Below are positions 1 to 64,000 of a stretch of DNA of 64,000 nt, in pieces (positions within the stretch are counted from its first letter, which is position 1; each line of letters opens with the position of its first letter). The stretch lies in NCBI GenBank assembly GCA_900318265.1, contig ONKA01000003.1, forward strand, positions 62,001 to 126,000. Direction: 5' to 3'. The position numbers and the translations under genes were made by a program. The notes beneath the pieces are model-generated. The model was given only the letters and a program-made list of their open reading frames with translations. It made no database searches and was not told where the DNA came from. The stretch comes from an uncultured Bacteroidales bacterium. GTDB taxonomy: Bacteria; Bacteroidota; Bacteroidia; Bacteroidales; F082.

Positions 1-1
1 G

Positions 2-2032
2 AAGGTCTCCATCGACTTGGATGCCAACAATGGCCAAGGTGCCGTCACCCTTTACATGAAGTATGACGACCTGACCACCGAATGGGAAGCAGTGCCTGAG
101 TGCCAAGGCGTCAATGCTGGACTCACTCCCGGCAGCGGCGACAAATACGACCCCGCCATGTGGAACTGTGTCTATATGCTCAACAGCGGCTGGGGCGGTT
201 TCGACAACATCGTCGTGCGCCATTTCCCCGGCGGACTGGCAGCCCAGTTCATCGACTTCGCCGAGATCCCCGACCAGTTGGTCTATAACGCCCCCATTAC
301 CCTTGAAGCCACTGCCACGTCAGGCCTGCCTGTGACCTTCGAGGTCGCCCAAGGTCCTGCCACCATCGAAGGCAACATCCTGACCCTCACGGGTGAGGAA
401 GGCACGGTGAAGGTGAAAGCCATCCAGGCCGGCGACGGCACGCAATGGCAACCTGCTCCCACGGTGACCCGTACGTTCTATGTGGTGGATCCCGAGAACT
501 ATACTCCTGAGATCACCATCCGTCGTCCCTACGAAGGCACCAAGGTGTTTATGCCCGACTTCGAGAATCCTGTCATGATCGTGTTGAGTGCCTATATCGA
601 CCATGCCAACGCCATAAAGTTCGAACAAGTGAAATGCAACGTCGACGGACAAGAATTGACCTTGAAGACCGACTATCCCGACAACCCCGACAACGGCTAT
701 TGGTACACCACTTGGACGCCATCGGGCGAAGGTTCCTACAACATGACCGTGTCTATCACCCAGACGGGTGGCAAGGTCACCACGGCCTCCAACACCTTCG
801 ATGTGACCACCGACTATGATGACATGGTGGTCTCGGCAATGAATGGCGAGATGGTGGCCACTACCTCACAATTCACCGACCATGGCGAATATGCCTTCCC
901 GACCCACGTCAACGCCTTCAACGCCATCAACCTGCATTATCTGCACAACTGCGTGAATGGCAACTGTAACACCTACGATCACATCAGCTACGTCCGTGTG
1001 AAGAACTACCGTGGCGAATGGGTGGAACTCTGCCGTTACATCACTCCTTTCGGTGTGGAATGCATCGACGACATCGATGTGACCGACTTCACCTCCGTGC
1101 TGCAAGGTCTTGTCGAATTTGAGTATTATAGCGAACAATACGCAACGGGCGACGGCTACAACCCCACCGCTATCTTTGAATACACCAAGGGCACTCCGGA
1201 GTATCCCTACGTAGATATGCAGGAGATTTGGTATGGTAACTACGCCTTCGGCGATTATTCCGACCCTTGCCCCATCCCCACCCGCAATCTCGTGTTTGAC
1301 CCATGTGTTGAAAAGGCCAAGCTGCAAATCACGACCTCTGGCCACAACTGGAGTGATACGGGCAACGGTGCCTACAACACGGGCAATGCCGCCGAGTTCT
1401 ATCATGCCCACCACAATATCAATATCAACGGTGGCACGACCTACACCCAGGATCTCTGGCAAACCTGTACGCCTAACCCCGCAGGCTGCCAGCCTCAAAA
1501 CGGCACTTGGACCTACAACCGTGCTGGCTGGTGCCCGGGTAGCATGAGTATGGTTTGGGACTACAGCCTCGACGACTATCTCGCCGATGGCCAAGCCGAC
1601 GTGCTCTATGAGTTCGACCCGACCTACATTGACCAATGCCACCCCAACTATCCCGACTGCGTGAGCGGCCAGAACAGCTGCCCGGATTGCGAAAACTCCA
1701 GCAACCCGATTTTGAGAGTCTCTGGCAAATTGGTGACCTACAGCCACAACACCGACATCTTGACTGAAGTTCCTGAACTGCCCGATGTGGACGCCGAACC
1801 CTTCCAAGTGAGCATCACTCCTAACCCCGCAAGAGGTCAAATGACCATCACCACGGACTACGAAAAGGGTAGAGCCAGCGTCGTCATCATCAACCCGCAA
1901 GGTGTCAAAGTGCGTGGCTTCAGCGTTGACGGCCAGCGCACCATCGACGTGAGCGACCTGCCTTCGGGCATGTACTTCGTCCACGTCATCGGTGGCAAGG
2001 TGGTGACGAGAAAGGTGATGATTCAGAATTAA
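2..2032 (+). CDS. Secreted PNGase F-like glycoamidase with type IX sorting domain (5' partial)
   Basis: The frame is open at the left edge of the window, so the N-terminus and any signal peptide are missing. From the TTG at 17, the middle part (about residues 285-400) resembles the N-lobe of peptide-N-glycosidase F (an RVKNYRGEWVELCRYITPFG-type stretch). About residues 440-520 resemble its C-lobe, with NAAEFYHAHH and GTWTYNRAGWCPG. Known members cleave N-glycans from asparagine, which suggests extracellular deglycosylation of host or dietary glycoproteins. An Ig-like or beta-sandwich region precedes the catalytic lobes. The last 75 residues (ITPNPARGQ ... SGMYFVHV ... KVMIQN) form a type A T9SS sorting domain, so export through the type IX system and surface attachment are expected. 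Catalytic acids were not individually verified. The type IX signal is clear; the enzyme family is likely. Confidence 0.75.
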   Translation, partial: KVSIDLDANNGQGAVTLYMKYDDLTTEWEAVPECQGVNAGLTPGSGDKYDPAMWNCVYMLNSGWGGFDNIVVRHFPGGLAAQFIDFAEIPDQLVYNAPITLEATATSGLPVTFEVAQGPATIEGNILTLTGEEGTVKVKAIQAGDGTQWQPAPTVTRTFYVVDPENYTPEITIRRPYEGTKVFMPDFENPVMIVLSAYIDHANAIKFEQVKCNVDGQELTLKTDYPDNPDNGYWYTTWTPSGEGSYNMTVSITQTGGKVTTASNTFDVTTDYDDMVVSAMNGEMVATTSQFTDHGEYAFPTHVNAFNAINLHYLHNCVNGNCNTYDHISYVRVKNYRGEWVELCRYITPFGVECIDDIDVTDFTSVLQGLVEFEYYSEQYATGDGYNPTAIFEYTKGTPEYPYVDMQEIWYGNYAFGDYSDPCPIPTRNLVFDPCVEKAKLQITTSGHNWSDTGNGAYNTGNAAEFYHAHHNININGGTTYTQDLWQTCTPNPAGCQPQNGTWTYNRAGWCPGSMSMVWDYSLDDYLADGQADVLYEFDPTYIDQCHPNYPDCVSGQNSCPDCENSSNPILRVSGKLVTYSHNTDILTEVPELPDVDAEPFQVSITPNPARGQMTITTDYEKGRASVVIINPQGVKVRGFSVDGQRTIDVSDLPSGMYFVHVIGGKVVTRKVMIQN

Positions 2033-2061
2033 GAACCGAAATACTTAATTGGGTGTTTTGA

Positions 2062-2096
2062 TAAGCGTGTCTGCTTTGCAGGCACGCTTATTTTTT
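2062..2096 (+). terminator. Rho-independent terminator after the PNGase F-like gene
   Basis: TAAGCGTG and CACGCTTA pair around an inner CTGC-TTT-GCAG stem with one mismatch, and six T follow. It lies about 30 bases after the stop codon. The rest of the gap to the next gene (2097-2276) is AT-rich with no convincing gene or promoter. Confidence 0.85.
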
Positions 2097-2276
2097 GGGT
2101 TAATAGAGCGCATTATTGTTGTCGCATATGTCGTATATATGTATGCGAATACAGATTGATTGTGATTTGTTTTCAGAGAATAGTCCTCTAACATTACACT
2201 GTGTCTTTTAAAAGATTATAGCCGACTTTTGGCAAAAATTCACATCAATAGTATTAAACCTTAAAAACTAATCATC

Positions 2277-3752
2277 ATGAAAACCACCCTGAACACCTTA
2301 AAACACACGAATGAAGAAGCCTTGTTCTTTGGAATTCCCGTCATGTGCGACAAATCAAGCAGACAAGGTTTTAAAACACTCATAGCAAAACTGTTTTTCA
2401 ATCCTCAAATTACTCCCGAACATGTCATACGTTACTTGGACCAACTGCAGAGAGGAATCATTTCGGTGGACCGGCTTTTGAAACTCATCGACAAAGGTAT
2501 GCAAGCCCCCCTTCTCTATCGGTCGTCAGAATCCGACCTTTCCGAACTCATGCATGACAAAATCCAGGATTGGACAAATACGTTCGGTGAACTATCTGCA
2601 TCCGACTGGGCTTATCTTGAAAATAACTACAATATCAACCGTCAATTGTTGGTAGTTGAAGAAAACAAAACGCCACAAACTGACTTTCACAGCCCAAAAG
2701 AAATGGCAATGTTTGTTAAAGAAAGAGTATATGGTCAGGACAAGGCTATCGATATGCTTTCGGTTCCTTTCTTCCAACAGTATGAAAGTAAAAGGCGCGG
2801 AAAGCCTTGTTTGATTAAAACTCCCGTTCTATTGATTGGTCCCACAGGGTCGGGTAAAAGCGCTATCTTTCAAGGATACGCTCGTTGTAGCAAATGCATA
2901 ATCGTTCCAATCAACTCAAGTGAGATTTCGGGAACCCAGTGGAAAGGAATGCACATGACAGATGTAATCCTTCGTACCATCAAAGATAAACATGGCCCAA
3001 AGTTTAAGAATATTGTTGGCAGAGACAATGTTATCAATGAATATATCTGCGTATTATTAGATGAGGTGGACAAAATAACTCATCACAATCAAAAACTTGC
3101 AAGTAGTTCTGGAACAGACTTTTACACCGATATTATGTGTGATTTGATGAGAGCGTTAAATCCAGGTGAATATTTGTTTTTGGATGATGGATTCAACCCA
3201 GATGGCTCACCCAAAGGCTATAAAATTCCTGTCGACAATATCTTGATAGTGTTCGCTGGTGCTTTTAGCGGTATCGAAGATGTTGTAAGAAAGAGATTGC
3301 ATCTCAATAAGTCTATCGGCTTTTCCCAAGCGTCTTCTTCCTCTACGAGTATAGATGCTTTGTTGAATCAAGTTACTCCAGAAGACCTTATCGAATGGGG
3401 CTTTATGCCCGAATTGATTGGTCGTATTGGTAACATCTGCGCTTTGAATTCTCTCACACCAGATTTGATTTACAATATCATGACTAATGCCAAGGATAAC
3501 ATTCTGCAATCTCACATCGATTATTGCCACCAGTACAATATCGATCTTCATTTCACCCCAGAGGCCTTGCATTTGATTGCCGATGCTGCTTACAAATCTG
3601 GCTTGGGATTTCGTAACGTCAAGACGTTGCTCTCCAAGTGCCTGAATCCAATATACTATGAATTCCGTGATGAGTCAGCTAAAACAGCCATGCGAACTGT
3701 CAATATCGACCATGACTTCATCGCCAAACAACTCAATTTACTCACCAAATAA
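2277..3752 (+). CDS. ClpX-like AAA+ unfoldase without zinc finger
   Basis: 491 residues. A helical N-terminal region (about 1-140) without the ClpX Cys4 zinc finger is followed by an AAA+ module. The module contains VYGQDKAI (about 153-160), Walker A GPTGSGKS (about 188-195), Walker B CVLLDEVDK (about 258-266), the ClpX-like stretch GFMPELIGRIG (about 375-385) and a sensor-2-like GLGFRNVK (about 441). Typical ClpX feeds substrates to ClpP. No clpP is nearby and the zinc-binding adaptor domain is absent, so this is a specialised paralogue, not the housekeeping gene. It starts the accessory operon, 11 bases before the SecB-like gene, which suggests joint handling of an unfolded substrate. The ATG at 2277 is the first start after an AT-rich leader and fits the domain start. 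Confidence 0.8.
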   Translation: MKTTLNTLKHTNEEALFFGIPVMCDKSSRQGFKTLIAKLFFNPQITPEHVIRYLDQLQRGIISVDRLLKLIDKGMQAPLLYRSSESDLSELMHDKIQDWTNTFGELSASDWAYLENNYNINRQLLVVEENKTPQTDFHSPKEMAMFVKERVYGQDKAIDMLSVPFFQQYESKRRGKPCLIKTPVLLIGPTGSGKSAIFQGYARCSKCIIVPINSSEISGTQWKGMHMTDVILRTIKDKHGPKFKNIVGRDNVINEYICVLLDEVDKITHHNQKLASSSGTDFYTDIMCDLMRALNPGEYLFLDDGFNPDGSPKGYKIPVDNILIVFAGAFSGIEDVVRKRLHLNKSIGFSQASSSSTSIDALLNQVTPEDLIEWGFMPELIGRIGNICALNSLTPDLIYNIMTNAKDNILQSHIDYCHQYNIDLHFTPEALHLIADAAYKSGLGFRNVKTLLSKCLNPIYYEFRDESAKTAMRTVNIDHDFIAKQLNLLTK

Positions 3753-3763
3753 TATTTACAGCC

Positions 3764-4927
3764 ATGACACCTCCATTTTTTATTGCTAAATCATTCGTAA
3801 CAAGCATTGCTTTTGATGTTGCCGAATCTGCCCAGTTGTCACCCAATCCCATTTTGCCCACCGAGACGAGCCTACATGTTGAAATCGGGACAAGAAACTC
3901 TGAAAACAATATGTGCCACCTTGTGGAAATGCAACTGCATATTTCTTCAAACGCTGAAGATGGCTCTTCCGTTTACAATCTTCTCCTTGGTTATTCCGCT
4001 GTCGTTGGTTCGTTTGATTCCTTTATCACTGAAACAGAATGGTATGATATCCTTAAGGTGCAGGTGCCACATGCCCTTTTGGATAACATTCGCACCATCG
4101 TTTATCAAGTGACACGTGATGCCGGTGTTCCCTTCATGATGCGCGATGACACCTTTGACAATCCAATACGAAACGACGAGGCAGAATCTCCTGATCCGCC
4201 ATACAGCGGTAGTGATATCGTCAACGATTTTCCTGAAATTGACGCGGAGTTTCCTGAATTCGAGCAAGGTGTCTATAATCTCTTTGACGCATTCAGTCAA
4301 GACACCTCTAATGAACTGGAATCTGAGAAAATCGATTTTCAGTGGATGATTAACTTCCGTTGGGCTGAAGAAGATATGGAATTGTTGGAAGCAGTCCGAA
4401 ATTTTTGGGAGCTATATTCAAGTCATGCTGGTGATGAACCTATTAAAGATTATGAATCTCTGCCAATCTATAAATGCTACTATTGCTTTTTCACTCCAAT
4501 CAAATATCTCCATCCCGATCTCGAGGAGTGTGACGAATCCATTTGGCCCATCTTGTTCCAAATGTTGTATGGGAGTTTCAAGTCACAATGTCAGGTGATT
4601 GACGATGAGCATGGCCTTCCAGAAATTGAGTTCTCCTATGAAAATTTTCAAGATAGAACTATCTCTAGTCTGACACTCGAAGAGTTGAAAGAACTGCTTT
4701 CTGATCTTATCACGGAAGCATTGGTCAACCTTTCTGTCAATTTACTTGGCTATCAGAACGAAAGTGTTTTGTCAGAGGAACAATCGCAAAACAATAAATT
4801 GTTGTCGGAGCAGGACTTTTATCGCATTTTTGATGCCAATGTGTCTGACGAAAACGCCTCTTTCTTGGGAATGATGTACGAAAAGATAAAAGAATGTAAC
4901 CTACAAACACTTTTGTATCAATCCTGA
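3764..4927 (+). CDS. Protein with a SecB-like N-terminal domain and unknown C-terminal half
   Basis: 387 residues. About residues 1-135 read like a SecB chaperone fold. An ISSNAEDGSSVYNLLLGYS-type strand pair is followed by EWYDILKVQVPHALLDNIR and RDAGVPFMMRDDTFDNP, matching in order the family's helix after the sheet (PNILFPYAR...) and its G-x-PP-x-x-L-x-x-v-x-F ending. SecB holds preproteins unfolded for export; SecB-like proteins also act as chaperones in toxin-antitoxin-chaperone modules. An acidic linker (about 140-185) and an unrecognised, mostly helical acidic region (190-387) follow. Position directly after a ClpX-like unfoldase supports a proteostasis role. The domain call is by eye and moderate; the C-terminal half is unknown. 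Confidence 0.5.
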   Translation: MTPPFFIAKSFVTSIAFDVAESAQLSPNPILPTETSLHVEIGTRNSENNMCHLVEMQLHISSNAEDGSSVYNLLLGYSAVVGSFDSFITETEWYDILKVQVPHALLDNIRTIVYQVTRDAGVPFMMRDDTFDNPIRNDEAESPDPPYSGSDIVNDFPEIDAEFPEFEQGVYNLFDAFSQDTSNELESEKIDFQWMINFRWAEEDMELLEAVRNFWELYSSHAGDEPIKDYESLPIYKCYYCFFTPIKYLHPDLEECDESIWPILFQMLYGSFKSQCQVIDDEHGLPEIEFSYENFQDRTISSLTLEELKELLSDLITEALVNLSVNLLGYQNESVLSEEQSQNNKLLSEQDFYRIFDANVSDENASFLGMMYEKIKECNLQTLLYQS

Positions 4928-4939
4928 TAGGATAATTTG

Positions 4940-4947
4940 TATTTTTG
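4940..4947 (+). promoter_or_regulatory. Bacteroidota -7 promoter box
   Basis: TATTTTTG followed by CG lies 28 bases before the ATG of the receiver-domain gene and fits the TAnnTTTG -7 consensus. A good -33 TTG at the usual distance is not visible. Confidence 0.5.
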
Positions 4948-4975
4948 CGCGAAATAACATAAAAATAAAAATCCT

Positions 4976-7138
4976 ATGGAAAAGAATTATATAGTTTGTT
5001 GGAATAAACCAAGTGCAAACACCATCCAGGATGCTTTCAAAAGCATCAATGATGCTGCTAATCAAAAAATCGAACAGATTAAAAATCACGAAAGTGCTGT
5101 GAAAAAGCATTTTGATGCTTTAATCAAAATCAAAGAGAATGAAGATTCTGAACAGATTCATTTAGAATATATTATTAAAAACACGCCTGGCAATATAAAA
5201 CAGGATTCATTGTTCGAAAGCATAAAGGAAGAGTTTTGGAACTCCAAAAGTACTACTATTTCTACACTCAAAGCAATAGTTGAAAAACAGGAAAAACAAC
5301 GTAAAAAGATACTGATTTCAGAGGTTGCCACTTATAAATATGAGATCTGCACCAGTTTCAACAAATTTCAAAAACGGATCAACGACCATACTCTGCCTAT
5401 TGATGGCATAGTTGTGCTTTGCGAATTAAGCTGGAACCATGAAACCTCTAACGCTCAACCCACAGAATATGCCGGAATAACTCTTGTGCAGCAATTCATC
5501 AGATACGAAAAAAGGATAAAAGCTCCCGTTGTTTTCACTTCGTATGACCCGAAAAAAAGAATTCTTAAAACACGACCCGATGCCACAATAATTTCAACGA
5601 CAGCGTTACAGCATAAGTTCGTGCCGTTCAAACTGTCGAATGTAAAAAGTTTATTGGACGCTTTTGACGGTATGGACTATATGAAAAGCGACAAACAATT
5701 GGATTTCACTATCGAACAATATTGCGACACCTTAGGCATGTTGAGGCAGATTAAACATCGCTCCCGCAGTTGCTCCGAAGATGAAAAGCAAATGTTCAGA
5801 GAACAACTAAAATATGCAATTAAATTAGAGTTTGGCAACGATGATGTGCTGCTGAAAGAGGCCGAAAACCCAAGCACGGACTTACAAGAGTTTAGCCTAA
5901 GTCTTATCAACAAGCTTGAACAACAACAAAAATCCAATGGTCAAAAGATTGTTAGTGATTACACTTGCGAGTCCGTAAAAGACCAAATCTCAATCCTTTT
6001 CCTCGAAGACAATGAGAATGACGAGTACTCAAACCGTTTTGTTGACTATATTGTTAGAATGAACGAAGAAAAAGCCTTAAACGGACAAGTGTTTTTATTC
6101 AGGGAACCTTTTGTTGTTAGAAATGCGGCCCAATTCTTTGGGATGCTGGAGGTGACTCAGTTTAAAGTTGTCATTTGCGACATTGAAATATGGGACAATG
6201 ATGAACTGGTAGCTCTTGGCTTCGATGTCATTGAAGAAGCAAGATGGAGGCAAACTTCTCCCACCTTGTATTATATCGCAACAAATGTGACACGAAGCCT
6301 GCACTCTCGTCTCAAAGGTTATTACAATGACAGCCTGAAAGACATACGCTTGAAAGAAGACATTTTTGCTACCGACGAGTCAATCGACAAATTCCTTTAC
6401 GGCATAAAAGAAGCTTACCAGAAAAGTACTACGGATTTGGCCCAATTGCCGTCATATTGTCTAACATTCAAAGACATGTATAAGTATGTGAAAGCAGTCG
6501 GAAACTATGATGGTAATATACAATTGAAAGCCTTGAAAGACAAGGCTCCTTATGCTTATCCCATAAATAATTACAGGGATATGGAAGACACCGTCAAAAT
6601 GGCTTCAATGGAATTAATAAGATATTTCCTTAAAGAAAGTGCAATGCTGTACCACAAAGACTGGAATTCCTATGATAAAGTCTGTACCAGAACAAGAAAC
6701 TATATTGTAAAATACATTGGATTAGGCAACAACAGAAGCGATATGGCCGAAAGGCTCGCCAAAGGCGAACAGCTGAATCCAACAGACATCAAAAACATTG
6801 TGAGGAGGCTGATACTAAGAAGATTTTTCTTATATGGAAGGCTTTTCGTCAAACATTATAAAGTCAAGGGACAACTCATTGAAACCGATAGCAGCATTGA
6901 GGACAAAAAATTCTATGATGAGGATTTGGTCTGCAGGGCAATTAGTGCCGAATATAGAGGCGCTCACAACCAATCCAAATGCTTAGAAGCTCCTTTGCAT
7001 TATTCTGTTGACATAGATGACAGTATTCAACTTACCGACGAGGAGAAATCCTTTATTAAAGCCATTGAAAAGAAGGGGATTGATGCCTTCGATTATTCAT
7101 CAGAGAAAAGAATAACTCAATTGAGCTTTGATTACTAA
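4976..7138 (+). CDS. Protein with two response-regulator receiver-like domains
   Basis: 720 residues. A charged helical N-terminus (about 1-110) precedes a degenerate receiver-like domain (about 110-245: IDGIVVLCELSW, GITLVQQFIRYEK, APVVFTSYD), in which Glu replaces the usual phospho-accepting Asp. A second receiver-like domain (about 335-480) has the expected acidic pair (FLEDN), candidate phospho-Asp (VVICDIEIWD, about 400), Thr (YIATNVT) and Lys (RLKEDIF). The C-terminal 230 residues are helical and unrecognised, with no DNA-binding output domain seen. A phosphorelay partner is available two genes downstream in the histidine-kinase-type ATPase at 8472. It may relay phosphate or act as a protein-protein switch. 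Receiver calls rest on motif order; the second is the stronger. Confidence 0.55.
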   Translation: MEKNYIVCWNKPSANTIQDAFKSINDAANQKIEQIKNHESAVKKHFDALIKIKENEDSEQIHLEYIIKNTPGNIKQDSLFESIKEEFWNSKSTTISTLKAIVEKQEKQRKKILISEVATYKYEICTSFNKFQKRINDHTLPIDGIVVLCELSWNHETSNAQPTEYAGITLVQQFIRYEKRIKAPVVFTSYDPKKRILKTRPDATIISTTALQHKFVPFKLSNVKSLLDAFDGMDYMKSDKQLDFTIEQYCDTLGMLRQIKHRSRSCSEDEKQMFREQLKYAIKLEFGNDDVLLKEAENPSTDLQEFSLSLINKLEQQQKSNGQKIVSDYTCESVKDQISILFLEDNENDEYSNRFVDYIVRMNEEKALNGQVFLFREPFVVRNAAQFFGMLEVTQFKVVICDIEIWDNDELVALGFDVIEEARWRQTSPTLYYIATNVTRSLHSRLKGYYNDSLKDIRLKEDIFATDESIDKFLYGIKEAYQKSTTDLAQLPSYCLTFKDMYKYVKAVGNYDGNIQLKALKDKAPYAYPINNYRDMEDTVKMASMELIRYFLKESAMLYHKDWNSYDKVCTRTRNYIVKYIGLGNNRSDMAERLAKGEQLNPTDIKNIVRRLILRRFFLYGRLFVKHYKVKGQLIETDSSIEDKKFYDEDLVCRAISAEYRGAHNQSKCLEAPLHYSVDIDDSIQLTDEEKSFIKAIEKKGIDAFDYSSEKRITQLSFDY

Positions 7139-7181
7139 ATTACACTAAACGTTACACTAACCCCATAAACGACCAAGTACT

Positions 7182-7189
7182 TACCTTTG
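7182..7189 (+). promoter_or_regulatory. Bacteroidota -7 promoter box
   Basis: TACCTTTG, an exact TAnnTTTG match, lies in the 94-base gap upstream of the WG-repeat gene. A -33 TTG at the ideal distance is not clear. Confidence 0.45.
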
Positions 7190-7232
7190 TGCCTGTAGTT
7201 CACGAAGTATTAACAACAAAATCATTAAAACA

Positions 7233-8456
7233 ATGAAACTCAAAACGAAGCGCACAATGTTAATCATCAAAAAGTACTCTTATGTCGTATGGTGTGGCAT
7301 TATCCTCTTTTTCGTAGGTTATGGCCTCTCTATGGCTGTTGATTGGGGCATCGAAAAATACGATGAGATTAAAACGAGGAAGGCTGGCAATTTCCTGACA
7401 GAAACCCTAAACACCCGTGAAGCTAAAAATGGTAGGGTTGAAATCTACAACAAAAAGCTGAAGAAAGTTGTAGGATGCTACGACCATGTTTTTGCCCAAG
7501 ATTATGGCGGCTCTTTGACCGAAATCATCCTTAATTCCAGTGAAGGTTCTGTCATGGTGTGCAATGACAGCCTCTATGGATATATTGATCCAGTTTCTGG
7601 CAACGTGCTTGTAGAGCCTCAGTATATCATGGCATGGGAAAGCGATCCAATTAGTGGGCTGGCCGCATGTGTCAACAATGAATTAAAACTTGGGTTTGTC
7701 AATGTCAAGACCGGACAGGTAGCCATTCCATTTAAGTTTGAAATCGACTCGGCCTACTTCCGCCATGTTTATCGTGAAGATTTTCTATACTTTGACTATG
7801 TCTTCCGAAATGGCTTATCGCTCGTTCCTGGTCCCGCTGGTAAAATCGGAATCATCAATGAGGCAGGTGAAATCGTTGTGCCTATTGAGTACGACGACAT
7901 CGAAATCAAAGACTTTGGCAATCCAAGTCGTTTATGGTATGACGATTGGTGTGAGTCTATTTCGCCGGGTGTGTTACATCGCGACTATGATAATAGTTAT
8001 GATTTTGAACAACCCATTATCCTCGAAAAACGCGACTCAATAGGGATTCCCCATCATGGTGTATTTGACAAGAAAGGGAACATGAATGTCCCTGTCATAT
8101 ATGACCAGATGGCCTTCGTTGACACATACGACAAAGTGTTGATCCTATGTCAAAAAGATGGCGTTTTGCGAGGTTTAGATCAAAACGGAAACCTCTTGGA
8201 CGATATCTGTTATTACAGTGACTGTGCCTACGCAGAAAATGTCTCCGTACTCAGGGATCCAGAAGAGAATTTGTCGCCTTACATCCAGTACCGTGCATTA
8301 AACGGATATGCAGTGATGGATACCGATTTCAGAGTGGTTGTAATGCCAAACGATTATTGGGATATTCAATACCTTGGAAATGGCAACTTTGCCTGCGAAA
8401 CCAGCGAGAATTATAGTGTCGTTTTAAAGGATGATAAGTTTAATCAGTTAAAATAG
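7233..8456 (+). CDS. Membrane-anchored WG-repeat protein
   Basis: 407 residues. A single hydrophobic segment (about residues 13-35) follows a positively charged start, with no cleavage site seen, so the bulk should lie outside the inner membrane as a type II membrane protein. About residues 100-320 hold WG-type repeats, recognised by recurring G-x-I/V-D-x-x-G ... V-P-x-x-Y/F-D units (for example YGYIDPVSGNVLVEPQY, KIGIINEAGEIVVPIEYDD, GVFDKKGNMNVPVIYDQ). WG repeats form beta-rich sensor or scaffold domains common in Bacteroidota. It lies between the receiver-domain gene and the kinase-like gene, so an envelope-sensing role feeding that pair is possible, but this is inference. It ends 15 bases before the next gene. 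Confidence 0.65.
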   Translation: MKLKTKRTMLIIKKYSYVVWCGIILFFVGYGLSMAVDWGIEKYDEIKTRKAGNFLTETLNTREAKNGRVEIYNKKLKKVVGCYDHVFAQDYGGSLTEIILNSSEGSVMVCNDSLYGYIDPVSGNVLVEPQYIMAWESDPISGLAACVNNELKLGFVNVKTGQVAIPFKFEIDSAYFRHVYREDFLYFDYVFRNGLSLVPGPAGKIGIINEAGEIVVPIEYDDIEIKDFGNPSRLWYDDWCESISPGVLHRDYDNSYDFEQPIILEKRDSIGIPHHGVFDKKGNMNVPVIYDQMAFVDTYDKVLILCQKDGVLRGLDQNGNLLDDICYYSDCAYAENVSVLRDPEENLSPYIQYRALNGYAVMDTDFRVVVMPNDYWDIQYLGNGNFACETSENYSVVLKDDKFNQLK

Positions 8457-8471
8457 AATTCAATATAATAA

Positions 8472-11400
8472 ATGATGAGTAAGGATTTCATAGTTGAAGA
8501 TTTAAGAGGAAAAAAAGATGCAGCAGCTGATCTTAGAATTGTATTTCGTTCAGGATTTGTCATTCGATCAAAGTTTGCATTGCTCCTCACCCTAAACGCC
8601 GAAACGAACGAAGCGTCTGTATGCGGTTTTGAAAGCAATTATTTTATGACAGACCTTGTTATTCCTAAAAAGGTAATGGGTTATACTATCAAAAGCATAA
8701 ATGCAAATGCTTTCAGGCTCTGTCCAAGTCTCCGTACTGTAATAATACCTGATTCAGTAACAACTATTGAAGATTATGCCTTTTATGAATGTGTTAGCAT
8801 GACTTCTATAACAATTCCTAATTCGGTGACAAAGATTGGTAAAGGCGTTTTTAAGAAGTGTTACGCTCTAAAATCTATCCTCACGGATAATCCATCTTTA
8901 CTGGAGGAAGCTGAGGCATCGGAAAATGTTGTGATTGATAATCAGTACTTTGTCAAATTGATGGAGTTATTCGAACAAAACGCTGACAAGCCAAACAACC
9001 CTCAAGTTGTTAAGCTGGCACAAAGCATCGCTTTTAGTCCTGTTATTTTTGATTTTGCTGATGGAATTAACAAAATTGAGAATGTCAAGGATTTTAATGA
9101 TGTGTTGCTGAAATCAATGATTGCAAATCAATCAGTCTTAAATGCATGTGATTTCGGCTTCGTCAAATACCTCCATATCTTTAATCATGCTGGTGTAAAT
9201 GACATAGGAAAGATAAACATCTATTTCGACTACTCCAATAATACAATATCTCTTGACAAAGGGGAAAATGGTGCTAACAACAAAGTGTTTGATGATAAAT
9301 CGCTGATTTTTTTAACTAAGACGGATGTTGGTATTATGGGTGGAGGTATAGTGGAATACTATGATTCTACTGCCAATAGGGTATTGGAGCCAGACTACTA
9401 TCCCGTCGTTTCACTAGGTAGCAATCGTCAATGCCAACCTTCAGATTTCTTAAAGCATTGGTTTCGACCTGAAAAAGAAGATTTAGATAAGGCAACAGCT
9501 CACCTAATATCATTGGAAAAATTTGTCAAAGAAGAAGGTATTACTAATGTTTTTTACATCGGCAACTATAGAGAAGATTTGGATAGTACGGATCCTGACA
9601 GAGATTACCCATTGTGGGCAAATGTAGGTATCGACTGTTCTGACGTTAAAGATAAAAACTGTGTAAAAGCTTTCCTCGAACAATTACGAAAATTTTTACA
9701 TCGTATTTCTGTGCAGATACAATTTGGCATTAGGAGGCTTGCACTTAGGGAAATAGCAGTTCGTTCCGCCATAGGACAAGTAAGCAGCAGAAACTTTAGC
9801 CACAACTTTGGCTCACACGTATTTAGTAAGTTAATGGGAAATGATACTTACGAGAACATTGTGAATTTAGCCTCAAATAATGCCTATATCTCATGCTACG
9901 ACCAAATGGAAATAAAAAGCGGTGAGCAACTTGCCGGTTTCCTTCAGTACGTAAAAAGCCGTATGGATTATTTATCGGAGCTTACTTTTGGCGTTTCAAA
10001 TATATTAGCTTCAAAAACCATCTATGGTGATGTCTTCAGAGAGTTGGACCGTGTAAGGCTGTTACTCAATCACATTTCTGGCGTATCAAGTTTCAAGTAT
10101 AAGTTTTGTTTAAAGTATAACGGCGAGCAGATGGGGAAAGAAAACGATGTTGTTGTGGCTTTCCCAAGTGATGTTTTGGGAAGTCAAGCCCTATATAACA
10201 TACTCGAAAACATCATCCGCAATACGGCCAAACATGCCAGGAGAGATGAAGTCAAAAGTGGATGTGAAACATTTACCATTGAGTTTTCTGATAGTGATTT
10301 ATTCCCGGAATACTATTGCGTTGAAATAGACAATGGGGTTATAGAACCCAATGTTGATGAATTGGTGGATAAGCAAAATGAATATATCAATGATTCAATT
10401 TTAGATGAATCTAACAATCTGCGCACTTACAGCCTTGGCCTGCTTGAAATTGAAGCATCCGCCGCTTTTCTCCGTCAAATCGACATTGCAAAAATCGAAT
10501 CTTTTGAATACCAGTTTGGCGAGGATGATATTGATGAGTATCATAATAGTCTTGGCAATCTCATTATCCTTAAGGCTATCAACAAAAATGGGGCTTTGGG
10601 TTGCCGTTTCTTTTTGCAAAAACCAAAAGAATTTCTTTTTGTTGGTGATGGTTGGGGCAATGACACATCAAGCCAAAAGAAGTTGTTGAATTGTGGTATT
10701 CGAGTCGTTGATTCAGATGAGTTTGTAAAACTGTTGCATAATGGAAAAACATCTTCTCATCAGTTTTTGATTTATAATGACCATGTTTCAAAAGATGCGG
10801 AAATAATGCTATCGGATAGCAATGAAAGTAAGACCCTGTTGCCGCTTAGGAAGCTTAAGTTCGATGAACAACAGTCAAAAAAGGTGGTGAAAATACTTGA
10901 AATGGCCGACAAAAGTGAACTTGTGCGTCAATTGAAAGCAATGGCTTGGAACCATTACTATCAAAATGAAATCAAGGAGGACCAAAAAAATCCGGCCAAT
11001 GGTTGCATAGCTATAAATGGCATCGTTGATGCATCGGGCGAAAGCTCCTCTCTGGCTCCTAATCAAATAGCATTTCTTAATCATGCCACAGCTGAAAGGC
11101 ACAAGGAAAACTGGGCCATTGCCCAAAATAATTGCTCGTTTGAAGCATGGGTGGAGAATTTATCAAGCCATTCAAGCGCAAAACTTCCTGAGTTCAATAC
11201 ACTTTCAGTTGGGAAACGCGATGCTATTTCTGATTATTTGAGAAACATAAATTTTAAGGACTGGGAATGGGTAAGGCAAGCCTTGTTTACAGCCTACCAC
11301 GAACGTGTCGTTGTTATTGACGAAAGGATTCAGAATCATTCGAAAAAGCACGAAGGCTCTTCGAATGAAAAAGGAGGACCGATACCAGTCAGTGATCTGT

Positions 11401-11789
11401 ATAAATCTACAAATGTGATCTTCCCCGATCTGGCTACTATGTCACTTGACCCATTACAATATGACGAGGATACAATTAGTAAAATCGAATCTTTTATCGA
11501 TGACAATTGCACTGATGCCCTCTTGTTAATTCACTATGGCGTCTTGGAACGTATGTATAAAAAAGAGTCTATCGTTGAGGAAGTGGCTGCTATTAGGGGC
11601 AAACTAACAGAATGGTCTGAAAAAGCCAAAAGACTGGTTGTTACCAGTGGGCGTGGGTCCCATTCGCTGCCATTGCCTAATTCGGTTTGTTTTGTTGACC
11701 TTTCTTCCGTGTTATATGCGTTCGTCGCAAACAGGAATAAGTATATCATTGATTATTTATTACATCAAGCTAGAAGAAAAAATGGATAA
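8472..11789 (+). CDS. LRR-5/histidine-kinase-type ATPase signalling protein
   Basis: 1105 residues with an unusual architecture. About residues 60-140 are BspA-type leucine-rich repeats (LRTVIIPDSVTTIEDYAFYEC, MTSITIPNSVTKIGKGVFKKC). A helical region leads to a histidine-containing motif SRNFSHNFGSHVF (about 440), a candidate phospho-acceptor helix. A GHKL-type ATPase follows: N-box NILENIIRNTAKHAR (about 577-591) and G-box-like TYSLGLLEIEAS (about 652-663). The last 380 residues are unrecognised, with hydrophobic strands VVVIDERIQ (about 944), ALLLIHYGVLERM (about 1016) and RLVVTSGRGSHSLP (about 1054) that look like a Rossmann-like domain. No membrane segment is seen, so the protein is cytoplasmic. 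Its likely partner is the receiver protein at 4976. Kinase activity is inferred, not shown. The next gene overlaps it by eight bases, which implies coupled translation. Confidence 0.6.
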   Translation: MMSKDFIVEDLRGKKDAAADLRIVFRSGFVIRSKFALLLTLNAETNEASVCGFESNYFMTDLVIPKKVMGYTIKSINANAFRLCPSLRTVIIPDSVTTIEDYAFYECVSMTSITIPNSVTKIGKGVFKKCYALKSILTDNPSLLEEAEASENVVIDNQYFVKLMELFEQNADKPNNPQVVKLAQSIAFSPVIFDFADGINKIENVKDFNDVLLKSMIANQSVLNACDFGFVKYLHIFNHAGVNDIGKINIYFDYSNNTISLDKGENGANNKVFDDKSLIFLTKTDVGIMGGGIVEYYDSTANRVLEPDYYPVVSLGSNRQCQPSDFLKHWFRPEKEDLDKATAHLISLEKFVKEEGITNVFYIGNYREDLDSTDPDRDYPLWANVGIDCSDVKDKNCVKAFLEQLRKFLHRISVQIQFGIRRLALREIAVRSAIGQVSSRNFSHNFGSHVFSKLMGNDTYENIVNLASNNAYISCYDQMEIKSGEQLAGFLQYVKSRMDYLSELTFGVSNILASKTIYGDVFRELDRVRLLLNHISGVSSFKYKFCLKYNGEQMGKENDVVVAFPSDVLGSQALYNILENIIRNTAKHARRDEVKSGCETFTIEFSDSDLFPEYYCVEIDNGVIEPNVDELVDKQNEYINDSILDESNNLRTYSLGLLEIEASAAFLRQIDIAKIESFEYQFGEDDIDEYHNSLGNLIILKAINKNGALGCRFFLQKPKEFLFVGDGWGNDTSSQKKLLNCGIRVVDSDEFVKLLHNGKTSSHQFLIYNDHVSKDAEIMLSDSNESKTLLPLRKLKFDEQQSKKVVKILEMADKSELVRQLKAMAWNHYYQNEIKEDQKNPANGCIAINGIVDASGESSSLAPNQIAFLNHATAERHKENWAIAQNNCSFEAWVENLSSHSSAKLPEFNTLSVGKRDAISDYLRNINFKDWEWVRQALFTAYHERVVVIDERIQNHSKKHEGSSNEKGGPIPVSDLYKSTNVIFPDLATMSLDPLQYDEDTISKIESFIDDNCTDALLLIHYGVLERMYKKESIVEEVAAIRGKLTEWSEKAKRLVVTSGRGSHSLPLPNSVCFVDLSSVLYAFVANRNKYIIDYLLHQARRKNG

Positions 11790-12447
11790 AAAAGTATTAG
11801 TATTTACCAATTATGGAAGCTGGTTCCGAGGTCTTCCTGAAATCACGAAAAGGGTTGACTGGTACGATTCTTACCCGGAAATAAGCAACCCCTTAGTAAA
11901 ATGTGTGTCAGAGCCAGGAGCTGAAACAACACTTCAGCCTGTTAATAATCTGTCAGCCGAAGGAGTCTATCTTGTGTTTGACGAAATCAGCCAAAATATG
12001 TTGGCGACATTGCTTGATGAGTGTACTCAAAATAACGACAGATTGTTCATCCTTTTACATACCAGAGGCTATTATACCGATTCAAAAGATTTCGAATCTT
12101 GGCAAAAAAATTGTTCCTTCGCGAAAGGAATGCACGAATCTGGTATCAAAAACAAATACGAACCCGTATTTGACATTCTTACCGACAAGTTAGGCGATGA
12201 GCTAAACCGAATCATCAATTCCATTTTCATGCCTTTGGATAACGCCATTAACACCTTCCTTGATGAATGTGCCGAACCAAAGAAAAAACTCGAGAACTTG
12301 CTTTCGTATCACATCCTATGCGAAGAAGGCTTCAAAGACGCTATGGAAGCTTTTAGAAACAAGTACGAATCGTGTCAAAACTATCTCGAATATGCGGAAG
12401 AGTGGGATAGGCTTAGAGACCTTTTGAAAAGAGATAATGAAAAATAG
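11782..12447 (+). CDS. Unknown protein translationally coupled to the kinase-like gene
   Basis: 221 residues from the ATG at 11782, which overlaps the end of the preceding gene and follows a purine-rich AGAAGAAAA. Longer in-frame starts exist inside the upstream gene but would add an implausible hydrophobic, cysteine-containing leader. The N-terminal half alternates hydrophobic strands and helices (VLVFTNYGSW, GVYLVFDEIS, RLFILLHTRGYY); the C-terminal half is helical and charged. I recognise no family. Tight coupling to the 1105-residue protein suggests a binding partner or regulator of it. Confidence 0.55.
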   Translation: MDKKVLVFTNYGSWFRGLPEITKRVDWYDSYPEISNPLVKCVSEPGAETTLQPVNNLSAEGVYLVFDEISQNMLATLLDECTQNNDRLFILLHTRGYYTDSKDFESWQKNCSFAKGMHESGIKNKYEPVFDILTDKLGDELNRIINSIFMPLDNAINTFLDECAEPKKKLENLLSYHILCEEGFKDAMEAFRNKYESCQNYLEYAEEWDRLRDLLKRDNEK

Positions 12448-12449
12448 TG

Positions 12450-12457
12450 TATTTTTG
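12450..12457 (+). promoter_or_regulatory. Bacteroidota promoter before the radical SAM gene
   Basis: TATTTTTG followed by CAG is a consensus -7 box; a TTG at 12424-12426 is a possible -33 element (23-base gap, slightly long). It overlaps the stop of the upstream gene and argues that the radical SAM gene starts at 12483 or later, not at the GTG at 12447. Confidence 0.6.
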
Positions 12458-12482
12458 CAGTCCTAAACAACGAGCCAATACA

Positions 12483-13796
12483 ATGCTGTTGAACACTGAT
12501 ATAATGGTAAAGGGATTTATCGCTTCAAGATACAATGTCTTGTGTACAACGGAAAACGGTATCGTTCTCCTATACAACCTATTGTACAAACAATTGGTTG
12601 AACTGGATAACGAAGACCTTGCCGTAATTGAGCGCGGTTCCATTGATCCCGAAACAGAGATGGGTCGGTTGTTGGTGGATATGAGATATGTCATCCCAGA
12701 ATCTGCGAACGAGTTGGATTATTATAAGTTCCATTATAACAGGTCCCATTTTGATCAATCTGAACTATCTCTGTCCATTCTCACATCTTTGGCATGTAAT
12801 TTGTCATGCCCCTACTGCTACGAAAACAAAAACGGTTTGAGCATGAAGGTAACCACTGCAGATCAAGTCAAAGATTGGGTTGTCAACAACCTTGACGGGA
12901 AACGTATGCTTTCCGTCAACTGGTTTGGGGGCGAACCTCTTCTTAACGTGAAGAGCATTGAAATGCTGTCCGAGGCTTTTATTGCTCATTGCAGTGCTTC
13001 CCATATTGATTATCAAGCTGGCATTACCACTAATGGGTGCCTGTTAAGCCCCGAAGTGGTTGAAGCATTGGAGAGATGCCAGGTGTTCAATGTGCAGGTC
13101 ACTTTCGACGGGTCTAAGGACTTCCACAACAGAATGAAGCATTTTTCAAATGGAGAGGGGTCGTATAACAGGATTGTAGAGAACATCGTGTATTACTGCA
13201 CCCATTCCAAGAGCCATTCCCCTTTGAGAATAAGGGTGAATCTGTCAGATGAGAACTATGAATCCATCGAGACCCTGCTGAATGAGTTGCCGGAGGTGGT
13301 AAAAGAGCATTCCTCCATCTTCTTCAGATGGATTTATTCCACAGAGACATCTGGATGGAAAGAATTCTCGAAGAAAAAAGCGGGAAATTCTCCCTACAAA
13401 GGTATCTTTACACTGATTAAAATGGCGCATGAAAAGGGGTATCATGTTGAAAATAGGTGTGAAACGGTAGACTTCCGCTTTTGCGAGGCCGACAATCCAG
13501 GGTACTACACCATTGACCCTTTAGGGAATATTTATCTGTGCGTCCACGACTACAAGCCGGAAGTCTCGGTTGGCCATGTGCGCGATGGGATTCATCTTTC
13601 AAAAGAGTCACAATACTTGGCCTTTAGAAACGTATCGGTGTTGGACGATAACGAATGTATGCAATGCAAGGTGCTGCCAATATGTAATGGCGGCTGTCGG
13701 AAGTTCAGGTTAGAAGGCAAAAAACAGTGCATCTTCGAAAAAGACAACCTGGATCTTTATGTAGAGAATATTTACCATAGAAATACAATTGTTTAA
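12483..13796 (+). CDS. Radical SAM/SPASM peptide-maturase-like enzyme
   Basis: 437 residues. The radical SAM cluster motif CNLSCPYC (about 106-113) binds the [4Fe-4S] that cleaves S-adenosylmethionine. NWFGGEPLL (about 140) is the usual SAM-binding GGEP loop. A C-terminal SPASM region carries spaced cysteines, including CMQCKVLPICNGGC (about 393-406), for auxiliary clusters. Enzymes of this build typically modify ribosomally made peptides (thioether or C-C crosslinks) or activate sulfatases in trans. No sulfatase is near, and a 53-residue Cys-containing ORF follows 18 bases later, so peptide maturation is the leading idea. The N-terminal 90 residues may act as peptide-binding region. The ATG at 12504 is an alternative start. 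An upstream GTG frame is excluded by the promoter. Confidence 0.8.
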   Translation: MLLNTDIMVKGFIASRYNVLCTTENGIVLLYNLLYKQLVELDNEDLAVIERGSIDPETEMGRLLVDMRYVIPESANELDYYKFHYNRSHFDQSELSLSILTSLACNLSCPYCYENKNGLSMKVTTADQVKDWVVNNLDGKRMLSVNWFGGEPLLNVKSIEMLSEAFIAHCSASHIDYQAGITTNGCLLSPEVVEALERCQVFNVQVTFDGSKDFHNRMKHFSNGEGSYNRIVENIVYYCTHSKSHSPLRIRVNLSDENYESIETLLNELPEVVKEHSSIFFRWIYSTETSGWKEFSKKKAGNSPYKGIFTLIKMAHEKGYHVENRCETVDFRFCEADNPGYYTIDPLGNIYLCVHDYKPEVSVGHVRDGIHLSKESQYLAFRNVSVLDDNECMQCKVLPICNGGCRKFRLEGKKQCIFEKDNLDLYVENIYHRNTIV

Positions 13797-13814
13797 TTCA
13801 TAAAACTGAGAAGA

Positions 13815-13976
13815 ATGAGAGTCATCAAATCAAATCAATCACTGCAGGGCCGTTACACCCAAGGGCAACGACATCTTTGCCCAAATGTAACGACAACAAG
13901 CATTGGTCGAACTATCGATTTTGGAACTAGAATTGCTCCCGATAGGTATGTTTGCTCTTGCATATCCGAAAAATAA
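13815..13976 (+). CDS. 53-residue peptide, candidate substrate of the upstream radical SAM enzyme
   Basis: A short ORF with an ATG 18 bases after the maturase stop. It begins MRVIKSNQSLQGRYTQGQ, is basic, and contains LCPNVTTTSIGRT in the middle and a YVCSCISEK end. Cysteines are at positions 22, 47 and 49. Size, position and Cys/Thr/Ser-rich second half fit a RiPP precursor with leader and core, but no known leader motif (double-glycine, for example) is seen, and no peptidase or transporter specific for it is adjacent. It may instead be a non-translated stretch. It ends eight bases before the next small gene, consistent with a continuous operon. Confidence 0.35.
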   Translation: MRVIKSNQSLQGRYTQGQRHLCPNVTTTSIGRTIDFGTRIAPDRYVCSCISEK

Positions 13977-13984
13977 AGAAGATA

Positions 13985-14152
13985 ATGGAAGAACAAAAAA
14001 GAAAATGTAAGTGGTGTGGCTGCTACTTTTCTTTAAGTGTCCTGAGATTTGGCGATTATTGTAGCCCCGCCTGCTATTATCAAGCCAAGCAGGCTGAAAA
14101 GGCTCATCGAAAAAGCCAACAAGAGAATAAAAGGGAAGACCAACAAAGTTGA
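13985..14152 (+). CDS. 55-residue zinc-ribbon protein
   Basis: Starting at the ATG at 13985, the peptide has a CKWC pair (about 8-11) and a YCSPAC pair (about 26-31), the spacing of a small zinc ribbon, followed by a charged helical tail rich in Lys, Gln and Glu. Such proteins occur as adaptors or nucleic-acid binders. It is the last gene before the terminator at 14217. An upstream TTG extension is unlikely. Function unknown. Confidence 0.55.
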   Translation: MEEQKRKCKWCGCYFSLSVLRFGDYCSPACYYQAKQAEKAHRKSQQENKREDQQS

Positions 14153-14216
14153 AGAAGAAAGATGCTGATTCTGGTGATAATTAATAAAACTAAAATGCGA
14201 CATGTAAAGTACCGTC

Positions 14217-14257
14217 AAGAAACGGCGACCTGCATGGGTTGCCGTTTCTTTGTTTTT
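14217..14257 (+). terminator. Strong Rho-independent terminator ending the first accessory operon
   Basis: Fourteen-base arms (AAGAAACGGCGACC and GGTTGCCGTTTCTT, one G-T pair) around a short TGCATG-type loop, followed by TGTTTTT. It separates the operon at 2277-14152 from the FtsK-like unit. Confidence 0.85.
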
Positions 14258-14352
14258 ACTCTACGATTCAACTTTCCACCATGCTACAGGATACCTATCT
14301 TTGTCACGTTACCAAATCAAAAATCCTGTTTTTTGTATGCTACATAAAAAAC

Positions 14353-14383
14353 TTGATAATTGACGAGAAATGTTGTATTTTTG
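14353..14383 (+). promoter_or_regulatory. Promoter of the FtsK-like unit (-33 TTG, -7 TATTTTTG)
   Basis: TTG at 14353-14355 and TATTTTTG at 14376-14383 are 20 bases apart, the expected Bacteroidota spacing. The box lies 33 bases before the ATG at 14417 and supports that start over the in-frame ATG-less extension upstream. Confidence 0.7.
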
Positions 14384-14416
14384 CGGTTCATTAATTTATT
14401 TAATAATTCTCGTAGT

Positions 14417-14716
14417 ATGCCTAGAATTACATCCTATCATGCTCAATTAGAATTGGCCGAAGAATTGAAGAAGTATCTTAATGGTCTTCAGGAGAGACTT
14501 GATGTTGTCATTCATCACTTTGAACAGGAAGCCGGCAAACTGTATGATGCTGGCATGATGGATGAAACCTTTAATGATTTTGTGAATAATTACATGAATG
14601 AGACCAACAATAAAATCAGGTCGGTAATTGATATTGTTAATGGAAGGGATATTCCTTTCGTTGACGACTACATTGGGAGATTGGAAGAGTTAATCGCAAG
14701 GTATGGTAATGCATAA
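14417..14716 (+). CDS. 99-residue helical protein of WXG100-like size
   Basis: The sequence is almost wholly helical and amphipathic in two blocks: QLELAEELKKYLNGLQERL ... HHFEQEAGKL and FNDFVNNYMNETNNKIRSV ... YIGRLEELIARYG. They are separated by a DAGMMDE turn. Size, helical hairpin layout and position directly before an FtsK/SpoIIIE-type ATPase resemble ESX/WXG100 proteins of type VII-like systems, but the diagnostic W-x-G is not present (YDAG occupies that place). It could equally be an unrelated coiled-coil partner of the ATPase. Start chosen from the promoter position. Confidence 0.5.
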   Translation: MPRITSYHAQLELAEELKKYLNGLQERLDVVIHHFEQEAGKLYDAGMMDETFNDFVNNYMNETNNKIRSVIDIVNGRDIPFVDDYIGRLEELIARYGNA

Positions 14717-14724
14717 TTAAGACC

Positions 14725-16476
14725 ATGTTTGAAGAGTATTTACTAAATCATCTACACTCAGAGTCCAACACCGTTCTCCCCGATATGTTACGTGTTGGAA
14801 GTTTCAATCGCGCGGGCGCCAAAATTCCCGTGTTTCTGCCATTTCTTACCGCTAATGGGATTTGCTATATCACAAACGATGACCTAGACCGAAAAGCTAT
14901 CCAGCAGATGCAGTATATGGCGTTGGAACTGACGAAATATATGGATCCAGAACTGCTCTCTTTAAAGTTTGTTGATGTTGGACTTAATACCAGATATCCT
15001 ATCCTTTCAGCCATAAAGTCTTCGCAATTTACCTTTATTACAAGTCGCGACAGGTTGAATGAAGAATTGGATGCCATCATTGAAAGGGCTCGCTATATCT
15101 CTAATGAGTGCATCGGATACCAGTATTCTGATTTAGAATCATATAACACCAATAATCCCGATCTCAAAGAAGCATATGTTGTATTTTTCATTTCATGCTT
15201 TCCCAGAGATTTTGATGACTCAATGTTCTCAAAACTGTCTCTCATTATTAGAGAAGGAAAGAAATGCGGGATTCGTGTTGTCATGAACATGTCGCTTCGC
15301 GAGTGGAATGGCGGAACATACCAGTCTGCAGCCAAGAGGGTCTTGTACAACGACATAAATTCTTTTCTGATACAGATTGATTGTACCAATCCTAAGAACG
15401 CACTTCACAAATGTGGCTATGGCATATACAACCGTTTTGCAACAAAATATGAATTTGGATTTGACGAATACTCTTCTTCTGAAATTCATAGTGTTGTCTC
15501 TTCGTTAAAAGAGAGTATTCCTATCAATGAGGATGTTAAAGATTTCCTTTGTCTTCCTATTGGAAAGAGTGGCAGAAACACTATCCATCTCGAGATGGGT
15601 CTCAAATCTGGCATTTATCATGGGTTTATTGCCGGCCAAAGCGGAAGCGGCAAAACCAATTTGCTTCACAATATTATCACATCTATTGCGAAATACTATT
15701 CACCCGATGATTTGCGCTTGTATTTGTTAGATTACAAGTGGGGTATTGAATTTCAAGTATATGAGAATCACCCCAATGTCGAGTACCTTCTTCTGGATAA
15801 TGAAAACATCGAGTCGGGCATTAACTTACTTAAAGAATTACGAAAAGAGTTTGTGATCCGTTCTAATGAATTTATGCGTTTAGGAAAGACAATCAATAAT
15901 ATTGACGAGTATAACAAAAAAGCCGCTAAAAAGATGCCACACATACTGGTAATTATAGACGAAGTACAGCAACTGTTCTCGTCCTTTGCCATAAAAAGGG
16001 AGGTAAATCCGATTCTCAAAGAGGTGGCTAAGCAGGGACGGGCTTTCGGTGTCCATCTTTTGTTCAGTACCCAGTCATATGCCCAGTGTGATATCGACAG
16101 TGACACATTAAGCCAAATGCCATTACGTATCGCATTTGCATTATCGTCAGGGGCAGAATGCCGTGCCATAATGGGTCTGGACAACGATGCGCCAATGTCA
16201 TTACCGCCCTATTCTGCCATTTATAACAAACGCAATGGTGACAAAAAATACAACACCATTGTAAAAATTGACTATTTTGACAAGGATACAATCCAAAATG
16301 TCTTATATGAAGCCGAGAGGAAGTTCAGAGGTTATACGCCATTTAAAAAACGGGTTATTCGCCATTCTGAAAGAGAGACAACGACAGCAGACAAAACACA
16401 TCATAGTAGTCCATCTGGTGTGGTTCATCGGCCCGAATATGACAATGTGGATTATGAAAAAATGTTTGGATTCTAA
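14725..16476 (+). CDS. FtsK/SpoIIIE-type ATPase with a degenerate first motor domain
   Basis: 583 residues. The C-terminal half is an active-looking FtsK-type motor: Walker A GQSGSGKTN (about 303-311), RLYLLDYKWGIEF, Walker B ILVIIDEVQQLF (about 407-418), the KQGRAFGVHLLFSTQS helix-strand and a final SLPPYSAIY-like segment. The N-terminal 270 residues look like a second, degenerate copy without Walker A (LKEAYVVFFISCF ... IREGKKCGIRVVMNMS parallels the motor's Walker B and following helix). No membrane segment or DNA-orienting gamma domain is seen, unlike chromosomal FtsK. Tandem motors with one inactive unit are known from type VII secretion EssC/EccC. Gene order (helical 99-mer, ATPase, tail-anchored protein, exported proteins) makes protein export a plausible role. 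The family is certain; the substrate is unknown. Confidence 0.75.
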   Translation: MFEEYLLNHLHSESNTVLPDMLRVGSFNRAGAKIPVFLPFLTANGICYITNDDLDRKAIQQMQYMALELTKYMDPELLSLKFVDVGLNTRYPILSAIKSSQFTFITSRDRLNEELDAIIERARYISNECIGYQYSDLESYNTNNPDLKEAYVVFFISCFPRDFDDSMFSKLSLIIREGKKCGIRVVMNMSLREWNGGTYQSAAKRVLYNDINSFLIQIDCTNPKNALHKCGYGIYNRFATKYEFGFDEYSSSEIHSVVSSLKESIPINEDVKDFLCLPIGKSGRNTIHLEMGLKSGIYHGFIAGQSGSGKTNLLHNIITSIAKYYSPDDLRLYLLDYKWGIEFQVYENHPNVEYLLLDNENIESGINLLKELRKEFVIRSNEFMRLGKTINNIDEYNKKAAKKMPHILVIIDEVQQLFSSFAIKREVNPILKEVAKQGRAFGVHLLFSTQSYAQCDIDSDTLSQMPLRIAFALSSGAECRAIMGLDNDAPMSLPPYSAIYNKRNGDKKYNTIVKIDYFDKDTIQNVLYEAERKFRGYTPFKKRVIRHSERETTTADKTHHSSPSGVVHRPEYDNVDYEKMFGF

Positions 16477-16502
16477 AAATGGTTAACCAAAAATAAGGAG
16501 AT

Positions 16503-17075
16503 ATGCAGAATCGTTTTGATGATTATCTAAGGCAAATGCAAAATCTGGAGCAGAGCGACAATAAAAACACCCTCAGTTCATTCTGCACTTTAAATAAAGC
16601 AACGCTGTCCTATTTTAAGGGTATCTGGGAGCCTCTTCAGACTATGCTTTGCTCTTCCAATATTGATATTAACTTCATTAGTAAAATAGAAAGCATTCTT
16701 GGCCAATTAGATGATATCAAAGACAGATATGAGTCGTTGAAGAATAATGCAAGTAGAGAGTATAAAGACGATATCAAAATGTTCCAAAAACAGATAGACT
16801 CAATTACTTATCTGAATTGGACAACTGTTAGTTCTAGGCTTAAAAGCCTTGAAGACAATAATCGCAAGGCATTGCTCTCCTCTGCGGCCCCCAAACCAGC
16901 CCCATCGCCTCGTCCAGTTCCATCGCCTCGTCCAGCTCCCGCGCAAGGAAATCCAAATATCCATGTATATCACCCTGGTGATTTGGATAATAAAGGCAAA
17001 TCATCAGGCTGTTTTTGGTGGTTTATTCTTTTACTCCTGATAGGAGGAGGTGTTGTATATATGTTTTTTGTATAA
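16503..17075 (+). CDS. Tail-anchored coiled-coil protein with proline-rich linker
   Basis: 190 residues. A helical coiled-coil-prone region (about 1-125) is followed by a Pro-rich linker with a repeated PSPRP unit (encoded by two near-identical 18-bp repeats around 16902-16937). A short NIHVYHPGD segment follows, then a single C-terminal membrane segment (CFWWFILLLLIGGGVVYMFF). It has no signal peptide, so the N-terminal part faces the cytoplasm. It may anchor the upstream FtsK-like ATPase, which itself lacks membrane segments, to the inner membrane. It ends two bases before the next start. No family recognised. Confidence 0.55.
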   Translation: MQNRFDDYLRQMQNLEQSDNKNTLSSFCTLNKATLSYFKGIWEPLQTMLCSSNIDINFISKIESILGQLDDIKDRYESLKNNASREYKDDIKMFQKQIDSITYLNWTTVSSRLKSLEDNNRKALLSSAAPKPAPSPRPVPSPRPAPAQGNPNIHVYHPGDLDNKGKSSGCFWWFILLLLIGGGVVYMFFV

Positions 17076-17077
17076 GT

Positions 17078-17962
17078 ATGCGTATGAGGCTTAATAAAAA
17101 ATCATTGGTTTTCGCTATAATACTTGCTGGGTTTTTGTCAATTCCTTTGCATGGTATTGGATGGATAAACATAGGCACATATCATGTATCTTCCAACGAG
17201 ACAACTCCATATGATATAGAAACAGGAATATATAAAGGGGTGTGTCAAGGTTGTAATCTAACAATTGAGATTCAAGCCAAAGATTACTTGGGTAATCCGT
17301 ACGGATACATTAAATATGCCGGAGAGAAGCCGCTGCAGTTCGTTAGTTTTCAAACTGGAACAGCATCCGAATATTTAATAAAAATCAAACGACCGAGTAA
17401 TCCCGCTTTATTGGGTGAATATCTTGAATGGAAAGCGTATTTGGTCGTAAATGGATACAATAAGTTGCAATTGTCAGTAATCAATGGTTTGTCTTACATA
17501 GAAAGAACCAAATATAAAATGCCAGATGAAGGAGTGTGCTGCACTTTGGAACTTACCGCAACGGACCAAGGCAGGAGTGTTGAAAGCAAAATAAGAGCAT
17601 TTGTTGTGGATTTTTGCAATCTTTCTGAAACCTGCGACCGCAGTCTGGTTTATAAATTATATGCTCCCCAAGTCAAGCGTTATCACAACAGCTATAACAC
17701 CAATGTAGATCATGTCGCGGAGTGTTATGCAAACTATGACACCAAGTTTGGCGTTTACGGAAAACATTCGCAAGCTCGTTGGGAAACTCTCAATTATGTC
17801 AAGACAAATAATGGTTATAATGTGACTTACATTGAGGATTATTCAATAGATAGATATGATACCTCCAAATGGTCGGTGTTTGTGTTGAAAAAACATATTG
17901 AACTTGATAAGTATTTCCAAATAGTCAGTGTTTATGATGATCAAATCAGCAAAAGTAAATAG
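17078..17962 (+). CDS. Exported protein, first of a paralogous pair
   Basis: 294 residues from the ATG at 17078 (17084 is an alternative). Arg/Lys followed by SLVFAIILAGFLSIPLHG is a signal peptide. The mature part has a conserved block GIYKGVCQGC ... NPYGYIKYA ... RPSNPALLGEYLEWKAY ... TKYKMP ... CTLEL that recurs in the next gene, and then about 100 residues unique to it. Even Cys content in the mature part suggests periplasmic disulfides. No known family. Its place after the ATPase and tail-anchored protein suggests a substrate or envelope component of the same unit. Confidence 0.5.
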   Translation: MRMRLNKKSLVFAIILAGFLSIPLHGIGWINIGTYHVSSNETTPYDIETGIYKGVCQGCNLTIEIQAKDYLGNPYGYIKYAGEKPLQFVSFQTGTASEYLIKIKRPSNPALLGEYLEWKAYLVVNGYNKLQLSVINGLSYIERTKYKMPDEGVCCTLELTATDQGRSVESKIRAFVVDFCNLSETCDRSLVYKLYAPQVKRYHNSYNTNVDHVAECYANYDTKFGVYGKHSQARWETLNYVKTNNGYNVTYIEDYSIDRYDTSKWSVFVLKKHIELDKYFQIVSVYDDQISKSK

Positions 17963-18461
17963 TAAAAGTTTGAATTCTCTGAAGGCAATAATGGTTTTTG
18001 TTTTAACTATTATTGCGTCTATTGGAGCATCATCCAAGGTTACAGAACCAGCATGCTTTTCGTTTTATGAGAATCCGGATCCCTGGCAAATGGTCAATGG
18101 CATTTACGTAGGGGTGTGTCAAAATTGTTCTTTAACATTTGAAATACACACTAGAACGCCTTGGACCAAAGAGAGACTGAACAATCCATATGGATATATT
18201 GAATTCGGAGATGGGCAGCGGCTCGAGTTCATTTGTTATAAGACAACTAGTGCATCCAAATACGAAGTTAGAATTAGACGGCCAAATAATCCTGCTTTAT
18301 TCGGAGAATACCTCTCATGGAAAGCCTATGTTGAGGTTGATAGTTATTTTGAGTTGCACTTGTCTGTTGTTGAAGATTTATCATCTATAGAAAAAACCAA
18401 ATATAAACTGCCTTCAAAAGGAGCAAAATGCACATTAGAACTATCTAAGGTTTGTAATTAG
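17934..18461 (+). CDS. Exported protein, shorter paralogue of its neighbour
   Basis: 175 residues from the ATG at 17934 (17937 also possible; GTG at 17928 less likely), overlapping the preceding gene by about 29 bases. A hydrophobic signal (AIMVFVLTIIASIGASS) precedes the same block as in the upstream gene: GIYVGVCQNC, NNPYGYIEF, RRPNNPALFGEYLSWKAY, TKYKLPSKG, CTLEL. It lacks the C-terminal 100 residues of its neighbour. This is a tandem duplication. Function unknown. Confidence 0.5.
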   Translation: MMIKSAKVNSKSLNSLKAIMVFVLTIIASIGASSKVTEPACFSFYENPDPWQMVNGIYVGVCQNCSLTFEIHTRTPWTKERLNNPYGYIEFGDGQRLEFICYKTTSASKYEVRIRRPNNPALFGEYLSWKAYVEVDSYFELHLSVVEDLSSIEKTKYKLPSKGAKCTLELSKVCN

Positions 18462-18549
18462 CTTAGGGGGGTGTGGGTCTTTTTTCGTTTTTTGTCTTCA
18501 AAAAGCGAGATTATTTCCACGAAATCTACTTTATGTAGGTTAATACACA

Positions 18550-18741
18550 TCCGTCACCCGCTCAAACTAATGCACTTTCTCCTCCAGCGCCTTCAAACCT
18601 ATTTTGCCGCGCTAGCGTTTCATTTCATAGAAGAATTGTTATAAATTATTGATTCTTTTTTCTTTACATTTGAATTTCCCAGTTTGGAACTGCCTGTTTC
18701 GATTGAAAAGTAGTGTTTTTCTTGCCATGGAAGCTTTTGAG
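18550..18741 (-). pseudogene. Remnant of a DUF234-type AAA ATPase gene and its upstream region
   Basis: The stretch lies in a gap of 368 bases between genes. 18550-18639 resembles the 3' coding part of the ATPase gene at 23842-25161 (shared GCACTTTCTCCTCCAGC-type sequence). 18640-18741 resembles the upstream leader and promoter of the same gene (GTTTGGAACTGCCTGTTTCGATT against GTTCGGAACTCTGTGGTTCGATT). The body of the gene is missing and no reading frame survives. It is therefore an internally deleted copy, minus-oriented. Confidence 0.6.
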
Positions 18742-18765
18742 CTGCGAAAAATATATATTTCCTCT

Positions 18766-18808
18766 AATTATCCTCTATGTGCATGGTCGTAGATTGGTTA
18801 TTTTTGCG
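18766..18808 (+). promoter_or_regulatory. Promoter region shared with a second site at 23735
   Basis: AATTATCCTCTATGTGC leads to TATTTTTG (18799-18806), a -7 box 24 bases before the lipoprotein ATG. A closely similar 44-base sequence stands at 23735-23778. Confidence 0.6.
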
Positions 18809-18829
18809 CTGTAAACAAAACAAATAGCC

Positions 18830-19882
18830 ATGGAAACTACCATAAACCCAAAAGACGAATTTACCAAACATCACAAGAAATCCACATCATCTGCTGCAAT
18901 GAAACCACACCACCTCTTATTCATTGCATTGTTGATGTTGGCCACAGCAGGATGCTCGCCCACAGCGAAGAATGAGCCTAATAAAAGAGCCGAGCACGTC
19001 CCCGCCAACGGTATCTACTACTGGAAAACGATCTTTGACCTTAATGAGACCGAGCGGAACTTCCTAAAAGAGCATCACGTGAAGCGGCTTTATTTACGTC
19101 TCTTCGATGTGGTGCCTGCTGAAAAAAACGTCAAAAACGACTTCAACTTCGAGGCTGTGCCCAATGCTACGATTGCGTTTCGAAGCGCCATTCCTGATGA
19201 TGTAGAAGTTGTCCCGGTGGTTTATATCACCATTGATGCATTGCGTCTAATGAGTCATTCGAACGAAGACTATGCCGGCCTTATTGCTGAAAGGGTGATG
19301 CACATCGCCGACTTCCATGAGTTGGGAGACATCCGTGAAGTACAGCTCGACTGCGACTGGACACAACAGACCCAAGATGCCTATTTCGCTCTTTGCCAGG
19401 CAGTGAAAGACAAACTGAGGCTTCACGGTATTCAGCTCAGCTGCACCATCCGGCTGTGGCAGATGTCTTCTGACTGCCCGCCCGTTGACCGTGGCGTGCT
19501 CATGTTGTACAACACGGGCAATATTACCAACCCCAAAACACAGAATTCCATCCTTGATCTTAACGATGTGAAAGCCTATTTGAACGGCAAACCCTACTAC
19601 CTGCCTTTGGACTTCGCCTATCCCACCTTCAGCTGGTACGTGTGGTTCCATGACAATACCTATAGGGGACTTTTTCACGATCAGCCCGACACATCTCTTA
19701 TCGAAGAGGGTGATACGGTGCGCCAAGAACAAGTGGAGTTCAGTGACCTTCAGAGTCTCGACAGCCTTGTGCGCATGAAACTGTCTGCTGACAACGCCTC
19801 AATTATTCTTTACCATTTAGATTCTGCCAACCTTTCAAATTACAGCACCGATGAAATACGCCAGATTTATCACCACGATTAG
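18830..19882 (+). CDS. Lipoprotein of unknown function, possible TIM-barrel domain
   Basis: 350 residues. If translated from the ATG at 18899 the protein has a clean lipoprotein signal (HHLLFIALLMLATAGC); the ATG at 18830 adds 23 polar residues and directly follows the promoter, so both are possible. The mature part starts with GIYYWKTIF and contains strand-helix alternation (VKRLYLRLFDV, VEVVPVVYIT, IREVQLDCDW, IQLSCTIRLWQM, GVLMLYNTG, SIILYHLD), which suggests a barrel-like fold with a possible glycoside-binding role. I cannot name the family. It overlaps the next gene by 32 bases, implying co-expression. Confidence 0.55.
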   Translation: METTINPKDEFTKHHKKSTSSAAMKPHHLLFIALLMLATAGCSPTAKNEPNKRAEHVPANGIYYWKTIFDLNETERNFLKEHHVKRLYLRLFDVVPAEKNVKNDFNFEAVPNATIAFRSAIPDDVEVVPVVYITIDALRLMSHSNEDYAGLIAERVMHIADFHELGDIREVQLDCDWTQQTQDAYFALCQAVKDKLRLHGIQLSCTIRLWQMSSDCPPVDRGVLMLYNTGNITNPKTQNSILDLNDVKAYLNGKPYYLPLDFAYPTFSWYVWFHDNTYRGLFHDQPDTSLIEEGDTVRQEQVEFSDLQSLDSLVRMKLSADNASIILYHLDSANLSNYSTDEIRQIYHHD

Positions 19883-22064
19883 CCTATTATTTGCCTTTGT
19901 TCAAGCCCAGGCTTGCGTACCCCCTTATTATTCACCTTCGGAGTATTACCTGTTTCATTTTGTGGACTTGCTTGACTATGCTCCAGGAAACTTCAACCTC
20001 TATGGCAACGAGAACTGTCTGCTGTGGCAGCAGCAGACCTCGACCTCCATCCCCTTGGAGGATATCTATCACTTGGTTTATAAGTCCGATCTGAAACAGC
20101 TTACCGAGCTAAAGTCTGGCAGACTTCTTGAAGAGGTGAAGGAAAACCAGATGGCTCAATGGCTTGTTGACCATAACGACCAGGAGGCCATAGACTTTCT
20201 TATCCTCGCCAAAAACTGTGAGTGGTTGCGGCGTGAAAGCCTTTCGCCTTGGTATTATCCCTCGAAGGAAGACCCTGTGAGGTATTCGCTCAACGACATT
20301 GCCGAAGTGGCCAAGCAGAAATCGGCCGGGCGGTTCGCTGACCGCTATGCCTTGCAGGCCATCAGAGCCATGACTTCGCTCCAACAATATGAGGATATCA
20401 TTGGCTTTTGGGACAAAACAGAAGGTCGTATCCCCGAAGGCTTTCTGCGTCAAATGATGCAATCCTACGTTGCGGGGGCGTACGCCCGTCTCGATAATCT
20501 TGAAGAGGCCAAACGTTATTTCATCTCAGCGAACGACTTGAATGGGCTTCTGGAATGTGACCAACGCTATAATGGCAATATAAGCCGTGTGGAGCGAATG
20601 GAACTTCTCTATGAGAGCTATCCCGATTGTCCGGCATTTCGGCTGAAGCTGTGGGAAATCTTGGGTCATATTGAACCCGACCGCCAATGGAATGATGAAG
20701 ACTCCTGGTATTGGAACTGGGATAAGGAGAAAGCCGAAATCAACCAGTTAGCTGCGCTCTGCGACAAGGTTCTTGAAGGCGACTCGCGAGCAGACAAGGC
20801 ACTATGGGCTTATGCTGCCACATATATTGCCCACCTACAAGGCGATGACAATAAGGCTCACCGCTATTTGAAGACGGCAGAAAAAAACGTCAAAGACCCA
20901 AACCTTGCGGATGTCATCAAGGTAATGCGCATGTATATTGATGCCCAAATCTGCACCTACGACAAAACCTACGAACAGAAGCTCTTTACCCAACTGCGTT
21001 GGCTGCAAGGCATGGTGGAAACCCACATCGACGATGAGGTAATTGCCAGCACCAGCTCTTTATATGAACTGCAGATTAACTGTAGTTACTATTACTGGAA
21101 CGATGCCATGCGCTGCATTCTGCTGGGTACGGTGTGCCCGAAGATGATTAAAGCGGGCAAGACCACGCTGGCCCTGCAGTTGGCCAACATGTCGGGTTAT
21201 ACACTGCTTAATGAAATCAATCAAATTGATGTGGATATGTGGTCACCTATGGATATTGCAAAATATGGCGATAGGACTTCGTTTACCCTGGAGCAGTACC
21301 GCCACAGTGGTCTGTTCAACAGCTATGACTATAGCAGTTGCTTAGCTGAGATGATGGACACCCTGTCAGCCAATGCTTTGATGACCTACGTACAAATAGT
21401 GGAAAAACCTCAAACTCCATTCCAAAGGTTCCTCAATGCGCATTCCTACAACGATCTGGATTTCCTCAACGAGATGGTCGGAACCCATTGCCTGCGCGAG
21501 ATGCGCTATGCCGATGCTGAGCGTTACCTCTCGAAGGTTTCAACGGAATACTTTTTGTGTACCAACGTTTACAAAGAGGGATACCTCAACCGCGATCCGT
21601 TCAGTCTTGGGTTAAGGCAGTGGAGCCACGGTGTGGAGGCTAAATACCGCTTTGCCAAGACGATGAACCAGTTGGAACGCGAAATTGCCGCCACTGCCGA
21701 TCCCAATCGGAAAGCGCTCCTGATGCTTGACTTCGGTATAGGGTTGCGCAATTCGTTTGATTATTGCTGGGCCTTGACGCAGTATAGGCAGGGAGCAGGT
21801 TATTTCTATGATTTGGATGCACATAACACAAACTGCGTTCAAGAAGCCATGGATCGAGCAGAGCGCCTTTTCGAAGAAGCCTTTGCTTCGTTTACTGACA
21901 ATGAATATGCCGCTCAAGCCCAGCTGCTTTTCAGTAACTACAAAACTGTCAAAGAGCAGTATCCTGAAACCGTTGCTGCGGAAAGAGTCAGAGGTCGTTG
22001 CGACAAATTTACCGATTATCATGCCGAAAAGAAAAGATTTGCATATCTAGGAGAATATAATTGA
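19851..22064 (+). CDS. Exported helical-repeat (TPR-like) protein
   Basis: 737 residues. The signal peptide YARFITTISLLFAFVQAQA is followed by a mature start CVPPYYSPSEYY. The body is dominated by pairs of amphipathic helices with TPR-like spacing (SYVAGAYARLDNLEEAKRYF; AAQAQLLFSNYKTVKEQYP), so a scaffold in the periplasm or at the outer membrane is likely. The start lies inside the upstream lipoprotein gene in another frame. Together with the lipoprotein it may form a surface or periplasmic complex; no enzyme motif is visible. Confidence 0.6.
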   Translation: MKYARFITTISLLFAFVQAQACVPPYYSPSEYYLFHFVDLLDYAPGNFNLYGNENCLLWQQQTSTSIPLEDIYHLVYKSDLKQLTELKSGRLLEEVKENQMAQWLVDHNDQEAIDFLILAKNCEWLRRESLSPWYYPSKEDPVRYSLNDIAEVAKQKSAGRFADRYALQAIRAMTSLQQYEDIIGFWDKTEGRIPEGFLRQMMQSYVAGAYARLDNLEEAKRYFISANDLNGLLECDQRYNGNISRVERMELLYESYPDCPAFRLKLWEILGHIEPDRQWNDEDSWYWNWDKEKAEINQLAALCDKVLEGDSRADKALWAYAATYIAHLQGDDNKAHRYLKTAEKNVKDPNLADVIKVMRMYIDAQICTYDKTYEQKLFTQLRWLQGMVETHIDDEVIASTSSLYELQINCSYYYWNDAMRCILLGTVCPKMIKAGKTTLALQLANMSGYTLLNEINQIDVDMWSPMDIAKYGDRTSFTLEQYRHSGLFNSYDYSSCLAEMMDTLSANALMTYVQIVEKPQTPFQRFLNAHSYNDLDFLNEMVGTHCLREMRYADAERYLSKVSTEYFLCTNVYKEGYLNRDPFSLGLRQWSHGVEAKYRFAKTMNQLEREIAATADPNRKALLMLDFGIGLRNSFDYCWALTQYRQGAGYFYDLDAHNTNCVQEAMDRAERLFEEAFASFTDNEYAAQAQLLFSNYKTVKEQYPETVAAERVRGRCDKFTDYHAEKKRFAYLGEYN

Positions 22065-22091
22065 TCATCACACTATTAAACACATAAAACC

Positions 22092-22718
22092 ATGAAAACA
22101 AACTTAGCAAACAAAGCAGGAAAGATCGCAACAAGGGCACTAATGGCATTGTTTGTCGTTGTACTATGGAGCTGCCACAACAACACAAAACAAGATAACG
22201 ATGAGGTCATGGGTACGCCTCTGTTGCAGCAAGAGGCTGAACACAATACAATTGTATGTACCAACAAGGACAATGTAGACTTCGAATTCATGTATGATGT
22301 AGACGTAACATATCCTTGGAGTAGTTATGTTTCCAAGGATTCAACACATGTGCTAAAGCTGGAGAAGGTTCATTCCGATGAATTTGGAGCTTCTTTTAGG
22401 GTCTTGGTTTTTGAACCGGTTTATTGGCGAAAAGGAGAGTTTCATTTTCCGGAACTTGGTAGTGAACCCACTTTTGTCGGATATGGTACTGACTATGTTC
22501 CAGGCCCTGACCATGTTGACTTTTCGTTTCTTAGTGGATTTACCGATTCGGACGAAACCGTTTTTGTACTATCAGGCTTTAGGGACAGTTGGGACTCCAT
22601 CCTTGTTGGGAATATGTGTCCGCCTATTGATTCAGATGAAGAAATCAGGGATTGTGTGTTTAGGAAACAATCCTGGGACGATATACAGTCATGGTGGAAT
22701 ACCAAGCAAAATAGGTAA
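22092..22718 (+). CDS. Small lipoprotein of unknown function
   Basis: 208 residues. The N-terminus is basic, then ALMALFVVVLWSC forms a lipobox, with a Ser/Asn/Lys-rich spacer after the Cys. The mature domain is beta-rich and acidic, with several aromatic pairs. No family recognised. It follows the TPR-like gene by 27 bases and may belong to the same transcript. Confidence 0.5.
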   Translation: MKTNLANKAGKIATRALMALFVVVLWSCHNNTKQDNDEVMGTPLLQQEAEHNTIVCTNKDNVDFEFMYDVDVTYPWSSYVSKDSTHVLKLEKVHSDEFGASFRVLVFEPVYWRKGEFHFPELGSEPTFVGYGTDYVPGPDHVDFSFLSGFTDSDETVFVLSGFRDSWDSILVGNMCPPIDSDEEIRDCVFRKQSWDDIQSWWNTKQNR

Positions 22719-22762
22719 AAGGCCCAATATATTTTCTTATCAAACCACAAAAACAAACAGCT

Positions 22763-23707
22763 ATGAAAACACGCAAGGAAAACACTCGCGAAAAAGCCAA
22801 TAGCCCAGCGTACGGTATCATCTCGTTTACTAGTAAATCAGAAGCCAGGGCGTATTTGGAAACGAGTTTCAAGAAAGGCACTACTGAAGATGCATTCGAA
22901 ATCGTGGAACGTATAAAAGATTATGCAAAACATGGTGATTCAAGATGGCTGTATCTTTTGGGATTATGCTATTATGTCGGATATGGAAACGATGAGGATC
23001 CGCACAAGGCTTTGAAATGTTGGAGCAAGGCGGCCGGAAAAGGTGAACATTGCTCACAGTATGCTCTTGGTAGCGGCTATTACTATGGAACTGCTATGCG
23101 TAAAAATTATAAAAAAGCTTGCTTCTGGCTTGAAAAAGCTGCTCATCAAGATAATTGCGGAGCACAAGCCTTGCTTGCTGACTGCTATCATTTTGGTCAG
23201 GGCGTCGCTAAAAACCAGAAAACCGCTGTTTATTGGTATGGAAAGGCAGCCGAACAAGGCCATGCGAATGCCCAATTCATGCTTGGACTTTTTTATTATT
23301 ATGGTGAAAACGAAGTTCGTAAGAACTATAAAAGGGCGTTTCAGTATTTTACGATGGCAAGTGATATGGGTCATGTTGGAGCCATCAACCAGCTCCAAAA
23401 ATGTTACGCGGAGGGTAAAGGTACAAAAAAGGATTCCCATAAAGCGCTTGAATTGTTTCGTATCATGCTAAATAACCAAAAGGATAATCAAGAGGAACAC
23501 ACTTCCGTTTCGGATTCCGACAACAAAACCGTTCATTCGCCATCAGTAAACGACGAGGATCGGATATCCATGTTTTTCGACATGCTCGACAATAGTATGG
23601 ATATAGTTAAAATGATTGAAAAGAAAGAAAAGAAAAAGCGGGATTCGTCAAGGGCTGGTGTGGAGGAAATAATTGTTGATTTGATATGGAAGCGTTTGCG
23701 GGATTGA
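22763..23707 (+). CDS. Sel1-repeat protein
   Basis: 314 residues. About residues 70-235 hold five Sel1-like repeats with the usual A-x-Y-x-L-G-x-x-Y-Y-x-G ... A-x-x-W-x-x-K-A-A pattern (for example YLLGLCYYVGYG, SQYALGSGYYYG, AQALLADCYHFGQG, AQFMLGLFYYYGE). Such repeats mediate protein-protein contacts in signalling and effector regulation. No signal peptide; a charged tail of about 75 residues ends in a Lys-rich helix. A related, broken Sel1 gene lies at 26103. Cytoplasmic scaffold likely. Confidence 0.75.
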   Translation: MKTRKENTREKANSPAYGIISFTSKSEARAYLETSFKKGTTEDAFEIVERIKDYAKHGDSRWLYLLGLCYYVGYGNDEDPHKALKCWSKAAGKGEHCSQYALGSGYYYGTAMRKNYKKACFWLEKAAHQDNCGAQALLADCYHFGQGVAKNQKTAVYWYGKAAEQGHANAQFMLGLFYYYGENEVRKNYKRAFQYFTMASDMGHVGAINQLQKCYAEGKGTKKDSHKALELFRIMLNNQKDNQEEHTSVSDSDNKTVHSPSVNDEDRISMFFDMLDNSMDIVKMIEKKEKKKRDSSRAGVEEIIVDLIWKRLRD

Positions 23708-23734
23708 GAACTCCACACAAACAGTTTCCTCGCG

Positions 23735-23778
23735 AATTGTCCTCTATGTGCGCGGCCATGGATTTGTCTGTTTTTGCG
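23735..23778 (+). repeat. Orphan copy of the 18766 promoter region
   Basis: AATTGTCCTCTATGTGC ... TTTTTGCG closely matches the promoter region at 18766-18808, but its -7 box reads TGTTTTTG and no plus-strand gene follows. It may be the relic promoter of the Sel1 gene whose broken body lies at 26103. Confidence 0.45.
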
Positions 23779-23841
23779 ACATAATTGATTGTCAAACCTC
23801 AAAAACATATCTCAAGATTAGCTTTTGAAAAAACGCAAAGT

Positions 23842-25161
23842 TCACATATCCTCCATGCTCAATCCAACCATGCCCGAATCGTACTTTTCGAACTCCCCCG
23901 TCACTTCCTTAAACCGCTGCACTTTCTCCTCCAGCACCTTCAGGTCGATCTCGCTGCGTTGTCGTTTCACCTCATAAAAGGTGACTCGTTTCTCCAAATC
24001 GTCCGCTGCGATGATGTCTATCTCGTTTTCGCCCTTGCGGTCCCACCAACTGTCGATGTGCGTGAACCGCTCGCTCTCCTTCATCACGGCCTTGAACCAA
24101 TGCTCCAGCAATTTTCCCGTGTAGGTAGTGTAGTCGCGTTTCACTATCTCCGCCAGTTTCCCGTAGGCATTGGCCTCGATGAAATGGTTGTACTTGTAGA
24201 TAAACCTGAACCAAAACTGCAAAAACAAGTCACTCACCGAATAGACGATGTTCTTGTTGGCGGTTTTCTGGAACATGGGCTTGTTTTTCGCAATAAGCCC
24301 ATAGTCGTTCTCCAACCGGGTCATGTAGCCCGACACCTCCATGTGCAGGATGCCTTCGATGTCGCCACGCGTGTTATGTCCTGTGGCAATCAGTTTCAGG
24401 ATGTCAAAATAGCGTCCGTAATCGCGGCCGAACTCCTCTATCAGCATGTTCTTTCCTTCGAAGATGAAGTAGGAGTTTTTGGCAATAATGCGCTCCAGCA
24501 TCTTGTCGGCAGAGGTGGCTCCGGCATCCATTAGCAGCTCGACATATTTCGCCACGCCTCCCGTGTAGGTGTAGAGTGCCAGTAGGTCTTCCTTGGTATA
24601 TCCAGGGTGGTAATATCCAAGGATTTCCTTGATTACCGAAGGCGTGAAAGGCTCAATCTTCAGGAACTCCGTCTGACGACCGTAAAGAGGCTCTTTCCTG
24701 TCGCGAAACAGCTTGGTCATCATCGAGTACACCGAGCCGCACACGATCAGGTTCATCTTTGCCTCGCCTTTCTTTTTGTCCCATATCTTCTGCATCTGCG
24801 AGAAGATGGCTCCGTTCACGCGGCTAAAGTCCTGGAATTCGTCGATCATCAGCGTCAAGGGGCGTGTCTTCGACAGCTCCATCAGATAGTCAAAGATGTC
24901 GGCAAAGCGTTCCACCTTTCCTAATAGGGGAATTTGCAGCTTTTCGGTCAGCTCCTCCACGAACTCCTCGCAAAGCACGCTTTCCGTGCTCCTTGTAACA
25001 AAGAAATACAGGATGTTCTCGTTCTCGTAGGCTTTCATCACTAAGGATGTCTTGCCGATGCGCCTCCGTCCAGTCAGCACCGTAAACTGGGCTGCATGGT
25101 TCGAGAGTTCCCTTATCTCCCTCAGCTTCCCGATTTCGTATTTTCTGTCGAAGAACTTCAT
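23842..25161 (-). CDS. AAA ATPase with DUF234-type C-terminal nuclease-like domain
   Basis: 439 residues. The archaeal-type AAA ATPase module has Walker A GRRRIGKTS (about 30-38), Walker B LTLMIDEFQDF (about 102-112) and an arginine-finger-like YGRQTEF. After a winged-helix-like segment, the C-terminal domain carries a PD-(D/E)xK-like pair: ENEIDII (about 375) and FYEVKRQR (about 393). Proteins of this build are multi-copy in Bacteroidales and archaea; their function is unsettled, with a nuclease or conflict role suspected. A strong promoter and a pair of palindromes precede it (25204-25245). A deleted copy lies at 18550. It is opposite in orientation to its neighbours. Confidence 0.8.
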   Translation of the reverse strand: MKFFDRKYEIGKLREIRELSNHAAQFTVLTGRRRIGKTSLVMKAYENENILYFFVTRSTESVLCEEFVEELTEKLQIPLLGKVERFADIFDYLMELSKTRPLTLMIDEFQDFSRVNGAIFSQMQKIWDKKKGEAKMNLIVCGSVYSMMTKLFRDRKEPLYGRQTEFLKIEPFTPSVIKEILGYYHPGYTKEDLLALYTYTGGVAKYVELLMDAGATSADKMLERIIAKNSYFIFEGKNMLIEEFGRDYGRYFDILKLIATGHNTRGDIEGILHMEVSGYMTRLENDYGLIAKNKPMFQKTANKNIVYSVSDLFLQFWFRFIYKYNHFIEANAYGKLAEIVKRDYTTYTGKLLEHWFKAVMKESERFTHIDSWWDRKGENEIDIIAADDLEKRVTFYEVKRQRSEIDLKVLEEKVQRFKEVTGEFEKYDSGMVGLSMEDM

Positions 25162-25203
25162 TTTCTATTGTTTTAAATCATTGATTATCATTTTGCTAAA
25201 ATC

Positions 25204-25232
25204 GAACTATACAGTTCGGAACTCTGTGGTTC
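25204..25232 (-). promoter_or_regulatory. Tandem GAAC-N6-GTTC palindromes, candidate operator
   Basis: GAACTATACAGTTC (25204-25217) and GAACTCTGTGGTTC (25219-25232) are two dyads one base apart, between the -7 box and the ATPase start codon. The pattern is partly kept in the remnant at 18680-18700, so it belongs to the ATPase unit. It fits autoregulation by a dimeric protein or transcript hairpins. Confidence 0.5.
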
Positions 25233-25237
25233 GATTG

Positions 25238-25245
25238 CAAAAATA
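25238..25245 (-). promoter_or_regulatory. -7 promoter box of the AAA ATPase gene
   Basis: On the minus strand this reads TATTTTTG followed by CAATCG, a consensus -7 box about 77 bases before the ATG, just upstream of the tandem palindromes. Confidence 0.6.
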
Positions 25246-25325
25246 AAGTTTTTTCTTGACATGGAAACTTTTTAGGAGTAAAAACCATCATTTTGACTAT
25301 AAATGCAACCCATAACGTCTTTCCT

Positions 25326-26021
25326 TTAAGGCCATTCCACCTTATAGGATCGCTCTACTGTGTCAAGGCAATCCACCAAAACCACACCTGCGACCTCGGC
25401 GATTTCCTTCACCTTGGTGTGGCCGACAATCTGTTTGACAGAAGTGCCTTTGTATAGGTTATGAAGGCATAACGATTCGGGTCGCACCCATATCGGTGAA
25501 TGATGAGGGTCTTCACCACAGAAATCATTCCCGTAACAATTTGCGCCGAACGAAAACGGCGTTTTGTCTTTGCGCCATAGGTCGTTGATGGCCGCTGCCA
25601 TGCTGCTTGGCTTGATGTCGGCAACATGGGGCAGATACGTGTTTTTCCAATCGCTTGTCACGCCGGCATGGGTGACGAGATAGTCCTCGCCGATGGCGTA
25701 TGCCACGCCTTCAAACAAATCAATCGTTTTCATCAGCAGCCACGAGATGGTTTGCGCATTTAAACCGTCAAACCGATTGGATTTCTCAAAAACACCTGGG
25801 AGATATTCAAAATCATGGTTTCCATACAAGAGCACGACATTATCGGGATGTTTCTTTTTGAACTCTATGATCTCCATAAAGTTATACTGCAAGTCCATGA
25901 AATGAATATCTTCGTATGGGTCGAAATAGTCCCCAACGAAAACGTTGATGCAGTTCTCGTCAACGAGACGCCGCCACGAATCTCTTCCATGAATGTCGCC
26001 GATGATATTGTATTTGCTCAT
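25326..26021 (-). CDS. Calcineurin-like metallophosphoesterase
   Basis: 231 residues from the ATG at 26021; the promoter at 26047 excludes the longer frame from 26081. All family metal ligands are in order: GDIHG (about 7-11), GDYFDPY (about 30), GNHDFE (about 66), THAGV (about 120) and GHTKV (about 203). The fold resembles diadenosine tetraphosphatase and protein Ser/Thr phosphatases, acting on phosphoesters in the cytoplasm with two metal ions. The substrate is not deducible. It lies behind the ATPase gene in the same orientation, with 164 bases between. Confidence 0.8.
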   Translation of the reverse strand: MSKYNIIGDIHGRDSWRRLVDENCINVFVGDYFDPYEDIHFMDLQYNFMEIIEFKKKHPDNVVLLYGNHDFEYLPGVFEKSNRFDGLNAQTISWLLMKTIDLFEGVAYAIGEDYLVTHAGVTSDWKNTYLPHVADIKPSSMAAAINDLWRKDKTPFSFGANCYGNDFCGEDPHHSPIWVRPESLCLHNLYKGTSVKQIVGHTKVKEIAEVAGVVLVDCLDTVERSYKVEWP

Positions 26022-26046
26022 GATATGAATACATTTCTTTGAGGCG

Positions 26047-26054
26047 CAAAGATA
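26047..26054 (-). promoter_or_regulatory. -7 promoter box of the phosphoesterase gene
   Basis: The minus strand reads TATCTTTG followed by CGC, 25 bases before the ATG at 26021. Confidence 0.6.
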
Positions 26055-26102
26055 ACAATTTCGAGACTCATGTGAAAACATAAGGCATGGTTAAATGATT
26101 AG

Positions 26103-26627
26103 AATCAATTCCGCATACCTATAGTCCCGGATCGTTGTAATTATAAGCAAGAAGCGGAATTTGGTGATGCAAGCCATATTTACATTATTGGCATGTTTTA
26201 TGCCAGGGGCTTCAGGTGTGATGAAAACTATCGCAGGGCCATGAGATGGTGGAAGTTGGCCGGTGAGAGGGACAAACGCTCACAATATCTTCTTGGCAGC
26301 ACCTACTATTTTGGGCATGTCGTCCATAAAAACTACAAAAAAGCCACCTATTGGCTTGAAAAAGCTGCACTTCAGGATGACGACTGGGCGCAAGTCTTAC
26401 TCGGTGACTGCTATTATTTGGGCAGAGGTGTAGCCAAAAACTATGAAACGGCTGCTTACTGGTATGAAAAAGCTGCAAACCTTGGCAACATCGATGCGCA
26501 ATACATGTTGGGCGTTTGCTATTATAACGGCATGGAGAAACCATAAAGCCTCCCTAATGCACAGCGTTGGTTCGCTAAAGCGGATGCTAAAAACCATCCC
26601 ACTGCATCGCTCCATCTGGATTGCTGA
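26103..26627 (+). pseudogene. Broken Sel1-repeat gene
   Basis: The frame opens after a TAG at 26100 and encodes Sel1 repeats from about 26145 (AEFGDASHIYIIGMFYARG), with no start codon before the internal ATG at 26193, so the 5' end is missing. A TAA at 26544 interrupts the frame. The same frame then continues with recognisable Sel1 sequence (NAQRWFAKADAKNHPTASLH) to a TGA at 26625. It is closely similar to the Sel1 gene at 22763. 5' truncation plus a nonsense codon make it a pseudogene. The ATPase and phosphoesterase genes may have been inserted between it and its old promoter (23735). Confidence 0.7.
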
Positions 26628-26798
26628 TATATGGCCGGATGATGCGACAAAAAAGTGTGGTTTTTCGTTTAGAGTATTGTTTCTTGATAATTAAATCAAT
26701 ACCAATCAAAATGAATGGATTTTTCGATGAAATCCTTGCTGAAAAGAGTTAGATGAATAAAAAACAATAGATAGTGTGATAAATTGGAAGAAATGGTG

Positions 26799-26806
26799 TA
26801 CTTTTG
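26799..26806 (+). promoter_or_regulatory. -7 promoter box before the glycan/radical SAM operon
   Basis: TACTTTTG followed by CC, 39 bases before the methyltransferase ATG; it fits TAnnTTTG. The gap from 26628 holds no other gene. Confidence 0.5.
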
Positions 26807-26845
26807 CCTCACTTAAATTATATGTATTAATTATATAAAGAACTT

Positions 26846-27871
26846 ATGATTAGGTTATTCTCAACATTTGCATCGGGATTGACACCTGTTATTGCAGAGT
26901 TCCTACAAAAAGACATTAGCCTTCGTCTTGTGAATCAATGGGATGGCTTTATTGAATATTGCGCTGAGAGTTCTCAATTAGATAAAATAAAACACTTGCA
27001 GTATTTGCAAAACACGTTTGTTATTATCGATTCAGTAAGAGGAGATATTAATTTGATGCTAAATTCATTAAGTCAACAAAACAACAAATTAAAGAATTTC
27101 TCATTTGACAGACAATTGATGCCAAACAAAAAAAGAACCTTTCGCGTAGTTGTTTCTGAAGAAAACAAATTGATTGGCATTAATAATAACACGATGTTGC
27201 AGATAGAAAAGAATATAAGTAATATCACAAGATTGACCGTGGATAGGAAGAATCCCGGATGTCAGTTTTGGGTGTTACATCGCAGCGAAGGACACACCTT
27301 TTTTGCTATTCGAATAACAGAATTAAAAAGTGATGATAAGGGGCGAGCAAGGGGCGAATTGCGTCCGCAACTTGCGTATGTATTATCTAGAATGTCCGAG
27401 CCCACTGAAAATGAACTATTTATAGACCCATTCTGTGGTAGCGGTTCTATACCTTTAGCGCGGGCGAAAATGACAAAAAAAGGATTGATTATTGCCAGTG
27501 ACAATGATGGTCAGTTGATATCCATGCTAAAAGAAAAGGTGAAGAAACTTGATTTAAAAAAGAAGTTCGTCGTAAGACAATCCGATGCACTTGAATTACA
27601 TAATTATTATCACGCATGTATACATAAAGTTGTTTCTGACCCACCATGGGGATGCTTTGAAGAAATAAGCGATATTTTTGACTTCTACGATGCTTTATTT
27701 AATGAATTGCTTGAAGTATTACTGCCAAATGGTATAATGATTCTGCTAATAGGAACTGAAGTGTTCCCTGAAGTACTGGAGAAATACAAAGAATCATGTT
27801 CGCTTTTGGGCAAATATGATATATTGGTATCAGGCAAAAAGGCCTCAATTTACAAAATAAAGAAATTGTAA
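26846..27871 (+). CDS. Trm11/Trm14-like RNA methyltransferase
   Basis: 341 residues. The N-terminal part (about 1-155) looks THUMP-like; the C-terminal Rossmann domain has SAM-binding FIDPFCGSGSIPLARA (about 192-207), an acidic ASDND (motif II) and catalytic SDPPWG (about 265-270). The GELRPQLAYVLSRMSEP segment before motif I is typical of the tRNA guanine-N2 methyltransferase branch (Trm11/Trm14/TrmN). The expected product is a methylated guanosine in RNA. It is AT-rich like the following genes, four bases upstream of the GT2 gene, and odd as first gene of a glycan cluster, so it may instead modify a small molecule. Confidence 0.65.
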   Translation: MIRLFSTFASGLTPVIAEFLQKDISLRLVNQWDGFIEYCAESSQLDKIKHLQYLQNTFVIIDSVRGDINLMLNSLSQQNNKLKNFSFDRQLMPNKKRTFRVVVSEENKLIGINNNTMLQIEKNISNITRLTVDRKNPGCQFWVLHRSEGHTFFAIRITELKSDDKGRARGELRPQLAYVLSRMSEPTENELFIDPFCGSGSIPLARAKMTKKGLIIASDNDGQLISMLKEKVKKLDLKKKFVVRQSDALELHNYYHACIHKVVSDPPWGCFEEISDIFDFYDALFNELLEVLLPNGIMILLIGTEVFPEVLEKYKESCSLLGKYDILVSGKKASIYKIKKL

Positions 27872-27875
27872 AGTA

Positions 27876-28703
27876 ATGATGACGCTGTTGATTATTGTTC
27901 CCACATTTCAAAGGCCTCTGCTATTAAAGTCGTGTTTGGAAAGCATTTGTTCGCTATTAGAAGAGAATGTGAATGTTTTGGTTATGGACCAGTCTTTTGA
28001 TAATTCTTCTCGTTTGGTTTGTGAACAGTTCCCCCAAATAAAATATAATCATGCAGATTACCAGAACAAATCAAGAGCAATCAACGAAGGTATTTTAAAT
28101 TCCAATGAGGATGTTATTTCAATTATTGATGATGACACTATATTAGACAAGAATTGGATTAAAGCTGTTTTACGTGCGTTCAGTGATTCAGAAATAGATG
28201 TTGCGCAAGGCAGTATTATGGTCTCAGATAGTTCTTTTGATGATGCGGTTGACAACAACCAAGACATTGTTATAAAAAGAAAGACCATAGGTAGGATTTG
28301 CGTTCCTCAATTATTTAAAATTGGCTGTAATTTCGCATTTCGTAGGCAGGTTTTTTATACGGCTGGAGCATTCAACGAGACATTAGGCCCGGGAACAAAA
28401 AACAAGGCAGGCGAAGATTTGGAATGGGGATATCGGGTGTTCAAAAAAGGCTACAAGCTACTATTAAACCCGGAAATGCGCATCACCCATACTTCTTGGA
28501 GAGAGAAAACGGATCTGACGGCACAAACAGAGGAGTATGGACATGCTTTTGGGAAGGTGTTGAAAAATATTCGTCATGAGTGTTTTCCTGATTTTTTGGC
28601 TTATTACATATATTACCTAATGTTTGGATATGCCAAGAATCTATTTGACAGCAATAGACTAATTTGGTATAAATCAGCATTGAAAAGCTATAGAGAAGCA
28701 TGA
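27876..28703 (+). CDS. Family 2 glycosyltransferase
   Basis: 275 residues. The GT-A fold begins with LLIIVPTFQRPLLLKSCLESI, contains the metal/nucleotide-sugar motif IIDDDTILD (about 85-93) and the acceptor-side GEDLEWGYRVFKKGY (about 184-198). It transfers a sugar from a nucleotide donor in the cytoplasm, with no membrane segment. Its stop overlaps the next start by four bases (ATGA). Its role in a surface polysaccharide or in glycosylation of a peptide is inferred from the operon. Confidence 0.85.
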   Translation: MMTLLIIVPTFQRPLLLKSCLESICSLLEENVNVLVMDQSFDNSSRLVCEQFPQIKYNHADYQNKSRAINEGILNSNEDVISIIDDDTILDKNWIKAVLRAFSDSEIDVAQGSIMVSDSSFDDAVDNNQDIVIKRKTIGRICVPQLFKIGCNFAFRRQVFYTAGAFNETLGPGTKNKAGEDLEWGYRVFKKGYKLLLNPEMRITHTSWREKTDLTAQTEEYGHAFGKVLKNIRHECFPDFLAYYIYYLMFGYAKNLFDSNRLIWYKSALKSYREA

Positions 28704-29779
28704 AACCCTATGTTCTACATCTGTTGCAACCTGTGTCCGAATCGACTATAGGAGGAGCCGACATGCATGTGCTCGATCTGACCCAAAGCGAATGCTATAG
28801 GCGTGAATACGAACCAATTATATGTTTGCGAAAAAACATATCCATTCAAGCCCTATTCTCATCAAAGGAAATATACAGTATTTGCGGAAGTAAATGCAAC
28901 AGCATATTCTCATATGTAAAGTGGATAAACCGAGAATTGTCCAACAAAAACATTTCCATTATTCATGCCCACGGATATCAGGCCAACTACCAGATGCTGC
29001 TATTGAAAACTCTATTTCCGTCCAAATGGAAGGAAGTACCGACAATAATAACATGTCATGGGTGGATTGAGACCACTCCTTTACTGAAAGCGATGACAAA
29101 ACTGGATCTGTTCTGTCATAAATATGCCCAGGCCCGTATAGTATGCTCAAAAAACAATTTGGCTCGCATTCAGGCATACGAGAATTCATTTTATGTGCCC
29201 AATGGCATTGTCCCGTTCCATATCCAGCCCACCAACCGTTCTAAGATTGTTGTCGGATATGTGGGGCGGCTGTCGAAAGAAAAACGGCCCGATAAAGTAT
29301 TGCAAGTTGCAAAAGAATTAAGACAGGACTACTCTGACAAAATTGAATTTCACTTCTTTGGAGAAGGTATTATGTTGCCTGAACTAAAAAAAATTGCTTT
29401 AAGTGAATCCCTCCAGAATTTTGTTTTATTTGACGGGCAGAAAAAGAGAGAAGATATTTACTCAAACATTGACATATTATTACTCACCTCTGATACAGAA
29501 AGCACACCTCGCGTTGTGATAGAAGCTTTGTATAGCAGAATTCCTGTTGTAGCAACTAATGTAGGTGGAGTGCCAGATTTGGTTTGTCATAACAAGAGCG
29601 GTTTTTTAGTTTCTAAAGAAGATATTAAAGGAATGGCTAATGCTCTTAGAACATTATTTGAATCCCCGTTCCTTAGGCAATCTTTTGGTGAATATGGGCA
29701 CGATTATGTATGTAATCAATTGACATCCGAACAAATGGCAAATAAAGTTACACAAATATATAAACTAATATTATCATGA
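28700..29779 (+). CDS. GT4-type glycosyltransferase
   Basis: 359 residues, GT-B fold. The N-terminal domain has IGGADMHVLDLT and IIHAHGYQANYQ; the C-terminal domain has VVGYVGRLSKEKRPDKVL (about 190-207) and the sugar-nucleotide loop DTESTPRVVIEALYSRIPVV (about 268), with the paired Glu residues of this family slightly altered (ESTPRVVIEA). It acts in sequence with its overlapping neighbours (ATGA at both ends). Confidence 0.85.
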   Translation: MKPYVLHLLQPVSESTIGGADMHVLDLTQSECYRREYEPIICLRKNISIQALFSSKEIYSICGSKCNSIFSYVKWINRELSNKNISIIHAHGYQANYQMLLLKTLFPSKWKEVPTIITCHGWIETTPLLKAMTKLDLFCHKYAQARIVCSKNNLARIQAYENSFYVPNGIVPFHIQPTNRSKIVVGYVGRLSKEKRPDKVLQVAKELRQDYSDKIEFHFFGEGIMLPELKKIALSESLQNFVLFDGQKKREDIYSNIDILLLTSDTESTPRVVIEALYSRIPVVATNVGGVPDLVCHNKSGFLVSKEDIKGMANALRTLFESPFLRQSFGEYGHDYVCNQLTSEQMANKVTQIYKLILS

Positions 29780-30438
29780 GTTTTTCTTTAAGCAAAGATT
29801 GGGAAAAAATCCAGACCGACCAGCCTTTCAACACTTTCCCTGGACAATGGAAATACAAATGGGGCATTCATCCTATAAATGCGCAAATGATGTATAATGC
29901 TTTGGTTATGCACAAACCCATATGTATTGTTGAAACTGGTACATTTGAAGGGCATGGAGTTTATGTGATGGCAAAAGCTTTATCTGATGCTCATACTCAG
30001 TGCACTATTCACACAATTGATTTTGATGGAGACCCGTTAACCAAAGAAGATGATGCTTCATGGAAAGAACTTCGAGATATCCGTAATTCAAACCTACAGC
30101 GAATCCAAAACCTCTTTCCTTTAATCACCATACATTTCCATGATGGTGATTCCCGAGAAGTATTGCCCAATCTGATACAACAAGGTTTGAAGTGGGATTT
30201 CTTTTTTCAAGACTCAATGCACTTTCTCGAAGGAATTGTCAAAGAGTGGGAAATAATGAAGGAAGCAGCTAACACGAATGCTGTTGTTGTGTTTGATGAT
30301 ATTTCTTTAAGTGAGAATTTAAAACACCCCGACGCGCCTATTTTCTGCAATCACTTTATTACTTCAGATTTTGAGAATCAATGGTGTTATAGAAGTACAG
30401 ACACCGGCCATCGTCAATTTTGGGCACAAAAGAAATGA
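29776..30438 (+). CDS. Class I SAM-dependent methyltransferase (CmcI/Methyltransf_24-like)
   Basis: 220 residues. CIVETGTFEGHGVYVMAKAL is motif I of the class I methyltransferase fold, followed by IHTIDFDGDP (motif II) and WDFFFQDSMHF ... VVVFDDISL with two Asp residues that could hold a metal. This layout is seen in cephalosporin-hydroxylase-like and sugar O-methyltransferases of glycan clusters. Likely O-methylation of a sugar. It overlaps both neighbours by four bases. Confidence 0.7.
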   Translation: MSFSLSKDWEKIQTDQPFNTFPGQWKYKWGIHPINAQMMYNALVMHKPICIVETGTFEGHGVYVMAKALSDAHTQCTIHTIDFDGDPLTKEDDASWKELRDIRNSNLQRIQNLFPLITIHFHDGDSREVLPNLIQQGLKWDFFFQDSMHFLEGIVKEWEIMKEAANTNAVVVFDDISLSENLKHPDAPIFCNHFITSDFENQWCYRSTDTGHRQFWAQKK

Positions 30439-31625
30439 GATTACTATATGTTACACAGCATTTGCCTTATCCGCCAGTTTCTGGTGCAAGAAGGCGTGAA
30501 TATGAATTGATAAAACGCTTATCAAAGTGGATTGATATTGTTGTAGTTTCCATTTCTAAAGTATATGAAGAAGACCTTCGGTGTGTGAGCATATTGGAAA
30601 CTATAGTAAAAAAAGTATATCTGTTTAAGGCAAATAAGCAATTGTCTTTAGAGACTGCTAACGAATTGAACATTTCTCTTCAGGTCAACAGGAACCATTC
30701 TAAAGAGTTGCTTTCTGAAATTTCTAATATTGTTCATAATGAGAAAATAGATATAATACATATAGAAGGCTTTTTCCTGTATTATTCCATTGAAAGCTTA
30801 AGGTCAGACATACCGATTGTATTATGCGAACAAAACATTGAATATGATATTTGGTTTCAACAAATCTTATATCAAAACCAAACATTATCTAAAGCTTATA
30901 GAAGACAAGCTTCAATTGTGCAATTATTTGAACAATATGTTTGGCAAAAGGTTAATGCCATTGTGGCTGTAACTGAAGATGATGCAAATGTTATAAATGG
31001 CTATTTAAAACACGGAAAAAGTAAGGTTGTAACCAATGGTTATAATCACTCGCTAGACTTAGATGATGGTTCATTACCAGCTACATTGAACAAGGACAAC
31101 TTTAACATATTATATGTTGGAAATTTTGATTATTATCCTAATGAAGATGCAGCGAGTTTTTTGGTTTTAGAAATCTTGCCCATAATTAAAAACCAGATAA
31201 GTAATTTTAAACTTTATTTAGTGGGTAATATAGGAATGTCAAACGTTGAAAGACTTGCGTCTGATCAGGTTGTTGTTACAGGACGAGTTGACAATCTAGC
31301 CAGCTTTTATAAAAACGCAGACATAGTTGTTTGTCCTCTAAGATTTGGTGGTGGAATAAAAACAAAGATTTTAGAAGCTCTTCAATATGACAAGGCAATT
31401 ATAATAAGTCCAATTGGACTACAGGGAATACAAATACCCGACAAATCACCTTTTATCTTAGCCTCTGACAAATATGAGTTTGCTTCTGCGATTATAACAG
31501 TATTTAATCAACCAGAAATAATTAAAGAAAAATCATCAAATTGTGAAATAATACGCAATAAATGGAATACTTGGGAGGACAGTGCTTTAGAGTTGTATTC
31601 TATTTATTATAATATTCTGAATTAA
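30435..31625 (+). CDS. GT4-type glycosyltransferase
   Basis: 396 residues from the ATG at 30435, which overlaps the upstream stop (ATGA); a TTG extension is rejected. LLYVTQHLPYPPVSGARRRE at the start is typical of GT-B enzymes. NILYVGNFDYYPNEDAASFL (about 224-243) and VVCPLRFGGGIKTKILEALQ (about 298-317) are the donor-binding blocks. DVVV-type strands and no membrane segments indicate a cytosolic enzyme. Probable second sugar transfer in the same pathway. Confidence 0.85.
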   Translation: MRLLYVTQHLPYPPVSGARRREYELIKRLSKWIDIVVVSISKVYEEDLRCVSILETIVKKVYLFKANKQLSLETANELNISLQVNRNHSKELLSEISNIVHNEKIDIIHIEGFFLYYSIESLRSDIPIVLCEQNIEYDIWFQQILYQNQTLSKAYRRQASIVQLFEQYVWQKVNAIVAVTEDDANVINGYLKHGKSKVVTNGYNHSLDLDDGSLPATLNKDNFNILYVGNFDYYPNEDAASFLVLEILPIIKNQISNFKLYLVGNIGMSNVERLASDQVVVTGRVDNLASFYKNADIVVCPLRFGGGIKTKILEALQYDKAIIISPIGLQGIQIPDKSPFILASDKYEFASAIITVFNQPEIIKEKSSNCEIIRNKWNTWEDSALELYSIYYNILN

Positions 31626-32542
31626 TGAGAGAAGGTGTATATAATATCGAAACAATAGATAACGTTTCAGTAATAGAGAGATATCTGAAACCGTATTGTT
31701 CTTTGGTGAATTATCGACAATTATTCATGTCTAAAGAATGGATTAAATCTTACTGCACAGTTTATAAACCAAATAAAATGGTGTTTGTATATAATACATA
31801 TACTCAAGAATATATTTTATTTGAAAAACAAGGAAGTACTTTGTGTTGTCTCGGAGATCCATTGAATGATTTTAACCTTTGTAACATACGAGAGGCGCAT
31901 GAATTAGAAGAATGGTTACACATTATCGAACAAATTAAACTTGGTGAACAAGTATCGGTTCATTTGAATTGTGTTACGAGTCCTTTGTTTAAGCAGTCAT
32001 ATAACGAGGTGTTTTGGGGGTTGGTGGCTGATTTGATGATACATGAAGAGCAACAAGTATCTGCGAAACTGAAAAAACTACAACGCAAATACAATAATAC
32101 GATTCAATATCACAGAATAACTCCAGATAATCCAAACTTTGTTCAATTACTAGATCAATTATTATTAGGGAGAAAGATTGTCTTGTCCACAAAAGCCCCT
32201 AATGATAATTCATTTAGCTTGGATGAAAGATTTGTTGCATTTATTCGTTTGTTATGCGCACAACCCTCTCTTTATGAAAGTGTTTTTATTGATTACGGCA
32301 AAGAACAAGATCAGGTCGTTTCGATAGGTCTTTATTTTCGAAACCATAATTATGCTTTATATTATTTAAGATGGTGCTTGCATATATCTACTAGGGTTTC
32401 TTATGGCCTCTTGCAAGATATGTGGAGCATACAACAATGCCAATTGAATGGATATCGTGTTGTAGATTTTTCAAGAGGAGACGAACCCTATAAGTATCGT
32501 TTGGGTCTAAACGAATATAAACTCTATAACTATATCATATGA
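31625..32542 (+). CDS. GNAT-fold acyltransferase of the CelD/BcsL (Acetyltransf_6) type, copy 1
   Basis: 305 residues. The C-terminal half has the family's ALYYLRWCL strand and VDFSRGDEPYKYRLG ending (about 279-293), close to the DF-x-RGDE-x-YK-x-R-x-G signature. Members acylate polysaccharides or lipid-linked sugars. The N-terminal 105 residues are nearly identical to those of the gene at 33892 (98 of 105 by hand count), while the rest is only about half identical. Start overlaps the upstream stop by one base (TAATG). Confidence 0.7.
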   Translation: MREGVYNIETIDNVSVIERYLKPYCSLVNYRQLFMSKEWIKSYCTVYKPNKMVFVYNTYTQEYILFEKQGSTLCCLGDPLNDFNLCNIREAHELEEWLHIIEQIKLGEQVSVHLNCVTSPLFKQSYNEVFWGLVADLMIHEEQQVSAKLKKLQRKYNNTIQYHRITPDNPNFVQLLDQLLLGRKIVLSTKAPNDNSFSLDERFVAFIRLLCAQPSLYESVFIDYGKEQDQVVSIGLYFRNHNYALYYLRWCLHISTRVSYGLLQDMWSIQQCQLNGYRVVDFSRGDEPYKYRLGLNEYKLYNYII

Positions 32543-33813
32543 AAAAATCAATATATAATATTACTCAAAAGATTGATGCAAACCATTTTGTAATTTTCAA
32601 CTCCCACTCGGGACTAATAAAATTATTAACCACGGAGCAATTTGTAGAATATGATGCAGGATCTGAATTAAATATGGGTTCTTTATATGTTGATGATAAA
32701 ATAGATGAAAAGATGTCTGTTCGACAAGAAAGAGATTCATATATAAATGCTGATAAGGATTACATAAGATTCACAATTTTACCTACATTAAAATGTAATG
32801 CAAATTGCAATTTCTGTTTTGAAAATACACATAGCAGAAAACACATGTCTAATGAAGACGTGAAACAAACAATCTCCTTCATTCAATTGGAAGCAATCAA
32901 GTATAAGAAATTACGGATACACTGGTTTGGTGGGGAGCCTATGGTAGCATTACCTATTATTTATAGAATAACCAAAGAATTATATAAGTTTTGCAAATGT
33001 AATGGAATCAGTTATAAGGCATGTATGGGCACAAATCTGTCATTAATAAATGATGATAACTATAAAAGCGTTATAGAAGATTTGTATATTGATACAATAG
33101 AATTTGCATTCGATGGGTATGGTGACCAACATAATAATGTAAAGACATATAACAATACAAACTTTGATTCGTTTAACCATAATCTTCATATGCTCGATGT
33201 TTTGCTAAAAGATGGCATTGCGGTATCTGTAAGATTCAATAGTAACAAATCAAATTATCCAAATCTATTGAAGTTGTCAGAAATCTTATGTGAACGATAC
33301 CAAAAATACCAAAGTTTTACTCCATATTTGGCTGTAATAGTTCCCACAGACATCTATAATGATACAGACAACCTTATTCACCCATTGGAATATGCTTCTT
33401 ATTATTTGAAGTTTTTCCATGTTTTACAAAAAAATGGAGCTGGTATGGAAGTGTACCCTTTACACCGAAATGCCAACTTTTGTTATGGTACGAATCCAAA
33501 TTCTATTGTTATTGGAAGTGATGGGGTGTTGACAAAATGTATTGCTTCTCCAAGTGCAAAATCGCAAGCAATTGGAACCATTTGGTCTGGTATTCAAAAA
33601 AATTCTGTTTATCAAAAATGGATATATGATCATGAGATAAATGAATGTCAACAATGTTCAATATATCCACTCTGTTTAGGAGGCTGTACAAATGATTATT
33701 TATTCAAATCTATTTCTCCATGCAAAAAGGAGAAGTATTATTTGCAAGAATTATTGATTGATGCTGGACAATATATGATCAGACATCATATCGATGAATA
33801 TGTTTTCCAATAA
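32539..33813 (+). CDS. Radical SAM/SPASM enzyme, second in the window
   Basis: 424 residues. Cluster motif CNANCNFC (about 86-93), WFGGEP (about 131-136) and a SPASM-type end with CQQCSIYPLCLGGC (about 371-384). It binds one radical SAM and at least one auxiliary iron-sulfur cluster. Such enzymes mature peptides or proteins, and some modify amino sugars. It sits between two GNAT paralogues and starts in a four-base overlap. No candidate precursor peptide is visible in the 78-base gap downstream. Confidence 0.8.
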   Translation: MKKSIYNITQKIDANHFVIFNSHSGLIKLLTTEQFVEYDAGSELNMGSLYVDDKIDEKMSVRQERDSYINADKDYIRFTILPTLKCNANCNFCFENTHSRKHMSNEDVKQTISFIQLEAIKYKKLRIHWFGGEPMVALPIIYRITKELYKFCKCNGISYKACMGTNLSLINDDNYKSVIEDLYIDTIEFAFDGYGDQHNNVKTYNNTNFDSFNHNLHMLDVLLKDGIAVSVRFNSNKSNYPNLLKLSEILCERYQKYQSFTPYLAVIVPTDIYNDTDNLIHPLEYASYYLKFFHVLQKNGAGMEVYPLHRNANFCYGTNPNSIVIGSDGVLTKCIASPSAKSQAIGTIWSGIQKNSVYQKWIYDHEINECQQCSIYPLCLGGCTNDYLFKSISPCKKEKYYLQELLIDAGQYMIRHHIDEYVFQ

Positions 33814-33891
33814 TTAGTGGTGAAATAGCTGTTGACAATTGAGCAAATAATTAAATAGATATATTGGATACTGCAAATTACAATCAGAACA

Positions 33892-34809
33892 ATGAGGATA
33901 GGTGTTTATAGTATTGAAACAATAGATAGTGTTTCAGAAATAGAGAGATATCTGAAACCATATTGTTCTTTGATGAATTATCGACAGTTATTCATGTCTA
34001 AGGAATGGATTAAATCTTACTGCATAGTTTATAAACCAAATAAAATGGTGTTTGTATATAATACATATACTCAAGATTATATTCTATTTGAAAAACAAGG
34101 AAGTACATTGTGTTGTCTCGGGGATCCATTGAATGATTTTAACTTGTGTAACATACGAGAGGCGCATGAATTAGAAGAATGGTTACATATTATTGAACAA
34201 ATTAAAGCTATAGATAGGACAACAATCACTCTGAATTGTGTGACGACACGGTTGAGCAATGGTTCTATCGATGCTTTGACTATGGGTATGATGATTGATT
34301 TAATTGCGTCACAAAATCGCAAAATATCATCAAAGTATAAAAGGATGCAAAAGAAGTATTGTGATACTATTCAATATAACAGAATCACGCCTAACAATCC
34401 GATTTTCACCCAAGTATTAGACCATTTGTTAATTGGAAGACGAATGGTTTTGTCGGCTAAAGCACCTGATAATAATCGTTATTCTTTAGACGAACGTTTT
34501 ACTGCTTTTATCCAATTGTTATGTTCTCAGCACTCCTTGCATGATTTTGTTTATATTGATTACGGCATTGTCGGTGATTCGATTGTTTCAATAGTTCTAT
34601 TTTTTCAGAATAATAATGATGCCTTGTATTATTTAAGGTGGTGTTTGCGTTCATCGAATAAGATATCATACGGTCCATTATTAGATTTATGGAGTATTAA
34701 TCAAGATTTTTTGAAAGGATATCATATTATTGATTTTTCAAGAGGAAACGACTCATACAAATATCGTTTGGGCTTCAACGAATATAAACTTTACAACTAT
34801 GTTATATGA
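33892..34809 (+). CDS. GNAT-fold acyltransferase of the CelD/BcsL type, copy 2
   Basis: 305 residues, same length as the copy at 31625. The N-terminal third is nearly identical to it; the C-terminal catalytic part is diverged (DFSRGNDSYKYRLG replaces DFSRGDEPYKYRLG, so the usual acidic Glu of RGDE is changed). The two probably act on different acceptors or acyl groups but share a binding partner through the N-terminus. It overlaps the next gene by four bases. Confidence 0.7.
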   Translation: MRIGVYSIETIDSVSEIERYLKPYCSLMNYRQLFMSKEWIKSYCIVYKPNKMVFVYNTYTQDYILFEKQGSTLCCLGDPLNDFNLCNIREAHELEEWLHIIEQIKAIDRTTITLNCVTTRLSNGSIDALTMGMMIDLIASQNRKISSKYKRMQKKYCDTIQYNRITPNNPIFTQVLDHLLIGRRMVLSAKAPDNNRYSLDERFTAFIQLLCSQHSLHDFVYIDYGIVGDSIVSIVLFFQNNNDALYYLRWCLRSSNKISYGPLLDLWSINQDFLKGYHIIDFSRGNDSYKYRLGFNEYKLYNYVI

Positions 34810-35477
34810 ACACTTTAAATAAGCAAAAATTCCGTACCTGTTTTTTATCACCGCATTCAGACGACACATTTTTGGAAGCGTATTATATTATAAAAGAGCG
34901 TGTTCTTCCAGAACCATATTTATTATGTACAGTGTTTTCTGAGTCTAATTATGTAGATGTTTCAAAAAAAAAGCTTTATTCGGGAGTTGATATTACAAAG
35001 ATTCGTAAAAAAGAGGATTTGCTCTTTGCGAACGAGTTCCAGATGCAATATACTACAATGAATGAACCCGATTGTTTATTGAGGCATGGAACTGTGTTTT
35101 TTGACGAACGCCCCCTTGATTCCAAACTATTAGATAAACTTTATAATCAATTATTTGCGCTCATTACAAATTTGCAAATAGAATTTGTTGTAGCGCCGTC
35201 ACCTTATGGAATCAAACAGCATTATGACCATAGAGTATTGCGCGAAATTGCAAATAGTCTAGAACAATTGAAAGGAGTATCGTTATTATGGACAGACGAT
35301 ACCCCATATTCTACTATGCCGAATAATATAATAAAAGAGCTTTTTTTGGGGAAAACGTTAACCCCAAAAGAGATTCAACAAAAAAGTTCAAAATTAGATG
35401 AAATATATCCATCACAAACATGTAATTATTATAAAGAGGCCATAAAGAATAATAACGAAAGATTGTTTAGGTTATGA
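34806..35477 (+). CDS. PIG-L/LmbE-like deacetylase
   Basis: 223 residues. FLSPHSDDTFLEAYYI near the N-terminus corresponds to the metal-binding HPDDE motif in the variant form PHSDD. VVAPSPYGIKQHYDHRVLREIA (ligand His in HYDH, about 139-142) supplies the third ligand. Known members remove N-acetyl groups from GlcNAc-type sugars with zinc. Likely deacetylation of an amino sugar made or transferred by this operon. The motif is slightly degenerate. Four-base overlap with both neighbours. Confidence 0.65.
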   Translation: MNTLNKQKFRTCFLSPHSDDTFLEAYYIIKERVLPEPYLLCTVFSESNYVDVSKKKLYSGVDITKIRKKEDLLFANEFQMQYTTMNEPDCLLRHGTVFFDERPLDSKLLDKLYNQLFALITNLQIEFVVAPSPYGIKQHYDHRVLREIANSLEQLKGVSLLWTDDTPYSTMPNNIIKELFLGKTLTPKEIQQKSSKLDEIYPSQTCNYYKEAIKNNNERLFRL

Positions 35478-35995
35478 GATTACTGATTGATATGGATGAC
35501 GTTATTGCCGACACCCTAAATTATACAATAGCTTGTTTGGAAAGCAATAATATAATAATTGATAGAAAGGAATTGGCTGGCAAAGAATTAGAGGACATTC
35601 TAACAAAAGAGCAAGTCGATTTCATGCATAAAATGACTGATTCGGTATCTTATTTTAAAAGGATACCCATAAAGCCTAATTGTTATGCTGTGCTTAAAGA
35701 ATTGCATAAACGCTATGAAATCCGCGTGGTTTCCTGTGCGTTTGCATTTCCGAATTCGATGAATGCGAAACTTGGGTGGCTAAAAAAACATTTAGATTTT
35801 ATATCGCTAAATGAAATTATTTTTTGTGGATGTAAAGCAGACATTAAAGGAGATATCATGATTGACGATAGAACTGAAAATCTACAAAAGTTTTCAGGGA
35901 GAAAATATTTATACACAGCCCCACACAATAAAGGAATAAATCGATATAAACGATTTAATTCATGGATAGATATCCAAAATGAGTTTTGTCGATAA
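35474..35995 (+). CDS. HAD-family phosphatase, 5'-deoxyribonucleotidase-like
   Basis: 173 residues. The nucleophile motif LLIDMDDVIADT (about 3-14) is that of the NT5C-type nucleotidases; VVSCAF stands at motif II, and GDIMIDDRTENL (about 126-137) gives motif IV Asp residues. It hydrolyses a phosphate monoester in the cytoplasm. Small size and the cap-less middle fit the NT5C family. Last gene of the overlapping AT-rich operon. Confidence 0.7.
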   Translation: MRLLIDMDDVIADTLNYTIACLESNNIIIDRKELAGKELEDILTKEQVDFMHKMTDSVSYFKRIPIKPNCYAVLKELHKRYEIRVVSCAFAFPNSMNAKLGWLKKHLDFISLNEIIFCGCKADIKGDIMIDDRTENLQKFSGRKYLYTAPHNKGINRYKRFNSWIDIQNEFCR

Positions 35996-36026
35996 CAATA
36001 GTTGTGGCATCAATAAAAAGTTGAAA

Positions 36027-36566
36027 ATGAAAAACGGAGACTCGCAACTCATCCAACGAGGCAAAAAGCTCTCATACCTTCTCCGGCATGATACCTCTTA
36101 TGCCTTCGACGAGCATGGTTGGCGCGAGGTGAGCGACTTAGTGGCCAATCATGGCTTCACCATGGAAGAACTGCGCGAGATAGTGGCCAACAACAACAAG
36201 CAGCGGTATGAGTTTTCGGAGGACATGACGCGCATCCGTGCCAGGCAAGGCCACAGCATTCTAGTGGATGTGGAACTGGCTGAAGCCATGCCGCCAGATG
36301 TTTTGTATCATGGCACGGCCAAGGAGTTTACAGACTCTATCATGAAGCGGGGCATCCTGAAAGGCAAGCGGCTTTATGTTCACCTTTCCACAACCATTGA
36401 GACGGCCACGAAAGTCGGCCAGCGGCATGGTGAGCCAGTTGTCTTAGCTATCGATGCCAAACGGATGAGCGAGGACGGCAATAAGTTTTTCCTCAGCAGG
36501 AATGGTGTTTGGCTTACCGAGTTTGTGGATGCCAAGTATATTATTGGGAATATGTCTTTGAAATAG
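36027..36566 (+). CDS. kptA: RNA 2'-phosphotransferase KptA/Tpt1
   Basis: 179 residues from the ATG at 36027; an ATG at 35979, inside the upstream gene, would add 16 residues without family similarity. Conserved elements are in order: KKLSYLLRHD (about 13-22), DEHGWREVSDL, RARQGHS (about 74-80), LYHGT (about 97-101) and LYVHLS. The Arg-His-Arg-Arg set of this family appears present. It transfers an internal RNA 2'-phosphate to NAD+, giving ADP-ribose 1'',2''-cyclic phosphate; in bacteria the physiological role is unclear (possibly RNA repair or NAD-dependent conflict). Base use is clearly GC-richer than the operon just before it, so it belongs to a different segment. Confidence 0.85.
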   Translation: MKNGDSQLIQRGKKLSYLLRHDTSYAFDEHGWREVSDLVANHGFTMEELREIVANNNKQRYEFSEDMTRIRARQGHSILVDVELAEAMPPDVLYHGTAKEFTDSIMKRGILKGKRLYVHLSTTIETATKVGQRHGEPVVLAIDAKRMSEDGNKFFLSRNGVWLTEFVDAKYIIGNMSLK

Positions 36567-36883
36567 ATATTTTCTAAACGTCTCTGTCTTTTGTAGTAGT
36601 GGGTGCTTTTGTTGTTTTTTGCAAAGATAGCAACATGGCTGGTTTTGCTCTTTCTCGAGACTTTCTATCAGATGTTGGCCTTTTCCGTGGCTGGATTTAC
36701 ATGGCCCTTTTTTAGAATAACATGGTAACATAAAACCAAATTACTCTATCGCTACTCCGAGTCAAACTTCTATTAGTAGCCTATTTTTGTTCAACGTTAA
36801 ACAGAGCTCAGCAAAGAGTCTATCCCAAGACGGCAGCTCTTAAATCGTTACAAAAATACAACAACCTAAACACTATCGCTATT
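36567..36883. other. Gap of 317 bases with two promoter-like boxes
   Basis: No gene is convincing here. TATTTTTG at 36782-36789 (plus) lies about 95 bases before the next gene and may be its promoter. TATCTTTG on the minus strand at 36622-36629 points towards kptA with no minus-strand gene behind it. Confidence 0.4.
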
Positions 36884-37150
36884 ATGAATGCTACTAAACA
36901 AATCATCGCCTACGGCCTCACTCAGGAGGCTGCGTTGGCAGCACAGCGCAGTCTCGCTAACACGACGAAGTGCGCCTTGGAGAACATCACAATCACTACC
37001 GAACCCACAATCATCTATGCCTTGAGTGGTGAAGAGAGCTCTCTCGTCGGGGTTAAAGCCCATGCGACAGACCAAAGTCAATGGTTGCAACTCATGCCCC
37101 TTTGCCGACAAATGAAAGCGCAAAACATTAAGTTCTTGATCATCAAATAA
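36884..37150 (+). CDS. Small protein of unknown function
   Basis: 88 residues. It has a helical start (QEAALAAQRSL), a strand-rich middle and a C-terminal strand KFLIIK, which together suggest a small alpha/beta fold. No signal peptide and no known family. Codon use is unlike the AT-rich operon upstream. It stands alone, 21 bases before the GNAT gene, with which it may be cotranscribed. Confidence 0.45.
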   Translation: MNATKQIIAYGLTQEAALAAQRSLANTTKCALENITITTEPTIIYALSGEESSLVGVKAHATDQSQWLQLMPLCRQMKAQNIKFLIIK

Positions 37151-37171
37151 CGAACTTTGACACATCTCAGG

Positions 37172-37639
37172 ATGGACGTGGAATTAAGGCCAATAGAAAG
37201 AGCAGACGTCGAAACCGTATGGGAGATGCAGGTTGAAGCGTTTTCCGACCTGCTAGAAAAATATCAGGATTTTGACACAAGCCCCGGGGCGGAAAGCATT
37301 GAAAAAATAATAGCGAAGTTCGAACAACCATGGACAACCTATTACTTTATCATTGTTTCCAATGAAAAGGTGGGGGTAATACGTATTGTGGACAAAAAGG
37401 AAGGAAGCAGAAAACGTATTTCCCCCATCTGGATTATGAAGGAGCATAGGCATAAAGGATATGCTCAGCAGGCGATATGTGAAGCAGAAAGACTGCATGG
37501 ACAGAAGAATTGGTGCCTTGATACCATATTGCAGGAAGAAGGGAATCTTTACTTATATGAAAAACTTGGTTATCATCGGATTGGTAGAATCGAGAAGATT
37601 AATGACCGGATGGACATCGTGTTTTTTGAGAAAGATTGA
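37172..37639 (+). CDS. GNAT-family N-acetyltransferase
   Basis: 155 residues from the ATG at 37172. LRPIERADVETVWEMQVEAF is the usual first strand and helix; IIVSNEKVGVIRIV the following strands; IWIMKEHRHKGYAQQAICEAE (about 84-104) contains the acetyl-CoA-binding R-x-x-G-x-A loop (RHKGYA); YLYEKLGYHRIGRI is the final GNAT block. Substrate unknown; it may be a small molecule, peptide or protein amine. Confidence 0.8.
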   Translation: MDVELRPIERADVETVWEMQVEAFSDLLEKYQDFDTSPGAESIEKIIAKFEQPWTTYYFIIVSNEKVGVIRIVDKKEGSRKRISPIWIMKEHRHKGYAQQAICEAERLHGQKNWCLDTILQEEGNLYLYEKLGYHRIGRIEKINDRMDIVFFEKD

Positions 37640-37708
37640 TGGAAGGTTTCTTGTAATCTTGTCGACAATAAATTGAAAACACCTACCGCTTATACAATAG
37701 TCTTAGAA

Positions 37709-39145
37709 TTATTGAATTATAGAAAACTCTGAAACTTCAGGTTTGAACTCACGGTCAATCCTATGGCACTGATCTCGGATGATTTGCCTACGGCGCATGG
37801 CGGGTTGTAGGCAATAATGGTTATACAACTGTTTGAAAGTGACTATCTCTTCTGGGTCGATATTGTCCAGCGATCGGACATGCGGGAACAAAAGCTTGTG
37901 ATATGCCGTTGACATTCGTTGCACGGCGGTTTTGTCGCGCAGGTCACAGTCATGAGGAACAGCGACCAACTCCGAGAAAACGTTATCATACTCTGATGCA
38001 AAACGCAGAATATGAAGCACCGATGAAAAGTATTCGCAATTCAGCACCCATCCTTCAATGATGTGGTCTTTGGTCAAGCGTGGCAATTTCCATCCCTCAA
38101 TGAATCCGTGGAAACGATCCATGGTCGCGCTCTCGCGAAACATCTCTGGCAAGCACTTCACATACGAAGGGTTTATGGGTCTCATATCTTTATCGAGGGG
38201 AATGTTGCCCAGCAGCATCAAGCCGCATTCCGATTGGAACATGGTATTGTCCACAGCAGCTTTACCTGCTTCAAGATAAGACTTCATGATGGACTGCATC
38301 TCGTTTGGGTCTGAAAACTGGAATGTTGTGATTTCATCGATGCCTACCACATCATAGTTCTTCATCACGCCGAATTGTCTTGTGGCCTTGTTGTAAAACA
38401 ACTTTGCCCGAGAAGTGCGCCCACCAGCCAACAGCCAGGCATGTTTGCTCAAATTGTTGTACACGTATGACTTGCCGGTTCCCTTGGGCCCCAACTCAAT
38501 CATATTAAGGCGGGGCTCCACCAATGGCAACAACCTTGAAATCAGTTCTTGTTTCTGCTCTTCAGAAAACTCCTCTGGGTTGTACTCCATCGTTGCAACC
38601 AGGAAGTCAATCCATTCGTCAGTTGTAAAATTCTCACGCGCCTGCATGTAGTATGGGACATCGATGCGATATGGTTCGAATGCTTTGTAGGTCGTCATAA
38701 GCACATAACCCTTACGACGGCCTTCTGGCTCAACATAAACCAATGTGATGTTGCCCCAATGCTCGCCGTCGGTAATGGGCTCAGCGTCGTTTTCAAGCAG
38801 TTCTTGGCTTACAAAGGCATCAGATGACAGGTTGATCTCTGGCAAAGTAAAGCGAACCATCCCCTTGGCCATATCGGTATTCACTGTGAACCTTGTGGTG
38901 ATGTTGACGCTGTCGCCTCCCAAAAGACACTGTTTCAGCATCTCAGCATCCGATGGCATCTTTGAGGCAAGATAGGCTTCCACCGCAGGACCGTTCACGG
39001 CACCGTTGTCATCCGTATAACGGCGAAGGATGAAGTCTTTGACGAAAGAAGGAAGATTCCTTCCTTTGAACAGCGAATCGTAGTTTCTTGATTTCATGAT
39101 GGAGAGCTCCGCAAAGCACTCCTTCGTTTTTTCGTTGATAGTCAT
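37709..39145 (-). CDS. BrxL-like AAA+ ATPase lacking the Lon protease domain
   Basis: 478 residues. The AAA+ core has MIELGPKGTGKSYVY (Walker A, about 213-227) and YDVVGIDEITTFQF (Walker B, about 260-273). IMKSYLEAGKAAVD, a MLLGNIPLD sensor-1 Asn and MDRFHGFIEGWKLPRLT follow. This is the signature order of BrxL, the Lon-like protein of BREX phage defence. Full BrxL is about 680 residues with a C-terminal protease-like domain; here the protein ends after a helical lid. No pglZ, brxC or methylase lies nearby, so this is not a BREX locus. It is the last gene of a six-gene minus operon with an envelope enzyme, which suggests a different use of the motor. Confidence 0.75.
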   Translation of the reverse strand: MTINEKTKECFAELSIMKSRNYDSLFKGRNLPSFVKDFILRRYTDDNGAVNGPAVEAYLASKMPSDAEMLKQCLLGGDSVNITTRFTVNTDMAKGMVRFTLPEINLSSDAFVSQELLENDAEPITDGEHWGNITLVYVEPEGRRKGYVLMTTYKAFEPYRIDVPYYMQARENFTTDEWIDFLVATMEYNPEEFSEEQKQELISRLLPLVEPRLNMIELGPKGTGKSYVYNNLSKHAWLLAGGRTSRAKLFYNKATRQFGVMKNYDVVGIDEITTFQFSDPNEMQSIMKSYLEAGKAAVDNTMFQSECGLMLLGNIPLDKDMRPINPSYVKCLPEMFRESATMDRFHGFIEGWKLPRLTKDHIIEGWVLNCEYFSSVLHILRFASEYDNVFSELVAVPHDCDLRDKTAVQRMSTAYHKLLFPHVRSLDNIDPEEIVTFKQLYNHYCLQPAMRRRQIIRDQCHRIDREFKPEVSEFSIIQ

Positions 39146-39170
39146 ATTTTTATGTGTTATTGGTTAGTAA

Positions 39171-39779
39171 TCAAAAAATATCGTTTTCTTCAAACCCTTT
39201 GTGTTGGGTATAAGTATCCTCTGACGAAGTCTTTATAGTTGTCTCCTCAACCGCGGCAGGCTTTACATTGATGGTTTCCTGGAAGTGTATTTTCTCTTTT
39301 TTCTCACTTTTTTTGGGTGTCGCTGTTCGGTTGGTAGCCAAACTTTCTTCCTGTCCATAAAACCTGATGGCCACAGAATCGTTTGTTGACGACAACAACA
39401 CCCCGTCCACATCTGCATTAAAACTGACACGACGGTCCCGGGCAATGCAACACTCCTGTCCGCAATGCACTATCGTCAACTTCTCTTCCCAATTAAACAT
39501 ACCAAAGCGATGATACCATCTTTTGCCCAAGCAGTCGGGCGGGGTGACATGATACGACGCTGAGATGTCGAAGCCAAATCTTCGCAACTCATCTTCAAAC
39601 CATTCGTCATACAGGCAGTGCATCACTTCGACTTCGTTAACAACAACGCAGTCGTCAATTTTACCTCTCACATATAGCAGTGAAAAGGCTTGAAGCAGAG
39701 ATCGATACAACTTGTGACGAAACTTCCAATCCGATTTGTTCGGAATAGTCTTGGGTGAAAAAAGTTTCATTAACAGCAT
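39171..39779 (-). CDS. Unknown protein of the BrxL-like/PBP operon
   Basis: 202 residues (an ATG nine bases in, at 39770, is an alternative start). A folded N-terminal region of about 135 residues has helices first (WKFRHKLYRSLLQAFSLLYVR) and then strands with paired Cys (IVHCGQECCIARD, VSFNADVDGVLLSS). The last 65 residues are low-complexity, rich in Lys, Glu and Thr, and probably disordered. No family recognised. Position directly before the ATPase gene (25 bases) suggests an adaptor. Confidence 0.5.
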   Translation of the reverse strand: MLLMKLFSPKTIPNKSDWKFRHKLYRSLLQAFSLLYVRGKIDDCVVVNEVEVMHCLYDEWFEDELRRFGFDISASYHVTPPDCLGKRWYHRFGMFNWEEKLTIVHCGQECCIARDRRVSFNADVDGVLLSSTNDSVAIRFYGQEESLATNRTATPKKSEKKEKIHFQETINVKPAAVEETTIKTSSEDTYTQHKGFEENDIF

Positions 39780-39790
39780 GACTAATGGAA

Positions 39791-42757
39791 TTAGAAGTTG
39801 TGTGTTTTTTCCAGTTCATTATATACAAGTACGGCAAATAAACCAGCAGTGCTCGCACCCCAAAGAGGATGCTGGCCAAGGTCCATTTTATCACCATCTT
39901 GTTTGCCGTAAGAGGCCCAACAGACAATGATAAGATTGCCGTCACAAAGTACGGTCCAGCCATCTCGTTGTCTACTGCTAGTCCCCGTTTTCCCATAATA
40001 GGTCTTTCCTTTGGGCAGGGCATTTTTGTATCTGTGTAACGTGCCGCCTTCGTTTTCAATAGTCTTGTTCAAAGCATTTTTAACCTCGTTGACATGGGTT
40101 TTGTCCCAAATCTTTTTTGATTTGACGTTATCGCTTTTTTGTTCTAATGAAAGCGGTACATATATACCATTATTAAAGATAGTTTGATAGATTTGGGCGA
40201 CATCGCAAACACGCATCTCCCTGATTCCCAATGGATAATTGTAAATATCTTCTTGGCATTGGGCTTTGTCTGGGATGACTTGCATGGAGTCATAGGCTCT
40301 CTCAACATCAGCAAAAATGGTCTTGGGATTTACCCCAAGAGCATCGATATTCCTAAACGGACAATTAAGGCTCTTTGAAAGGATAGTCTCTAAATTCACA
40401 TATGTGTTGCTCCATCCATGGCTGTTATGAGGCGTTTTACGTTTGTCAATCACACCATCATACAATGTAAAATTAGCGGGAACGCCCGCTTGAAGCAGAC
40501 TCAAACAAATAGCAGGTTTGCCTATTGAACCGATTGGGAAAGTATACTCATTTGCATAGTCAAGCACTTCGGAAGAAGAAAAGTGACCAACGATCTTGCC
40601 GCTCTGGGCTTCTACGACAAGAGCTGCCACCTGTAATTCTGCCCCTGCTTTTCTGAACGCCTCCTTGGTCTTTAATAGATCATAGGCCGCCTCCAAAGTC
40701 TTTTCATTATCCAAGGTTATGGTACAATCATGACGTCTCGGATTATCCTTGAATTCTTTTTCAAACATGAGGCGAGTGCTAATCGGCAAGTCGGCACATT
40801 GGTACCTATGATTTGAAAAGCCCAAAGTGTCATTACACAATGCTCTATACTCGCGGTTAGTTAGTAGTCCCTCTAATTTCCATTTTTTTGCCTTTTTAAG
40901 AAGCATGCTTTTTACCAATTCGGGTTCCTCTTGGACGCGCGAATAAGCAATACTATGTTCACCATCCGTCAAATATTTGGATCTTGGCAACGTTAATATT
41001 AAATACAGAAATTCTGCCGCGTTGATTTTTCCTACAGGACGTCCGTATGTAAAAAGACTACTTGCGTTAATACCTCGATATCCTCGCCCACCGTTAAAAG
41101 AACTAATATTCAAATATATTTCGAGTAGTTCTTCTGGCTCATACATTAGTGACAATTGGTATGAACCAAGCTGATCACTGACCTTTCGCTGAGCATCTCG
41201 AGGGGTTGCTTGGGAATTATAATAAGTTAATTGCTTAACAATCTGACAGTTAATATTACTTCCGCCTCTTTTTAGAATGGAGGGTGAAAAACCATGCCAA
41301 TTTGATTTGTTGGGAAGATAAGAGTTTTGTTTCCAAAAACCGCGATCTTCCTGAAACAGCAACATATCAATATAATGTTTTGGAATTTCCGTACTTGTGA
41401 TTGGAACAAAATAATGATCCTGCGCCTCATCCACCCATAGCACTTCTCCATCAGGATCCACAACACAATTGTTTTTTGAATAAATTTGGCTGCAATCCAA
41501 GCGTTTTGGGAATACAGTAATCAGTAAAAAGGCCACAAAAACGAAACAACACACCCATTTACAAGAAGGGGTAAACGATAATACTGTGTTCTTGATATAT
41601 TGTGTGTAATCAATCCAATAATTATTGTCATGTTTCATGCCCTTTATCTTATCCACTATTATACCTACCAGCATTATAATACCATACACTAGCGATGTCG
41701 ATACTATCAACAAAACGACCGTGCACATTATTATACAGACAAATAAGAACATGGATTTAGGATAGAACACCGAAAATGCCAAAATACCTATGCCGACCAT
41801 GGAGTACAGCAAAATAATCCAACGTCTGTTAAGTTGAACTTTCTTGGTTTCTGTCATGGATTGCTCCAAAGTGGAATTAAACAGAATGGCTGACAAATAA
41901 TTCCAAGACCGAGCCAAAAAGAATTTTGTGAAGAAAAAAGCCGAAACACATACGAGGGCAAACAAAGCCAACAGCACTTTATTATCAGGTTGCCATTGCA
42001 GACCCAAATAAGAGGGAATAGTCAAGAACACCGATATTATATATGTCACGATTATCATCTTCCACGGCGAAGAAACAACTTCTTTTTCGAACTTTCCCAT
42101 TACCAGATACTTATCAAGGCTTTCTGACAATTGTCGGCTTGACTTTGAAAACATCCAATAACAAGAAAAGAAGAACAAAAAAACAGACAGGTTTTGCAGC
42201 ACGATATACAAGCTGTTTGATGTCATATTAAGGTTTTGTATAGACTGAGTGTACAAGAAGACATCGGCTCCAAAAAGCAGAAACGCTCCAATCAATGAAA
42301 AATAGAAACAATCCGATTCCGAATAAATCCTCTTTCCATACAGTTTGTTGAACAAGGAGAAATACTTTCTGATGGAAAGGAGAAGAACGCTTACGGACAA
42401 CAACTTAAAGAAAGGTGACACGAAAAGCCATAGGATATGATGGCTTGGATTTTGAATATCTGAAGAATAAAAACTAAATACCCCTCGATAGGTGATGCAG
42501 AATTCAGCAATGTCATCTGTTGTAATGCATGAAAAGATGGTTGCCGCCGCCGATTGAACGGCGGCAGCTCCCATCGCTAACAAAACAACAATCATTACAG
42601 TAACACAGAGTTCACAATAAAACATGCTATTATGACCGGAAAACAAGTTAACAGTGTATTTCCTAAACTGCCTAAAGAGATCTTTAAGCAAATAGCAGCT
42701 TGTCAGAAACAAGACAACAAGCAAAGATAATAGCGTAACAATTAGAATACTTTTCAT
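39791..42757 (-). CDS. Class A PBP-like transglycosylase/transpeptidase with large polytopic N-terminus
   Basis: 988 residues. About residues 1-430 hold roughly ten hydrophobic segments, which ordinary class A PBPs (one segment) lack. A GT51-like domain follows: EDRGFW (catalytic Glu, about 468), RGGSNINCQIVKQL (about 495) and ELLEIYLNISSFNGGRGYRG (about 540). The transpeptidase has SIGK (SxxK, about 743), SLN (SxN, about 795) and KTGTS (about 920). All three penicillin-binding motifs are kept, so peptidoglycan polymerisation and crosslinking in the periplasm are plausible. EDRGFW differs from the usual EDRxFxxHxG. The start overlaps the upstream gene by four bases. A dedicated cell-wall enzyme of an accessory system is the best reading. 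Confidence 0.8.
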   Translation of the reverse strand: MKSILIVTLLSLLVVLFLTSCYLLKDLFRQFRKYTVNLFSGHNSMFYCELCVTVMIVVLLAMGAAAVQSAAATIFSCITTDDIAEFCITYRGVFSFYSSDIQNPSHHILWLFVSPFFKLLSVSVLLLSIRKYFSLFNKLYGKRIYSESDCFYFSLIGAFLLFGADVFLYTQSIQNLNMTSNSLYIVLQNLSVFLFFFSCYWMFSKSSRQLSESLDKYLVMGKFEKEVVSSPWKMIIVTYIISVFLTIPSYLGLQWQPDNKVLLALFALVCVSAFFFTKFFLARSWNYLSAILFNSTLEQSMTETKKVQLNRRWIILLYSMVGIGILAFSVFYPKSMFLFVCIIMCTVVLLIVSTSLVYGIIMLVGIIVDKIKGMKHDNNYWIDYTQYIKNTVLSFTPSCKWVCCFVFVAFLLITVFPKRLDCSQIYSKNNCVVDPDGEVLWVDEAQDHYFVPITSTEIPKHYIDMLLFQEDRGFWKQNSYLPNKSNWHGFSPSILKRGGSNINCQIVKQLTYYNSQATPRDAQRKVSDQLGSYQLSLMYEPEELLEIYLNISSFNGGRGYRGINASSLFTYGRPVGKINAAEFLYLILTLPRSKYLTDGEHSIAYSRVQEEPELVKSMLLKKAKKWKLEGLLTNREYRALCNDTLGFSNHRYQCADLPISTRLMFEKEFKDNPRRHDCTITLDNEKTLEAAYDLLKTKEAFRKAGAELQVAALVVEAQSGKIVGHFSSSEVLDYANEYTFPIGSIGKPAICLSLLQAGVPANFTLYDGVIDKRKTPHNSHGWSNTYVNLETILSKSLNCPFRNIDALGVNPKTIFADVERAYDSMQVIPDKAQCQEDIYNYPLGIREMRVCDVAQIYQTIFNNGIYVPLSLEQKSDNVKSKKIWDKTHVNEVKNALNKTIENEGGTLHRYKNALPKGKTYYGKTGTSSRQRDGWTVLCDGNLIIVCWASYGKQDGDKMDLGQHPLWGASTAGLFAVLVYNELEKTHNF

Positions 42758-43548
42758 GGCTCTTTGGGGATTAGAATGTTATTTCCAAGATTATCAACAA
42801 ACAGCACGTGGTCGGTTGGGATGCCCAAAACACTGGAATAGAACAGGCTATAGAATTGTTTTAAATCGCTAGTGCTCACTTTTTCGTTCTTTTTTATCAC
42901 CATGACTACAACAGGGTCTGTTTGTTTAATGCGGTTAGTGGCATCCTGCACCAGAAATTGGTCAAGTTTCTTCGTCAGGTTTTTAATGTCGCCGTCTTTT
43001 GTCGGCACCGGGGACCGATACATGTTCAGATATCCACTATGCTCAATACCGTCAGTTAATACAACGATGATGTTTTTTTCGGCTTCAGGATCCATATCTA
43101 TGAATGTTTTCAGCAGAGTTTCAAGGATATAGCTGTTTTTCATGTTGGATTCACTGAGCGTCTTGTATGCATCCAATTCCGTTGCAATTAGTTGGCGCAG
43201 AGGACCGGTATCGCGACATGCAGAAGCTTCACGTGTCGACATCCATTTGTAAGCCGGTCCAATAGATGCTTTGTTGGAGGAAAACATTCCCGATGCCTCA
43301 AGAGGAAGCATTTTGACAGTAAGCATTTTGCCATAGTCCAGAGGATAGAGTTTGGTGGTTTGGAAGAATGAATTTAGATTGGTTCGAAAATCAGGGTCTA
43401 TTGATGAACTAAACAGTTCAGGATCAGTGCAGTCAGCAACAAATGTTACGCATGTCTCTTGGTAATCGTTTGTTTTTGGATCGTGGGAATTGCATCCGTA
43501 GATCATGGTTATTGCAAATAGAATTGCTACGATAAAATACTTTTTCAT
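42754..43548 (-). CDS. Lipoprotein with VWA-like fold
   Basis: 264 residues. The signal FIVAILFAITMIYGC is a lipobox. The mature part looks like a von Willebrand A domain: VTFVADCTDPEL (first strand, where MIDAS DxSxS is degenerate to DCTDP), a long helix, then NIIVVLTDGIEHSGY (about 160-174, canonical LTDG) and DPVVVMVIKK. VWA domains bind protein partners, often with an AAA+ motor as in MoxR-VWA pairs; here the BrxL-like ATPase is the motor in the operon, although they sit on different sides of the membrane. Overlaps the PBP gene (ATGA). Confidence 0.6.
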   Translation of the reverse strand: MKKYFIVAILFAITMIYGCNSHDPKTNDYQETCVTFVADCTDPELFSSSIDPDFRTNLNSFFQTTKLYPLDYGKMLTVKMLPLEASGMFSSNKASIGPAYKWMSTREASACRDTGPLRQLIATELDAYKTLSESNMKNSYILETLLKTFIDMDPEAEKNIIVVLTDGIEHSGYLNMYRSPVPTKDGDIKNLTKKLDQFLVQDATNRIKQTDPVVVMVIKKNEKVSTSDLKQFYSLFYSSVLGIPTDHVLFVDNLGNNILIPKEP

Positions 43549-43559
43549 GGTGCTTGGTA

Positions 43560-44828
43560 TTAAAGGTCAATATTTATTGAATGATATTTTTTAAGGTAGT
43601 TTTTGATATCAGATTTTGTGGCCAATTCGTATGGAGGCAATGATTGTACGGGCACATCCAGTTTCATGGAACGCGCTTCCAAAAAGACGGATCTGTATTG
43701 TGCCATATCCTCCTCCACTTGATCAAGATGTTTTTCCAATTCATCCTTCTTTTCTGAAATGGCGTCATCACATGCCTTTTTCATTGTTTCATATTCTTTC
43801 TGTTGTGCTTGTGATGCTTTTAAATTTTCATTGTTTATTTCTTCAATCTTGCTAAAACGGGCGTTTTCTTCTTCAATCTTATTATTCCAATCAGCAATAG
43901 CTTTGTTGGCCGTGGCGATTTTAATTTCTATAGTACTTTCCATTTTTGTCGTTCTGGCCGACACTTCGGCACTTGCTTTCGTCTTAGGAACCGCTATCAT
44001 TTTTCCACAGAAGGTGATCAGAACAGTAACCAAGAACTCAAAGATTCCTGGAAAGTTTTTTAAGAAATATGAAATTCCTTCAGCTTTATTGATTTGTGGT
44101 TCAACACTAACGGGGTCCAGATTGAAGTCTGTTGATGGGGCAGCTGTAACAGTTCCCCAATAATACCCGACAAAAAGGCCATCGATAATGCAGACAAAGC
44201 CCAGCAAGAGGATGATGTCATGCATTACTTTAAGCAGTCTTTTTCCCGTTTTTTGGTACAAGTAAAGTTGATAAACCGATGCCATGCCAATTGAAAACAG
44301 GAATACGATTCGGGTAATGATATTGTCAATACCTAGTGCCTCTCTCTGAATCACCCAAGTTGCGAAAGACACGATAGCTTCGATGAGAATTACCAACCAG
44401 ATGTTCCCCCACAAATTCGTTTTTTTCGAAATTTGCTTCGTTTTTTGAGGGTTGGATTCGATATCACGATTTCTTAGGGAATTCAAATAGTTATAAAACT
44501 CAAGTTTTTTCTTGTGCTTTTCAATTTCAGCTTTAAATTTACGGATTCTGTCTTCATGTGTTTTCTTTTCAGCTAAAAACCATACCCGTTTTTTAGTCGC
44601 AGCATCGAGAAAGCATTTACCTCTGCTTTCGATCTTTTTGAGTTCCGACATGGCTTCATGAATACTGTTTACCACTGGATTAATTTTGATTTTCCAGCTA
44701 TCCAGGATAGCCCTATCCCCGTAATTGGTGGTTCTAAAGTTTTGGCTGTCTCTCGTCGGTTGCTTTGCACCCGAATTGATATCCATTTCTATCAGTTCGG
44801 GGATTTTGTTGATAAGTGTTGTTTCCAT
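43560..44828 (-). CDS. Polytopic membrane protein with coiled-coil tail
   Basis: 422 residues. A cytoplasmic helical N-terminus (about 1-140, Lys/Glu-rich) precedes four hydrophobic segments (IWLVILIEAIVSFATWVI, IVFLFSIGMASVYQLYLY, IILLLGFVCIIDGLFVGYY, FEFLVTVLITFCGKM). A long charged coiled coil (about 290-380) then reaches the C-terminus, ending in SDIKNYLKKYHSIN. No enzyme motif is seen. It could gather the cytoplasmic ATPase and the membrane PBP in one complex. It lies 11 bases before the VWA lipoprotein gene. Confidence 0.6.
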   Translation of the reverse strand: METTLINKIPELIEMDINSGAKQPTRDSQNFRTTNYGDRAILDSWKIKINPVVNSIHEAMSELKKIESRGKCFLDAATKKRVWFLAEKKTHEDRIRKFKAEIEKHKKKLEFYNYLNSLRNRDIESNPQKTKQISKKTNLWGNIWLVILIEAIVSFATWVIQREALGIDNIITRIVFLFSIGMASVYQLYLYQKTGKRLLKVMHDIILLLGFVCIIDGLFVGYYWGTVTAAPSTDFNLDPVSVEPQINKAEGISYFLKNFPGIFEFLVTVLITFCGKMIAVPKTKASAEVSARTTKMESTIEIKIATANKAIADWNNKIEEENARFSKIEEINNENLKASQAQQKEYETMKKACDDAISEKKDELEKHLDQVEEDMAQYRSVFLEARSMKLDVPVQSLPPYELATKSDIKNYLKKYHSINIDL

Positions 44829-44866
44829 AATAATTTGTGTTTTGTTTTTCTGTTAGTTTAATAGCC

Positions 44867-45016
44867 TTATGCAAATGCTGTGGCCCATTCATTTAAAAGG
44901 ATTGTCCAATCGAGCTCTGTCTTATCGTAGTTAAGCTCTGAATGAATTTCTTCCGAAGTCTGGCTTAGCCTTTTGTCTTCGGCAATTTCTAAGTAGTAAT
45001 CGTTTGTCGGTGTCAT
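44867..45016 (-). CDS. Small acidic protein, first gene of the minus operon
   Basis: 49 residues from the ATG at 45016 (70 residues if the ATG at 45079 is used). The sequence is acidic and helical (YYLEIAEDKRLSQTSEEIHSEL) and ends in LNEWATAFA. A weak promoter-like CTTTG (minus, about 45061-45065) would lie downstream of the longer start and favours the shorter one. No family; it may be spurious, but the codon frame is continuous and the next gene begins 38 bases later. Confidence 0.35.
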   Translation of the reverse strand: MTPTNDYYLEIAEDKRLSQTSEEIHSELNYDKTELDWTILLNEWATAFA

Positions 45017-45212
45017 ATGCTGTGTTGTTTTGATGTTAGTTGTCGTGTATTCTGGGCACAAAGTTTTTGAAAAATTCAAGTTTTATAGTGAGAGTAGATT
45101 TAGAGTAATCCATACCACCTCTCTTATGCTGAAAACACAGCTAAAGTAGTTTAACCTCATGAGGAAGGGATATCTGAATGATAGAGTAATAGTTGATAAT
45201 GATTTTTTTCCG

Positions 45213-45220
45213 TATCTTTG
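45213..45220 (+). promoter_or_regulatory. -7 promoter box of proS
   Basis: TATCTTTG followed by CAGCC, with a TTG at 45193-45195 (17-base gap). The transcript would have a leader of about 120 bases carrying the inverted repeats at 45251-45291. Confidence 0.6.
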
Positions 45221-45250
45221 CAGCCGTTTTAAAAGACGCGCGACTTCGAG

Positions 45251-45291
45251 ACGCGAGACTCGAGACGATAAAAAGTCCCGTAGTCTCGCGT
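45251..45291. repeat. Inverted repeat in the proS leader
   Basis: ACGCGAGACT (45251-45260) and AGTCTCGCGT (45282-45291) are perfect 10-base arms. Around them are further short repeats of CGAGAC and CCGTAGTC/CCGTGTC, so alternative hairpins are possible in the transcript leader. Confidence 0.6.
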
Positions 45292-45345
45292 TCCGTAGTC
45301 CCGTGTCAAACAATCGGTTAAACATTTTAATTACGTAATACTGAA

Positions 45346-47073
45346 ATGAAAGTTGCAACATTATTAGGCGAACGTTTCAAGAAGGCACCGGCCGACTGCG
45401 TTTTCGACAGTCAGGCGCTGATGGTGCGTGGTGGATATATCAAGTCGGTGGGAACAGGTTTGTTTTCCTTCTTCATGCCGGCCAAGCGCATCGCGAAGAA
45501 GATCGAGAATATCATCCGTGAGGAGATGGATCGCATCGACGGCCAGGAAGTGATGTTCCCCGTCGTCATGCCAGGCACGCTGTGGCAGGAGTCGGGGCGT
45601 TACAATAGCATCGGCTCGGAGTTGCTCCGCTTCAAGGACCGCAACGGCATCGACATGGTGCTGGGTATGACCCACGAAGAAGCCGCTGTACAATTGGCTC
45701 GCGATGCCGCGAAGAGTTACACGCAGTACCCCTTCATGATCTATCAGATCCAGACTAAGTTCCGTGACGAACCCCGTTCGCGCGGTGGCCTCATCCGCAC
45801 CCGTGAGTTCACGATGAAGGACGCCTATAGCTTCCACACCTCGCAAGAGGACTTGGAGCAATACTACGCCAAGGCATACCATGCCTATGACCGCATCTTC
45901 GCCCGTGCTGGCGTGCCGCAGGTCGTGGCTGTCAAGTCCGACTCGGGCATGATGGGTGGCCGCATCTCTCATGAGTTCATGCTGCTCACTGACATTGGCG
46001 AGGACACCATCGTCATCTGCCCCGAGTGCGGTTACCGCTCCAACAGCGAAGCCGCCGACTGCATCGTCCACAACGAGGAATACCCCATCGAGCCTTTGGA
46101 GGAGGTCTACACCCCCGAACAGAAGACCATCGAGGATGTGTGCAACTACCTGCACAAGTCGCCTCTGCAGTCGTGCAAAGCCGTGCTCTATCAGCGCAAC
46201 ATGGATGACTCGTTGGTCATCGTCTTCTTGCGTGGTGACCTCGAGGTGAACGAAACCAAGCTGCGCAACCTGCTTTGCGCCGAGGTGCATGCTGCTACCG
46301 TCACTCCCGAGATGGGTATTTGCCCTGGCTTCATTGGGCCCAAGGGCTTGCCGGAAGGCATCACCGTGGTCTACGACGAGTCGCTGAAGACCTTGAACAG
46401 CTTCGTGGCGGGTGCCAACAAGGAGAACTACCACTACAAGGGCATGAACATGGCCCGCGACCTCGGCGAGGTGAAGTACGACAGCGTGGCCAAGGCCACC
46501 GCTGGCGGCATCTGCCCCGTGTGCGGCAAGCACAGCATCACCATCAGCCGCGGCATCGAGGTGGGTAACATCTTCCAACTCGGCACCAAGTACACCGAGT
46601 CAATGAACATGCAGTACCTCGACAGCGACAACACGCTGAAATACCCCATCATGGGCTGCTACGGCATCGGCGTGGGTCGTCTGATCGCTTCGGTCTGCGA
46701 GGTGAGTCACGACGACTACGGTCCCATTTGGCCCATCACCATCGCCCCTTGGCAGGTGCAGATTTGTGCCCTGCGCATCGCCGACGAGAACGTGCGCCGC
46801 GTGGCCGACAAGCTCTACGAAGACCTGAAGAAGGCGGGCGTGGAGGTCATCTACGACGACCGCAACATCAGCGCGGGCGTGATGTTCTCCGATGCCGACC
46901 TGCTCGGCGTGCCGTTGCGCATCGTGGTCAGCCCGAAGACGCTGGAACGCAACGCCATCGAGTTTGCCAGCCGCGACAAGAGCTTCAAGACCGACCTCAA
47001 TCCTGACAATGTCGTAAATGAGGTAAAGGCCAAGATTGCTGAAATGATAGCGGCGTTGACGCCTGAAGATTAA
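45346..47073 (+). CDS. proS: Prolyl-tRNA synthetase, bacterial (type 1) form
   Basis: 575 residues. Class II motif 2 is in QTKFRDEPRSRGGLIRTREF (about 137-156) and motif 3 in GCYGIGVGRLIAS (about 438-450). The first 60 residues carry the tRNA-Pro-class RGGYIKSVGTG start. About residues 225-400 are the YbaK-like editing insertion (CPECGYRSNSEAADC zinc-like start, HEEYP). This is the bacterial layout, whereas Bacteroidota more often carry the shorter archaeal/eukaryotic-type enzyme without this insertion. It charges tRNA-Pro with proline and edits mischarged alanine. Confidence 0.95.
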   Translation: MKVATLLGERFKKAPADCVFDSQALMVRGGYIKSVGTGLFSFFMPAKRIAKKIENIIREEMDRIDGQEVMFPVVMPGTLWQESGRYNSIGSELLRFKDRNGIDMVLGMTHEEAAVQLARDAAKSYTQYPFMIYQIQTKFRDEPRSRGGLIRTREFTMKDAYSFHTSQEDLEQYYAKAYHAYDRIFARAGVPQVVAVKSDSGMMGGRISHEFMLLTDIGEDTIVICPECGYRSNSEAADCIVHNEEYPIEPLEEVYTPEQKTIEDVCNYLHKSPLQSCKAVLYQRNMDDSLVIVFLRGDLEVNETKLRNLLCAEVHAATVTPEMGICPGFIGPKGLPEGITVVYDESLKTLNSFVAGANKENYHYKGMNMARDLGEVKYDSVAKATAGGICPVCGKHSITISRGIEVGNIFQLGTKYTESMNMQYLDSDNTLKYPIMGCYGIGVGRLIASVCEVSHDDYGPIWPITIAPWQVQICALRIADENVRRVADKLYEDLKKAGVEVIYDDRNISAGVMFSDADLLGVPLRIVVSPKTLERNAIEFASRDKSFKTDLNPDNVVNEVKAKIAEMIAALTPED

Positions 47074-47085
47074 TGACAAACCTTT

Positions 47086-47113
47086 GTAGAGACGTGCCAC
47101 GGCGCGTCTCTAC
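47086..47113. repeat. 28-bp palindrome, family copy A
   Basis: Arms GTAGAGACG and CGTCTCTAC around TGCC-AC-GGCG. It lies 12 bases after proS and is followed by ATTTTTAAAA, so it could serve as terminator. See the other copies at 47843, 53991, 58221 and 58293. Confidence 0.8.
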
Positions 47114-47133
47114 ATTTTTAAAACAAAACCGAC

Positions 47134-47835
47134 ATGAAAAAAACAATCATCCCCATCTTATCTCTTCTGGTATTGACCTTGTTTTCGTGCGAAGGAAACC
47201 AGACACAAAATCAGAACAAAGAAAACACTACGCCTGCTGATACCACTGCCGTTGAAACAACAGCAGAACCTGCCGCGGCGGTAGTTGAAGAAGTCAATGA
47301 AAATGTCGCGGAAGAACTATTCAAAAAACAATATCCTGAATACAAGGATGTGTACTACCGCGATTCATTTTTTGCCTCTTGCGGCGATGAGCCTGAAGAT
47401 TGTGAAGGCTGCTACTCTGGCGAGGAATTGGCCTGCTATCCATTGAAAGACGGCGGCTATCTTGTAGCTTTCACACACGTATTCGGTGGTCCTGGCTGTT
47501 CTGGGGAGTATGATTATTGGACGCAAATATACAAAGACGGTGTTTTGACCGATGTAAAAGATGTTTTGCCTATTCCTGAATTGGACGATTTGCTCAACCC
47601 GAGTAAAACCGAAAACTACAAAAACGACATTGCCGAGTTCAGAGCCATGTTTGAAAAATCCCCGATGGGTTTTATTTATTACGAGTTTCAACCACCGATG
47701 TCACTTAGTGTACGACTTTACCCATGGGACTGCGAAGAAGCGTATTACAACATGGACAAAGTCATGCTTAGCCCCAACAATGATGACAAGGTGCCGGAAT
47801 ATAGTTGGGATGGCGTGAAATTCGTCAAACAATAG
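47134..47835 (+). CDS. Lipoprotein of unknown function
   Basis: 233 residues. The signal IIPILSLLVLTLFSC is a lipobox; a long Gln/Asn/Thr/Ala/Glu-rich spacer (about 20-70) follows. The globular part contains several Cys (ASCGDEPEDCEGCYSGEELAC) and aromatic residues, and is acidic. No family recognised. It is placed between two palindromic repeats and stands alone. Confidence 0.55.
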   Translation: MKKTIIPILSLLVLTLFSCEGNQTQNQNKENTTPADTTAVETTAEPAAAVVEEVNENVAEELFKKQYPEYKDVYYRDSFFASCGDEPEDCEGCYSGEELACYPLKDGGYLVAFTHVFGGPGCSGEYDYWTQIYKDGVLTDVKDVLPIPELDDLLNPSKTENYKNDIAEFRAMFEKSPMGFIYYEFQPPMSLSVRLYPWDCEEAYYNMDKVMLSPNNDDKVPEYSWDGVKFVKQ

Positions 47836-47842
47836 AAAACAA

Positions 47843-47870
47843 GTAGAGACGGCGTGCACACCATCTCTAC
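47843..47870. repeat. 28-bp palindrome, family copy B
   Basis: Arms GTAGAGACGG and CCATCTCTAC around CGTGCACA. It lies seven bases after the lipoprotein stop. Confidence 0.8.
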
Positions 47871-47887
47871 CTTCAGAGAACAAAAAA

Positions 47888-47914
47888 AACTCCGGCAAAC
47901 GCCGGAGTTTTTTC
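47888..47914. terminator. Bidirectional terminator between the lipoprotein gene and nrdG
   Basis: AACTCCGGC and GCCGGAGTT pair around an AAAC loop, with a T run after (plus) and an A run before it. It can stop transcripts from both converging genes; the nrdG stop codon abuts it. Confidence 0.85.
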
Positions 47915-48407
47915 ATGGCTCGTTTTCAACAACTTCCACCTTCTTGTTCCTTCGGAACCACTCCGTGATGTCCTTCACACGGCCGTCGGCCAGGCGTTTC
48001 ATCATGCGTTGGTTGGTGGTCGCGCTGTCCAAGGGACCTAGCTCGGACATATAACGTCCCACTTTAATGTAGTCGAAATGGTCGGTCGAAACGTTCTGCG
48101 GCAACTCATTTTTGCCTGAATACCAGGCCACCTTGACGCCATAGTCCTTTTTCACCTGATTGGCCAATTGTGCGACCGACTCAGGTTCGTTGTCACCGCC
48201 CATGAAACACACACAAGTGATGCCCGTCTTGTATTGATCCACAAGACGATACAACTCATTGGTGTCCAATTGTTTGCCGCTGTTTTCCCACAAATATTTG
48301 CTGTGGCAACCAGGACATTGGTTGGGACAGTTCGTGATATTAATAGCAAGCGTAACCTCTTCCGGAACTTCCTGGAAGACGATATCGAAATTAGCGTACT
48401 TTAACAT
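47913..48407 (-). CDS. nrdG: Anaerobic ribonucleotide reductase activating protein
   Basis: 164 residues from the ATG at 48407, which overlaps the nrdD stop by seven bases. The longer frame that reaches into nrdD gives low-complexity Arg/Pro-rich sequence and is rejected. Radical SAM motif CPNQCPGCHS (about 27-36) binds the [4Fe-4S]; CVCFMGGDNEP is the GGE-like loop. It makes the glycyl radical on NrdD under anaerobic conditions. Co-regulated with nrdD by the riboswitch at 50620. Confidence 0.92.
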   Translation of the reverse strand: MLKYANFDIVFQEVPEEVTLAINITNCPNQCPGCHSKYLWENSGKQLDTNELYRLVDQYKTGITCVCFMGGDNEPESVAQLANQVKKDYGVKVAWYSGKNELPQNVSTDHFDYIKVGRYMSELGPLDSATTNQRMMKRLADGRVKDITEWFRRNKKVEVVENEP

Positions 48408-50512
48408 CTGTCCATCTCCATTTTTCCATAGTAACGGCGGCCTGCTTCTTCTTGGCGCGGCTCGCTGAAATTGCTGACGCGCTTCAGGTAACCGATGATG
48501 CGGGTCAGGTAGTCGATGTTGTGGCTGTGGCACTCGGGGCATTCCTTGAGGTAACGCTTGTCGATGTGGCCGCAGTCGTTGCAAATCGTGTTCGGGATGT
48601 TGAAGGTGAAGTAGTTGCAGCCTTCGCGGGCAGCCACGCGCAGCAGCTGGCGGTACTGCTCCTTGGTGAGGTGTTCCTCCAGGTTGCAGTGCAGTGCCGA
48701 GCCACCGGTGAGGTGCTTGATGTACTTCTCGCCGTGGAGACGGAACTTGTCCAACACGTTGGTGTTGGGGTCTTCCACGATGTAGAAATAGCTGTTGTAG
48801 CAGTCGCGGTGCACCTCGTAGCCGTCCTCCTTGTCCCACTTGGCGTGCTTCACACCCACATTCTCGGCAGGGATCATCTCGCAGTTGAACATCAGGCCGT
48901 CCTGCTTCGAGTAGTACTTTTTGTTGTAACGCTCGATGAGGCCCAACACATCCTGCACGAACTTCTCGTAGTCCGGGTTGTCCGAAATCTTGATCTTCAG
49001 GAACTCGGCGGCTTCCACGAGGCCGTTCACGCCGATGGTGAGGTATTGGCGACCCAGGTTGATGTAGCCGGCATCGAACAGCGGCAACATACCTTTGCTT
49101 TGCAGGTCCTTCAGGTTCTCGTTGTAGCAGATCTGCACTTTGTGGCAGAGGTCGACAATCTCCTCAAGGAAGGTGAGGTAGTGCATGTTGTTGCGTGCGG
49201 CATACTGGATGCAGCGGTTGAGGTTGATGGTCAGCACGCTCTTTGAGCCTGTGGACACGCCACCGGCGCCGAGGGTGTAACTGAAGCCATTGTCTTGGAT
49301 CTCGTTGCGCAGGCGGCAGCACGACGACAGCGAGTCGGCGTTGTCGCTGAGGTAGGTGAAGAAGGAGTGTCCTTCGGCGTACATCTCGGCGGTAAAGTCG
49401 CCCCATTCCTGGTCGATGACGTCGCCATCTTTCGAGAGCAACGCCATCGTCTCCACCGGGAAGGTGAGCACGCTTCTCAAACGCTCGGCGTTAAACCACT
49501 TCATGAAACGTTTCTGGAGCCAGCTCAACGATTCCCAATCGGGCTGTGAGCCATCGGGGAAGTAGAAGTTGCCAAACAACGACTCGAAATAATACTTGTC
49601 GTAGTAGGCGATGTTCCAGAACACCGACTGGTAATTCCTTGCACCTGCAGGTTGGTTCAAGGAATACACGATTTGCTGGAAGCAGTCGGTGATGACCTTG
49701 TCAATGGTGCGCGGTTTGAGCGAATGGTCGACGATTTCGTCGGCACGCTTGTAGTAGTCCTTGCCGTAGTCGAGGCCGATGAAGTAGTTCATGTACATCA
49801 GGAACTCCGGCGTGGCGCAGGCACCCGACAGTTGCGAGGAGACCATGAACACCATATTAATAAAGCCACCGCAGAACGAGCGCAGCTTGGTGGGGGCGGT
49901 GCTGTTGCCGCCGATCGAAGCCGTGCCTTCGTTGAGCCAGGGATACATGGTGATGGAGGCGCAGTAGTTGGCCAGACTGGTCTCGTCGTTTTTGTAGATG
50001 AAGTGGTTGTTGAGCAAGTAGAGGTAACGGTCAGCAAGTTCCTTGCCGTATACCGACTTGATGCGGTCCGTCAGCAGGCGGCGGTTGATGCGGATGAAGC
50101 TCGACTTGGGCAGCTCGCCGATGAGCGTGGCGATGTTTTTCTTCTCCACGTTGGCGTTGGCGTCGTACTTCGAGCCTGTGGCGGCGTTCGAAGCATTGCA
50201 GTAGTTGCTCAAGAAGTCGATCTTCTCGCGAATCTCACGGTCTTCGGTGTGCTTTTGGCGGTACAGGATGTAGTTTTTGGCCACAGTGTAGTACTGTTCC
50301 GCCATCAAGGCAGTCTCCACCTGGTTTTGGATTTCCTCCACGGTGATGCCGTTGGTCACACGGACACGACTCAGGATGCCGTTGAGGTCCTCGTCGGTGG
50401 CATAAAAGCCGGATGCGAGAAAGGCTTTACTGATGGCTACTTTGATCTTGTCGAGGGAGAAGGCTTCCTGCTTGCCGTCCCTTTTGGTAATGTACAATCC
50501 TCCGTTGCTCAT
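48401..50512 (-). CDS. nrdD: Anaerobic ribonucleoside-triphosphate reductase (class III)
   Basis: 703 residues. An N-terminal ATP cone (LYITKRDGKQEAFSLDKIKVAI, allosteric site) precedes the glycyl-radical barrel. The C-terminus has the Cys4 zinc site CNDCGH ... CPECHSH and the radical-bearing glycine in TRIIGYLKR (about 671-679). It reduces NTPs to dNTPs without oxygen, using formate as reductant in the known enzymes. The gene is preceded by a cobalamin riboswitch, so expression should fall when B12 is available. Confidence 0.95.
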   Translation of the reverse strand: MSNGGLYITKRDGKQEAFSLDKIKVAISKAFLASGFYATDEDLNGILSRVRVTNGITVEEIQNQVETALMAEQYYTVAKNYILYRQKHTEDREIREKIDFLSNYCNASNAATGSKYDANANVEKKNIATLIGELPKSSFIRINRRLLTDRIKSVYGKELADRYLYLLNNHFIYKNDETSLANYCASITMYPWLNEGTASIGGNSTAPTKLRSFCGGFINMVFMVSSQLSGACATPEFLMYMNYFIGLDYGKDYYKRADEIVDHSLKPRTIDKVITDCFQQIVYSLNQPAGARNYQSVFWNIAYYDKYYFESLFGNFYFPDGSQPDWESLSWLQKRFMKWFNAERLRSVLTFPVETMALLSKDGDVIDQEWGDFTAEMYAEGHSFFTYLSDNADSLSSCCRLRNEIQDNGFSYTLGAGGVSTGSKSVLTINLNRCIQYAARNNMHYLTFLEEIVDLCHKVQICYNENLKDLQSKGMLPLFDAGYINLGRQYLTIGVNGLVEAAEFLKIKISDNPDYEKFVQDVLGLIERYNKKYYSKQDGLMFNCEMIPAENVGVKHAKWDKEDGYEVHRDCYNSYFYIVEDPNTNVLDKFRLHGEKYIKHLTGGSALHCNLEEHLTKEQYRQLLRVAAREGCNYFTFNIPNTICNDCGHIDKRYLKECPECHSHNIDYLTRIIGYLKRVSNFSEPRQEEAGRRYYGKMEMDRC

Positions 50513-50619
50513 ATAATGTGCTCGTTTTCAATTTATTGCGTCGTAAAACGCAGAATATGACTCGTTTTCGTATTATCCGCACACTTCCCTTACTTCCCGA
50601 GGGCCATAGTGCTCATCAT

Positions 50620-50785
50620 TCACAAGGCAGGTCTTCTGACTCGCTCCCGCTCAAACTGCCTTCCCGTCGAGGTCATCCCACGACAGTGGCGGGGGTTGTT
50701 CGGCGTTATCTGAAGCTCACAGCTACGGGTATAGTCCCTGATTTTCACGGGGTTCCCTATTAATCTCCTCCGAAGAACCTTGTTT
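50620..50785 (-). ncRNA. Cobalamin riboswitch upstream of nrdDG
   Basis: Read on the minus strand, the region shows in order GGGAACCCCGTGAAAATCAG, GGGACTATACCCGTAGCTGT, the conserved GCCACTG core, GGGAAGGC, and the closing GTCAGAAGACCTGCC. These are the landmark segments of the adenosylcobalamin (B12-box) riboswitch, in the right spacing. It lies between the promoter at 50788 and the nrdD start, 107 bases upstream of the latter. Confidence 0.9.
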
Positions 50786-50787
50786 TG

Positions 50788-50795
50788 CAAAGGTA
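50788..50795 (-). promoter_or_regulatory. -7 promoter box of the riboswitch-nrdDG transcript
   Basis: The minus strand reads TACCTTTG, an exact consensus, a few bases before the riboswitch begins. Confidence 0.65.
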
Positions 50796-50878
50796 GAGTA
50801 TTTTGATATTTCCCTACAAATAAAATCTTGATTATTTTTTCAACAAAATTATCAACAGGGTTAATTGTGTGATTTCAT

Positions 50879-50886
50879 TATCTTTG
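50879..50886 (+). promoter_or_regulatory. -7 promoter box of rnr
   Basis: TATCTTTG followed by CAGC, 31 bases before the rnr ATG and divergent from the nrdDG promoter. Confidence 0.6.
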
Positions 50887-50917
50887 CAGCGAAAATTTAA
50901 AATGAATCGAAATTAAT

Positions 50918-53125
50918 ATGGCAAAAAAGAAAAAAATCGAAAATAAACTCAGCACTTTCACAAGTGTGATTTTGGGCATTTTTGCCGACCAGCCTTTCCG
51001 CCCGAAGAACTACAAACAAGTCTGCAAGATTATGGGTATCAAGGACCAAGCAGGTAAGGATGTGGTCTATAATTTACTTATTGATCTAAAAGACAAAGGC
51101 TTGCTGCAAGAGGTGCGTCCCTACAGCTATGTGATGGGTCCACAGGGCATGGCGCAGTTCGGGCCTAAGACGAAATATGTGGAGGGTACGGTGGAGATGA
51201 AGTCGACGGGCAAGGCCTACGTGGTGCGCGACGACGGCGAAGGCGAGGACATTTTCATCGCCGCCCAGGACACCTACAAGGCCCTGCATGGCGATCGCGT
51301 GCGCGTGGCCATGTTCCCCAAACGTAACAACAGCAAACCCGAAGGCGAGATTGTGGAGGTGCTCGAACGCAAGCATACCGAGTTTGTAGGTGTGCTGAGC
51401 ATCACACACGGCTATGTCTTTGTCCGCCCCGATGTGGACTGGATGCCTGTGGATATCTTCATCCCGCGTGGCGACCTCAACGGTGCCAAAGACGGGCAGA
51501 AGGTCATCGTCCACCTCACCGACTGGCCCGACGGTTCAGGCAACCCCTTCGGCGAGATTGTCCGCGTGCTCGGTAAGCCTGGCGAGAACGACGTGGAGAT
51601 GGAGTCCATCTTGGCGGCACACGACTATCCCATCGAGTTTCCGGAAGACGTGGAGCGTGAAGCCGCACAGATTCCTGTCAAGATCAGCGCAGCCGAGATC
51701 AAGAAACGCCGCGACTTCCGCAAGACCTTCACTATCACCATCGACCCAGCCGACGCCAAGGACTTCGACGATGCCATCAGTCTGCAGAAGATGAAAAACG
51801 GCCATTGGGAGGTGGGTGTCCACATCGCCGACGTGTCGCACTACGTGCGGAAAGGCTCAGCCATCGACCGCGAGGCTTTGGACCGTGGCACGAGCGTCTA
51901 CCTCGTCGATCGCACCATCCCCATGCTGCCCGAGAAGCTCTGCAACAACGTCTGTTCGCTACGTCCCGACGAGGAGAAGCTGACTTTCAGCGTGGTCTTC
52001 GAGATGGACGACGATGCCAAGATTTACGACAAATGGATTGGCAAAACCATCATCAAGTCGTGCCGCCGCTATACCTACGAGGAGGTGCAGACCATGATCG
52101 AAGGCGGAGAAGGTGATTACAAGAACGAGATTTTGACTTTCAATAGTTTAGCAACCAAGCTGCGCGAGAAACGCATGGAGGCGGGCAGCATCAACTTCCA
52201 TTCGGAAGAGGTGCGTTTCATTCTCGATGAGAACAAGAAACCCATCGACACCTACGTGCGCGTGCAGAACGAGTCGCACGAATTAATTGAAGATTTCATG
52301 TTGCTGGCCAACCGCACCGTGGCCGAGACCTTCGGCAAGCCGGAGAGCCAATGGCACAACAACACCTTCGTATATCGTGTTCACGACGAGCCTAATCCCG
52401 AGAAACTCAACAAGTTCATGCTGCTCATCTCACGCTTGGGCTATTCGATGAACCTCAGCAACCGCACGACCTTGGTGAATTCTTACAACAAACTCTTCGA
52501 GGACGTGGAAGGCAAGGGCGAGAAGAACCTTATCCAGACGGTAGCCCTGCGCACCATGGCCAAGGCCGTCTACAGCACCGAGAATATCGGCCACTATGGC
52601 TTGGCCTTCGACTACTACACCCACTTCACCTCGCCCATCCGTCGTTATCCCGACCTGATGGTGCACCGATTAATAGAAAGGTATCTCATTGAGGGTCAAG
52701 GTTCGGTCAACAAGAAGGAATACGAAGAGATGTGTGAACACGCCAGCGAGATGGAGAAACAGGCCGAGGAAATGGAGCGTCAGAGTATCAAATACAAACA
52801 AGCTGAATACTTGCAAGATAAGATTGGACAAGTGTTTGAAGGATTGGTTTCAGGCGTCAGCAAGTGGGGCCTTTTCGTGGAACTGAAAGGCAACAAATGT
52901 GAGGGTCTGGTGCGCTATGAGGACCTCCCTGGCGACTATTATTACCTCGACGACGACAACTTCCGCGTCATCGGACAAGACACGGGGCGCGTCATCCAAC
53001 TGGGTGACGAAGTACGCATCCGCGTGAAGGCCGTCGACCTCTTCAAGCACAAAATGGACTTCGAGATGCTGGCTGATACGCTGCCTCCTGCGAGGAAGTC
53101 GAAGCAGAAAAGACGCTTATATTGA
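50918..53125 (+). CDS. rnr: Ribonuclease R
   Basis: 735 residues. A helical winged N-terminus (about 1-80) is followed by cold-shock-type OB domains. The RNB catalytic domain has DPADAKDFDDAISL (about 276-289, metal-binding Asp residues) and FTSPIRRYPDLMVHR (about 568-582). The C-terminal S1 domain begins with GQVFEGLVSGVSKWGLFVEL. A Lys/Arg tail (RKSKQKRR) is usual for RNase R. It degrades structured RNA 3' to 5' and takes part in rRNA and mRNA turnover. Single gene with its own promoter. Confidence 0.95.
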   Translation: MAKKKKIENKLSTFTSVILGIFADQPFRPKNYKQVCKIMGIKDQAGKDVVYNLLIDLKDKGLLQEVRPYSYVMGPQGMAQFGPKTKYVEGTVEMKSTGKAYVVRDDGEGEDIFIAAQDTYKALHGDRVRVAMFPKRNNSKPEGEIVEVLERKHTEFVGVLSITHGYVFVRPDVDWMPVDIFIPRGDLNGAKDGQKVIVHLTDWPDGSGNPFGEIVRVLGKPGENDVEMESILAAHDYPIEFPEDVEREAAQIPVKISAAEIKKRRDFRKTFTITIDPADAKDFDDAISLQKMKNGHWEVGVHIADVSHYVRKGSAIDREALDRGTSVYLVDRTIPMLPEKLCNNVCSLRPDEEKLTFSVVFEMDDDAKIYDKWIGKTIIKSCRRYTYEEVQTMIEGGEGDYKNEILTFNSLATKLREKRMEAGSINFHSEEVRFILDENKKPIDTYVRVQNESHELIEDFMLLANRTVAETFGKPESQWHNNTFVYRVHDEPNPEKLNKFMLLISRLGYSMNLSNRTTLVNSYNKLFEDVEGKGEKNLIQTVALRTMAKAVYSTENIGHYGLAFDYYTHFTSPIRRYPDLMVHRLIERYLIEGQGSVNKKEYEEMCEHASEMEKQAEEMERQSIKYKQAEYLQDKIGQVFEGLVSGVSKWGLFVELKGNKCEGLVRYEDLPGDYYYLDDDNFRVIGQDTGRVIQLGDEVRIRVKAVDLFKHKMDFEMLADTLPPARKSKQKRRLY

Positions 53126-53135
53126 GAAAATTATG

Positions 53136-53143
53136 TACTTTTG
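53136..53143 (+). promoter_or_regulatory. -7 promoter box of the BACON-like lipoprotein gene
   Basis: TACTTTTG followed by CAC, 20 bases before the ATG at 53163. It overlaps an in-frame upstream ATG (53133), which is therefore not the start. Confidence 0.6.
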
Positions 53144-53162
53144 CACTTTAAATCTAACCAAA

Positions 53163-53975
53163 ATGAAAAAGCATATTCATCTTTTGGCCGTGGCAGCCTT
53201 GCTGCTCATTGTTGCCTCAGCGTTAACAGGCTGTGTAAAAAAATACAAAATACAAGTCCCCACCAACAACCTTTGGTTTGGCTTGGATGCTGGTTCACAG
53301 ACTTTTGACTTCACTGCCAACTGCGAATGGACCATCACCAAGAACGACGATGCCGACTGGTACACCATCAGCCAGATGAGCGGCAAGAACGACGCCACCA
53401 TCACCGTCACCGTCGAGGCCTTGGAGAACGCAGATTTCCGAGGTGCATCCTTTGTCATCAACTCGCCTGGAGGCCACGTCCACCGTACGATTTTCGTCTC
53501 GCAAAACAAGTTGGATTTCGACGGTCTCTATAATAAGGTGTTTGGTGTGACTAGCGTAGAGCATTGGAACACAGACTATATGAATCAGATGATTGAAGAT
53601 TCGTATAAGCATAAGGTGTATGATCCATACGACACGGCTACGGGTTATACCATGTATTTCCTTGCCGACGGGACTGGTGTACAGATGGACCATCATAAGG
53701 ACACAGCGGTCTATTATGCATTCACCTACGAATACAACCCCATCAATCAGATCCTCCATATTGAGTTTGAAACCATCGACGACAGCCATGAAGACTACGA
53801 TCCGCAGGTGCTGACGGCCAGCGACTCGTTGTTCCGTTTCATCCACGAATACAAGGACCACTGGTGGGAACGCGCCGACATGCGCAAGATCGGTACAATC
53901 AATCCTGACGCCAAGGCCGTCCTCAAACACAAGGCCATCAAGCGCAAGGGTGATGAACCGATATTCCAATTCTAA
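53163..53975 (+). CDS. BACON-like lipoprotein, first of a tandem pair
   Basis: 270 residues from the ATG at 53163. Signal LLAVAALLLIVASALTGC (lipobox). About residues 35-120 are BACON-like: WFGLDAGSQTFDFTANCEWT, DWYTISQMSGKND, ITVTVEAL, VHRTIFVSQ. This Ig-like fold is common in Bacteroidota surface proteins and is thought to bind carbohydrate or mucin. The second half (about 120-270) is a domain shared with the next gene and not recognised. Expected at the outer membrane. Confidence 0.7.
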   Translation: MKKHIHLLAVAALLLIVASALTGCVKKYKIQVPTNNLWFGLDAGSQTFDFTANCEWTITKNDDADWYTISQMSGKNDATITVTVEALENADFRGASFVINSPGGHVHRTIFVSQNKLDFDGLYNKVFGVTSVEHWNTDYMNQMIEDSYKHKVYDPYDTATGYTMYFLADGTGVQMDHHKDTAVYYAFTYEYNPINQILHIEFETIDDSHEDYDPQVLTASDSLFRFIHEYKDHWWERADMRKIGTINPDAKAVLKHKAIKRKGDEPIFQF

Positions 53976-53990
53976 TTCTAATGATGTATT

Positions 53991-54018
53991 GTAGAGACGG
54001 TGTGCACACCGTCTCTAC
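53991..54018. repeat. 28-bp palindrome, family copy C
   Basis: Arms GTAGAGACGGTG and CACCGTCTCTAC with TGCA in the centre; perfect palindrome. It lies between the two paralogous lipoprotein genes. Confidence 0.85.
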
Positions 54019-54037
54019 CCATTTAAATTAAAGACCT

Positions 54038-54844
54038 ATGAAAATAAATAAACGATACCTTTTTGTTTTAGCTATGGCTTTGTTGTGCCTTACTGGTTGC
54101 GTCAAAGACTATAGCATCTTGGTGTCATCGCAAGACCTGCGTTTTGGGTTGCAGCCCGATAGCCAGACCATTACCCTCAATGCCAACTGCAAATGGACCA
54201 TCACCAAAAACGACGATGCCGACTGGTATACCATTTCGCCCATGTCGGGCAGAGCCAAAGACAGCATCATTACCGTTACGGTAAGCGATTACAGTGATGG
54301 TGACTTCCGCGGTTCCTCCTTTGTCATCAATTCGCCTGGCGGACACGTGCATCGCACGGTCTTTGTCTCGCAAAACAAAATGGATTTTTATGGCATTGTG
54401 AACAAGGTGTTTGGCGTGATGAAGCGTGAAACGTGGGCCACGGATTATGCCGGTCAAATCATCGAAGACGAATACAAAATGAAGGAGTATAACCCGTATG
54501 ATACCACAAGGGGATATCTCATGTATTTCTATGAGGACAGCATCGGCTGGCAGCGTGACCACCACACCGACACGGTGGCTTGGTGGCCGTTCAAGTATGC
54601 GTTTGACCCAGAAGGCCTCATCCTCCAAATTGATTTCGAGACAGTTGATGGTGCCCCTGAGAGTTATGCGCCTAATGTGCTGACTGCCAGCGACTCGCTC
54701 TATAGGTTCATCCATGAATTTCAGCCTCATAGGTGGGAACGTGTCGACATGCGCAAAGTGGGTACTATTATTCCGGGCAAGGAAGCCCTGCTGCGACACA
54801 ATGTCAGCAAACGTAAAGGAGGCGAACCGATCTTTTTGGATTAA
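54038..54844 (+). CDS. BACON-like lipoprotein, second of a tandem pair
   Basis: 268 residues. Signal YLFVLAMALLCLTGC. Collinear with its neighbour throughout: RFGLQPDSQTITLNANCKWT, DADWYTISPMSG, GHVHRTVFVSQNKMDF, NKVFGVMKRETWATDY, NVLTASDSLYRFIHEF. A tandem duplication whose copies have diverged but keep the same length. The stop overlaps the next start (TAATG), so the membrane protein that follows is cotranscribed. Confidence 0.7.
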   Translation: MKINKRYLFVLAMALLCLTGCVKDYSILVSSQDLRFGLQPDSQTITLNANCKWTITKNDDADWYTISPMSGRAKDSIITVTVSDYSDGDFRGSSFVINSPGGHVHRTVFVSQNKMDFYGIVNKVFGVMKRETWATDYAGQIIEDEYKMKEYNPYDTTRGYLMYFYEDSIGWQRDHHTDTVAWWPFKYAFDPEGLILQIDFETVDGAPESYAPNVLTASDSLYRFIHEFQPHRWERVDMRKVGTIIPGKEALLRHNVSKRKGGEPIFLD

Positions 54845-56253
54845 TGTCAAAGAAACTGACCAGATATATTGCGCTTTACGGCATCGGCGTTTATCTGTTG
54901 GCGCTGCTGGTCATCAGTGTCGCATTTCGTGAGCATGCCTTACAGCTGAAATGGATGTTATGGGGCATAGGTGAGGTGCTGTTATTCTTTTTGCTGACGG
55001 CCGTTTTCTATCCCCGTTGGAAAGACGACAGTACCAAGACGTTTCTTCTCAAAGTGTTCTTTGTGGCCTTGCTCCTGCGTGTTGCCTACGCCGTGGGAGT
55101 CGGGTATTACTATTATTATGAGACGGGGAGGGCCTTTGAGTACGGGGCAGGCGACAGCCGTTTCTACCACAGCACGGCGTTGCTATGCTCGCGATGGGTG
55201 AGGAGTGGAGAACTCTCAAATGTTTTCTATTATTTGCGGGCAAACACGATGGGGTTTTCCGACCAAGGTTACATCTATTGGCTGACCTTGATATATTCCA
55301 TCTTTGGCCGCAACCTGCTGACGCCGCGCATCTTCAAGGCCTTGATGCTTGCGTATCTGTGTGTTGTGATTTACAAATTGGGTAAACGCACTTTCGGTGA
55401 GCGCACTGGCCGTCTGGCCGCCGTGATGTGTGCTTTTATGCCCATTTTGATTCAAACGTGTGGCATGCACACCAAAGAGGCCGAGATGCTTTTTGTTTCC
55501 ATCTTTGCTCTCGAACGTATGGACTATCTCATCCGCAGCAAGAAATACACCTTTTGGAACATCCTGGTACCCATCCTCCTGACAGGCCTGAGCTTCGGGT
55601 TCCGCACCATCATCGGCATGTGTTTGATTTTCGCTTTTCTGGTCTTCGTGATGCTATCCTCAAAGGATTTGGTGAGTAAAAAAGGCAAAATCATCATCGC
55701 CTCGTCGGTTGTTGTGTTGTTTTTTGTTTTCCTGTTCTCGCCTATAGGACGTGAGATGAAGATAGTCAATCGTTTGAAATTCACCGATTTGAATTATCAG
55801 TCGGAACGATATGAGTCCATGGGGATGAAACACGGTGAGTTGGCCAAGAGTTATTATCTGGCACCGGGCGCTTTCGTAGTGCCTTTGGCCCCTATGGTGG
55901 AGGAGAGTCCCAACCACAACAAGATGATCCATGGTGGCACCTACGTGAAGAACTTCCTGGCTTTCTTTGCCATGTTGGCTATTGTCATTGCCTTCAGGCA
56001 AAGGAAATGGCGCGATTTCAGCCTGATTGGTGCCTATGAGTTCTCGTATTTGGCCATTATCTTGTTTTCGTTTGCCGCCAACTCCGAACGTTATCATGAA
56101 CCCGCCCTGCCTTTGTTGATATTAATGGCAGCCTATGCAATGACCCATCTTCGCCATAAAGACCTGAAAATCTTCTATGTATATTGCGGACTACTCTTCG
56201 TTGCCTTGTTCGTTTGGAACTGGCTGAAGCTCTCGGCACGAGGTCTGGTTTAA
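54844..56253 (+). CDS. Polytopic membrane protein, GT-C glycosyltransferase-like
   Basis: 469 residues with about eleven hydrophobic segments and a first periplasmic loop carrying acidic AGDSRFYH (about 98-105), the kind of Asp-containing loop seen in GT-C enzymes (PMT/ArnT-like) that use lipid-linked sugars. FSDQGYIYWLTLIYSIFGRN and AGAYxxGKRTFGERTGRLAAV-like blocks (LGKRTFGERTGRLAAV, about 178-193) are typical of these families. Donor and acceptor unknown. Translation is coupled to the preceding lipoprotein. Confidence 0.65.
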   Translation: MSKKLTRYIALYGIGVYLLALLVISVAFREHALQLKWMLWGIGEVLLFFLLTAVFYPRWKDDSTKTFLLKVFFVALLLRVAYAVGVGYYYYYETGRAFEYGAGDSRFYHSTALLCSRWVRSGELSNVFYYLRANTMGFSDQGYIYWLTLIYSIFGRNLLTPRIFKALMLAYLCVVIYKLGKRTFGERTGRLAAVMCAFMPILIQTCGMHTKEAEMLFVSIFALERMDYLIRSKKYTFWNILVPILLTGLSFGFRTIIGMCLIFAFLVFVMLSSKDLVSKKGKIIIASSVVVLFFVFLFSPIGREMKIVNRLKFTDLNYQSERYESMGMKHGELAKSYYLAPGAFVVPLAPMVEESPNHNKMIHGGTYVKNFLAFFAMLAIVIAFRQRKWRDFSLIGAYEFSYLAIILFSFAANSERYHEPALPLLILMAAYAMTHLRHKDLKIFYVYCGLLFVALFVWNWLKLSARGLV

Positions 56254-56292
56254 AATTTTTCATTGAAATCCTTGTAGTTCGCCAAAAAGTTG

Positions 56293-56300
56293 TATCTTTG
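56293..56300 (+). promoter_or_regulatory. -7 promoter box of tRNA-Cys
   Basis: TATCTTTG followed by CAGCC, 11 bases before the mature tRNA 5' end. Confidence 0.65.
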
Positions 56301-56311
56301 CAGCCGCAAAA

Positions 56312-56382
56312 GGTACCTTGCCCGAGTGGTTAGGGATCGGTCTGCAAAACCGGGGACGGCGGTTCGAGTCCGCCAGGTACCT
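56312..56382 (+). tRNA. tRNA-Cys (anticodon GCA)
   Basis: Full cloverleaf: acceptor GGTACCT with AGGTACC, D stem CCC/GGG, anticodon stem around CTGCAAA (GCA), T arm GGCGG-TTCGAGT-CCGCC, and a T discriminator base. CCA is not encoded. A terminator follows. Confidence 0.95.
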
Positions 56383-56386
56383 CATC

Positions 56387-56415
56387 AGCCTGCTGAGTTT
56401 CGGCAGGCTTTTTTT
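56387..56415 (+). terminator. Terminator after tRNA-Cys
   Basis: AGCCTGC and GCAGGCT pair around a TGAGTTTCG-type loop, followed by seven T. Confidence 0.85.
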
Positions 56416-56434
56416 GTAAATATGCATTTTTTAC

Positions 56435-56442
56435 TATTTTTG
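56435..56442 (+). promoter_or_regulatory. -7 promoter box of glnS
   Basis: TATTTTTG followed by CACC, 28 bases before the glnS ATG. Confidence 0.6.
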
Positions 56443-56470
56443 CACCTTGTTTTTAATCCTAAATTGAACT

Positions 56471-58213
<1,743 letters not shown>

Positions 58214-58220
58214 TATTTTT

Positions 58221-58248
58221 GTAGAGACGTTGCGTGCAACGTCTAAAC
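58221..58248. repeat. 28-bp palindrome, family copy D
   Basis: Arms GTAGAGACGTTGC and GCAACGTCTAAAC, with a decayed outer end. It lies seven bases after glnS, preceded by a short T run. Confidence 0.75.
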
Positions 58249-58292
58249 GAAACCGACAATGTAATTTGTAATCATCTTGAATGCATTGTTTT

Positions 58293-58320
58293 GTGGAGAC
58301 GGAGTGCACACCGTCTCCAC
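58293..58320. repeat. 28-bp palindrome, family copy E
   Basis: Arms GTGGAGACGG and CCGTCTCCAC around AGTGCACA. Compensatory change at the third base pair (TGG with CCA) keeps the pairing, which supports selection for the hairpin or DNA palindrome. Confidence 0.8.
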
Positions 58321-58350
58321 ATCTTTTTTGCCCATTTCGTACAATAATCG

Positions 58351-58358
58351 TATTTTTG
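58351..58358 (+). promoter_or_regulatory. -7 promoter box of the OstA-like gene
   Basis: TATTTTTG followed by CGGC, only eight bases before the ATG at 58367; the transcript would then be almost leaderless, or the ATG at 58376 is used. Confidence 0.55.
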
Positions 58359-58366
58359 CGGCATTA

Positions 58367-60031
58367 ATGAACAAGATGAAAGCCAAATTGTTGCTCATAG
58401 TATCGTTTTTCCTTCTGCTGTCGCAAACGCTTGTGGCACAGGAGCAGGATACCGTGCAGCGCAAGAAGACCCGCATCAACATCTTGCATTACGACAAGGC
58501 CACCTACTCAAAGAGCATGGGCGACGTGCAGCGTCTCATCGGCAACGTGAAGATGCGCCACGACTCGGCCTATTTCTTCTGCGACAGCGCCTATTACTAC
58601 CAGAAAAACAATAGCTTCGATGCCTATCAGAACGTTCACATCATCGTCAACGACAGCGTGGAAATTTTTAGCGACCTACTGAACTACGACGGTGACCGCC
58701 GTTTTGCGGAGTTTCACGACAACGTGCGGCTACGCGACGACTCCACCATGCTCTACACCGAATACCTAACCTACGACCGCAACCTGCATCTGGCCAGCTA
58801 TCCCGACAGTGCCACCACGGTGCGCGGCGACAAGACCCTGAAAAGCCACTATGGCTACTACCGCGACCGTCTCAAAGAATTCTCTTTCTTTGAAAACGTG
58901 GAAGTATACAGCCCTAAATATCAGATGTATACCGACACCTTGTTTTACAATACGGGCATAGAGAAGATGTGGTTTGAAGGGCCGACGACCATTATTAACA
59001 AAGAAAATGTATTGGAAGGCAAACACGGCTATTATCTGGTGAACGAGGACTTTGTGTATCTCGACAAGCGGCCCTATATGCACAACGAGACCCAACAGAT
59101 GCGTGCTGATTCCATCTTCTACGACCGCAACAAAGGCTTGGCGCAGGCTTATAACCAAGTGGACATGATTGACACTTCCTATCAGGTCATCATGCGTGGC
59201 GATTATGTGGAGATGTGGGAAAACAAGGGTTTCTCCTTTGCCACCGACAGCGCATACGCCATCAGCTACGATGGCGGCGATTCGCTCTATATCCACGGCG
59301 ACACGCTGTTCATGTACTTCGACAAGAAAAAGGAAGAGGCCGAAAAACTCATAGCCCGCCGGAACGTGCGTTTCTTCAAGTCGGATATGCAAGGCAAGTG
59401 CGACACCTTGACCTATCTGAAGGCCGACTCTATCATCCAAATGCGTGTGGCGCCCATCCTTTGGGCTGAGGACAGTCAGTTGACGGGCGTTGATATCGAC
59501 ATCAAGCTCAAAGACCACAACGTGGATTGGGTGCTGCAAAAGGGGAATGCTTTTATCATCTCAAAGGACTCCATCGAGGGCTACAACCAAATCAAGGGAA
59601 AAGACATCACATCTCGGTTCAGAAATGGTAACATTCATCGGGTGAATGTAGACGGCGATAAGGCCGAGACCATCTATTGGATTCGTGACGACGACGGGGG
59701 ACTCATCGGCATCGACGTGTCGAACTCTGCAACCATGGTCATCGAGATGGAAAAGCAAAGTGTTTCCATCATCAAGTCGTTCAAAGAAATCAACGAGACC
59801 ATGTATCCCGAGAAAGACCTTAGTGAGAGCAACCGATATTTATCCGGATTCAAGTGGCACGACGAGGCCCGACCCAAGGACAAGAACGACATCTTCCGTC
59901 GCGTCGAGGTGGAGATGCCCAAAATGGAAGAGACGCCTAAGGAGACTCCAAAAGAAGCTGCTGCCGAAGAAGATGTTCAAGAAAAACAGCCGAAACGACA
60001 TAGGGCAAAAAAAGAAATCAACAACAATTAA
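58367..60031 (+). CDS. OstA/LptA-like envelope protein
   Basis: 554 residues from the ATG at 58367 (58376 possible). Signal peptide LLLIVSFFLLLSQTLVAQ. The N-terminal region (about 30-330) has the repeating beta pattern of the OstA-like domain (LIGNVKMRHDSAYFFCDSAYYY, LNYDGDRRFAEFHDNVRL, MLYTEYLTYDRNLHLASY), as in LptA and LptD, which carry lipopolysaccharide across the periplasm. The last 60 residues are Lys/Glu/Pro-rich. Longer than LptA; Bacteroidota carry such extended OstA-like proteins. A longer upstream frame runs through the palindrome and is rejected. It lies 12 bases before gpmA. Confidence 0.75.
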   Translation: MNKMKAKLLLIVSFFLLLSQTLVAQEQDTVQRKKTRINILHYDKATYSKSMGDVQRLIGNVKMRHDSAYFFCDSAYYYQKNNSFDAYQNVHIIVNDSVEIFSDLLNYDGDRRFAEFHDNVRLRDDSTMLYTEYLTYDRNLHLASYPDSATTVRGDKTLKSHYGYYRDRLKEFSFFENVEVYSPKYQMYTDTLFYNTGIEKMWFEGPTTIINKENVLEGKHGYYLVNEDFVYLDKRPYMHNETQQMRADSIFYDRNKGLAQAYNQVDMIDTSYQVIMRGDYVEMWENKGFSFATDSAYAISYDGGDSLYIHGDTLFMYFDKKKEEAEKLIARRNVRFFKSDMQGKCDTLTYLKADSIIQMRVAPILWAEDSQLTGVDIDIKLKDHNVDWVLQKGNAFIISKDSIEGYNQIKGKDITSRFRNGNIHRVNVDGDKAETIYWIRDDDGGLIGIDVSNSATMVIEMEKQSVSIIKSFKEINETMYPEKDLSESNRYLSGFKWHDEARPKDKNDIFRRVEVEMPKMEETPKETPKEAAAEEDVQEKQPKRHRAKKEINNN

Positions 60032-60043
60032 ATTTTAATTAAT

Positions 60044-60790
60044 ATGAAGAAACTAATTTTAATCCGTCACGGAGAAAGTGAATGGAACAAATTGAACCTC
60101 TTTACGGGGTGGACCAACGTTGACCTTTCGGAAAAAGGCGTCCAAGAAGCCATTGAGGCAGGCAAAACGCTGAAAGAAAACGGCTACAAACCTGAAATCT
60201 GCTTCACCTCTTATCTGAAGCGTGCCATCAAGACCTTGAACCTCGCTCTCGAGGCCATGGACATGGACTGGCTGCCGGTGTACAAGTCATGGAGACTCAA
60301 CGAAAAGTCGTATGGCCAGCTGCAAGGCCTCGACAAGAAGATGACCGCCGAGAAATACGGTGACGAGCAAGTGCGTCTGTGGCGCCGTGCCTTCGATGTG
60401 CGTCCGCCCGCGTTGGAAATGAACGATCCCAAGAGCCCCCGCATGGACCCGCGCTATGCCGAGCTCACCGACGAGCAAATCCCGCTTACCGAGGCCCTCT
60501 GCGACACCATCGAGCGTGTGATGCCATATTACGAGAACAACATCATGAAGGCCTTTGAGACTCACGACCAAGTATTGGTGGTGGCCCACGGCAACAGTCT
60601 GCGAGGTGTGGTAAAGGTGCTGAAGGGCATGAGCAACGACGAGATCATTGCTTTCAACATCCCAACGGGCATTCCGTATGTCTTCGAGTTCGACGACAAC
60701 ATGAAGCTCCAAAAGGACTTCTTCTTGGGAGATCCTGAGAAAGTGGCCGCGCTGATGGCCGCTGTCGCCAATCAAGGCAAAGCAAAGTAA
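60044..60790 (+). CDS. gpmA: 2,3-bisphosphoglycerate-dependent phosphoglycerate mutase
   Basis: 248 residues. The phosphohistidine motif LILIRHGESEWN (about 4-15) is followed by LFTGWTNVDLSEKG, and VVAHGNSLRGVVKVL (about 182-196) supplies the second His. YERRY-like region is RLNEKSYGQLQGLDK. Full length for the family. It interconverts 3- and 2-phosphoglycerate in glycolysis. A large hairpin separates it from the convergent outer membrane protein gene. Confidence 0.95.
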   Translation: MKKLILIRHGESEWNKLNLFTGWTNVDLSEKGVQEAIEAGKTLKENGYKPEICFTSYLKRAIKTLNLALEAMDMDWLPVYKSWRLNEKSYGQLQGLDKKMTAEKYGDEQVRLWRRAFDVRPPALEMNDPKSPRMDPRYAELTDEQIPLTEALCDTIERVMPYYENNIMKAFETHDQVLVVAHGNSLRGVVKVLKGMSNDEIIAFNIPTGIPYVFEFDDNMKLQKDFFLGDPEKVAALMAAVANQGKAK

Positions 60791-60807
60791 ATGGTATTTG
60801 CTTCGCA

Positions 60808-60913
60808 AAGAAATCTGTCAAAAATCATAATAAAATCTATCGAAAATCATATAAATAGATTTTGAAAGATTTTAAAAACAGATTTTTGACAGATTTCTTG
60901 CCCGTAGGGCAAT
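60808..60913. repeat. Large nested inverted repeat between convergent genes
   Basis: AAGAAATCTGTCAAAAATC (60808-60826) and GATTTTTGACAGATTTCTT (60881-60899) are perfect 19-base arms. Inside lie AAAATCTAT (60832-60840) and ATAGATTTT (60855-60863). A second small hairpin TTGCCC-GTA-GGGCAA follows at 60899-60913. It fits a two-way terminator or a cruciform. Confidence 0.8.
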
Positions 60914-60917
60914 CCCA

Positions 60918-62276
60918 TTAGAAAATATAATTAAACCCGACAAACGTCTTCAGTTTCTTGCCGTCACGTTTGTCGAGGGCTTTGCCCAAATCGACCGAGA
61001 CGACAAGATTGCGGTTCATGATGAGTTTGAGGCCGCAGCCCGCTGCCATGTGAAGTTTTTCTTTTCCTTCGACGTCATAAAGTGGATAACCAAATCCGCC
61101 AGAAATCGGGTCAGAAGCGATGGTATGCATCTCTTCCTCGCGGAACTTCTGTGTCACCATGCCAGCATCGAAGAAGGGATTCAAACCTACTTGCCAGTTT
61201 TGATTAATGAACTGGAAACCTATGATACGCCAGCGCAACTCCAAGTTGGCGAAAGCAAAACCCTCTCCGATGACGCCGTTACGGTTCACGCCACGCAAGG
61301 TTGTGCTGCCGCCCAAGCCTTCCGTGTACATCTTCTGGAAGAACATGGTGTTCAGGTTGTTGATCATGTACCAAGGGGTCTTGCCTGCTAGGCGATTCTG
61401 GGCGCCGAGGCGGTAGGCAAAAGTTAATTTGTCCCTATAAACGGGGATGTAATGTCTCCAAAGGAAGGTGTACGATAGGTTACTGTAGCCCTTACGGTCG
61501 ATGAGGTCGGGGGCGCCGACGAGAGTGGCTTCGGTATAGATGCCTTTGGTCGGGTCGCTGTTGTGGTCGCGGCTGTCGTAGATGAGACCTAGGCGGATTT
61601 GGGTGGTGTTGCCGCCCTGAGCCTCGTCTTTTTTGATGACACCAGCGTTTACGTAATCCTCATACAACGTCTTTTGTCCTTCATAGCCTTCCAAATTGAT
61701 GCGGTCGACCTTGGTGTTGTAATAGGCCAGACCAGCAGTCCAGTTAAGGTTAGGAACGCCGAAGAAGGGACGCTGCATACTGCCCACGAAGCGGAACTGG
61801 TTACGGTTGATGAAATGATAGCCGCTTTTAACTGTAGTTTCATTCCACATGGCCTCAAACACGTTCGGGTCGAAGGGGTTGGCCTCATAGCCATTGAAGC
61901 CGAAGAACTCATATTTCTTGGCATAGAAATAGGTCACGTCGAAAAATAGTTTTGTGTCTTTCACGACGTAAGGCATGTCGCTATAAAAGCGGAACACGCC
62001 TGAGCCTTTGGTGTAGCGCGAGGCTTCCACATTGAACTTGTAGTTGTAGCGGGGATAGCGCGAGCCGTCGCCGAAGTTGAAAATGTCGCAAGTCACGCCG
62101 TACTGGAAGCCTAAGTCTGCATCGTAGCCCACCACGGGCAGAGGACCGAAGTTCCAGCCTTTCTTGATGATTTCGCCTTTTTCGTTATAGGTCTTTTCTT
62201 TCTTGGCTTTCTTTTCTTGAGCCATGCCGCCCACGGCCAATAGCAGGGCAAGCATAATTAATATGGTCTTTTTCAT
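60918..62276 (-). CDS. Omp85/BamA-family outer membrane beta-barrel protein
   Basis: 452 residues from the ATG at 62276 (the frame extends to 62399, but the signal peptide starts here: TILIMLALLLAVGGMAQ). After a Lys/Glu-rich linker, the body is a beta-barrel with alternating aromatic strands. IYDSRDHNSDPTKGIYTEA (about 229-247) and STTLRGVNRNGVIGEG (about 325-340) match the barrel landmarks of the surface antigen D15 family, and the C-terminus ends in a strand with a final Phe (VGFNYIF). POTRA domains are missing, so it is a short family member that may be a lipase/patatin-associated or transport barrel. Function unknown. Confidence 0.8.
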   Translation of the reverse strand: MKKTILIMLALLLAVGGMAQEKKAKKEKTYNEKGEIIKKGWNFGPLPVVGYDADLGFQYGVTCDIFNFGDGSRYPRYNYKFNVEASRYTKGSGVFRFYSDMPYVVKDTKLFFDVTYFYAKKYEFFGFNGYEANPFDPNVFEAMWNETTVKSGYHFINRNQFRFVGSMQRPFFGVPNLNWTAGLAYYNTKVDRINLEGYEGQKTLYEDYVNAGVIKKDEAQGGNTTQIRLGLIYDSRDHNSDPTKGIYTEATLVGAPDLIDRKGYSNLSYTFLWRHYIPVYRDKLTFAYRLGAQNRLAGKTPWYMINNLNTMFFQKMYTEGLGGSTTLRGVNRNGVIGEGFAFANLELRWRIIGFQFINQNWQVGLNPFFDAGMVTQKFREEEMHTIASDPISGGFGYPLYDVEGKEKLHMAAGCGLKLIMNRNLVVSVDLGKALDKRDGKKLKTFVGFNYIF

Positions 62277-62415
62277 ATTGGTTATTTTTGTTGCCGGCTT
62301 GTAGGGCTGTCGTACCACGGCAGCCTTTCTTGTTCGTTTTTTTCGGCTGCCACCATGTGACAGCCCTACAAACCGCAAAAATAGGTTTTTTATCAACATT
62401 AGCGAAAAATAGTGC

Positions 62416-62423
62416 TATTTTTG
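62416..62423 (+). promoter_or_regulatory. -7 promoter box of mntP
   Basis: TATTTTTG followed by CGCC, 19 bases before the ATG; too short a leader for a riboswitch. Confidence 0.6.
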
Positions 62424-62442
62424 CGCCATAATCCTGACTCAA

Positions 62443-63015
62443 ATGAACTTCATCGAACTATTACTGATCGCCATCGGCCTCTCCATGGATGCCTTCTCGG
62501 TCTCCATCTGCAAAGGCTTGACCACCAAACGGTTTTCATGGCGTATGGCTTTGGTCTGCGGCCTTTGGTTTGGCTTCTTTCAGGCTTTGATGCCCACAAT
62601 TGGCTACTTCTTGGGCGCGCAGTTCCAGGAAATGATTGAAGCCTACGACCATTGGATTGCCTTTGGTTTGCTTTTTCTCATCGGTGCCAACATGATTCGG
62701 GAAGCCATTTGGGGTAAGGAAGAAGAAGGCAAAGAAAACAGTGCCCTTGATTTCAAGACTATGCTGTTTTTGGCCATTGCCACCAGCATCGATGCTTTGG
62801 CAGTCGGTGTTTCGTTTGCCTGTATTCAAGTGAAGCTTTGGTCATCAGTGCTCATCATTGGCCTTACCACTTTTGTTTTCTCTGTCTTGGGTGTGAAAAT
62901 CGGCAATGTCTTTGGCTCGAAATACGAGAAGTCGGCTGGGATTATTGGCGGTATTATATTGATTCTCATTGGTTTGAAGATTCTTTTGGAGCATTTGGAC
63001 ATTATCAGTTTTTGA
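62443..63015 (+). CDS. mntP: Manganese efflux pump MntP
   Basis: 190 residues, six hydrophobic segments in two halves with inverted-repeat character: IGLSMDAFSVSICKGL (about 12-27) and IATSIDALAVGVSFA (about 112-126), each with the conserved Asp that binds the metal. Length and both motifs match MntP (DUF204). It exports Mn2+ across the inner membrane and guards against manganese overload. Confidence 0.92.
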   Translation: MNFIELLLIAIGLSMDAFSVSICKGLTTKRFSWRMALVCGLWFGFFQALMPTIGYFLGAQFQEMIEAYDHWIAFGLLFLIGANMIREAIWGKEEEGKENSALDFKTMLFLAIATSIDALAVGVSFACIQVKLWSSVLIIGLTTFVFSVLGVKIGNVFGSKYEKSAGIIGGIILILIGLKILLEHLDIISF

Positions 63016-63066
63016 CGGAAAAGAAAAATCTGACCAATTAATTGCACACCATATCAAAATATTGTG

Positions 63067-63074
63067 TAATTTTG
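63067..63074 (+). promoter_or_regulatory. -7 promoter box upstream of the tRNA-Pro-like leader
   Basis: TAATTTTG followed by CAGC, 15 bases before the tRNA-like sequence, the same distance as for a functional tRNA promoter. Confidence 0.55.
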
Positions 63075-63089
63075 CAGCGCAAAACGGTT

Positions 63090-63136
63090 CGGGATGTAGC
63101 GCAGCCCGGTAGCGCGCTTCGTTCGGGACGAAGAGG
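63090..63136 (+). pseudogene. Truncated tRNA-Pro (anticodon CGG), 5' two-thirds only
   Basis: CGGGATG, a D arm (GCGC ... GCGC) and the anticodon arm CTTCG-TTCGGGA-CGAAG are those of tRNA-Pro(CGG). After AGAGG the sequence departs. No T arm (TTCGAAT) and no CATCCCG closing the acceptor stem follow; instead there is a repeat of GTCGAAGG. A functional tRNA cannot form. It becomes the leader of the U32 gene. Confidence 0.65.
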
Positions 63137-63175
63137 CCGCAAGTCGAAGGGTCGAAGGGCCGCCTTAATGGAAAA

Positions 63176-64000
63176 ATGATGAAACCCAACATCGAAATCA
63201 TGGCCCCCGTGGGCTCTTACGAAGCCCTCGCAGCCGCCATACAAGCCGGCGCCGGAAGCGTCTATTTCGGTATCGGCAAACTCAATATGCGCTCTCGCTC
63301 GGCAAAGAATTTCACTCTTGATGACTTGCACCAATTGGCTGAAACCTGCAAAGAACATGATGTAAAAAGCTATGTTACAGTCAATACCATCATCTATGAC
63401 GAAGAGATGGAAGAGATGCACCAACTGCTTAATGCCATCAAGGCCAACGGCATCTCGGCCATCATCGCCTCCGACCAAAGCGTGATCCAATATGCCCGTC
63501 AAATCGGTGTCGAGGTGCACATGTCCACCCAATGCAACATCACCAACTTGGAAGCAGTGCGCTATTATTCTCAGTTTGCCGATGTGATGGTGACTGCCCG
63601 CGAACTCAACATCGACCAGGTGCGCCATATCACCGAAGAGATTGAACACCAACAAATCCGTGGTCCTCATGGCGACTTGGTGCGCATTGAGGTGTTTTGC
63701 CATGGCGCTTTGTGTATGGCCATCTCGGGTAAGTGCAATTTGAGTCAGGACATCTACAACTCGTCCTCGAATCGGGGTGCATGTATGCAACTCTGTCGTC
63801 GTGGTTACGATGTCCGCGAACGCGAAGAAGGCTATGAATTGATGCTTGATAATGAGTACATTATGTCGCCAAAGGACCTCTGCACCTTGCCTTTCTTGGA
63901 CAGGGTGTTGGATGCCGGTGTGGAAGTGCTGAAAATCGAAGGCCGTGGCCGCTCGCCAGAGTACACCAAGCTGACAGTGTCGGTCTACAGCGAGGCGGTT
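63176..64000 (+). CDS. Peptidase U32 family protein (3' partial)
   Basis: The frame from ATG 63176 (or 63179) is open to the window end. IEIMAPVGSYEALAAAIQAG is the family's N-terminus. GVEVHMSTQCNITN and RIEVFCHGALCMAISGKC (about 175-192) and NRGACMQLCRR (about 200-210) carry the Cys set that may hold an iron-sulfur cluster. Members include collagenase-like proteins and tRNA/rRNA hydroxylation enzymes (TrhP, RlhA). A VLKIEGRGRSPEYT block near the edge is usual for the RNA-modifying branch, so an RNA hydroxylation role is likelier than proteolysis. Confidence 0.85.
   Translation, partial: MMKPNIEIMAPVGSYEALAAAIQAGAGSVYFGIGKLNMRSRSAKNFTLDDLHQLAETCKEHDVKSYVTVNTIIYDEEMEEMHQLLNAIKANGISAIIASDQSVIQYARQIGVEVHMSTQCNITNLEAVRYYSQFADVMVTARELNIDQVRHITEEIEHQQIRGPHGDLVRIEVFCHGALCMAISGKCNLSQDIYNSSSNRGACMQLCRRGYDVREREEGYELMLDNEYIMSPKDLCTLPFLDRVLDAGVEVLKIEGRGRSPEYTKLTVSVYSEAV

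Follow-up and report, generated by a model that had tools for sequence, protein, structure and literature searches.

An operon of nine genes in an uncultured Bacteroidales bacterium places a ClpX-like unfoldase next to a SecB-like protein, parts of a phosphorelay and a radical SAM enzyme. Whether these genes form one system, and what such a system might do, was analysed in a stretch of 64,000 nucleotides (hereafter the window). All nine genes were found in the open reading frames of the window, on the plus strand between positions 2277 and 14152 (Table 1). The spacings in gene order are 11, 48, 94, 15, -8, 35, 18 and 8 bases, the negative value being an 8-base overlap shared by the kinase gene and the gene of the 221-aa protein. 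The coordinates and the stem agree with the layout given in the initial annotation (nine genes on one strand with short gaps, one overlap and a terminator at 14217). A second terminator-like stem lies at 2060-2092, 3' of the upstream gene, and the terminator scan returned 17 sites compared to 9.1 (sd 3.5) in shuffled sequence. Promoter predictions were uninformative because 36 sites compare with 33.1 expected from shuffles. The GC content is 0.397 in the operon and 0.435 in the window.

Table 1. Features of the operon and the main basis of each assignment.
Feature	Position	Strand	Basis
ClpX-like AAA+ unfoldase, 491 aa	2277-3752	+	NCBIfam ClpX match and motifs
SecB-like protein, 387 aa (N-terminal SecB part, C-terminal domain)	3764-4927	+	Pfam SecB
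Receiver protein, 720 aa (degenerate first receiver-like part, canonical receiver, helical C-terminus)	4976-7138	+	Catalytic residues, model
WG-repeat protein, 407 aa, N-terminal hydrophobic segment (optional)	7233-8456	+	WG, 3.6e-10
BspA-type LRR and GHKL histidine-kinase-like protein, 1105 aa	8472-11789	+	Motifs, Pfam LRR, weak Foldseek matches
221-aa protein, no fold assigned	11782-12447	+	Position after kinase
Radical SAM/SPASM protein, 437 aa (optional)	12483-13796	+	Radical_SAM, 1.6e-13
Conserved 53-aa ORF, candidate radical SAM substrate peptide	13815-13976	+	Conservation
Cys-rich zinc-ribbon-like protein, 55 aa	13985-14152	+	One relative only
Terminator-like stem-loop and T run	14217-14250	+	15-pair stem

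A conserved core with exchangeable parts

The core of the cluster consists of the ClpX-like, SecB-like, receiver, GHKL kinase and 221-aa genes. Among 172 genomes of the family, the receiver gene was found in five others, four of which keep the core order, and one more Bacteroidales genome (L059) has this order as well. The adjacency thus recurs in other Bacteroidota, which was the check proposed at the outset. Parabacteroides sp. PF5-9 contains every part in a rearranged form. In G467, a ClpX-like gene is missing from the stretch read, although the receiver, kinase and small protein are there. Judged by its recurrence elsewhere, the order is more than a product of chance and the cluster is not a chance grouping. 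Independent genes gathered in a recombination hotspot would explain why the cassettes next to the cluster differ among relatives, but the recurrence of the five-gene order in distant contexts, and of the ClpX/SecB pair at all six strong places, makes this extremely improbable. The proposal of a single nine-gene system stands for the five-gene core but not as a fixed set, given exchangeable parts and ClpX/SecB pairs without the kinase.

On the sequence record, the cluster is patchily distributed in Bacteroidales and recombining. Genes and even the halves of clpX have recombined among relatives, with a clpX breakpoint near residue 100-120, and the clpX reading frame is split in G483. The window and L059 share 96-100% identity in the ClpX N-domain and 90% in SecB, and L058 and L064 share about 90% and 54%, respectively. 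Co-variation of the ClpX N-domain and SecB as a rule was rejected, as the first pair of loci agrees with it and the second does not.

The remaining genes are best described as optional cargo, comprising the WG protein, the radical SAM protein, the 53-aa peptide and the 55-aa protein. The WG repeats and the radical SAM/SPASM enzyme were both recognized correctly at first. SPASM is weak in Pfam (0.0071), and the general model TIGR04085 was passed. The radical SAM protein is nearest to peptide maturases (5.8e-65 in NCBIfam) yet under the cut-offs shown for them. A PADLOC match to pVip (2.3e-11) was rejected because the peptide-maturase profiles score far better. The PHROGs match to phrog_1802 (5.4e-39) holds at superfamily level only. 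Two relatives carry the 53-aa ORF at 89% and 60% identity, and the 55-aa protein is 65% identical in L058/G515, with no match in L059. A regulated cluster for a ribosomally synthesized and modified peptide (RiPP), built around the radical SAM protein and its peptide with the unfoldase, chaperone and relay assisting in peptide processing, would account for the conserved ORF right behind the maturase under purifying selection (pN/pS 0.15-0.29) and for other radical SAM genes in the Parabacteroides locus L063. This is quite improbable, as G520, G472 and G483 have the core but lack this radical SAM gene, and neither an exporter nor a protease is encoded in the operon. The earlier idea of an exported modified peptide is likewise not supported, as no exporter lies in the operon and the radical SAM gene with its peptide occurs at three loci only.

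The ClpX-like and SecB-like genes form a pair

The ClpX-like assignment holds, with motifs present and an E of 1.7e-44 to NCBIfam ClpX. The protein has the AAA+ core and motifs in common with ClpX, but differs by an absent or replaced zinc-binding N-terminus, by scores far under the equivalog cut-offs (152.4 bits for a cut-off of 359, and 132.3 for 370.75 in a second model) and by the presence of a separate ClpX in the genome. Walker A (residues 188-194 in the window protein), the Walker B glutamate, the arginine finger and sensor 2, the motifs of a ClpX-type unfoldase, are kept in all ten aligned ClpX-like proteins. The ClpP-docking [IVL]GF loop, IGF at residues 347-349 in the window protein, was found in 9 of the 12 ClpX-like proteins read (9/10 in the motif alignment) and is missing in L130 and L131. 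The genome encodes ClpP, and its own ClpX adjoins ClpP and carries IGY at the loop position. Docking to ClpP is uncertain given the loop in only 9 of 12 proteins and the IGY of the genome's own ClpX. Matches in PHROGs are to phage families annotated without a function (best 3.4e-25) and hold at superfamily level only.

The SecB-like call lies close to the profile threshold, with a Pfam score of 24.2 bits in the operon scan, just below the gathering cut-off of 26, and of 27.1 bits in the genome search. The NCBIfam SecB cut-offs were not reached by the window protein; its relative in L063 scores 103.2 bits. It is the only SecB match in its genome. The protein shares this borderline SecB profile match with SecB and with the SecB-like chaperones of toxin-antitoxin-chaperone (TAC) systems, but is about twice as long due to an extra C-terminal domain. 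This domain also exists without the SecB part, beside other ClpX-like genes. Across 393 genomes of the order, SecB-like matches are strong at six places, and immediately upstream of each lies a ClpX-like gene; the contexts are of five kinds. Four of these places are query rows and two are new, with two weak places (E 2.8e-5 and 1.1e-4) left out. In stretches read without such a kinase, the pair sits beside a PP2C gene, an LRR gene, a WG gene or a kinase/PP2C/VWA cluster, presumably of the TerY-P type. The last case is L130, where the pair lies inside a Pkinase/PP2C/VWA/tubulin-like cluster. The ClpX-like and SecB-like genes are, on this evidence, a separate two-gene unit joined to varied signalling genes.

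As reported for mycobacteria (PMC8165232), the SecB-like chaperone of TAC and ClpXP target the same antitoxin segment. A similar module, in which a labile regulator (the 221-aa protein or the receiver) is protected by the SecB-like protein and broken down by the ClpX-like one, and an imbalance releases toxicity, could be imagined by this precedent. We consider it improbable here, as no toxin-antitoxin pair accompanies the SecB-like gene and no toxin or antitoxin family was matched by the operon proteins in Pfam, PADLOC and NCBIfam scans.

A little-known family of putative kinases and its receiver

The putative sensor kinase belongs to a little-known and broad family, with 48 loci found. In the window protein, a BspA-type LRR (about residues 56-138; Pfam 7.3e-19) precedes the kinase part, which contains the H-box RNFSHNFGSHV and the N-box NIIRNTAK. 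Two C-terminal domains match no assigned fold. The H-box RNxSHNxGSHV occurs in 40 of 49 kinase ORFs bearing the N-box, and in three of the nine misses the box sits in the preceding ORF. The G1-box D[NDS]G was seen in just 12 of 49 sequences. HATPase_c was matched in one of ten members (E 0.021), and Pfam gave no kinase match in the window protein. Foldseek with the kinase model returned four matches at E <= 0.001, three of them histidine kinases (best E 5.6e-4, poor superposition) and the fourth an unrelated ribosome factor. The four best alignments have a TM to query of at most 0.16 and a large rmsd. The kinase and receiver models are weak (pLDDT 61 and 62; pTM 0.50 and 0.32). The initially proposed GHKL ATPase with a histidine motif is thus retained on motifs and weak structural matches, without Pfam support in the window protein. 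With the full 1105-aa protein as query, LRR hits dominated the search, in which 130 of the 393 genomes of the order matched, and this approach was discarded. Besides the window's own, G227, G336 and G329 reached the kinase part among the matches listed. In one relative, the LRR is a separate protein instead of a kinase fusion. Of 44 cases that could be read, 30 have an ORF of 150-360 aa after the kinase gene. Homology of the 221-aa protein to the kinase C-terminal domain was not supported (0.3% probability in profile comparison).

Two receiver-like domains had been proposed in the 720-aa protein, of which the second is supported by its catalytic residues. D345, D402 and K460 are kept in 14 of 14 aligned sequences and T/S436 (T436 in the window protein) in 13, the exception being an alanine. 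The protein thus has the acidic residue, phosphoacceptor-type Asp, T/S and Lys of a two-component receiver, to judge by the alignment. The first domain is degenerate, with an iREC match (E 0.018) in one of six members and a probability of 8.9% in profile comparison to the second. The receiver model had no Foldseek match at E <= 0.001, Pfam found no receiver in the window proteins, and the kinase and receiver profiles matched no sequence among solved structures. The cluster looks like two-component signalling with an unusual output.

A putative signal-gated unfoldase

We propose, with a probability of roughly 45%, that the cluster is a signal-gated module: a phosphorelay would control an alternative unfoldase of the ClpX type, which would work with a SecB-like substrate partner and perhaps on ClpP. 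The LRR part of the kinase would sense a ligand, and the kinase would autophosphorylate on the histidine of the RNxSHNxGSHV box and pass the phosphate to D402 of the receiver protein, with the 221-aa protein helping or buffering the relay. The phosphorylated receiver might then free or direct the ClpX-like ring. The SecB-like protein would supply this ring, and chosen proteins would be unfolded, perhaps into the ClpP of the cell. The cargo (WG protein, radical SAM protein and 53-aa peptide) could add lineage-specific input or output. We infer phosphotransfer, ClpP docking, substrate choice and the trigger, and gene adjacency suggests receiver control of the unfoldase. In a more specific and rather unlikely form, exchangeable LRR receptors on a new histidine-kinase family would switch a dedicated ClpX-type unfoldase or protease and its chaperone-type adaptor in an immune-type role, with the same ClpX/SecB pair plugged into several unrelated signalling platforms.

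A regulator of signalling and proteostasis without any role in conflict, whose kinase senses nutrients or envelope stress and tunes protein quality control, seems unlikely. It would fit the LivKHMGF-type transporter (a branched-chain-amino-acid-type ABC transporter with binding protein) at 21 of 48 kinase loci, as well as the lack of kinase relatives in viral contigs, plasmid records and phage records. However, the transporter occurs in just one of the nine ClpX-bearing loci, and a cluster that is patchily present, recombines and exchanges its LRR points to diversifying selection. Weighing against the proposed unfoldase module, no ClpX-like gene was seen at 39 of the 48 kinase loci, though some contigs are short.

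Among hand-picked neighbors in a defence scan, 5 of 10 matched at E <= 1e-4, one of them weakly (3.5e-5), a count that has no background control. The suggested response to phages is not upheld, as it rests on a few such uncontrolled neighbors and no relative appears among the viral, phage and plasmid records. In line with the initial view, no named system emerged from PADLOC scans of the window operon, in which the kinase and receiver proteins had no match, or from a search of a limited collection of papers. As described (PMC11728103, PMC11249213), Detocs likewise encodes a histidine kinase and receivers in a single operon, together with a distinct output. This output is an ATP-cleaving PNP in Detocs but the ClpX-like/SecB-like pair here, where the kinase also bears an LRR; the comparison is by description only. 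In vWA-MoxR ternary conflict systems (PMC7159879), as in kinase/PP2C/VWA clusters, an AAA+ ATPase adjoins phosphorylation genes, and the same is true here. A TCAD9-domain protein is present at the kinase-family locus L076. The AAA+ protein here, however, is ClpX-like rather than MoxR, and Pfam found no VWA, PP2C, Ser/Thr kinase or MoxR in the window operon.

The cluster looks like a signal-triggered switch for the targeted unfolding or destruction of proteins. If this is correct, a two-component relay would be coupled directly to a machine that unfolds proteins, rather than to transcription, and the H-box histidine, D402 and Walker B would provide a set of residues for direct testing. The ClpX/SecB pair would be a portable unit, open to use by various phosphorylation systems. 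The kinases would constitute a family of cytosolic LRR-kinase receptors with visible module swapping.

Operon layout and recurrence of the gene order

All nine open reading frames (ORFs) claimed by the initial annotation begin where it placed them and lie on the same strand. The short spacing it described amounts to 8-94 bases between genes, its single overlap to 8 bases, and its terminator near 14217 corresponds to a 15-pair terminator-like stem at 14217-14250. The source assembly comprises 50 contigs (the window is on contig 18) and is 89% complete, and relatives of the source organism are for the most part uncultured Bacteroidales. Whether the gene order recurs elsewhere in Bacteroidota was a question left by the annotation, and it does. 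Among 172 further genomes from the same taxonomic family, five have the receiver gene; four of them (G520, G472, G483 and G515) carry genes for a ClpX-like protein, a SecB-like protein, the receiver, an optional WG or LRR protein, the kinase and the 221-aa protein in this order. G483 has a split clpX frame and two copies of the kinase. Genome G467 has the receiver, kinase and small gene; no ClpX-like gene was found in the part that was read, and a SecB of 167 aa is encoded ~7 kb downstream on the opposite strand. The complete set, including the WG and radical SAM genes, is present in locus L059 (isolate RUG12969). In a random sample of the phylum, the kinase family was found in 4 of 395 genomes, counting the window's own, which has a single copy.

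The ClpX/SecB unit and its partners

The operon's ClpX-like protein matches the NCBIfam ClpX model at 1.7e-44, below the equivalog cut-off, and the Pfam SecB score of its SecB-like protein is close to the cut-off. Of 393 genomes in the order, 7 have a match to the SecB-like profile. A ClpX-like gene lies directly upstream at all six SecB-like places with E < 1e-10 (G000, G025, G142, G231 and two in G227); four of the six are query rows, G231 and the second G227 place are new, and weak matches in G070 and G262 were left out. The pair adjoins the kinase family in G000 and on G227 contig 278, PP2C in G025, an LRR_5 protein in G142, a WG protein in G231, where a STAND/TPR-like gene lies nearby, and Pkinase, PP2C, VWA and tubulin-like genes (the tubulin match being below its cut-off) on G227 contig 267. 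The cluster at locus L130 (see table) is a second signalling platform employing the same pair. Parabacteroides sp. PF5-9 encodes a 170-aa SecB (Pfam 1.5e-29) and a ClpX-like protein on the strand opposite to a receiver, a PDZ-WG protein, a kinase, a small gene and two other radical SAM genes. All 10 of the aligned ClpX-like proteins retain Walker A, the Walker B Glu, the arginine finger and sensor 2. The [IVL]GF tripeptide, which in ClpX serves to dock ClpP, occurs in 9 of the 12 read and is missing from loci L085, L130 and L131; the housekeeping ClpX of the window's genome has IGY there. That genome encodes ClpP, and its sole SecB match in the incomplete assembly is the operon's gene.

Kinase, receiver and accessory proteins

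Pfam identified WG repeats, LRR_5 and Radical_SAM in the operon; none of the Pfam matches to the kinase or receiver protein is convincing. Both were modelled with AlphaFold at low confidence (pLDDT 61 and 62). Foldseek returned four matches to the kinase model at E <= 0.001; three are structures of histidine kinases, the fourth is a ribosome-factor complex, and superposition is poor. The receiver model had none at this threshold; PleD, KdpE, CheY and RcsB structures and PorX appear in its match list, all at E > 0.001. Residue conservation is better evidence than the models for the predicted identities. In the BLAST cluster of the second receiver, D345, D402 and K460 are kept in 14/14 members and T/S436 in 13/14. 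The H-box RNxSHNxGSHV or a close form precedes the N-box in 40 of 49 kinase-family sequences, and in three of the remaining nine it sits in the preceding ORF; the G1-box part D[NDS]G occurs in only 12/49.

L058 (G515) and L059 carry the radical SAM gene at 90-92% identity. The 53-aa ORF directly 3' of it (89% and 60% identical; pN/pS 0.15 and 0.29) is a gene under purifying selection and a candidate for the substrate peptide of the radical SAM protein. The 55-aa Cys-rich gene comes next in L058 only. A hydrophobic segment lies at the N terminus of the WG protein. Elsewhere in the window, a second radical SAM gene is flanked by two near-identical GNAT-type genes (31625 and 33892), with a KptA/Tpt1 gene at 35979.

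Features in the window and at compared loci
Location	Strand	Feature
14414-17072	+	Small operon of its own after the terminator, encoding a 100-aa protein, an FtsK/SpoIIIE-like ATPase and a 190-aa protein with hydrophobic tail
27876-36566	+	Glycosyltransferase-like genes and second radical SAM gene (32539-33813)
37709-42757	-	BrxL (PADLOC E 4.8e-168), 202-aa protein, 988-aa transglycosylase/transpeptidase penicillin-binding protein
L052:211-11381		Kinase-family operon with tyrosine-decarboxylase and tyrosyl-tRNA synthetase genes
L066:503-12756		HmaB and HmaC defence genes ~3 kb upstream of kinase-family operon, Saprospiraceae genome
L069:8255-21498		Kinase-family operon with tyrosine-decarboxylase and tyrosyl-tRNA synthetase genes; Liv-type transporter genes upstream
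L130:1402-10506		ClpX-like/SecB-C-like pair clustered with Pkinase, PP2C, VWA and tubulin-like genes

Mosaicism and the wider kinase family

Divergence between relatives is uneven among genes of one operon. Loci L058 and L064 share 96% identity in clpX, 54% in secB, 38% in the receiver and 44% in the kinase; the window and L059 share 90% in secB, 81% in WG, 62% in clpX and 52% in the kinase. The first 100 residues of the window's ClpX-like protein are 96-100% identical to L059 and 48-54% to L058, and the remainder is 78-94% identical to L058 and 26-72% to L059. The flanks match L059 at 88% (left) and 95% (right) DNA identity, and the cassette between them differs. L059 has no DNA matching the small operon that follows the terminator, though both flanks of that operon match; the nearest profiles of the operon's ATPase are EssC/EccC and PADLOC SspH. 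At locus L060, the operon adjoins a counterpart (97%) of window 22741-26075. The operon region is an exchange-prone island.

A scan of 84,980 species genomes yielded 48 kinase-family loci, several from genomes already named, with representatives among Bacteroidota, TM6, Elusimicrobia, Lentisphaerota, Kiritimatiellota, Verrucomicrobiota, Calditrichota, Fibrobacterota and one Desulfobulbaceae. An ORF of 150-360 aa lies directly 3' of the kinase in 30 of 44 readable cases, and two more are contig ends. ClpX-like genes (E < 1e-60) occur at 9/48 loci and Liv-type transporter genes at 21/48, both together at one. Outputs at other loci include, at L052 and L069, a tyrosine-decarboxylase protein adjoining a tyrosyl-tRNA synthetase gene (Pfam-checked for the decarboxylase in L052 and the synthetase in L069), and on our reading the decarboxylase may carry a C-terminal receiver. 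At L074 a receiver and a HerA/TrwB-like ATPase form one fusion protein, and L076 has a TCAD9-domain protein. On a quick kinase tree of 49 rows with long branches, the ClpX label requires 5 changes (starred branches force no fewer than 4 of them), compared with 10.2 in shuffles (0/500 as low). The association is clustered, yet it was gained or lost more than once.

Defence context and proposed relay

AbiEii lies near the receiver in Parabacteroides sp. PF5-9, and BrxL lies 23 kb downstream of the operon in the window. HmaB and HmaC at L066 (table) are further such neighbours; an uncontrolled set of 10 proteins picked by hand does not amount to an enrichment. Around BrxL, no other BREX genes were noticed among the ORFs read in an unsystematic look. 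PADLOC at E 0.1 gave no match for the SecB-like, receiver, WG, kinase and 221-aa proteins. The ClpX-like protein matched DolB and AriA weakly, and the radical SAM protein matched pVip. In keeping with the annotation's view that no named system has this gene set, it was not recognized in the literature consulted, including excerpts of PMC7159879, PMC10352776, PMC8195603, PMC8165232, PMC11249213 and PMC11728103; most subscription papers, among them the original description of Detocs (defensive two-component system), fall outside this scope. The mycobacterial toxin-antitoxin-chaperone system, in which a SecB-like chaperone and ClpXP work on one substrate, offers a precedent (excerpts of PMC8165232). 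On the most parsimonious interpretation, the operon encodes a relay in which a signal would pass from the LRR-kinase via the receiver to the ClpX/SecB unfoldase unit. The occurrence of this unit beside other phosphorylation genes supports its proposed role as the output.
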